From an uncultured bacterium (GTDB lineage: Bacteria; DUMJ01), in the NCBI GenBank assembly GCA_937958695.1, contig CALGNK010000024.1:1-32055 (forward strand): DNA of 32,055 bases, given 5' to 3'. The notes under the pieces are model-generated. The model was not told the DNA's origin. It did not search any database and saw only the letters and a program-made list of their open reading frames with translations. This document shows positions 1 through 32,055 of this stretch, piece by piece (positions within the stretch are counted from its first letter, which is position 1; each line of letters begins with the position of its first letter). Made by a program: the position numbers and the translations under genes.

Positions 1-3
1 CAT
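1..3 (-). CDS. Start codon of a gene leaving the window to the left
   Basis: Read on the minus strand, the first bases give ATG at 3-1, preceded five bases upstream by a strong Shine-Dalgarno core GGAGG (13-9, within AAAAGGAGGT at 17-8). A -10-like TATAAT lies further upstream. Only the start codon is inside the window, so the product cannot be named. The gene is divergent from the decayed repressor at 82-366, and that repressor may once have controlled it; this is inference from position. Confidence 0.55.
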
Positions 4-34
4 ATTTACCTCCTTTTCACATTTTTATATTTAT

Positions 35-62
35 ATTATATCATATATTTATGAGAAGTAAA
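35..62 (-). promoter_or_regulatory. Likely promoter for the gene leaving to the left
   Basis: On the minus strand, TATAAT (40-35) is preceded by TTTACT (62-57, four of six matches to TTGACA) with a 16-base spacer. It lies about 30 bases upstream of the ATG at 3. The region is very AT-rich, so chance matches are possible. Confidence 0.45.
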
Positions 63-81
63 GATATATTTTATCAAGATT

Positions 82-366
82 ATGAATATTGGAGAAAGGA
101 TAAGAAGGCTTAGAGATATTAAGGGGATAAAGAGGAGTTGGTTTGCCAAGAAAACAGCTTTATTACGAATCTTTAAATGGTAATATATTAGTAGCAAGAA
201 TAGATGGTTCTGAATTCACATTAAAGAGATACTACATAGAAAGGGACCATAGTAAAGAACTTAGAGACACTCTAGAATTTAGTAAAATTTCCGTCGATCG
301 CCGGTAGGGTAAAAAGTGCTATGGATCGACAGAAAAGTAGAAATTGTCTATATGGGATTTAGGTAA
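82..366 (+). pseudogene. Decayed XRE/S24 (LexA/CI-like) repressor
   Basis: Three pieces in two frames resemble one short repressor. From ATG 82, frame 1 reads MNIGERIRRLRDIKGIK and then FAKKTALL, like the first helices of an XRE helix-turn-helix domain. From about 155, frame 2 reads NGNILVARIDG followed by FTLKRYYIERD and ends at TAG 305; this is the pattern of the S24 peptidase core of LexA/CI proteins, where the Lys of TLKR is the usual catalytic Lys. From about 311, frame 1 resumes as VLWIDRKVEIVYMGFR and stops at TAA 364, like the end of the S24 domain. About 95 codons remain where such proteins have roughly 200, so the linker and the region of the catalytic Ser are deleted. Family assignment is from remembered motifs. 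Confidence 0.6.
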
Positions 367-497
367 ACACCTGCATTTCTAAGAAGATATGCTAGATACT
401 TTCTATTTATGTGAAGTATCTTGGTTAACTCATCTGAGTTCAAAAAATTATAGACATTTTTCCCTTTATGGTATATACTATTTTAGGAATAATAGAC

Positions 498-564
498 ACC
501 ATCTTGTAGCCTTCTTTTTTAGAATAAATATAGAACAGGCTACAAGATGGTTCTTTTTTCTTTT
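498..564 (+). terminator. Long-stem Rho-independent terminator
   Basis: ACCATCTTGTAGCC (498-511) pairs perfectly with GGCTACAAGATGGT (538-551): 14 bp, with a 26-base loop in which TTCT and AGAA can pair further. A T-rich tract (TTCTTTTTTCTTTT) follows. It would end transcripts from the decayed repressor region. On the opposite strand it would also insulate, with a weaker tract. Confidence 0.75.
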
Positions 565-579
565 AATTTGGGGAAACAG

Positions 580-605
580 TCTAATTTCGAATTAGATTAT
601 TTTTG
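580..605 (+). repeat. Small hairpin before the 621 gene
   Basis: TCTAATT (580-586) and AATTAGA (590-596) form a 7-bp AT-rich stem with a TCG loop, followed by TTATTTTTG. It could be a weak terminator or a protein site. It is short enough to be chance in AT-rich DNA. Confidence 0.3.
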
Positions 606-620
606 AGAGATGTCGTGTAG

Positions 621-1130
621 GTGCAGAAGGGTGAAAGATATGAGTTTAAGATAGTATTAGATGCTACAGAATCAGAGGATGCTTTAGAAAAAGAGGTCGT
701 TTATATCTTGGAAATTAAGAGTAAGCCAGAGAAGGAGGGTTTTGTTGAGTTGAATTTTACTACTAGGTCATTGATAAGAGAGGAGGAATTGACCTATGAA
801 AAGGTATTTAATTTGGGAGGGATTATTGGGGTCCCTTTGTCTTTTCTTATAGTAAATCCTATGTATAGTTATATCTTTGAACAGATAGAGTTTGAGGTGG
901 GAGAAAAGGTGAAAATTCTAGGATTTGGGACTGTAAAGGTAGTAGGAAAGGAAACAGTTGTAGGACGAGAAGGTTTTATCTGTCAGCTTTTTCAAGTGGA
1001 AGAGAAGGAGGAGAAATTAGTTGTTGAATGGACTATAGATCCTACTTTGGCTTTGCCCCTAAGAGCTAAGAATTTTAAGGATGGAGAATTAGAGAGTTTC
1101 TTTGAGCTCATATCTTATGGGAAAGAATAA
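621..1130 (+). CDS. Protein of unknown function, perhaps 5'-truncated
   Basis: The product is 169 residues, acidic, with no signal peptide or membrane segment from this start. It opens GERYEFKIVL and later has GKETVVGREGF and VEWTIDPTLALPLRA. That order (G-x-x-Y/W-x-Y near the start, then a GKE...G motif, then W-x-D-P...LPL) recalls DUF3108/LolA-fold exported proteins, in which a signal peptide or lipobox normally comes before the first motif. Here a TAG (618-620) sits immediately upstream of the GTG start, there is no convincing Shine-Dalgarno site, and the first family-like motif begins at residue 4. The exported N-terminus may therefore have been lost. The next in-frame alternative start is TTG 708. 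The gene stands alone between the decayed patch and the transporter. No function is assigned. Confidence 0.6.
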   Translation: MQKGERYEFKIVLDATESEDALEKEVVYILEIKSKPEKEGFVELNFTTRSLIREEELTYEKVFNLGGIIGVPLSFLIVNPMYSYIFEQIEFEVGEKVKILGFGTVKVVGKETVVGREGFICQLFQVEEKEEKLVVEWTIDPTLALPLRAKNFKDGELESFFELISYGKE

Positions 1131-1140
1131 TGTCTTAAAT

Positions 1141-1165
1141 AGAAATTAGTATTTTCCTAATTTCT
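1141..1165 (+). terminator. Weak terminator-like hairpin
   Basis: AGAAATTAG (1141-1149) and CTAATTTCT (1157-1165) form a perfect 9-bp stem with a 7-base loop, 11 bases after the stop of the 621 gene. No T-tract follows, so it may be a weak terminator or an mRNA-stabilising hairpin. Confidence 0.4.
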
Positions 1166-1170
1166 CATAA

Positions 1171-1199
1171 TTGTGATAATGTTTACAGTGTGGTATAAT
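1171..1199 (+). promoter_or_regulatory. Promoter of the peptide transporter operon
   Basis: TTGTGA (1171-1176) and a perfect TATAAT (1194-1199) are 17 bases apart. The start codon is 38 bases further on, behind AAGGAGGT (1222-1229). This is the only convincing promoter I found before the groES promoter near 20337, so it may drive a very long transcript. Confidence 0.7.
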
Positions 1200-1237
1200 C
1201 AATATAAAAATTCGTAAAGGTAAGGAGGTATTACAGG

Positions 1238-2785
1238 ATGAAAAGGTTTTTAAGTGTTCTGTTGGTTTTGTCTTTGTTTGTGGCGCTTTTCCAAGTGGTA
1301 GGTATAGGCGCTACTAAAAAGTATGGTGGTGTTCTTAGAACTGCAGTAACATCTGATCCACCAACATTAGATCCAGCTCAGATAACAGATACGACTTCTG
1401 ATATGGTAGCTAGACAGATCTTTGATGGTCTTGTAGACTATGATGAGAATTTAAAAATTGTTCCAGTCATAGCTAAGAACTGGTCTATCTCTAAAGACGG
1501 AAAGGTCTATACATTCAATCTCCGTCAAGGGGTAAAGTTCCATAACGGACGTGAAGTTACCGCTGAAGATTTTGTTTACTCTTGGAAGAGGGTTATGGAC
1601 CCAGCTACTAAGAGTAAGAGAGCTAATTTTATGGAGGATATAGCTAAGGTAGAAGCTCCAAGCAAGTATGTGTTTAGAGTAACTCTTAAAGAACCAAGAG
1701 GTTACTTCTTGCAGATGTTACCTTATTCTTGTTTCTGGGTAATTCCAAAGGAAGAGGTAGAGAAATTGGGTCCAGATTTTGGTAGTAAACCAGTAGGATC
1801 TGGTCCCTTTAAGTTTGTGAGTTGGACTCATGATGATAAGGTTATTCTTGAAGCCAATAAGGATTATTTTGCAGGTAGACCGTATGTAGATAGATTAGAG
1901 ATAAGGATTATCCCTGATGAAAATGTTGCTATTATGGAGTTTGAGAAGGGTAATTTGGATTGGTATGAGAATGTTCCTCCTAGTGAGTTGGATAGATTGA
2001 AGAGTGATCCAAAATGGAAGGATAACATTATTGAGAAGCCAGAGTTAGGGACATATTATATCGGTATGAATTGCCAAAAGCCTCCTCTAAATAATAAGCT
2101 TGTTCGTCAGGCTATAAGTTATGCTATAAATAGAGAGCAGATAGTTAAGGTCATAATGAGGAACTCAGCTATGATTGCTACTGGTATCTTACCCCCTGGT
2201 ATCCCTGGATATAGTAAACGTCCACCTATTCCGTACGATCCTGAAAAGGCTAAGAGACTACTTAAACAGGCAGGTTATCCCGATGGGAAAGGTTTACCCA
2301 AATTGGAGTTAGCATTCAATAAGAGTGCTACTCATCAGAGAATATGTGAGGCTATTCAGTCTGATCTAAAAAAGATAGGTATAAATGTAGAATTAGTTCA
2401 GATGGATTGGGCACAATATTTAGAAAAGGTAGATAGAGGAGAGACACAGTTATTCAGATTGGGTTGGATAGCAGACTATCCAGATGCAGACAATTTCCTC
2501 TGGGTACTATTTAACTCTAAGAACTGGGGCCCTGGAGGAAATGGTGTATACTATAAGAATCCAACCGTAGATGAGCTTACAGATAAAGCCAAGACTATGG
2601 TACCTGGAGCAGCAAGAAACTCTCTATATAAGAGGGCAGAAGCAATAATTCTAGAAGATGCACCTTGGGCTCCTATATACTTCTATGTAAGTAGGGCTAT
2701 TAAGCAGCCATATGTCATGGATTTTGATTTCTCTGGTATGGGACCATTTACCGCTAAATTAGAAAAAGTCTGGTTAGATAAATAG
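1238..2785 (+). CDS. ABC transporter solute-binding protein, family 5 (peptide/Dpp-Opp type)
   Basis: This is the extracytoplasmic receptor of a peptide/oligosaccharide ABC importer; at 515 residues it has normal family length. Residues 1 to about 25 form a signal peptide (MKR, then a hydrophobic core, cleavage probably after GIGA). No lipobox Cys is present, so the protein should be a free periplasmic receptor rather than a lipoprotein. The mature part starts GGVLRTAVTSDPPTLDPA and has the usual landmarks NLRQGVKFHNGREVTAEDF, VGSGPFKF and RQAISYAINRE. AAGGAGGT at 1222-1229 supports the ATG at 1238. A hairpin and then dppBCDF-like genes follow. Substrate is not decided by sequence: di/oligopeptides are the default, but sugars are carried by close relatives. 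Confidence 0.93.
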   Translation: MKRFLSVLLVLSLFVALFQVVGIGATKKYGGVLRTAVTSDPPTLDPAQITDTTSDMVARQIFDGLVDYDENLKIVPVIAKNWSISKDGKVYTFNLRQGVKFHNGREVTAEDFVYSWKRVMDPATKSKRANFMEDIAKVEAPSKYVFRVTLKEPRGYFLQMLPYSCFWVIPKEEVEKLGPDFGSKPVGSGPFKFVSWTHDDKVILEANKDYFAGRPYVDRLEIRIIPDENVAIMEFEKGNLDWYENVPPSELDRLKSDPKWKDNIIEKPELGTYYIGMNCQKPPLNNKLVRQAISYAINREQIVKVIMRNSAMIATGILPPGIPGYSKRPPIPYDPEKAKRLLKQAGYPDGKGLPKLELAFNKSATHQRICEAIQSDLKKIGINVELVQMDWAQYLEKVDRGETQLFRLGWIADYPDADNFLWVLFNSKNWGPGGNGVYYKNPTVDELTDKAKTMVPGAARNSLYKRAEAIILEDAPWAPIYFYVSRAIKQPYVMDFDFSGMGPFTAKLEKVWLDK

Positions 2786-2810
2786 AAGATACTTAATAGA
2801 TAAATTTTGT

Positions 2811-2841
2811 TAGCCTGGAGGTTTTGTCTCCAGGCTATTTT
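2811..2841 (+). terminator. Intercistronic hairpin (partial terminator) after the binding-protein gene
   Basis: TAGCCTGGAG (2811-2820) pairs perfectly with CTCCAGGCTA (2828-2837): 10 bp, 7-base loop, followed by only four T residues. Such hairpins between a binding-protein gene and its permeases are known to protect the upstream mRNA 3' end and lower downstream transcription, giving receptor in excess. That role here is inference. Confidence 0.7.
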
Positions 2842-2859
2842 ATGGAGATTGAAGGAGAG

Positions 2860-3780
2860 ATGACAAACTATATAATAAGAAGACTACTTTTAACTATACC
2901 GACGCTTATAGGTATAATCACAATAACCTTTTTGCTTATGTATGTAGTTCCTGGAGATCCTATAAGGATTTTAATGGGACAAAGAGGGGACCCAGAGACT
3001 ATTGCTATGATAAGAAAACAGATGGGGTTAGACGATCCTCTCCCTGTACAGTATATTAGATTTTTAACCAATGTATTAAGGGGAGATTTTGGGCGTTCAT
3101 ATGCTACAAATAGGCCAGTTTTATCAGAGATTTTAACAAGATTTCCCGCTACACTAAGATTAGCATTGGCTTCTATGGTAGTAGCTTCTGTTATAGGTTT
3201 ATCTGCTGGTATCATATCAGCTACAAGACAATATTCATTTTTTGATTATTCTAGTATGGTAGTTGCTCTTATGGGTGTTTCTGCACCGGTCTTCTGGGTA
3301 GGATTATTACTCATGTGGATATTTGGTTATACATTAGGCTGGCTTCCTATATCTGGTTATGGAGATATTACTTATCTTGTACTCCCTGCAATTACCTTAG
3401 GTATAAGACCAGCTGCTTATATAGCTCGTATGACTCGCTCAAGCTTTTTAGAAGTTCTAAGACAAGACTATATAAGAACAGCTAGGGCAAAGGGTCTTAC
3501 GGAGAGAAGGGTTATATATATACATGCGATGAGAAATACTTTAATTACTGTTGTTACCATCTTGGGGATGGAATTAGCCAGCCTTTTAAGTGGAGCAGTC
3601 TTAACAGAGACGATATTTGCCTGGCCAGGTATTGGAAGATTATCTGTAGATGCTATAATAAAAAGAGATCATCCTATGGTTCAAGGTACTGTCCTTTTTA
3701 CAGCTATCATATTTATATTTGCTAATCTTATAGTAGATATATCTTATGCGTTTCTTGACCCGAGGATAAGATATGAATAG
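2860..3780 (+). CDS. dppB: Peptide ABC transporter permease (DppB/OppB type)
   Basis: This is an inner-membrane permease of 306 residues from ATG 2860. It starts MTNYIIRRLLLTIPTLIGI, the usual DppB opening (YIxRRLL then TM1), followed by the PGDP loop, about six membrane segments, and an EAA-type loop near TARAKGLTERRVIYIHAMRN that contacts the ATPase. It ends FLDPRIRYE as the family does. Start choice: in-frame ATGs exist at 2842 and 2860. Homology favours 2860, although AAGGAG (2852-2857) ends only two bases before it; 2842 would add six residues. It overlaps dppC by 8 bases. The partner permease is DppC. Confidence 0.92.
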   Translation: MTNYIIRRLLLTIPTLIGIITITFLLMYVVPGDPIRILMGQRGDPETIAMIRKQMGLDDPLPVQYIRFLTNVLRGDFGRSYATNRPVLSEILTRFPATLRLALASMVVASVIGLSAGIISATRQYSFFDYSSMVVALMGVSAPVFWVGLLLMWIFGYTLGWLPISGYGDITYLVLPAITLGIRPAAYIARMTRSSFLEVLRQDYIRTARAKGLTERRVIYIHAMRNTLITVVTILGMELASLLSGAVLTETIFAWPGIGRLSVDAIIKRDHPMVQGTVLFTAIIFIFANLIVDISYAFLDPRIRYE

Positions 3781-4642
3781 AGAATTGGAGAATATTAAAA
3801 CGATTTCATACTGGAAAGATGCATTTAGAAGACTGAGGAAGAATAAGTTAGCAATGGTAGGTCTCTATATAATTATTGCTTTAATATTAACTGCCATCTT
3901 TGCACCATGGCTTGCTCCATATGATCCATACGAAGTTAATTTTGAAGAATATCTCCAACCTCCATCGCTTAGGCATCCCCTTGGAACAGATGAATTTGGA
4001 AGAGACATCCTTTCTAGGATAATATTTGGTTCTAGGATCTCTCTTGAGGTGGGAATTATAGCAGAAGGTATAGCGACTGTAGTAGGAGTTTTATTGGGAA
4101 GTATATCTGGTTACTTTGGAGGTTGGGTTGATCATCTTATAGTAGAGTTAACTAATATTGTCTTTGCATTCCCATTCCTTTTATTTGTCATTGCCATAGT
4201 AGTAAGTCTGGGACCTAGCCTTTCCAATGTGTTTCTTGCGGTAGGGGCTCTAAACTGGGCTGGGACCGCTAGACTCATCAGAGGACAAGTCCTTAGTCTG
4301 AAGGAATCAGAGTATGTAGAAGCTGCTAGAGCATTAGGGGCTAGTAATGTTAGAATTATATTTAAGCACATACTCCCAAATTGTATAGCGCCGATTATTG
4401 TATCTGCTACTTTAGGTATGGGAGGAGCTATTATGATAGAATCTAGCTTAAGTTTTTTAGGGTTAGGAGCACAGCCACCCACACCCAGTTGGGGCTCTAT
4501 GATTGATTATGCCAAAGATTTTTTAAGGACTAATCTATGGTATTCGTTTTTCCCTGGATTAGCAATTATGATTACAGTTTTCGGTTTTAATCTTTTAGGT
4601 GATGGATTGAGAGACGCTTTAGATCCGAGGTTAAAGATATGA
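3773..4642 (+). CDS. dppC: Peptide ABC transporter permease (DppC/OppC type)
   Basis: This is the second permease subunit, 289 residues. The N-terminal stretch [20 protein letters not shown] is the OppC/DppC N-terminal motif before TM1. It is followed by LAPYDP and [21 protein letters not shown], both typical of the subfamily, an EAA-like loop ([21 protein letters not shown]), and the C-terminal [13 protein letters not shown]. The ATG at 3773 lies inside the end of dppB (8-base overlap), and its stop overlaps the dppD start as ATGA, indicating translational coupling. Confidence 0.93.
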
Positions 4643-5637
4643 GTAATAATATTTTGATAAAGGTAGAAGATTTAAAAACTTACTTTTATACAGAAGATGG
4701 GGTTGTTCCAGCTGTAGATGGGGTTTCCTTCTCTATAGAAGCTGGTAAGACTTTAGGATTGGTTGGAGAAAGTGGTTGTGGTAAAAGTGTTACATCCCTC
4801 TCTATAATGAGACTTATTCCACCTCCTGGAAAGATAGTTGGAGGTAAGATCTTGTTCGATGGAACAAACCTTTTAGACCTCCCTGAAAATGAGATGAGAA
4901 AGATTAGAGGTAATAAAATTTCTATGATATTCCAAGAGCCTATGACATCTTTGAATCCAGTATTTACTGTTGGGAGCCAGATAGCTGAAGCTATACAATT
5001 ACATCAGGGTTTAGATAAGAATAGTGCTATGGAAAGGGCTACAGAGTTAATGAGACTTGTAGGTATCCCATCTCCAGAGCTTAGAGTTAAAGATTATCCT
5101 CACCAACTTTCAGGTGGTATGAGACAGCGTGTAATGATAGCTATGGCTCTTGCCTGTAACCCAAAACTCCTGATAGCGGATGAGCCTACTACTGCTTTGG
5201 ATGTTACTATTCAAGCTCAGATACTAGAGTTAATAAAGGAGCTTAGAGAAAAACTAGGTATGTCTGTTCTCCTTATCACTCATAATCTTGGTGTAGTTGC
5301 AGAGACCGCAGATAATGTTGCAGTTATGTACGCTGGCAGGATTGTGGAATATGGGACGGTAAGAGATATATTCAAAAATCCATTGCATCCATATACGTGG
5401 GGACTCTTACAGGCAATTCCTAGACTTGATACTACTAGAGAGAGACTTTTGACTATAGAGGGAACAGTTCCAGATATGCTATCACTTCCTGCTGGATGTA
5501 AATTTGCTCCCCGTTGTATGTTTGTCAAACCAAAATGTGAGGAATTAGAGCCTCCTTTAGAAGAAATATCTGCTGGGCATTTTTCTAGATGTTGGAGATC
5601 GAAAGAGATAGACTTTTCTAAGATTGAGGTTGTTTAG
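4639..5637 (+). CDS. dppD: Peptide ABC transporter ATP-binding protein (DppD/OppD type)
   Basis: This is one of two nucleotide-binding subunits, 332 residues, facing the cytoplasm. Walker A is GESGCGKS (about residue 43), the Q-loop region [11 protein letters not shown], the signature LSGGMRQR, Walker [15 protein letters not shown], and the switch His is in LLITHNLG. The C-terminal oligopeptide-transporter extension carries the Cys-rich GCKFAPRC and later Cys residues that bind an Fe-S cluster in some relatives. It starts in an ATGA overlap with dppC. DppF follows after a single base. Confidence 0.94.
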
Positions 5638-5638
5638 T

Positions 5639-6610
5639 ATGGAAGACAATGTACTTTTAAGAGTAGAAAGATTGACAAAGCTTTTCCCTATAAGGGGTGG
5701 AATCTTCCAAAGACCCGTAGGCTATGTAAGGGCGGTAGAGAATGTCTCTTTTACTATATCTAGAGGAGAAACTTTAGGTCTAGTTGGAGAGAGTGGTTGT
5801 GGAAAGACTACTACGGGTAGAAGTATCTTGAGATTAATAGAACCTACTTCAGGAAAAGTTTATTTTAATGGGATAGAAATCACTGCCCTTCGCAGAAAAG
5901 AGCTTGCACCATTAAGAAGAGAGATGCAGATTATCTTTCAAGATCCATACGGTTCTCTCAACCCAAGAATGACTATAGGAGATATAATAGGAGAGGGTCT
6001 AGAAATCCATAAGATAGCTAGAGGTAAAGAGAAGGAAAGAAGGATAATGGAGCTGTTAGAAGTGGTAGGATTACCTCCAGCTTACATAAGGAGATATCCG
6101 CATGAGTTTAGTGGTGGGCAGAGACAACGTATAGGTATAGCTAGGGCTTTAGCTGTTAATCCTAAGTTTGTAGTATGCGACGAACCAGTTTCCGCATTAG
6201 ATGTCTCTATCCAGTCACAGATTATAAACCTACTAAAGGATTTACAGAGGCAGTTTGGCTTGACTTATCTTTTTATAGCCCATGACCTTAGTGTTGTTAA
6301 GCATATGAGTGATAAGATAGCGGTTATGTACCTAGCAAAGATAGTAGAATATGCTAGTACTGAGGAATTGTTTAGCAATCCGAAGCATCCATATACGTTA
6401 GCTCTTATGTCTGCAATACCTATACCTGATCCAGATGTAAAAAAGCAGAGAATAGTCTTACAGGGCGATTTGCCTAGTCCTAGTAATCCTCCTAAGGGTT
6501 GTAGATTTAATACCCGATGTCCTAAGGTTATGGACTTATGTAGAGAGGTAGAGCCTGAACTTAAAGATATAGGAAAGGAGCATCTAGTAGCATGTCACCT
6601 ATGGAATTAG
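5639..6610 (+). CDS. dppF: Peptide ABC transporter ATP-binding protein (DppF/OppF type)
   Basis: This is the second ATPase subunit, 323 residues from ATG 5639. Walker A is GESGCGKTT, followed by [14 protein letters not shown], signature FSGGQRQR, Walker [15 protein letters not shown], and the C-terminal GCRFNTRCP motif of this subfamily. Start choice: an in-frame TTG at 5624 exists inside dppD, but GAGGT at 5626-5630 sits eight bases before ATG 5639, which is one base after the dppD stop. Its last 19 bases overlap pheS, an unusual join between transporter and tRNA-synthetase genes. Confidence 0.92.
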
Positions 6611-7620
6611 ATTTAGACTTGATAAAATTAGAAGCTTTAAAAGAGGTTTCTAGTGTAGAGAGTTTAGAGGAATTAAGAGAGATAGAAATTAAATATCTAG
6701 GGAGAAAGGGGCTGATAAACCAGCTTTTGAAGGAGCTGAAAGATATCCCTCCTGATAGAAGACCAGAGGTGGGTAGACTTATAAACCAGCTTAAGATTGA
6801 GATTTATAGCGAGATAGAATCTAAGAGGTCTCTTTTAGAAGAGAGGGAGAAGGCTAAGAGATTAGAGGAGGAGAGATTAGATGTTACCTTACCAGGAGTA
6901 AGGCTCTCCATAGGTAGATTGCATCCTCTTACCCTTATTATAGAAAGGGTGGAAGAGATTTTTAAAAGTCTCGGTTTTACTGTTGTAGAAGGATTCGAGA
7001 TAGAAAGTGACTATTACAACTTTGAGGCACTTAATATACCTTGGTATCATCCAGCAAGAGATTCACAAGACTCTTTTTATATAACTGACAAACTACTCCT
7101 TAGGACTCAAACTTCTCCTGTTCAGATAAGAGTTATGGAAAAAACTAAACCTCCATTTAAGATTATTGCTCCAGGAAGGGTCTATAGACGTGACCAACCT
7201 ACTGCAAGACATTCTCCTGTCTTTCATCAGATTGAAGGGATGGCCGTTGATAGAGATATAACATTTGCAGACCTAAAGGGCACTCTAGATACCTTTGCCC
7301 ATGCCCTTTTTGGAGAAGATGTTTCTACTAGATTTAGAGCTGATTATTTTCCATTCACAGAGCCAAGCGGAGAATTTGCGATAAGCTGTATATTCTGTAA
7401 AGGTAAAGGTTGCAATGTATGTTCCTATTCGGGATGGATTGAGATCCTAGGTTGTGGTATGGTGCATCCAAAGGTTTTAGAGATTGGTGGCATAGACCCT
7501 GAAGAGTATTCTGGTTTTGCCTTTGGTATGGGTTGGGATAGACTTGCAATGCTGACATATGGCGTAAATGATATAAGGTATTTCTTAGAGAATCATCCCG
7601 AGTTCTTAGCTCAGTTCTAA
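6592..7620 (+). CDS. pheS: Phenylalanyl-tRNA synthetase alpha subunit
   Basis: This is the catalytic subunit of the (alpha-beta)2 enzyme that charges tRNA-Phe, 342 residues. The N-terminal ~90 residues form the tRNA-binding coiled coil ([20 protein letters not shown]). The class II core follows: [14 protein letters not shown], then [42 protein letters not shown] and motif 3 [22 protein letters not shown] CxxC...CxxC insert ([12 protein letters not shown]) before the GWIEILG strand is a possible zinc site, as in many bacterial PheS. The start ATG 6592 lies inside dppF; AAGGAG ends at 6580, 11 bases upstream. A second in-frame ATG is at 6601. pheT follows 11 bases later. Confidence 0.96.
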
Positions 7621-7631
7621 GGAGGCAGACT

Positions 7632-9650
7632 ATGAAGGTTCTATATTCTTGGCTTAAAGAGTTTGTTGATATTGATGTATCTTGCGAAGAAATAGCTAGC
7701 AGATTAACTATGGCTGGGTTAGAGGTAGAAGAGTTGGAAAAGGTAGGGGATGATTATCTTTTAGATGTAAGTATCCCTGCAAATAGAGGAGATTGCCATA
7801 GTGTTCTAGGTATAGCTAGAGAAGTCTCAGCTTTATTTGATGTTCCATTAAGATTGCCCTTAAGTCCTACATTTAAGGAGACAGAAGAAGGGATAGATAT
7901 AGATATTCTTTCTCCAGAATTATGCCCAAGATATACCCTAAGGTTTATTAAGGGTGTAAAGGTTGGGCCATCACCAGATTGGCTTAAAAACAGATTAGAA
8001 TTGGTTGGTGTAAGAAGTATAAATAATGTTGTAGACATAACTAACTATGTAATGTGGATGTTAGGTCAACCCCTCCATGCCTTTGACGCAGACAAGATTT
8101 CAGGTAAGGTTATAGTTAGAAGGGCATATAATGGTGAAGAGATAGTAACTCTAGATGGTGAAACCCGTAGACTTACCAGTGATAACCTAGTTATTGCCGA
8201 TGAGAAGCATTCAATAGCGATAGCTGGGGTTATGGGTGGTGAAGAGTCGGAGGTATCTTTCTTCACTAAAAATATAGCCCTTGAGTCTGCCTGTTTTGAT
8301 CATATATCTACTCGAGGAACTTCAAAAGTCCTTGGACTTAGGACAGAGGCTTCTACAAGGTTTGAAAAGGGGGTTGATATAGATATAACGAGGTTTGCCT
8401 CTGACATAGCTACTGAAATGATACTAAGGCTATGTGGAGGAGAGGCTGGTAGGTTAAGTGAATTTTATCCTGTAAAGTATGAACCTAGTGAAATTAGATT
8501 TAGACCAAATAGGTTTAATAAGAGAATGGGACTTAATTTAAGCCCTGAAGAGATCGAGTCTGTATTTATTAGGCTTGGATTTAAAGTAAAGAAGGATGCT
8601 AATATCTGGTGGGTTACCCCTGTTTCTTGTAGAAGGGACATATCCTTGGAAGAAGATCTATATGAAGAAGTTGTTAGGATATTTGGTTATGATAAGATTC
8701 CCTCCACCCTTCATGAGAGGATAACCGGTGTAGTTTCTCCACCACCTGCCTGGGAGAAGAGAAAGATAATAAGAAAGAAGATGAACTCGCTTGGATTTAG
8801 CGAGGTAATTACCTCTAGTTTCATCCCTGTTCAGTTTGAATATTACTTTGGAGAGTTTTATCAAAAGCCAGTAGAGACAGTAAGGGTTATAAATCCTCTT
8901 AGAGAGGAAGAATCTGTTTTAAGGTCATTACTTTCTCAGTCTATTCTTGCCCTAGCACTAAACAATGTAAGATGGGGGTACAATGATTTTAGTCTATTTG
9001 AGATTGGTAAAATCTTCTTCAAAGATGGAAAGAATTATATAGAAAAGGAACATCTATGTATAGTTCAGTCTGGTAGATTTATTTATTCCTGGGACAAGGA
9101 AATAAGTGCAGACTTTTTCCTCCTTAAAGGGATGATAGAAATATTATTTAGGGGTGAATTATCATTTGTCCCTGCCTATTATTCTGTGCTTCATCCTGGA
9201 AGGTCTGCCAATATAATCTATGATGGAGAGATTGTTGGTTTTATAGGCGAAATTCATCCAGACCTTGCTAAGGACTTAAAGCTTCCTAGGATATATCTGG
9301 TAGAGATAGATATTGAAAGATTTCCTGTTGAATTCTTTAAGACTGGTTTGGTAAAAGAACCTAATAGACTTCCAAAGTTGAAGAGAGACTTGGCTATAGT
9401 GGTTCCAGAAGATACCCCTTCGGTAAAAGTGATAGAGATAATTAAAGATGTTTTTGAAGGCATACTAGAGAGGTATGAGATATTTGACCTATATAGGGGA
9501 CCAAATATACCTGAAGGTATGATAAACTTAGGCTTCTCTTTAGAGTTAAGGGCTAAAGATAGGACATTGACACAGGAGGAAGTAGAAGATAGGGTAGAGA
9601 TTTTGAAGAGTAGATTAATAGATGTAAAGGGAAGATTACGTGAATGGTAG
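7632..9650 (+). CDS. pheT: Phenylalanyl-tRNA synthetase beta subunit, short form
   Basis: This is the partner of PheS, with the B3/B4 editing domain and the C-terminal anticodon-binding domain. The product has 672 residues, while usual bacterial PheT has about 790-800. The B1 start (MKVLYSWLKEFVDID ... TMAGLEVEEL) runs directly into LLDVSIPANRGDCHSVLGIA at about residue 45. The EMAP/OB-type tRNA-binding domain normally inserted there (about 110 residues, with HPNADKL-like and CGAPN-like motifs) is absent. The B3/B4 part (residues ~60-280), B5 with RISLEEDLYEEVVRIFGYDKIP, and a C-terminal FDX-ACB domain (from KEPNRLPKLKRDLAIVV) are present. There is no frameshift or stop in the gap, so this looks like a real short form. 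The start is ATG 7632 behind GGAGG (7621-7625). Confidence 0.95.
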   Translation: MKVLYSWLKEFVDIDVSCEEIASRLTMAGLEVEELEKVGDDYLLDVSIPANRGDCHSVLGIAREVSALFDVPLRLPLSPTFKETEEGIDIDILSPELCPRYTLRFIKGVKVGPSPDWLKNRLELVGVRSINNVVDITNYVMWMLGQPLHAFDADKISGKVIVRRAYNGEEIVTLDGETRRLTSDNLVIADEKHSIAIAGVMGGEESEVSFFTKNIALESACFDHISTRGTSKVLGLRTEASTRFEKGVDIDITRFASDIATEMILRLCGGEAGRLSEFYPVKYEPSEIRFRPNRFNKRMGLNLSPEEIESVFIRLGFKVKKDANIWWVTPVSCRRDISLEEDLYEEVVRIFGYDKIPSTLHERITGVVSPPPAWEKRKIIRKKMNSLGFSEVITSSFIPVQFEYYFGEFYQKPVETVRVINPLREEESVLRSLLSQSILALALNNVRWGYNDFSLFEIGKIFFKDGKNYIEKEHLCIVQSGRFIYSWDKEISADFFLLKGMIEILFRGELSFVPAYYSVLHPGRSANIIYDGEIVGFIGEIHPDLAKDLKLPRIYLVEIDIERFPVEFFKTGLVKEPNRLPKLKRDLAIVVPEDTPSVKVIEIIKDVFEGILERYEIFDLYRGPNIPEGMINLGFSLELRAKDRTLTQEEVEDRVEILKSRLIDVKGRLREW

Positions 9651-10125
9651 CAAGATAAGTCTAGATATAGTAAGTGTAATCCTTATCCTTTTAGGCTTTT
9701 TTTGGGGATTAAGGAAAGGATTTGTACGTTCTCTTTTTTTCCTCTTAGGGATTGTAATTGCAATCTATCTAGGTAATTTGGCTACTAAGGTATTTGTTAA
9801 AGATCTTGTAGATAGATTTAATATGTCTAGAGATATAGCTGGATTTCTTATCTTTATAGTTATATTCTTCATATCTCTTGGCTTAATAAATGCTTTGGGT
9901 TTTCTAATAAAAAGACCTAAGAAGGGTTTAGGTAGGGTTTTAGATAAACTTGGGGGATGTGTCTTAGGGATAGTGTGGGGATTTGGTATATGTGGATTTC
10001 TAGGAATTATTCTCTCTAGGTTTGAATTTACAAAACCATGGCTGTCTAGTACTATAATACTTGGAATAGCTGAGTCTTGGATAAGAAAGATGGTAGAAAG
10101 GATTCTTTCCTATGGAACTAGGTGA
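9640..10125 (+). CDS. CvpA family membrane protein
   Basis: A 161-residue protein with four hydrophobic segments (about residues 9-24, 28-50, 62-88 and 105-127) and the CvpA pattern: LGFFWGLRKGFVRSLFFLLG at the first loop, then GRVLDKLGGCVLGIVWGF. CvpA (colicin V production) family proteins are inner-membrane and poorly understood. The gene follows pheT and precedes polX, the same order as yshB-polX after pheST in Bacillus subtilis. GTG 9640 lies inside the end of pheT (11-base overlap) behind AAGGGAAG (9628-9635). Confidence 0.85.
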   Translation: MNGSKISLDIVSVILILLGFFWGLRKGFVRSLFFLLGIVIAIYLGNLATKVFVKDLVDRFNMSRDIAGFLIFIVIFFISLGLINALGFLIKRPKKGLGRVLDKLGGCVLGIVWGFGICGFLGIILSRFEFTKPWLSSTIILGIAESWIRKMVERILSYGTR

Positions 10126-11731
10126 TATAAACGAAAAAATAGCAGAAATATTATCAGCAATAGCAGACTTTTTAGAGATGAAGGGAGAGAATGTCTACCG
10201 TATTATGGCATTTAGAAAAGCGGCTAGAACCATTGCTGGATTACCTAAGAGGATAGAAAGTAAAGAAGATGTTATATCTTTACCTGGCATAGGAAAGGTT
10301 ATTGGAGATATGGTAGAAGAAATATTGAAAAGTGGAACAGCATCTCTTTATGAAGAGCTTATACATGAAATACCCGAAGGTGTAAGGGAGTTTCAACAGA
10401 TACAGGGCATAGGTCCAAAAACTGCCTTTAGTATCTATAAGGCTACAGGTGCCTCCTCACTAGAAGAACTATACGAATTAGTTACAACAGATAGGTTGCG
10501 AGAATTCGACGAGCTTAAAAATAAAACCTTGGAGAAGGTCTACTCTGGCATAGAGAAGGCTTTAGAAAAGAAAAGAATGCTAAGATTAGACCAGGGTTTT
10601 GCTGTCTATCTGGCAGTAAGAGATATGTTTAAACCAAATCCCTATGTGAAGGATTTAGTGTTAGTTGGAGGTTTAAGGAGAGGTAAAGAAGTAAACAGTG
10701 ATGTTGATATCTTACTACTAACAGAAGATAAAGACAAGATTACCTCTCTTTTGGACACTAAGATAGATAGTTATAGAGTAGACATAAAAATTACTACCCC
10801 TGAGACATTTTTCTATGATATGTTCCTCTATACTGGTAGCAATTCTCATACAACTAGGATCTTAGAACTTTTAGAGAATAGAAAAAGGTTTAACTCAGAA
10901 GAAGAGATATACAGTAGCCTTGGTCTTCAGTATATACCTCCAGAGATTAGAGAGGGGATTGGAGAGATAGAATTAGCAAGAGGCCATAGATTGCCGAGTC
11001 TAATTTCTCTTAATGATCTAAAAGGGGATCTCCATATCCATTCTCTTTGGAGTGATGGGACAGCAAATGTCTTAGATATGGCCTTATCTTGCATAAAGCA
11101 TGGATATAGGTATATGGCTATAACTGACCATTCTGGTTCTTTGAAAGTAGCTGGTGGCTTAAGTCCAGAAGAGATAATGGAACAGCATAGAGAATTAGAA
11201 ATGATAAAAGACAAATTAGATGGATTTACTATTCTTAAGGGTATTGAGGTCGATATACTACCTGATGGTAGTTTAGATACACCTGACGATATTCTTAAAG
11301 AGCTAGATATAGTTATAGCTTCTATTCATACTAATTTTAGGATGGAAGAAAAAGAGATGACAGAAAGGATAGTAAGGGCTATATCTAATCCTTATGTAAA
11401 TATACTTGCTCATCCAACTGGAAGGATCATCCTTGAGCGAGACCCATACAAGGTGGATATGGAAAAGATATTGAAGATTGCAGGAGAAAGAGGGGTTATT
11501 ATGGAGATAAACTCCTCTCCTGAGAGATTAGACCTGAATGAGGTTCTTATAAGAGAAGGAAAAAGGTTTGGTGTGAAGTTTGCTATTAATACAGATGCTC
11601 ACAGCCCATTACATCTCGATAACTCTATATACGGAGTTATTACTGCTAGAAGAGGTTGGTTAGAGCCCAAAGATGTTATAAATACTTATAACTTAGATGA
11701 GCTCAAAGAGATATTAAGGAGGAGAGGATGA
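10112..11731 (+). CDS. polX: Family X DNA polymerase with PHP domain
   Basis: This is a DNA repair polymerase/3'-5' exonuclease of 539 residues (B. subtilis PolX is 570). Residues 1-150 form the 8-kDa-like region with two helix-hairpin-helix motifs (LPGIGKVIGDMV, IQGIGPKTAFSI). The polymerase palm has GGLRRGKEVNSDVDILLL with catalytic D197 and D199 and a third Asp at VDIKI (D224), then LYTGSNSH. From about residue 300, a PHP domain carries HIHSLWSDG (H308, H310), ITDH, KGIEVD, a His in ASIHTN, LAHPTGR and NTDAH: the full metal-binding set. It should act in base-excision or gap repair. It overlaps cvpA by 14 bases and transketolase by 4. Confidence 0.95.
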   Translation: MELGDINEKIAEILSAIADFLEMKGENVYRIMAFRKAARTIAGLPKRIESKEDVISLPGIGKVIGDMVEEILKSGTASLYEELIHEIPEGVREFQQIQGIGPKTAFSIYKATGASSLEELYELVTTDRLREFDELKNKTLEKVYSGIEKALEKKRMLRLDQGFAVYLAVRDMFKPNPYVKDLVLVGGLRRGKEVNSDVDILLLTEDKDKITSLLDTKIDSYRVDIKITTPETFFYDMFLYTGSNSHTTRILELLENRKRFNSEEEIYSSLGLQYIPPEIREGIGEIELARGHRLPSLISLNDLKGDLHIHSLWSDGTANVLDMALSCIKHGYRYMAITDHSGSLKVAGGLSPEEIMEQHRELEMIKDKLDGFTILKGIEVDILPDGSLDTPDDILKELDIVIASIHTNFRMEEKEMTERIVRAISNPYVNILAHPTGRIILERDPYKVDMEKILKIAGERGVIMEINSSPERLDLNEVLIREGKRFGVKFAINTDAHSPLHLDNSIYGVITARRGWLEPKDVINTYNLDELKEILRRRG

Positions 11732-12558
11732 TGTGCGATTTGAAAAGATTAGCAGAAATTGCTAAGAGGGTAAGGTATAATACATTATATATGATAACTA
11801 AGGCAGGCTCAGGACATCCTGGCGGATCACTGAGTGCAGTTGATATTATGGTCACTCTGTATTTTAATGTTATGCGCTATAAGGTAGAAGATCCTTTCTG
11901 GGAAGATAGGGATAGATTTATCCTATCTAAAGGGCATGCCTGTCCAGCTCTGTATGCAATATTCTATGAGCTTGGGATAATCAAGAAAGAAGAGCTTGAT
12001 ACCCTTAGGAAGCCAGGTAGTAGACTTCAAGGGCATCCTGATATAAAGAAACTCCCCTGGGCAGAGTTTTCCTCTGGATCTTTGGGACAAGGACTCTCCT
12101 TTGCTGTTGGTGTAGCCCTTGCTGGTAAGATGGACAAGAAAGATTACTATACATTTGTCTTAATTGGAGATGGGGAAAGTCAAGAAGGACAGATATGGGA
12201 AGCAGCTATGTCAGCTAGAAAGTTTAAGCTTAACAATCTTATAGGGATTACTGATAGAAACGGATTACAGATAGATGGGGAGACAGAGAGCATTATGCCA
12301 ATTGACCCATTAGCCTATAAGTGGAGAGCCTTTGGTTGGAACGTATTAGAGATAGATGGCCATAACTTTTCTCAGATAATCTCTGCTATAGAAAAGGCGA
12401 AAGAGAATAAAGAGTCTCCCACTATGATAATAGCCCATACTATAAAGGGTAAAGGGGTATCATTTATGGAAAACGTTGTAGATTTTCATGGAAAAGCACC
12501 ATCTTCAAAGGAATGGGAGATAGCTAGTGTCGAGTTAGGGGGTGATTCTATTGAATAG
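11728..12558 (+). CDS. Transketolase, N-terminal (TPP-binding) subunit
   Basis: This is the half-size subunit of a split transketolase (non-oxidative pentose phosphate pathway), 276 residues. SGHPGGSLSAVDIMV and LSKGHACPALYA mark the start of the fold. The thiamine diphosphate motif runs from GDGESQEGQIWEAA to TDRNGLQIDG. AAGGAGG at 11716-11722 serves two adjacent ATGs, 11728 and 11731; spacing slightly favours the second (8 versus 5 bases), and either gives essentially the same protein. It overlaps polX and the C-terminal subunit gene. Confidence 0.94.
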   Translation: MMCDLKRLAEIAKRVRYNTLYMITKAGSGHPGGSLSAVDIMVTLYFNVMRYKVEDPFWEDRDRFILSKGHACPALYAIFYELGIIKKEELDTLRKPGSRLQGHPDIKKLPWAEFSSGSLGQGLSFAVGVALAGKMDKKDYYTFVLIGDGESQEGQIWEAAMSARKFKLNNLIGITDRNGLQIDGETESIMPIDPLAYKWRAFGWNVLEIDGHNFSQIISAIEKAKENKESPTMIIAHTIKGKGVSFMENVVDFHGKAPSSKEWEIASVELGGDSIE

Positions 12559-13489
12559 GCTTGCAATGAGAGATGTTTACGGAGAGACCCTCTTAGAGTT
12601 GGGGAAGATCTATCCAAATCTGATAGTATTAGATGCAGATGTATCGAAATCTACTAAGACTATTAGCTTTGCAAAGACTTTTCCGGATAGATTTTTTGAT
12701 GTTGGTATAGCTGAGGCAAATCTTATGGGTATCTCTGCCGGGATAGCTTCTACTGGCAAGATAGTCTTTGCTAGCACATTTTCGGTTTTTGCCTCAGGGA
12801 GAGCTTACGACCAGGTTAGACAATCTATAGCCTACCCTAATCGAAATGTAAAGATAGTAGCTACACATTGTGGAGTCTCTGCTGGAGAGGATGGAGCAAT
12901 GCACCAGGCTTTTGAAGATATAGCCCTTATGAGAAGTATATCCAATATGAGGGTAATAGCACCTTCTGATGGAGTAGAAACTAGAAAGGTGATTAAAAAG
13001 ATTGTAGAGATACCAGGTCCTTTTTATCTGAGGCTTGCTAGACCAGCTACGCCAGTTATTTTTGATGAGTCTTACGAATTTGAACTAGGTAAAGGGACTA
13101 TTCTTAGAGAAGGTAAGGATGGGGTAATCATAGCATGTGGAGTTATGACGTATATAGCTTTAGAGGCAACAGAGATTCTTTTAAAAGACGGTATAGATAT
13201 AGGTGTAGTAAATATGTCTAGTATAAAGCCTATAGATGCTGAATTAATATCTATTCTTTCTAAGAATTATAGATACATATTCTCCTGCGAAGACCATAAC
13301 ATTATTGGAGGTTTGGGTAGTGCTATAGCAGAGGTGTTACCCCCTACCGAGGCTAGACTGATAAGAATAGGGATCAATGATGAATTTGGTGATTCTGGTA
13401 AGTTTGAGGAACTACTAAAATTCTACAAACTAGACTCTTCTTCTATAGCGGAGAGAATAAAAGAAGTGATATTGAATGATAGAATTTAG
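12551..13489 (+). CDS. Transketolase, C-terminal subunit
   Basis: This is the second half of the split transketolase, 312 residues from TTG 12551. It has the pyrimidine-binding domain with DVGIAEANLMGISAGIA (the Glu that activates thiamine), THCGVSAGEDGAMHQAFED, FYLRLAR, and the C-terminal transketolase domain (from GVMTYIALEA). Start choice: a GTG at 12542 is in frame, but it lies inside AGGGGGTGAT (12537-12546), a near-perfect Shine-Dalgarno sequence. The TTG at 12551, which reads MNRLAMRDVYGE like relatives, is therefore preferred. It overlaps the N-terminal gene by 8 bases and ftsE by 14. Confidence 0.93.
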   Translation: MNRLAMRDVYGETLLELGKIYPNLIVLDADVSKSTKTISFAKTFPDRFFDVGIAEANLMGISAGIASTGKIVFASTFSVFASGRAYDQVRQSIAYPNRNVKIVATHCGVSAGEDGAMHQAFEDIALMRSISNMRVIAPSDGVETRKVIKKIVEIPGPFYLRLARPATPVIFDESYEFELGKGTILREGKDGVIIACGVMTYIALEATEILLKDGIDIGVVNMSSIKPIDAELISILSKNYRYIFSCEDHNIIGGLGSAIAEVLPPTEARLIRIGINDEFGDSGKFEELLKFYKLDSSSIAERIKEVILNDRI

Positions 13490-14153
13490 AAATGTAACAA
13501 AGTATTACGATAATGGAGTTCTAGCTCTTGATGATGTATCTTTTAAGATAGAAAAGGGAGAGTTTGTCTTTATAGTAGGAGCTACCGGGATGGGAAAGTC
13601 CACATTGCTAAAACTTATATATAGGGAAGAACTTCCTACAAAGGGTGAAGTTATAGTAGGGGGAGTTAATGTTGCAAGGTTAAAGCCACATCAGGTAGCT
13701 CTATTAAGGAGAAGGCTTGGAGTAGTTTTCCAGGACTTTAAACTTCTTCCTAATAAGACTGTCTATGAGAATGTTGCATTTGCTTTGGAAGTAATGGGAT
13801 ATTCAAATAGAGAAATAAGGACAAGGGTGGGTAGGGTTTTGGATATAGTAGGACTTTTACATAAGAGTAACTGTTATCCGAGCGAACTTTCTGGAGGAGA
13901 ACAACAGAGGACATCCATAGCCAGAGCATTAGTTAATAATCCAGCTATCCTTATTGCAGATGAGCCTACTGGGAATTTGGATATTACTACATCTTGGGAG
14001 ATTATGGATTACTTTAAACGTATAAATGCTAGAGGAACAACTATAGTTATGGCTACACATAACAAGGAGATAGTAGACACTATGAGACAGAGGGTTATAG
14101 GTCTTTACAAGGGAAGGATAGTAAAGGATGAGTATAAGGGGAGCTATGAATGA
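13476..14153 (+). CDS. ftsE: Cell division ATPase FtsE
   Basis: This is the cytoplasmic ATPase that with FtsX controls septal peptidoglycan hydrolases, 225 residues. It opens IEFRNVTKYYDNGVLALDDV, with Walker A GATGMGKSTL, Q-loop VFQDFKLLPNKTVYENVAF, signature LSGGEQQR, Walker B ILIADEPTGNLD and switch His MATHNKE, closely following FtsE. The ATG at 13476 lies inside the transketolase gene, with an AAGAAGTGAT ribosome site upstream. It overlaps ftsX as ATGA. Confidence 0.96.
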   Translation: MIEFRNVTKYYDNGVLALDDVSFKIEKGEFVFIVGATGMGKSTLLKLIYREELPTKGEVIVGGVNVARLKPHQVALLRRRLGVVFQDFKLLPNKTVYENVAFALEVMGYSNREIRTRVGRVLDIVGLLHKSNCYPSELSGGEQQRTSIARALVNNPAILIADEPTGNLDITTSWEIMDYFKRINARGTTIVMATHNKEIVDTMRQRVIGLYKGRIVKDEYKGSYE

Positions 14154-15031
14154 AAATATACTCTATAGCATTTATACTTAGAGAGGCATGGAAAGGATTA
14201 ACAAGGGCTAGAATATCTACCTTTGCAGCTATTGGGATCATTGCCTTCATGCTTGTACTATTAGGGACAGTATTCTATACTTTTAATGTTATTCAAAGCG
14301 TTTTTACAGGTATAGGGGAACAGTTGGAGATAGTCCTATATCTTAAGGATGGCTTAAAATCAGAAGATAGAGAGATCTTGAAAAACAAGATAAGCAGTAT
14401 GGAAGGTGTAAAGGAGGTTATCTATGTCTCTAAAGATGAAGCTTGGAAGAGATTTAAGGAGTCTTTCAAAGGTAACAAATTTGTTTTAGAAATAATGGGG
14501 AAAAATCCCCTGCCAGATTCTTTTGAAATTAAGGTTGAAAGACCAGAATATATAGAAATTTTGGCTAAAGAGATAACTGCATTACCAGGCATTAGAGATA
14601 TTGATATCCCTCTAGAAATTGCTAGAAGAGTAAATAGGCTTATTAGTTGGATAGAGTTCGGGGGGGTTATTATAGTGGGGGTTTTTGTAGTGGTGTCTCT
14701 ATTTGTTATATCAAATGTCATAAGGTTAAGTTTTGTCTCTAGGATTAAAGAGCTAGAGATTATGCAGTTAGTGGGAGCAACTAGCTTTTTTATAAAGGGA
14801 CCATTTATACTTGAAGGAGTATTATGTGGGTTTGGGGGAGGGATTTTGGGTGTAATTGTATTTAACGTACTAGTCTTTCTTTTTAATAAATATGTCCTAT
14901 CTAGTTTTCCTTTATTTTCAGGTTTTGTTCCATGTGATACCCTCAATTTGAGTCTTTCGCTTATATTATTTGGTATGATGGTGGGAGGGATAGGAAGTGT
15001 TATCTTTTTGGAAAGACATCTTAAAAGGTAA
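14150..15031 (+). CDS. ftsX: Cell division protein FtsX
   Basis: This is the membrane partner of FtsE, 293 residues. A short cytoplasmic N-terminus (FILREAWKGLTRARISTFAA) leads into TM1 (~22-45). An extracytoplasmic domain (~50-165) follows with EIVLYLKDGLKSED and VKEVIYVSKDEAW, the usual FtsX motifs. Three more membrane segments are at about 170-195, 215-245 and 262-288, with RIKELEIMQLVGAT between TM2 and TM3. The extracytoplasmic domain should bind the coiled coil of the next gene product. It overlaps that gene by 35 bases, an unusually long shared stretch. Confidence 0.95.
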   Translation: MKIYSIAFILREAWKGLTRARISTFAAIGIIAFMLVLLGTVFYTFNVIQSVFTGIGEQLEIVLYLKDGLKSEDREILKNKISSMEGVKEVIYVSKDEAWKRFKESFKGNKFVLEIMGKNPLPDSFEIKVERPEYIEILAKEITALPGIRDIDIPLEIARRVNRLISWIEFGGVIIVGVFVVVSLFVISNVIRLSFVSRIKELEIMQLVGATSFFIKGPFILEGVLCGFGGGILGVIVFNVLVFLFNKYVLSSFPLFSGFVPCDTLNLSLSLILFGMMVGGIGSVIFLERHLKR

Positions 15032-16148
15032 AATTAAATATCTTTTTATACTTTTGCTTATCCTTTCTGCTTTAGATGGTGCTTTTGGTAAAGATACTAT
15101 AACCCAGAAGCAAGAAGAGCTAAAAAATATAAAGAGACAATTGGAAGTTCAAAAGACACTTATAGAAAAGACTAAAAGTAAAGAACGAAATCTTGTTAGA
15201 GAAATAAATACGATAGACCAAGAGATAGAAATAACATCTAACAGGATAGAGGAACTAGAGAGACATCTAAATAAGATCCTTGTGCTTAAGAAGGAGGCAG
15301 AGAGAAGGTTAAATATAGCAGAGAAGAATTTAAAAGCTTCTAGGAATAGGTTAGGGGAAAAGTTATTTTTGATATACAGATATGGTAATGCGGAATATTT
15401 GGAATTACTTCTAGGTGCCAGTGACCCTTACGACTTTTTGACACGATATAGATTTCTATCACAGCTAGCTAAAGAAGATGCCTTACTTATAAAGTCTATT
15501 CAGGATGAAATGGCAAATGTGAATAGATGGAGAGAAGAATTAAATGAGAAGGAAAGAGATGTTAAAGCTACTAGAGAGGAGCTATTTTCTAAACAGAAGT
15601 TCTTAGCAGATAAGAAGGAGGAGAGGAATAGGCTTTTAGCTCAGACTATAAGTGAAAGAACTGCTTATGAGAGGGCACTAAAAGAACTTGAGGAAAGTTC
15701 TAAGGCTTTAGAAGCCTTAATTAGAAGACTACAGCAGACTACTCAGGGTCCTGGACTTTCTGGTAATCTCTATTGGCCAACCACTAATAGATTGATAACC
15801 TCTACGTTTGGGTATCGTAGACATCCCATATGGGGGATAAGGATGTTTCACTCAGGAATAGATATCTCAGGAAGTTATGGAGACCCTATCTATGCTGTAA
15901 ATGAGGGTAGAGTGATATATTCAGGTTGGCAGAGCGGTTATGGTAAGGTAATTATTATTGATCATGGTAATGGTATGTCAACTTTATATGCACACTGTTC
16001 TGTATTACTAGCAGGAGAAGGTGAGCAGGTAAAAAAAGGCCAGTTAATAGGTAAAGTTGGTTCTACAGGTTGGTCTACCGGGCCTCATTTACATTTTGAA
16101 GTAAGAAAAGATGGGACTCCTGTAAATCCTCTATCTATGGTAAAATAG
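14997..16148 (+). CDS. EnvC-like coiled-coil protein with LytM (M23) peptidase domain
   Basis: This is a periplasmic hydrolase or hydrolase activator, likely the FtsEX client, 383 residues. A signal/anchor segment covers residues ~13-31, and long coiled coils ~35-120 and ~160-250 flank a segment (EKLFLIYRYGNAEYLELLLG) typical of EnvC/PcsB-like proteins. The LytM domain covers ~265-380. Zinc ligands H285 and D289 (FHSGID) and H366, with H333 (LYAH) and H364 (HLHFE), are all present, so unlike the degenerate LytM of E. coli EnvC it could be a working endopeptidase. Start choice: GTG 14997 with GGGAGGGA ending seven bases upstream, inside ftsX. A 33-base gap precedes ctp. Confidence 0.92.
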   Translation: MLSFWKDILKGKIKYLFILLLILSALDGAFGKDTITQKQEELKNIKRQLEVQKTLIEKTKSKERNLVREINTIDQEIEITSNRIEELERHLNKILVLKKEAERRLNIAEKNLKASRNRLGEKLFLIYRYGNAEYLELLLGASDPYDFLTRYRFLSQLAKEDALLIKSIQDEMANVNRWREELNEKERDVKATREELFSKQKFLADKKEERNRLLAQTISERTAYERALKELEESSKALEALIRRLQQTTQGPGLSGNLYWPTTNRLITSTFGYRRHPIWGIRMFHSGIDISGSYGDPIYAVNEGRVIYSGWQSGYGKVIIIDHGNGMSTLYAHCSVLLAGEGEQVKKGQLIGKVGSTGWSTGPHLHFEVRKDGTPVNPLSMVK

Positions 16149-16181
16149 AAATAGAAGATAAACTGATTGGAGGGTTAATTT

Positions 16182-17333
16182 ATGAGACGTAATGTTGTAG
16201 TTTATAGTTTAGTAACGTTAGTTATAATAAGTATATCATTTTTAGCAGGGATGAATTATGGGGGATATCTTTCTGCCCAAAACAGTATAGATAGAAATCT
16301 GCAGATTCTACTTCAGGCTTACAACATTATTACGAATAACTATGTAGAAAAGATTGATGGAAGAAACCTTTCTTATAAAGGGATAGAAGGGATGTTATCT
16401 AGTCTAAATGATCCGTACTCATATTTTATGAAGCCTGAAGACTATAAGGCTATGGGAGAGGAATTTCAGGGTAGTTTTGAGGGCATTGGTATAGAGATTG
16501 GTATGAACGATAAGAAGCAGATAGTGGTCATCTCTCCTATAGATGATACACCTGCTCAAAAGGCAGGTTTGAAAACTGGTGATATAATACTTAAGGTTGA
16601 TGATAAGTCTACAGAGGGGATGAATCTAGATCAGGTAAGTAGACTCATAAGAGGTCCTGCTGGAACTAAAGTTAGACTTACGATACAGCGAGAAGGGGAG
16701 TCTAAACCTTTAGAGTTTACTATTGTTAGAGCGGTTATAAGATTATACACAGTTTCTAGCAAGATGTTAGATGATAATATTGGCTATATAAAGTTAAAGG
16801 CTTTTAGAGAGCCAACAAGTGAAGAGCTTAATAATGCATTAGATCAATTATTGCCAAAAGCTAGAAGAGGAATTATCCTTGACTTACGAAATAATCCTGG
16901 CGGATTACTCAGCTCAGCTATACAGGTAGCTAGCTATTTTGTCCCGAAGGGACCCGTTTTATATGCTGAGGATAGAAATGGAAATAGAGATCAGTTTGAT
17001 GCTATCTCAAGCCTTTATAAGGTAAGAGTTCCTGTAGTTGTTCTAGTAAACGAGGGAAGTGCAAGTGCTTCTGAGATAGTGGCTGGTGCTTTACAGGATT
17101 ATAAAAGGGCAACATTGGTTGGAACTAAGACCTTTGGTAAGGGTCTTGTCCAGAGTGTAATTTCATTAGCTGATGGTTCTGCTATGAGTCTTACAGTTCA
17201 AAAGTGGCTTACCCCAAAACTGCGTTATATACACAAAGAAGGTATAAAGCCTGATATCCAGATTGAATGGGACCAGAAGGGAACAGATATACAGTTAGAG
17301 AGGGCAAAAGAAGTCTTACTTGGGAAGAAGTAA
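16182..17333 (+). CDS. Carboxy-terminal processing protease (S41 family)
   Basis: This is an exported serine protease, 383 residues, that trims C-termini of envelope proteins; in several bacteria Ctp degrades or controls murein endopeptidases. A signal anchor is at residues ~8-30. The PDZ domain is at ~95-180 (FEGIGIEIG ... AGLKTGDIILKVDD). The S41 core contains YIKLKAF, LDLRNNPGG, NEGSASASEIVAGAL with probable catalytic S295, and FGKGLVQ with K320, exactly 25 residues later as in the Ser-Lys dyad of CtpA. The start is ATG 16182 behind GGAGGG (16169-16174). Its place after a LytM gene suggests, by inference, that it regulates that hydrolase. Confidence 0.95.
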   Translation: MRRNVVVYSLVTLVIISISFLAGMNYGGYLSAQNSIDRNLQILLQAYNIITNNYVEKIDGRNLSYKGIEGMLSSLNDPYSYFMKPEDYKAMGEEFQGSFEGIGIEIGMNDKKQIVVISPIDDTPAQKAGLKTGDIILKVDDKSTEGMNLDQVSRLIRGPAGTKVRLTIQREGESKPLEFTIVRAVIRLYTVSSKMLDDNIGYIKLKAFREPTSEELNNALDQLLPKARRGIILDLRNNPGGLLSSAIQVASYFVPKGPVLYAEDRNGNRDQFDAISSLYKVRVPVVVLVNEGSASASEIVAGALQDYKRATLVGTKTFGKGLVQSVISLADGSAMSLTVQKWLTPKLRYIHKEGIKPDIQIEWDQKGTDIQLERAKEVLLGKK

Positions 17334-18513
17334 GAAGAGAAAGATACGTTTTGATATAACACTGGCTTTTTCTATTATATTTATTCTTATTTGTCTCTTT
17401 GCAGTATGGAGTCTAAAAGAGGTTGGGAAGGATAAAGGTCCTTCTCAACCTCAAATTATACTTGATAAAACTAATTCTACCCCAATATATGAGTTATTAA
17501 AGCCATTGTCTAAGGAAGAAGTTCCTATCCCTAAAGAGCCTATGGAAGAGGGAGATACTACTAAAAAAGAAACTAACTATAAAAACGAAGTCTCTACTGA
17601 AAGTCCTGAGACAAAAACAGATTTTATAACAGGTGATAGGGTAGATGCAAAATTGGAAGAGGCTATTAAGTCTTTCTTTTTGGATCTAGGATGTAAGGTT
17701 GAGAATGGTTGGGTTATAGATCTTCCAACCTTTTACTCAGTTGAGTGGCTGAAACGCAAGTTAAATATGAAGATATCTGAGCTTGGTTATAATTTAAAAG
17801 ATAATACCATCTATAAAAATGATAGAGAGATAATTAGGCTTAGATTTGAAAAGATTAAGCCAAAGGGGAAAATAAGTATCATTATAGATGATGTGGGTAG
17901 GTCAACTAGACTAAACGGAATTTTAGATAGTATTGATTTGCCGCTTAATATCTCGATCCTTCCAAGCCAGAATAAATCTAGATATATGAGCCTTATTGGT
18001 ATGCGAAAATGCTGGGATGTTCTTTTGCATCTTCCTATGGAACCAAAAGAGAAGAGTTGGATAGATACTATCTTTATAAAGGTTACAATGGATGATAGAG
18101 ATATAGAGAAAATGGTAGATAGTTATCTCCAAGAGCTCTCTTTTGTTAATGGTGTCAATAATCATATGGGTTCTTTGGCTACTACAGATGAGAGAGTGAT
18201 GAGGATAGTTCTTAGCATAATTAAGGATAGAGGCCTATATTTTATAGACAGTCTTACCACATCAGATTCTGTTGGGGAAAAGATCTCTAGAGAAATAGGA
18301 CTGGAAAGATTTGCCAAGAGAGATATATTTTTAGATAATATAGATGATAGAAATTACATAGAGTCTCAGATAGATAAACTTATCGAGGTTAGTATAAGGA
18401 AAGGCTTTGCTATAGGGATAGGGCATCTAAGAGAAAATACACTTTTGACTATAAAAGAATATAACTGGAAGGATAAAGACATCGAATTGGTATTACTAAG
18501 TGAGGTCCTATAA
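17320..18513 (+). CDS. Divergent polysaccharide deacetylase family protein (YibQ-like)
   Basis: A 397-residue protein with one N-terminal membrane segment (~13-30), a Pro/Lys/Glu-rich linker (~35-100), a small alpha-beta region (~105-175), and a divergent polysaccharide deacetylase domain from about 185. Landmarks are IIIDDVGRS, LPLNISILPS, LLHLPMEP, VNNHMGSLATTD, YFIDSLTTSDSV, and FAIGIGHLREN. These match YibQ, whose gene also follows envC in E. coli, where the enzymatic role is not settled. The start is TTG 17320, since no ATG occurs in frame before the membrane segment. It overlaps ctp by 14 bases and shares one base (TAATG) with lptB. Confidence 0.88.
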   Translation: MGRSKKRKIRFDITLAFSIIFILICLFAVWSLKEVGKDKGPSQPQIILDKTNSTPIYELLKPLSKEEVPIPKEPMEEGDTTKKETNYKNEVSTESPETKTDFITGDRVDAKLEEAIKSFFLDLGCKVENGWVIDLPTFYSVEWLKRKLNMKISELGYNLKDNTIYKNDREIIRLRFEKIKPKGKISIIIDDVGRSTRLNGILDSIDLPLNISILPSQNKSRYMSLIGMRKCWDVLLHLPMEPKEKSWIDTIFIKVTMDDRDIEKMVDSYLQELSFVNGVNNHMGSLATTDERVMRIVLSIIKDRGLYFIDSLTTSDSVGEKISREIGLERFAKRDIFLDNIDDRNYIESQIDKLIEVSIRKGFAIGIGHLRENTLLTIKEYNWKDKDIELVLLSEVL

Positions 18514-19232
18514 TGATACTTAAGACTGTAAATTTAGTAAAGAGATTTGGCCAGAGAACTGTTGTAAAAAATGTGTCGATAGAGATAAGTACGGGTGAAA
18601 TAGTAGGACTCTTAGGCCCAAATGGGGCAGGAAAGACAACAACCTTTTATATGATAACTGGGTTTTTGAGACCAAATGGGGGGAAGATATATCTGAATGA
18701 AATAGATATCACCAATATGCCTATTCATAAAAGAGCTAGACTTGGTATAGGATATCTGCCTCAGGAACCTTCCATATTCAGGAAACTTACAGTAGAAGAA
18801 AATCTATTGGCTGTATTACAATTTCTTCCTATGTCCAATAAAGAGAGAGAAACAATGGTAGATGAACTCTTAGAAGAATTTGGGATAGCACATTTAAGAA
18901 AATCTTTAGCTTCTTCTCTTTCTGGCGGAGAAGCAAGAAGGCTTGAAGTTGCAAGGTCTCTCTTAACATCTCCTAAAATTATCCTTTTGGATGAGCCATT
19001 TTTAGGTATAGACCCTATAACTGTAGCAGATATACAGGTAATAATAAATCAGCTAAGAGAAAAAGGTTTGGGTATTTTGATAACAGACCATAACGTTAGG
19101 GAGACTTTATCTATAGTTGATAGGGCATATATAATAAATGAAGGAGAAGTAATAGCTAGTGGTGATCCGAGTGATATTGCTAATAATACTAGGGTAAAAC
19201 AGATATACCTTGGGGAGAAGTTTGTCTTATGA
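18513..19232 (+). CDS. lptB: Lipopolysaccharide export ATPase LptB
   Basis: This is an ABC ATPase of the Lpt machine, 239 residues. Walker A is GPNGAGKTTTFYMITGF, followed by GIGYLPQEPSIFRKLTVEEN, signature LSGGEARRLEVARSL, Walker B IILLDEPFLGIDPITVADIQ and ITDHNVRETLSIVDRAYI, ending YLGEKF. The DPIxVxDIQ and DHNVRETL stretches are diagnostic of LptB rather than LivF-type ATPases. Its presence supports an outer membrane with exported lipopolysaccharide or a related glycolipid. The partner genes lptF/G/A/C are not in the window. It overlaps proB as ATGA. Confidence 0.94.
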   Translation: MILKTVNLVKRFGQRTVVKNVSIEISTGEIVGLLGPNGAGKTTTFYMITGFLRPNGGKIYLNEIDITNMPIHKRARLGIGYLPQEPSIFRKLTVEENLLAVLQFLPMSNKERETMVDELLEEFGIAHLRKSLASSLSGGEARRLEVARSLLTSPKIILLDEPFLGIDPITVADIQVIINQLREKGLGILITDHNVRETLSIVDRAYIINEGEVIASGDPSDIANNTRVKQIYLGEKFVL

Positions 19233-20290
19233 AGAGATTAGTGGTAAAGATAGGGACAGCTACATTATGTCCTAGTGATGGATTAGATGTTAATTTTTTG
19301 GATAGTATAGCTAAGCAGGTTAAGAATCTACAAGAACGTGGAATATCAACTACTATTGTTACTTCAGGGGCTATTGGCCTTGGTAGGTCGATAGTAAAAA
19401 ACATTAACAAAAACCTAAATATTGTCCAAAAACAGGCATTAGCTGCTGTAGGACAAGGAAGACTTATAAATTATTATAGCTCTATATTTGAGAAATATGG
19501 GCTTATAGTTGCTCAGATTCTATTAACTAGGGAAGATCTTGCTAATAGGAAGAGATTCCTCAATGCGAGAAATACTTTAGAAGAGCTTATAAATTTAGGA
19601 ATAGTTCCGGTAATAAATGAGAATGATACTGTAGCTACAGAAGAAATCAAACTGGGAGATAATGATCAATTGTCTGCTTTGGTTTCTACTTTAATAGATA
19701 GCGACTTACTCATTATTCTATCTAATGTCAAAGGACTTTATGATAAAGATCCACACCTTTATCCGGATGCCAAATTAATAGGAGAGATACATAACTTTGA
19801 TGAGATACCCAAAGATTTAGGTGGTCCATCAGAGAAAGGTTCTGGAGGTATGATCACTAAGATACTCGCGGTTGAAATAGCAGCAAGAAGGAACATCCCT
19901 ACTGTAATAACCTCTGGCAGAGAGGATAGAGTTATAGAAAGGATTGTTGATGGAGAGCCTATCGGAACTCTATTCCACATAGAAAGTGATAAGTTATCGA
20001 AACGCAAGATATGGATAGGCTATGGGTTAACTACAAAGGGGAAATTATATGTAGATCAAGGTGCTTATGAAGCATTAATGTTTAAGAATAAGAGTCTTCT
20101 CTCTCAGGGTATTAAGAGTATAGAAGGAGAATTTTCTTCTGGGGATGCTGTTTCGGTTATATCCCCTACTGGGGAAGAGTTCGCTAGAGGACTTGTTTAT
20201 TATTCTAGCACTGAGTTAGACCAATTGAAAGGGAAAAAGGGTTATCACGAGGTAATTCACAGAGATAATCTAGTTATACTTCATCAATAA
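19229..20290 (+). CDS. proB: Glutamate 5-kinase with PUA domain
   Basis: This enzyme phosphorylates glutamate in the first step of proline synthesis, 353 residues. The amino-acid kinase fold includes [60 protein letters not shown]-like [12 protein letters not shown], and GSGGMITK. The C-terminal PUA domain starts near KRKIWIGYG and includes [18 protein letters not shown]. proA is not beside it. It is the last gene of the long co-directional block and starts in an ATGA overlap with lptB. Confidence 0.95.
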
Positions 20291-20294
20291 TGCC

Positions 20295-20322
20295 TTTTGC
20301 AATCTAAATTTTGTTTGCAAAA
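20295..20322. repeat. Inverted repeat after proB
   Basis: TTTTGCAA (20295-20302) and TTGCAAAA (20315-20322) form an 8-bp inverted repeat with a 12-base loop just after the proB stop. No T-tract follows. It may end the long upstream transcript weakly or be a binding site near the groES promoter. Confidence 0.35.
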
Positions 20323-20336
20323 TTATTATCACCCTC

Positions 20337-20365
20337 TTGCATTTAGAATTAGATTATGATATACT
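20337..20365 (+). promoter_or_regulatory. groESL promoter
   Basis: TTGCAT (20337-20342) and TATACT (20360-20365) are 17 bases apart; the -10 matches five of six, the -35 only three of six. Predicted transcription would begin about 20372, right at the CIRCE element, which is the usual arrangement. Confidence 0.65.
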
Positions 20366-20373
20366 TATTGGCG

Positions 20374-20400
20374 TTAGCAATCTGGATATAAGAGTGCTAA
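20374..20400 (+). promoter_or_regulatory. CIRCE element (HrcA operator)
   Basis: TTAGCAATC (20374-20382), nine bases, then GAGTGCTAA (20392-20400). This is the CIRCE consensus TTAGCACTC-N9-GAGTGCTAA with a single change in the left arm (A for C at the seventh base). It lies between the promoter and the groES ribosome site, so the groESL operon is expected to be repressed by HrcA and induced by heat. hrcA is not in the window. Confidence 0.95.
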
Positions 20401-20423
20401 AAAATGTAAAGGAGGGTGATAGA

Positions 20424-20714
20424 ATGAAGCTAAAGCCATTGGGTGATAGAGTATTAGTGAAGCCGATAGCTGTTGAAGAAAGAACAAAGAGCGGTATTGT
20501 GCTTCCAGATACTGCTAAAGAAAAACCCCAACAGGGGAAAGTCTTGGCTGTAGGGCAGGGTAGGTTGCTAGATAATGGACAACTTGTTCCTCTTCAGGTA
20601 AAAGAGGGAGATAAGGTCCTATATTCTAAGTATGCCGGAACAGAAGTAAAGATAGAAAATGAGGAATATCTTATTCTCAGTGAAAGAGATATTCTTGCAA
20701 TTCTAGAAGAGTAA
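20424..20714 (+). CDS. groES: Co-chaperonin GroES
   Basis: This is the heptameric lid of the GroEL chaperonin, 96 residues. It starts [15 protein letters not shown], with the mobile loop [20 protein letters not shown] and the closing [16 protein letters not shown], full family length. Start choice: an in-frame ATG at about 20337 would run through the promoter and CIRCE; ATG 20424 has AAAGGAGGGTGAT (20408-20420) just upstream and matches the family N-terminus. groEL follows after 17 bases. Confidence 0.97.
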
Positions 20715-20731
20715 AAGGAGGTGAACTATAG

Positions 20732-22336
<1,605 letters not shown>

Positions 22337-22353
22337 TTTAGGTAAAAGAGTTT

Positions 22354-22386
22354 AGGGGCACAAATCGTGCCCCTTTATTTTTTATT
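22354..22386 (+). terminator. groESL terminator
   Basis: AGGGGCAC (22354-22361) pairs with GTGCCCCT (22367-22374), 8 bp with a five-base loop, followed by TTATTTTTTATT. It sits between convergent groEL and mntP and may also serve mntP in the other direction, where the T-tract is weaker. Confidence 0.88.
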
Positions 22387-22939
22387 ATCTTAAATGTTCA
22401 AATAGTATCTTTATTCCTATCCCTATTAGTATTAGTCCACCTAAGATTTCTACTTTCTTATCCTTAAAGAAATGTCTAAGACCATTTCCCATTAAGATAC
22501 CGATGGAAGAGAGTATAAATGTTATTATGCCTATTATCAATACGGGAAGGAAAATAGAGACATTAAGAAAAGAAAAACTAACTCCAACTGCCAATGCATC
22601 AATACTTGTAGAAACTGATAAGAGAAATAATGTCTTATTATCAAAAGGATTAACTACCTGATTTTCTCCCTTTTTAGACTCATATATCATTCTTAGACCT
22701 ACAAAAGAGAGAAGTCCAAATGCTATCCAATGGTCTACAGTAGAGATGTATATCCTTAGGCTTGAACCAATTAGCCAGCCCAATATAGGCATAAATGTCT
22801 GGAAGAAGCCAAAAGAAAACCCCATTTTCAATACCTGATATAGCCTTATATCTCTTGTTGTTATTCCACTTGTAACTGAGACGCTAAAGGCGTCCATAGC
22901 CAAGCCAAAGGCTATAAACAATAAAGATACTATATCCAC
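22385..22939 (-). CDS. mntP: Manganese efflux pump MntP family
   Basis: A membrane protein of 184 residues with six hydrophobic segments in two repeats. Each repeat has an Asp-containing motif: LAMDAFSVS (D16) and TSIDALAVG (D114), the hallmark of MntP (formerly DUF204/YebN). The family exports Mn2+; specificity here is inferred from family. The start is GTG at 22939-22937, with GGAG (22953-22950) upstream on the minus strand. It is convergent with groEL and divergent from the SLH gene. No manganese riboswitch fits in the short leader. Confidence 0.88.
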   Translation of the reverse strand: MDIVSLLFIAFGLAMDAFSVSVTSGITTRDIRLYQVLKMGFSFGFFQTFMPILGWLIGSSLRIYISTVDHWIAFGLLSFVGLRMIYESKKGENQVVNPFDNKTLFLLSVSTSIDALAVGVSFSFLNVSIFLPVLIIGIITFILSSIGILMGNGLRHFFKDKKVEILGGLILIGIGIKILFEHLR

Positions 22940-22982
22940 AATAATTCAGCTCCAATGTTTAATAAAATCTTAGACCTTTATT

Positions 22983-23010
22983 ATTATACTACAAAGAGCA
23001 ATACTATAAA
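22983..23010 (-). promoter_or_regulatory. Likely mntP promoter
   Basis: On the minus strand, TTTATA (23010-23005) and TATAAT (22988-22983) are 16 bases apart. Transcription would start near 22976, about 37 bases before the GTG. Confidence 0.5.
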
Positions 23011-23049
23011 CTCTCTAATTAAAGAGCCTCATTAGTGATTACCGTGTTA

Positions 23050-23079
23050 TTGACCGATGTACTATGGAAGCTTTATAAT
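23050..23079 (+). promoter_or_regulatory. Promoter of the SLH-domain protein gene
   Basis: TTGACC (23050-23055, five of six) and TATAAT (23074-23079, perfect) are 18 bases apart. AGGAGGAT (23103-23110) and ATG 23117 follow. This is one of the best promoter matches in the window. Confidence 0.72.
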
Positions 23080-23116
23080 AGATCATGTTATTTTTAAAAA
23101 TTAGGAGGATTGGTTT

Positions 23117-23830
23117 ATGGTAAGATTTGTTTCAGTATTTGCTATAGTCATTTTGATCTCTTTAATAACTAATGCATTTGCTCAAGTTCCCTCTGATGTT
23201 CCTCAGAATCACTGGGCTTATGATGCGGTAGAGCTTCTTATAAAAGAAGGGATTATAAAGGGTTATCCTGATGGGACATTTAGAGGAAATCAAAACCTTA
23301 CCCGATATGAATTAGCCATGATAGTAGCTAAACTTTTAGAGATGATAAAGAATTTAGGTTTAATGGAAAAAGAGCAGGTAACCTCTAGAGAACAGGCAAA
23401 GACACAACAGACAGCTCAGTCTGAAACAGCAAAATTATCTATTAAAAGAAGAGAGATACCATCGGATGCTTATACAGGGTTAGCCATAGACGTTAGAGGG
23501 AAAAAGATTACTAGGTCTATGAGTCCTAAGATATATGATACAAAGGGTAGAGAGATATATGGAGCCTCTATATTTACAAAAGAGAAGCATTCTATAGAAG
23601 AATATATTCTCTTAGGCATAGTAGAATATATTAGAGATGAAGGATCTGATTTAAAAGAGATACTAAAAAACTCTAGGGTAGGTTCAAGACCTCTTATCAT
23701 TAAGGCGGTTGGAACTCATGGTGAATTCGGCGACGATATTATCATAAGTGAAGAAGATGGGAACTTTATCCTTAGAGAAAATGAGGTGTCTAAATTTCTT
23801 GAAGATATGGCGGTGGTAATAGTCTATTAA
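23117..23830 (+). CDS. Exported protein with one SLH domain and an LPP20-like domain
   Basis: 237 residues. A signal peptide covers ~1-22 (cleavage after NAFA). One S-layer homology domain covers ~25-76 (VPQNHWAYDAVELLIKEGII, then GYPDGTF, LTRYELAMIVAKLL). A Gln/Thr/Lys-rich linker reaches ~110. The C-terminal domain opens DAYTGLAIDVRG and has MSPKIYDTKGREIYG, SRVGSRPLIIKAVGTHG and MAVVIVY, resembling LPP20-type exported domains (YTGLVID ... MSPKI-D-GREVYG). SLH domains bind pyruvylated wall polymers or, in diderms, tether outer-membrane proteins to peptidoglycan, so this is probably a periplasmic envelope protein. Function is unknown. It is monocistronic, with its own strong promoter and AGGAGG ribosome site. 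Confidence 0.8.
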   Translation: MVRFVSVFAIVILISLITNAFAQVPSDVPQNHWAYDAVELLIKEGIIKGYPDGTFRGNQNLTRYELAMIVAKLLEMIKNLGLMEKEQVTSREQAKTQQTAQSETAKLSIKRREIPSDAYTGLAIDVRGKKITRSMSPKIYDTKGREIYGASIFTKEKHSIEEYILLGIVEYIRDEGSDLKEILKNSRVGSRPLIIKAVGTHGEFGDDIIISEEDGNFILRENEVSKFLEDMAVVIVY

Positions 23831-23880
23831 TAGTTTTAGCTCTTAGATTTTAAGTTATTCCTATTCAGAGAAACTTCTAA

Positions 23881-23908
23881 TTGACTTGTATGTTTTTTGT
23901 GTTAAAAT
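23881..23908 (+). promoter_or_regulatory. Promoter of the sulfatase/glycosidase operon
   Basis: TTGACT (23881-23886, five of six) and TAAAAT (23903-23908, five of six) are 16 bases apart. A palindromic AT-rich block lies immediately downstream, between the -10 and the ribosome site, where a repressor would block transcription. Confidence 0.65.
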
Positions 23909-23909
23909 A

Positions 23910-23931
23910 ATTAATACAATTAATTAATTAA
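23910..23931. promoter_or_regulatory. Candidate operator for the ROK regulator
   Basis: ATTAAT-ACA-ATTAAT (23910-23924) overlaps the perfect 12-base palindrome TTAATTAATTAA (23920-23931). Operators of ROK repressors (XylR/NagC type) are AT-rich palindromes near the promoter, and a ROK gene is second in this operon. The link is inference. In DNA this AT-rich, a chance palindrome is possible. Confidence 0.45.
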
Positions 23932-23943
23932 GGAGGAAATGGG

Positions 23944-24942
23944 ATGGACTTAATAAATTTGAAAAGTTATAGAACTTTAAAACTATTTGAACCAGAGAAA
24001 GGAACTGTTGTAGCTACTCCTCCTGGTAGAGGTCCAGGCTATTGGGCTGGTGCAAGTGGTGTATTATACGATGAAGATGATGGGAAGTTTTACCTTTACT
24101 ACAGATTGAGAAGACCCAGATTTATAGAAAATGGAAAAGAGATTGGTAGGGGTTACGAATGTGTAATCTTGGAAAGTAAAGATGGAATTAATTTTAAGAC
24201 TATTTGGAGGGCTGATAAATCATATTTTGGTGGGATCTCATTAGAAAAAGCCTCATTGATTAAAACTTTAGATGGAAGATATAGGCTCTATATAAGCTAT
24301 GTAGACCCTGAAGATAATAGATGGAGAATAGATATGATAGAGGCGGATAGGATAGAAAATCTAGATCCAGCAAAAAAGACTAAAATCTTTACTTCTTCTG
24401 ACCTTGGAGTAGAAGGTGTAAAAGATCCTGAAGTTATTATTTTGGGTGGACTTTACTATATGATTGTAAGTTATGCTCCATCTCCAGTAGACTTGAATCC
24501 AGTTCTAAAGTCGAAAATGCATGAAACTGCAGATGTCTATAATACTGGTATTACCAAGTCCTGTACTGGCTTAGCGGTAAGTAGAGACGGGGTTAATTTC
24601 AAATGGCTAGGTGATATCTTATCCCCAAGAGAAGACAGCTGGGATGCCTATGCAACTAGGATTACTAGCATCCTTTATTCTCCTCCAGTCTTTTACGCCT
24701 TTTACGATGGAAGTAGAGATGTGTCAGAGAACTATGAGGAAAAATTGGGATTAGCAATTAGCCTAAATCTTAGGGACTTTGAGATAGTAAGTATGGATAA
24801 GCCTATCTTACTTTCTCCTTACTCATCTAGGAGTTTGCGATATGTAGGTGTAATTCCAGTTTTTGGCAGACTTTATTACTATTATGAAATGGCAGTTGCT
24901 GATGGATCCCACGAGTTAAGGGTGAGTGTAGTTGAACCTTAG
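23944..24942 (+). CDS. Beta-propeller glycoside hydrolase-like protein (GH43/GH32/GH130-type fold)
   Basis: 332 residues, no signal peptide, so cytoplasmic. Repeated blade motifs are visible: WAGASGVLYDEDDGKFYLYYR (~34-54), ESKDGINFKTIW (~77-88), KDPEVIILGGLYYMIVSYAP (~160-179), AVSRDGVNFKWLG (~208-220) and LGLAISLNLRDFEIV near the end. The S-x-DG-x-F/W turns and the DPE motif are typical of five-bladed propeller glycosidases or phosphorylases. The exact family and the catalytic acids cannot be fixed by eye. It is first in an operon with a regulator, dehydrogenase, sulfatase and isomerase, so it probably cleaves an oligosaccharide. The start ATG 23944 follows AAGGAGG (23930-23936); the ATG at 23939 is out of frame. 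Confidence 0.72.
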   Translation: MDLINLKSYRTLKLFEPEKGTVVATPPGRGPGYWAGASGVLYDEDDGKFYLYYRLRRPRFIENGKEIGRGYECVILESKDGINFKTIWRADKSYFGGISLEKASLIKTLDGRYRLYISYVDPEDNRWRIDMIEADRIENLDPAKKTKIFTSSDLGVEGVKDPEVIILGGLYYMIVSYAPSPVDLNPVLKSKMHETADVYNTGITKSCTGLAVSRDGVNFKWLGDILSPREDSWDAYATRITSILYSPPVFYAFYDGSRDVSENYEEKLGLAISLNLRDFEIVSMDKPILLSPYSSRSLRYVGVIPVFGRLYYYYEMAVADGSHELRVSVVEP

Positions 24943-26089
24943 AGGAGTAAATCACCAGCTAGTTAAGATACAGAATAGAAATCTAATTCTTAAACTTATA
25001 TATGAGAGAGGCTCTATAAGTAGACAGGAAATTTCAAGGATAATTGGATTAACCCCTGCTACAGTAACAAATATAACTGGAGAATTGCTAGATGAAGGTT
25101 TCGTTATAGAACTTCCAAGTTTCGAAGAGAAGTCTGGTTCTGGTAGAAAGGCTATACCTCTAGCTATAAATCCATCTTCTGGATATGTGATAGGGGTAGA
25201 TATAGGGCCAAGGGTAATAAGAATAGCTACAAGCGATCTATTGGGGCATCTTTCAAATATAGAGACCTTTCAATACGATAGTCAATTAGGAGAAGATCTT
25301 GTAGAGATTCTTATAGAGAAATTGAGATTTTTAAAAGAAGACCACAATATCCTAGGTATAGGGATAGGAATCCCTGGTCTTGTAGATTCTATCTCTGGAG
25401 AGTTGAAGTTTTCTCCTAATTTAGGCTGGAAGAATCTAAAGATAGCTGAGCCCATCAAGGATAAACTTAGTCTACCAGTGATAGTAGAGAATAATGTCAA
25501 AGCTATGGCTCTCGGAGAGAAGTGGTTTGGTAGAGGTAAAAAGTCGAATAATTTTGTTCTTGTCTACGTTAGTTTAGGCATAGGTGCTGGGATAATCATA
25601 GATGGAAGGATATACAAAGGGTCTAACAATGGTGCAGGAGAAATAGGCCATACAGTTGTTTCTGAGGAGGGTGAGATTTGTAATTGTGGGAAGAGAGGAT
25701 GTCTAGAGACATTTGCCTCAGCCAGAGCAATTGTAAGAGACTTTAAGGGGATATCAGGTGACGAAGATTCGGATATAAATGAGATAAAGGTGGCTTTAGA
25801 AAAGGGAGATACCAAGGCATTAGAGATAGTGAAAAAGGCTGGACATTATCTAGGAGTTGGTATCTCTAACCTTGTAAATATGTTTGATCCAGAGATGATA
25901 ATCCTCTCTGGAAGGGTAATCAGATTAGGAAAGGCTCTCTTAGAACCTATGAGAAAGGCTTTGGAGAGTAGACTCTTTTCTACTGACAGTGTAAGGATAG
26001 AGATTTCGGAATTAGGTAAGGAGATTGGTCTATATGGCGCTAGTGCTTTGGCTCTCCAAAAATTTTTCTATGAAAAGGAGGAATTATGA
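24932..26089 (+). CDS. ROK family transcriptional regulator
   Basis: 385 residues. A winged helix-turn-helix at ~15-62 (NRNLILKLIYERGSISRQE, LTPATVTNITGELLDEGF) is followed by a ROK sugar-binding domain from ~84 (VIGVDIGPRVIRIATSD; GIGIGIPGLVD). The zinc site is complete (H240, C250, C252, C257 in CNCGKRGCLE). Where ROK kinases have the catalytic Asp of the END motif this protein has ENNVKA (N188), so it is probably a regulator without kinase activity. It likely represses this operon and is released by a sugar intermediate. The start is TTG 24932 inside the preceding gene, with AAGGGTGA (24918-24925) upstream. Confidence 0.88.
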   Translation: MNLRGVNHQLVKIQNRNLILKLIYERGSISRQEISRIIGLTPATVTNITGELLDEGFVIELPSFEEKSGSGRKAIPLAINPSSGYVIGVDIGPRVIRIATSDLLGHLSNIETFQYDSQLGEDLVEILIEKLRFLKEDHNILGIGIGIPGLVDSISGELKFSPNLGWKNLKIAEPIKDKLSLPVIVENNVKAMALGEKWFGRGKKSNNFVLVYVSLGIGAGIIIDGRIYKGSNNGAGEIGHTVVSEEGEICNCGKRGCLETFASARAIVRDFKGISGDEDSDINEIKVALEKGDTKALEIVKKAGHYLGVGISNLVNMFDPEMIILSGRVIRLGKALLEPMRKALESRLFSTDSVRIEISELGKEIGLYGASALALQKFFYEKEEL

Positions 26090-27054
26090 ATATAGGCATA
26101 ATAGGAGCCGGGAGAATAGCTAAAGCTCATTTTGAAAGACTTATTAAAAGGGATGATATTAGAATTAGGGGGATAGCGGATATCATATTTTCTAGGGCTA
26201 AAGAGATGTCAGATAAGTGTGGTGCGAATGCATATTCAAGTTTTGAAGAGCTTTTAGACAATGAAAAGGATTTAGACGCCTTATTTATCTGTACACCTCC
26301 TTATAATAGAGAACCTGAAAACCTTATACGATCTGCTCAGAAAGGTATTCATCTCTTTATTGAAAAACCACCAGCAAGAAGTCTAATGGTAGGGGAAAGA
26401 TTATTAGAAATCTTTGATAAAACAGGTATTGTTGTTAGTGTAGGTTTTTTATGGAGATACTCTGAGCTTGCAGTAAAAATAAAAGAATTCCTAAAGGATA
26501 AACGGTGCGCAGTGATCGTTTCTAGATGGTATCATACTATTCCACCTATAGCCTGGGTTCGTGACAAAGAGAGGGCTGGTGGACAAGTTGTAGACCAGTC
26601 AATACATCTTGTAGACCTGATGAGATATGTAGTTGGAGAAGCAAAGACTGTATATTCTCAGAGCTCTCAAGGTCTATTCCCAGAGATAGAAGACTTCATC
26701 AATGATGATGCCAGTGTAACCGTTATAACATTTCAAAATGGCACCATAGCAATGCTAGCCTCTACCTATTCTCTCTTCTTAAATCCTGAGCATGGTCCTA
26801 AGATAGAATTTATAGCCAAGAGGTTGAGATTAGAGGGAAGTCTTAATTATCTAAAGGTGTTTACCCCTGAGAATATAGAAAGCTTTGATTTTGCTGATGA
26901 TCCTATGGAAAAGGAACAGTTAGCCTTCTTTAACGCTATAGAGAATGGTGATAAGAGTAGAATATTATCCTCGTATGAAGATTCTTTAAGAACATTAAGG
27001 GTAGTTTTATCCGCAAACATCTCTATGGATACCGGGGAGGTAATAACGCTATGA
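26086..27054 (+). CDS. Gfo/Idh/MocA family NAD(P)-dependent oxidoreductase
   Basis: 322 residues, cytoplasmic. The N-terminal Rossmann motif is IGIIGAGRIAKAHFERL (~3-19), ALFICTPP follows the nucleotide-binding strand, and FIEKPPARS (~95-103) carries the conserved EKP lysine. The C-terminal domain has GGQVVDQSIHLVDLMRYVVG with the D...H motif used as catalytic residues in the family. It probably oxidises or epimerises a sugar or sugar acid released by the neighbours; the substrate is not predictable. ATG 26086 overlaps the ROK stop (ATGA) behind AAAAGGAGG. Confidence 0.88.
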   Translation: MNIGIIGAGRIAKAHFERLIKRDDIRIRGIADIIFSRAKEMSDKCGANAYSSFEELLDNEKDLDALFICTPPYNREPENLIRSAQKGIHLFIEKPPARSLMVGERLLEIFDKTGIVVSVGFLWRYSELAVKIKEFLKDKRCAVIVSRWYHTIPPIAWVRDKERAGGQVVDQSIHLVDLMRYVVGEAKTVYSQSSQGLFPEIEDFINDDASVTVITFQNGTIAMLASTYSLFLNPEHGPKIEFIAKRLRLEGSLNYLKVFTPENIESFDFADDPMEKEQLAFFNAIENGDKSRILSSYEDSLRTLRVVLSANISMDTGEVITL

Positions 27055-28601
27055 GAATATTATATTTGGATATAGACACATTAAGACCTGATCATCTATC
27101 CTGTTACGGGTATCATAGGGAGACTTCTCCTAATATAGATTTAGTAGCTAGAGAAGGGATAAGGTTTGATAGATTCTATGCATCAGATACCCCCTGCATG
27201 CCTTCTAGGGCTGCTCTTTTTACTGGAAGATTTGGGATACATAACGGTATTGTAAATCATGGATTTACCGCTAGTGATTTGAAATCCTTTGAACCATTAA
27301 GATTTTTTAACAATAGACAAAGCCCCTTGACCCAGCTAGTTACTCTACTTAGACGCCTTGGTTACTACACAGTAAGTGTAAGTCCCTTTGGGGAGAGACA
27401 TTCTGCCTGGTGGTATTATGATGGATTTAGAGAAATATATAATACTGGCAAGGGAGGTATGGAAAGGGCAGATGAGGTAGTCCCTCTAGCGCTAAAATGG
27501 CTAGAAGAGAATGGAAAGAGTGATAGCTGGTTTTTACATATAAATCTCTGGGATCCACATACCCCTTATCGGACTCCTATAGAATACGGAAATCCCTTTG
27601 AGGATTCTCCTCCACCATCATGGATAACTGAAGAGATTATAGCCGAGCATAGGAAATTATATGGTCCGCACTCTGCTAGAACTACTCATGATCTAAGAGA
27701 TATGCCTGAAGATTTTTTTGAGAAATATCCTAGATTACCTAGAAGTATAGAAAAATTGGAAGAATATAAGAAATGGATCGACGGATATGATACGGGGATA
27801 CATTATGCAGACTATTGGTCCGGTAAAATCTTTGATTTACTTAAAAAGTTAGGAGTATGGGAAGATACATTGGTTATTATTAGCTCCGACCATGGAGAGA
27901 ATCAAGGAGAGTTAAATGTTTATGGGGACCATCAGTTGGCTGATGAGATAACTCATAGGATTCCACTTATAATAAAAGGACCCGGAGTAAAGGAAGGTAT
28001 AGTGGATAAAGATTTTCACTACAATATAGACCTATCTGCAACCTTAATAGATTTCTTAGGGGGAGCTGAACTAATCCCTCAGATGTGGGACGCCAAGTCA
28101 TTTGCCGAGACACTTAAAACTGGGATGCCAAGTGGTAGGCCCTATCTTGTCCTTTCTCACTGTGTTTGGAGTATCCAGAGGTCTGTCCGTTTTGGGAAAT
28201 GGTTATTGCTTGAGACTTACGACGATGGTTGTAAGGAGATATTAAAACCAATTATGCTATTCGATATAGACTCTGACCCTCACGAGTTGATAGACCTATC
28301 TGAAAATCATCCTGAAATTGTAAAAGAAGGTAAGGCTCTACTTGAAAATTGGCTTAGGGAAAATATGAAAGGTTCCTTTTTTGACGAAGACCCTCTCATA
28401 TCTACACTCCATAATAGTGGTCCTTATCACATACCTACCTATCAACTTATGGACTATGCAGATATAGTAAGGAAGATATGGGGAGAAGAAAAGGCTGAAA
28501 AACTTATTGGAAGACACAAAGAACAATACTATTATTATCTCTTGAAAGGCTATCGTTTCTTAGAGGCGATGGAATTTTCTAAAAGGTACGGATTGAGGTG
28601 A
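27051..28601 (+). CDS. Cytoplasmic type I sulfatase (formylglycine-dependent)
   Basis: A 516-residue enzyme that hydrolyses sulfate esters. The N-terminal metal motif is DIDTLRPDHLSCYGY (D9, D14), and C49-M-P-S-R53 followed by AALFTGR is the CxPSR signature whose Cys becomes formylglycine. H163 and the WDPH motif (167-170) and SDHGENQGEL (D280, H281) complete the site. No signal peptide is present, unlike many polysaccharide sulfatases, so it should act on imported sulfated oligosaccharides. Alkaline-phosphatase superfamily relatives lacking the Cys would not be sulfatases; here the Cys is present. The maturation enzyme (anSME or FGE) is not in the window. It overlaps the oxidoreductase as ATGA. 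Confidence 0.9.
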   Translation: MRILYLDIDTLRPDHLSCYGYHRETSPNIDLVAREGIRFDRFYASDTPCMPSRAALFTGRFGIHNGIVNHGFTASDLKSFEPLRFFNNRQSPLTQLVTLLRRLGYYTVSVSPFGERHSAWWYYDGFREIYNTGKGGMERADEVVPLALKWLEENGKSDSWFLHINLWDPHTPYRTPIEYGNPFEDSPPPSWITEEIIAEHRKLYGPHSARTTHDLRDMPEDFFEKYPRLPRSIEKLEEYKKWIDGYDTGIHYADYWSGKIFDLLKKLGVWEDTLVIISSDHGENQGELNVYGDHQLADEITHRIPLIIKGPGVKEGIVDKDFHYNIDLSATLIDFLGGAELIPQMWDAKSFAETLKTGMPSGRPYLVLSHCVWSIQRSVRFGKWLLLETYDDGCKEILKPIMLFDIDSDPHELIDLSENHPEIVKEGKALLENWLRENMKGSFFDEDPLISTLHNSGPYHIPTYQLMDYADIVRKIWGEEKAEKLIGRHKEQYYYYLLKGYRFLEAMEFSKRYGLR

Positions 28602-28605
28602 ACCT

Positions 28606-29388
28606 ATGAAGATTGCATGTGGTGAGACGATTATTCCTGGAAATACGTTTAGAGAAAAGGTAGAGTTTCTTGAGTCAGCTGGATACGAGGGGATAGACCT
28701 TGTAGGTGCAGGGCTTAGAGAAAGAATAGAGGAAGTAAAAGATACCTTATCTAAAAGTAGTATTAGTGTAGCAGCCATATATAGTAGACTACAGTATTCT
28801 CTACTATCTAATGAACCTGAAGAAAGAAAGATCGCTATAGAGCAGTTGAAAGACAGACTTTTAATTGCTTCTGAATTAAAAGCTTTGGGAGTTATATTTG
28901 TTCCAATATTTGGTCTTCCTAAAATTCCAGATCTTAGCCCATTTATGAGCACTATAGAGTTAGAAAAGGCTTTACTTATCTCTATACTTAAAGAGATAGT
29001 TCCAGTAGCCAATAGTCTTGGTGTGAGTCTTTTTCTAGAACCTATTAATAAAAAGGAGACACATTTTATAAATAATCTTACCCAAGGGTTTGAGATCGCA
29101 AGAGAAACTGGTGTTTATCTTTTAGCAGACATATATCATCTAATATTAGAAGAGCAGTCTCCAGATACTTTGGCTAAATATAGAGACTACATTGGATATG
29201 TTCATATAGCTAATAAATCAAGAGAAGTTCCAAGAGAAGAAGATTTTATCTATCTAAAATCTTGGTTAGATATACTTAAACAGATCGACTATAACGGATA
29301 TATCTCTTTAGAGTGCTCTCCACCAAAAGAACCAGAAGAACTAAGGCTTTTTCCAGAGATCTTTAAGAAGCTAACCTTTTCCCAATAG
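28606..29388 (+). CDS. Sugar phosphate isomerase/epimerase-like TIM barrel (AP endonuclease 2 family)
   Basis: 260 residues, cytoplasmic. Features of the xylose-isomerase-like barrel are visible: KVEFLESAGYEGIDLVG, FLEPINKKETHFINN (metal-binding Glu), LLADIYHLILEE (D...H pair), IGYVHIANKSR and GYISLECSPP (second Glu). It may interconvert a ketose or sugar acid from the sulfatase/glycosidase steps. The start ATG 28606 follows GAGGTGA (28594-28600), four bases after the sulfatase stop. The gene ends at 29388, where a remnant of another gene begins without a gap. Confidence 0.86.
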   Translation: MKIACGETIIPGNTFREKVEFLESAGYEGIDLVGAGLRERIEEVKDTLSKSSISVAAIYSRLQYSLLSNEPEERKIAIEQLKDRLLIASELKALGVIFVPIFGLPKIPDLSPFMSTIELEKALLISILKEIVPVANSLGVSLFLEPINKKETHFINNLTQGFEIARETGVYLLADIYHLILEEQSPDTLAKYRDYIGYVHIANKSREVPREEDFIYLKSWLDILKQIDYNGYISLECSPPKEPEELRLFPEIFKKLTFSQ

Positions 29389-29750
29389 CTCCACAGTGGT
29401 TTGTTCCCTATAATACTAGTTGGGAAAATAGTTGGTGTCCTCTTTGGGCACGATGGTATGCATCTAAAGGAAGATCAGGAGAAGAACCTCCCAAAGAGGC
29501 AAAGAGACTATTAGACCTTTGGGAGAAAATGTTAAGTACTACTATAGAGTCACAGAGGATTAAACTAGGACAGGAAATACTGAAATCCCATGCGGAAAAT
29601 CTCTGGACGATAGGTACTGTGGGTTTGGCTCCTGTCCCAATTATAGCAAGAAATACCCTAAGAAATATACCAGAGAAAGGGATCTGGGGTTGGGATTATT
29701 TCTGGGCTATGCTCTACAACCCGGAACAGTTCTTCTTTAAGCAGAAGTAA
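29388..29750 (+). pseudogene. C-terminal remnant of an ABC solute-binding protein (family 5, sugar/peptide type)
   Basis: An open frame of 120 codons with no start near its beginning reads APQWFVPYNTSWENSW, then GEEPPKEAKRLLDLWEKM, HAENLWTIGTVG, PVPIIARNTLRNIPEKG, and NPEQFFFKQK before TAA (29748-29750). This is the order of motifs at the end of family 5 binding proteins: G-EPP-EA-RL, AENLW-IG-VG, RN-LRN-PE, NP-QFF. The first ~450 or more residues are missing, so a deletion appears to have joined the isomerase gene to the tail of a transporter gene. An internal ATG at 29529 gives a 73-residue frame but is just a residue inside the remnant. It differs in subfamily from the receptor at 1238-2785. 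Confidence 0.75.
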
Positions 29751-29757
29751 AATTCTT

Positions 29758-29792
29758 GGGGCTCCTTAAAAGCGGAGCCCCTATTCTACTTT
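29758..29792. terminator. Bidirectional hairpin terminator
   Basis: GGGGCTCC (29758-29765) and GGAGCCCC (29774-29781) form an 8-bp GC-rich stem with an 8-base loop. TATTCTACTTT follows on the plus strand; AAGAATTTTA follows on the minus strand. It lies between the convergent sulfatase operon and the flavodoxin gene, and its last base is the final base of the flavodoxin stop codon. Confidence 0.75.
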
Positions 29793-30287
29793 AGTTAAAG
29801 TTTCTGCAAGACTAGTAGCCCAATCTATTATAGCATTCCAGTCTCTAAAGTCTCCTTCAGGGATCTTTCCTTTAAATAGTATTCTCCATATAAAGGAAAG
29901 CTTACTATAATCCATCTTACCGCCAAAAAGCCCTACACCTACTGGTTCTTTGATTTCTAATAGAGGTTTTATGTATTTTTTAGCCTGAGTCCTACTTTTT
30001 TCAGTATCTTCTTGCATCGTCAGACAGACAATAAAATATGCTACAGGTTTATTCTGAATCTCTTTCCTGAATCTATTAGCAAATCTCATCGTCTCTGGCA
30101 GTAACTTGAACATTCTAACTGCACTTCCAATAATGATACCGTCATAATGACTTATAGTGGTTACCTCTTTAACATTTTTTACTTCTACTTCGAAACCTAA
30201 ACCTTTAAGGGTTTCTCCTATCCTTTCTGCAACCTCAGTAGTTGAACCTGTCCTCGAAGCATAAGCTATTAAGATCTTTTTTAGCAT
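29781..30287 (-). CDS. Flavodoxin domain protein (HemG/Flavodoxin_5-like)
   Basis: 168 residues, cytoplasmic. The FMN phosphate loop IAYASRTGSTTEVAERIGE is at ~7-25. YDGIIIGSAVRMFKLLPET follows at the second loop (~48-66), and FRDWNAIIDWATSL near the end is typical of the Flavodoxin_5 group that includes HemG-type protoporphyrinogen oxidases and menaquinone-linked flavodoxins. It could carry electrons to or from the membrane FMN protein encoded just upstream. The start is ATG 30287-30285, with AGGAGG on the minus strand (30298-30293) upstream. A haem role is not supported by neighbours. Confidence 0.85.
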   Translation of the reverse strand: MLKKILIAYASRTGSTTEVAERIGETLKGLGFEVEVKNVKEVTTISHYDGIIIGSAVRMFKLLPETMRFANRFRKEIQNKPVAYFIVCLTMQEDTEKSRTQAKKYIKPLLEIKEPVGVGLFGGKMDYSKLSFIWRILFKGKIPEGDFRDWNAIIDWATSLAETLTKVE

Positions 30288-30312
30288 AAAAGCCTCCTGT
30301 AGAGTTATAAAA

Positions 30313-30702
30313 TTATTTGCTAATTGCGTTTTCTATAGCTTTTAAAATTGCTTTACTTGTAACAGTTGCTCCACTTACTAAATCTACATTTAAAGATTGT
30401 TTTTCTAGAACCCTGTCTATTACCTTCTTAGGAGTATCTTCTAATGAAATACTAGGTTTATCCAATATAGAAATACTATCTATCCTATTATTTTTAACAA
30501 TTACCTCAACCTTATAGCTAAATCTTCCTCTACTGTATGAACCCATATAGCTTCCATCTGGGACTTTTGAAATATCAACATCTGTAATAACTAATTTTAG
30601 AGTTTCTTCTTTCCCATAAAAAAGAAAGATAGCGAATACACCTATAATTATAACTATTGGAACAAGGATAAAAAGTAGTACTTTGTTTCTCTTATTCACC
30701 AT
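30313..30702 (-). CDS. Membrane-anchored FMN-binding domain protein
   Basis: 129 residues. A positively charged N-terminus and a membrane segment (~8-28) precede an extracytoplasmic FMN_bind domain with DGSYMGSYSRGRFSYKVEV and DLVSGATVTSKAILKAIENA. The SGAT motif (110-113) is the site where ApbE attaches FMN to Thr (T113) in RnfG/NqrC-like proteins. It is followed after 25 bases by the flavodoxin gene, suggesting a small electron-transfer pair. Start choice: ATG 30702 lies only two bases after GGAGG, while the next codon, GTG 30699, has the better five-base spacing; either is possible. Confidence 0.85.
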   Translation of the reverse strand: MVNKRNKVLLFILVPIVIIIGVFAIFLFYGKEETLKLVITDVDISKVPDGSYMGSYSRGRFSYKVEVIVKNNRIDSISILDKPSISLEDTPKKVIDRVLEKQSLNVDLVSGATVTSKAILKAIENAISK

Positions 30703-30727
30703 TACCTCCCTATTAAATCTTAATAGT

Positions 30728-30733
30728 ATTATA
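30728..30733 (-). promoter_or_regulatory. -10 element for the FMN-binding/flavodoxin pair
   Basis: TATAAT on the minus strand (30733-30728) lies about 25 bases upstream of the start. No convincing -35 was found. It is packed against the divergent -10 at 30745. Confidence 0.4.
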
Positions 30734-30744
30734 TCACACTATGT

Positions 30745-30750
30745 TATAAT
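30745..30750 (+). promoter_or_regulatory. -10 element giving a probably leaderless transcript
   Basis: A perfect TATAAT ends six bases before ATG 30757. A start site seven bases past the -10 falls on the A of the ATG. No Shine-Dalgarno sequence is possible in the gap, and no good -35 is seen. Confidence 0.55.
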
Positions 30751-30756
30751 CTCTAT

Positions 30757-31548
30757 ATGGGATATAGTTACCATAATGCTCCTAAAGAAATAAAAGCATT
30801 ACTGAATAAGATAGTCAGTTCTTACTGTGATATTCTAGGAGATAACTTAGTAGGGATATATTTACATGGTTCTCTTGCTTTAGGTTGTTTCAATCCTTAT
30901 AAGAGTGATATAGATTTTCTTATAGTAGTTCAAGATAAATTATCTATAATAACTAAGAGAGAGTTTGTAGCTACTACCCTTAAACTTGCTGAATTGGAAG
31001 AGGTCCCTCCTAAGGGTTTAGAGTTTAGTGTAGTATTGGAGAAAGACCTGAAGAATTTTAATCATCCTATGCCTTTTGAGTTTCACTATTCTAAAGATTG
31101 GCATAATGCTTACAAAGAAAATAAGATAGACCTTACAAGCAATAATAAAGACCGTGATTTGGCAGCACATATTACTGTAATATTTAATAGAGGTATCTGT
31201 CTTTATGGAAAGCCTATAAAGGATGTATTTCTGCCAATACCTAAAGAGTATTATATAGATGCCCTTATATATGATTTAGAAGGGATCACCAAAGATATCT
31301 ATAAAGATCCTGTTTATGGAATTTTGAATCTTTGTAGGATTCTATACTTTTTAGAAGAGGAAAAGATTGCATCAAAAGAAGAGGGAGGTCTCTGGGGGAT
31401 AGATAATTTACCTACAAAATATAGACACCTGCCTTGGAAAGCCTTGAAGGAGTACGGAGAAAAGAGTAGTGGTGATTATATTTTAGAAGATCTGTCAAGT
31501 TTTGTAGACTACATGATTTCTAGGATTAATAGCATTGTAAAGACTTAA
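30757..31548 (+). CDS. ANT/AadA-like aminoglycoside nucleotidyltransferase family protein
   Basis: 263 residues. The nucleotidyltransferase core is GIYLHGSLALGCFNP (G38, S39), then KSDIDFLIVV with the metal-binding D51 and D53. A C-terminal DUF4111-type helical domain follows (DLEGITKDIYKDPVYGILNLCRILYFLEE; GGLWGIDNLPTKYRHL). The N-terminus MGYSYHNAPKEIKALLNK aligns with streptomycin/spectinomycin adenylyltransferases (AadA/ANT(9)), supporting ATG 30757 although no ribosome site precedes it. Chromosomal relatives often have unknown substrates, so resistance should not be assumed. It is convergent with the minus-strand gene after it. Confidence 0.82.
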   Translation: MGYSYHNAPKEIKALLNKIVSSYCDILGDNLVGIYLHGSLALGCFNPYKSDIDFLIVVQDKLSIITKREFVATTLKLAELEEVPPKGLEFSVVLEKDLKNFNHPMPFEFHYSKDWHNAYKENKIDLTSNNKDRDLAAHITVIFNRGICLYGKPIKDVFLPIPKEYYIDALIYDLEGITKDIYKDPVYGILNLCRILYFLEEEKIASKEEGGLWGIDNLPTKYRHLPWKALKEYGEKSSGDYILEDLSSFVDYMISRINSIVKT

Positions 31549-31557
31549 TAGAGTCTT
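31540..31557. terminator. Small hairpin between convergent genes
   Basis: AAGACT (31540-31545) and AGTCTT (31552-31557) form a 6-bp stem with a six-base loop covering the nucleotidyltransferase stop and the end of the next, convergent gene. No T-tract follows. It is weak evidence for a shared terminator. Confidence 0.3.
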
Positions 31558-31948
31558 ACTCACTGATCTTTAACTTTTCTATTAAAGCTATCATACAGAA
31601 TTTAATGAATATAAATGTTACGCTAAATAATAGAGGAAGTCCTACAACAGAAAAAGTTAATAAAATACTGATGAATATTAGTTCTAAAAATACGCTTAAG
31701 GAGAATAAGATATCACTTAATGTTAGGATCGCTGAAGCTTTTATAGAGTTGATAAGATTAAGATTGTAATTTACCATAAGTGGAATGGTATAGATTTGAG
31801 TAAAGAATAGAAATAGTACAATTATACTTTGAAAAATAGCAAAGATAAAGCTGTATGTGCTTTTTATATTGATATAGTACCATAGAGAAGAGATCAGAAT
31901 TAGTGTAGACGTCGCATACATTTGAGACTCCGGATAAAATTTTAACAT
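31556..31948 (-). CDS. Truncated membrane protein (DUF624/YesL-like C-terminal half) fused to a transposase tail
   Basis: From ATG 31948 the frame encodes 130 residues. The first ~16 (MLKFYPESQMYATSTL) look like the end of an insertion-sequence transposase, not of a membrane protein; the same frame continues upstream as transposase sequence. The rest holds three or four hydrophobic segments with FTQIYTIPLMVNYNLNLINS and ALIEKLKISE at the end. This recalls the second half of DUF624/YesL proteins (about 200 residues), weakly. The 5' half of the membrane-protein gene is missing. No Shine-Dalgarno site precedes ATG 31948. It is probably non-functional. Confidence 0.45.
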   Translation of the reverse strand: MLKFYPESQMYATSTLILISSLWYYINIKSTYSFIFAIFQSIIVLFLFFTQIYTIPLMVNYNLNLINSIKASAILTLSDILFSLSVFLELIFISILLTFSVVGLPLLFSVTFIFIKFCMIALIEKLKISE

Positions 31949-32055
31949 ATAATCAATTGGAGATAAATACCCTAAGCTTTTATGAGCCCTCTTAGTATTG
32001 TACCAGATTATATAATAATATATAATGCTAGAAACTCTTCCTGTATGCTCCTATT
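31901..32055 (-). pseudogene. Degenerate C-terminal end of an insertion-sequence transposase
   Basis: On the minus strand, one frame from the edge reads RSIQEEFLALY and stops at TAA after about 15 codons. Another frame reads YYYIIWYNTKRAHKSLGYLSP and continues IDYMLKFYPESQMY. The pattern E-EF-L ... YN-RPH-SLGY-SP-YL is the end of DDE (rve) transposases of IS3/IS481-like elements. The frame change and the lack of the ~20 codons usually between these motifs show it is broken. The rest of the element lies outside the window; no terminal inverted repeat could be identified. Confidence 0.7.

Follow-up and report, generated by a model that had tools for sequence, protein, structure and literature searches.

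Organization of the operon and its control region

The window analyzed here, the whole 32,055-nucleotide stretch from an uncultured bacterium, carries five open reading frames at positions 23944 to 29388 that are all intact and co-directional. They encode a propeller protein, a ROK-family protein, a Gfo/Idh/MocA dehydrogenase, a sulfatase and a TIM barrel protein, and are bounded by a probable promoter and the remnant of a binding-protein gene:

23885..23912, + strand: probable sigma-70-type promoter (TTGACT, about 16 bp, TAAAAT), read by eye
23909..23925, no strand assigned: candidate ROK operator, palindrome AATTAAT-ACA-ATTAATT, a perfect inverted repeat between the -10 element and the ribosome-binding site
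23944..24942, + strand: propeller glycosidase-like protein, five-bladed, 332 aa, no Pfam family
24932..26089, + strand: ROK-family repressor (Pfam ROK and HTH_24)
26086..27054, + strand: Gfo/Idh/MocA dehydrogenase (Pfam GFO_IDH_MocA; EKP and GGxVVDQSIHLVD motifs)
27051..28601, + strand: cytoplasmic FGly-type sulfatase (C49-M-P-S-R53; SDHG at 279-282), member of a single clade of 22 orthologs
28606..29388, + strand: AP_endonuc_2 TIM barrel of epimerase/isomerase type (putative metal ligands E145, D175, H200 and E236)
about 29358..29751, + strand: SBP_bac_5 gene remnant, last ~130 codons, 89% identical to residues 532-661 of the protein of the sister species

A preliminary description of this DNA had proposed a tight cluster of five genes lacking signal peptides, and both points hold. 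The reading frames lie where it had placed them, with junctions of -11, -4, -4 and +4 bp in order, such that neighboring genes overlap by 4-11 bp or stand 4 bp apart. No N-terminal hydrophobic segment is present in any of the five proteins; their best 13-residue Kyte-Doolittle means within the first 45 residues are 0.2-0.85, versus 2.9-3.2 by the same measure for secreted controls from the same window. When each gene is compared with its counterpart in the sister species (locus L002), dN/dS is 0.05-0.13, indicating that all five are real genes under purifying selection. The operon has no adjoining permease or ATPase genes. Elsewhere on the same contig, window positions 1238-6610 encode an Opp/Dpp-type ABC transporter with all its parts (two permeases, two ATPases and a binding protein) that could serve orphan binding proteins, and positions 30757-31548 encode an AadA/ANT(9)-like nucleotidyltransferase that scores far under the NCBIfam resistance cut-offs.

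The product of the second gene has the architecture of a ROK repressor, with an N-terminal winged helix-turn-helix (HTH_24, 1e-7) joined to a ROK domain (4e-66) that contains the zinc motif CxCGxxGC; it also matches the NagC model at 2.4e-67, under the cut-off of that model. The sister species has exactly the promoter-region stretch GTTTTTTGTGTTAAAAT... but other DNA upstream of it, and the palindrome at 23909-23925 falls inside this identical stretch of ~50 bp. Six palindromes of the same geometry occur in the AT-rich window and such repeats are thus not rare in it, so the case for an operator is the conservation in the sister species, which makes this palindrome a plausible candidate for the ROK binding site.

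The sulfatase and its maturation

The fourth gene product belongs to the Pfam Sulfatase family (PF00884, 2.6e-41) and carries the canonical nucleophile motif C49-M-P-S-R53, confirming the formylglycine (FGly)-type site previously noted in it. The C-x-P-S-R motif is invariant in 21 orthologs, and the aligned members share the N-terminus MRxLxxDxDTLRPDH at or near Met1, a few start sites having been placed upstream by the mechanical ORF finder. The preliminary description had made its reading depend on a formylglycine-generating enzyme in the genome. A search for FGE (PF03781) found none in this genome and was positive in four control genomes; a full-length anSME is encoded in single copy at C1:16497-17558 (424 bits, cut-off 349), as is one full-length copy in each of the three genomes of the genus. 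The earlier reading is thus not refuted on this point. The fold, the C/S-x-P-S/A-R motif and the presence of a maturation enzyme together suggest that the protein is an FGly-dependent type I sulfatase (SulfAtlas S1).

At E < 1e-90, orthologs were found in 17 of 391 Clostridia and in 4 of the 68 genomes from the phylum Hydrogenedentota. In a tree of 22 orthologs these signal-less proteins from Clostridia and Hydrogenedentota form one clade with full support. Genomes that bear an ortholog nearly always encode anSME (20/21), versus 3/20 Clostridia that lack an ortholog, a control set unmatched for phylogeny or for possession of any sulfatase (Fisher p 1.2e-7), and this association fits a real FGly enzyme. 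Two further pieces of a Cys-type sulfatase, N- and C-terminal, lie at two contig ends of this genome (G000:C1:1-567 and C19:207-986) and probably represent a single gene that the assembly broke in two.

The enzyme class to which the sulfatase belongs also includes phosphonate and phosphodiester hydrolases, and the protein may instead be a phosphonate monoester/phosphodiester hydrolase (PMH/PehA-like) in an operon that salvages a phosphorylated glycoside or polyol. Its best PDB matches include the multifunctional PMH-type enzymes 4upi, 4upl and 4upk, its best NCBIfam model is PehA, and the neighboring Gfo/Idh and TIM barrel proteins resemble the inositol enzymes IolG and IolO, in each case under the model cut-offs. 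However, the PehA score is 117 bits against a cut-off of 900, placing the protein outside that family as modeled; the match is in any case not discriminating, since PehA-type enzymes and sulfatases share motifs. Neither does anSME separate the two readings, because PMHs also need FGly. An AlphaFold model of the protein reached a pLDDT of 57, too low for fold searches.

In related loci, the same genome encodes six sulfatase-fold proteins without a signal peptide in which Thr replaces the residue that becomes formylglycine; they often adjoin SBP_bac_5 genes:

L021 (G000:C46), 3288-4685, 14225-15622, 17842-19272 and 19399-: Thr-type sulfatase-fold proteins
L023 (G000:C17), 8952-10301 and 11340-12746: Thr-type sulfatase-fold proteins

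The C17 locus (7024-16562) has gene classes like those of the window operon (binding protein, sulfatase-fold protein, Gfo/Idh dehydrogenase and TIM barrel), and its Thr-type enzymes branch as sister to the window sulfatase clade, on long branches. As formylglycine cannot be formed from this Thr, these proteins are less likely to be sulfatases than phosphatases or phosphodiesterases, and such relatives count in favor of the PMH assignment for the window enzyme. Overall, we consider that assignment unlikely, and we infer that sulfate, rather than another ester, is the group removed.

The propeller, dehydrogenase and TIM barrel proteins

No Pfam family matches the propeller protein. Its profile aligns weakly with structures of GH32, GH43 and GH117 (best E 0.0026, GH32), with the conserved K160-D161-P162 falling on the GH32 RDP motif, and the invariant acids are E72, E101, D161, E315 and E324. 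An AlphaFold model built with two sequences gave a pLDDT of 42, too low to interpret. Judged from these alignments, the protein is predicted to be a divergent GH32/43-like protein. Homologs with 25-30% identity occur in 42 of the 68 genomes from the phylum Hydrogenedentota, where no linkage to sulfatases was found, and none was detected in the 391 Clostridia, a search that had no positive control there.

The third gene product (GFO_IDH_MocA, 2.5e-22) is closest among known structures to a dehydrogenase and to inositol-dehydrogenase-like structures. The fifth (AP_endonuc_2, 7e-26) has the fold and the E/D/H/E ligand set of xylose-isomerase-like epimerases, and its closest structures are the putative sugar isomerase 3kws and a chain named 3-keto-D-glucoside 4-epimerase (9e-17). 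This pairing suggests keto-sugar remodeling.

A non-hydrolytic route could use the same enzymes, the Gfo/Idh dehydrogenase producing a 3-keto-glycoside that the TIM barrel cleaves by beta-elimination, in the manner of an O- or C-glycoside eliminase, while the sulfatase trims the substrate. Pairs of Gfo and TIM barrel proteins are the usual partners of such chemistry (PMC10628242), the dehydrogenase weakly matches the disaccharide 3-dehydrogenase BT_2159 and DgpA, and the 3-keto-D-glucoside 4-epimerase match of the TIM barrel also points this way. However, the dehydrogenase scores 42 bits with the BT_2159 model, whose cut-off is 650, and the eliminase signature is missing. AtOGE has a His132/His134 pair in which the catalytic His134 lies two residues past the first metal ligand (PMC10628242). 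In pairwise alignments the window protein reads E145-P-I-N at this site, as in the aligned epimerases, with no His two residues after the first ligand. The absence of this residue makes the TIM barrel more likely an epimerase or isomerase than a lyase and lowers the elimination route to one that we consider improbable.

A deleted binding-protein gene and variation within the genus

In the sister species the operon continues into a sixth gene, beyond the view of the preliminary description, encoding a 661-aa SBP_bac_5 solute-binding protein with a signal peptide. The nearest PDB entry to this protein is 5ipw (1.9e-125), a Thermotoga protein named only as oligopeptide-binding, followed by SPH1118 (~1e-98), which has been shown to bind pectin (PMC7055323), and then by an alpha-galactoside-binding protein. 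In the window only a remnant of the gene is left, fused directly behind the TIM barrel gene by a deletion in the sequence as assembled, which may reflect misassembly. A search of the assembly found no close copy elsewhere, the best full-length paralog being 60% identical. The substrate uptake previously proposed is thus backed by a dedicated binding-protein gene that ends the operon in the sister species, but that same gene survives here only in part. The SBP_bac_5 family of large binding proteins is unusually expanded in the three genomes of the genus, with 38 matches in this genome and 42 and 34 in the other two, per 2.1-2.4 Mb genome and including some fragments.

The third species (locus L001) keeps only the sulfatase, located directly after an SLH gene; the propeller, ROK, Gfo/Idh and TIM barrel genes are absent. 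With six genes in the sister species, five in the window and one in the third species, the cluster is variable within the genus. The full five-gene set was found in two of the three genomes of the genus and nowhere else among about 930 genomes sampled, in which the phylum of this organism is represented by these three genomes, all of one genus. Looking for the same set elsewhere, as had been suggested, thus recovered it in the sister species but not around 20 other sulfatase orthologs, those of Clostridia standing without partners. The role of the sulfatase therefore appears separable, and the idea that the five genes serve one pathway, favored by the tight operon and by purifying selection, is weakened by the lone sulfatase of the third species and the partnerless orthologs.

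These observations also touch on whether the operon is decaying and no longer feeds the cell, with the sulfatase alone keeping a housekeeping role such as the cytoplasmic desulfation of scavenged small esters. The deleted binding-protein gene, the retention of the sulfatase only in the third species and the free-standing clostridial orthologs agree with such decay; however, all five genes are open and have evolved under purifying selection since the two species diverged, although most of that divergence predates the deletion. On this evidence we regard decay as improbable.

Proposed pathway and relation to known systems

We narrowly favor the interpretation that these genes form a catabolic operon under ROK repression, whose substrate would be an oligosaccharide or glycoside that bears sulfate, is imported, and is then desulfated and remodeled in the cytoplasm. 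The conserved candidate operator and the similar make-up of the C17 locus count in its favor, and the lack of permease and ATPase genes beside the operon counts against it. In the ancestral form, as seen in the sister species, the large Opp/Dpp-type binding protein would deliver the substrate to an ABC importer. The single anSME of the genome would convert the sulfatase to its formylglycine form, allowing sulfate to be removed in the cytoplasm, and the propeller protein would act on the glycosidic bond. Together, the metal-dependent TIM barrel and the NAD(P)-dependent Gfo/Idh dehydrogenase would oxidize and epimerize or isomerize the unusual sugar on its way to central metabolism. Given the deletion in this genome, the operon would either rely on a related binding protein, of which the genome has 38, or be decaying. 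In this scheme we infer from gene content that an oligosaccharide is taken up, in what order the steps run, what the propeller, TIM barrel and dehydrogenase do, and that the ROK protein regulates the operon.

The preliminary description regarded the cluster as an undescribed catabolic system, a view that is not borne out, as the principle is known from Streptobacillus, pneumococcus and Bifidobacterium breve. In the glycosaminoglycan (GAG) cluster of Streptobacillus moniliformis (Smon0120-0127), sulfated disaccharides have been proposed to enter through an ABC importer and to lose their sulfate in the cytoplasm (PMC5430744). As proposed here for the ancestral operon, import there depends on a binding protein, and the sulfatase (Smon0126) and glycosidase are predicted to be cytoplasmic. 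Of the importer that is encoded with a signal-less sulfatase in the Streptobacillus arrangement, the sister species has the binding protein only and the window its remnant. The Streptobacillus cluster differs in its GH88 enzyme acting on unsaturated uronides, its GAG lyases and its different binding-protein family, and the available text of that paper reports no set of propeller, ROK, Gfo/Idh and AP_endonuc_2 proteins.

A pneumococcal island likewise combines a ROK protein and a sulfatase in one locus with its sugar importer, a cellobiose-type PTS, and a sulfatase-modifying factor (PMC3283741). Deletion of the ROK gene raises transcription of the sulfatase and PTS genes, and activity of the sulfatase was not detected with 4-methylumbelliferyl sulfate (PMC3283741). 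In contrast to the genes described here, that island uses a PTS rather than an ABC transporter and is without propeller, Gfo/Idh or TIM barrel genes (PMC3283741). The ats2 cluster of B. breve (Egan et al. 2016), as described in PMC9239261, which cites that study, serves the use of a sulfated sugar from the host and encodes a glycosulfatase, an anSME, a transporter and a transcriptional regulator; its substrate is GlcNAc-6-sulfate and its anSME lies inside the cluster, whereas that of this genome lies elsewhere. The AtOGE operon and the CGE/Dgp 3-keto-glycoside systems resemble the window in having an NAD(P)/Gfo dehydrogenase adjoining an AP_endonuc_2-like TIM barrel, but in the available text of PMC10628242 they are without a sulfatase, and they possess the eliminase His missing here.

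Based on gene content, the operon is probably a variant of the known import-then-desulfate principle in a gene combination not known elsewhere. The set of propeller, Gfo/Idh and TIM barrel with a sulfatase was not found in the literature searched or in the other genomes of the sample of about 930, which is no proof of novelty. It is doubtful that the operon represents a new pathway, in which an esterified or sulfated oligosaccharide taken up by an Opp-type binder would be desulfated and then opened by a new propeller glycosidase family and keto-sugar chemistry, with the C17 locus assembled from the same modules to handle phosphate esters. The sulfatases without signal peptides recognized here make up a widespread clade whose distribution follows that of anSME, and one of them sits in a compact operon together with an uncharacterized propeller family and keto-sugar enzymes. 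Should the predicted activity be correct, cytoplasmic desulfation would be known from thermophilic or environmental bacteria as well, and a propeller family common in Hydrogenedentota would gain its first function.
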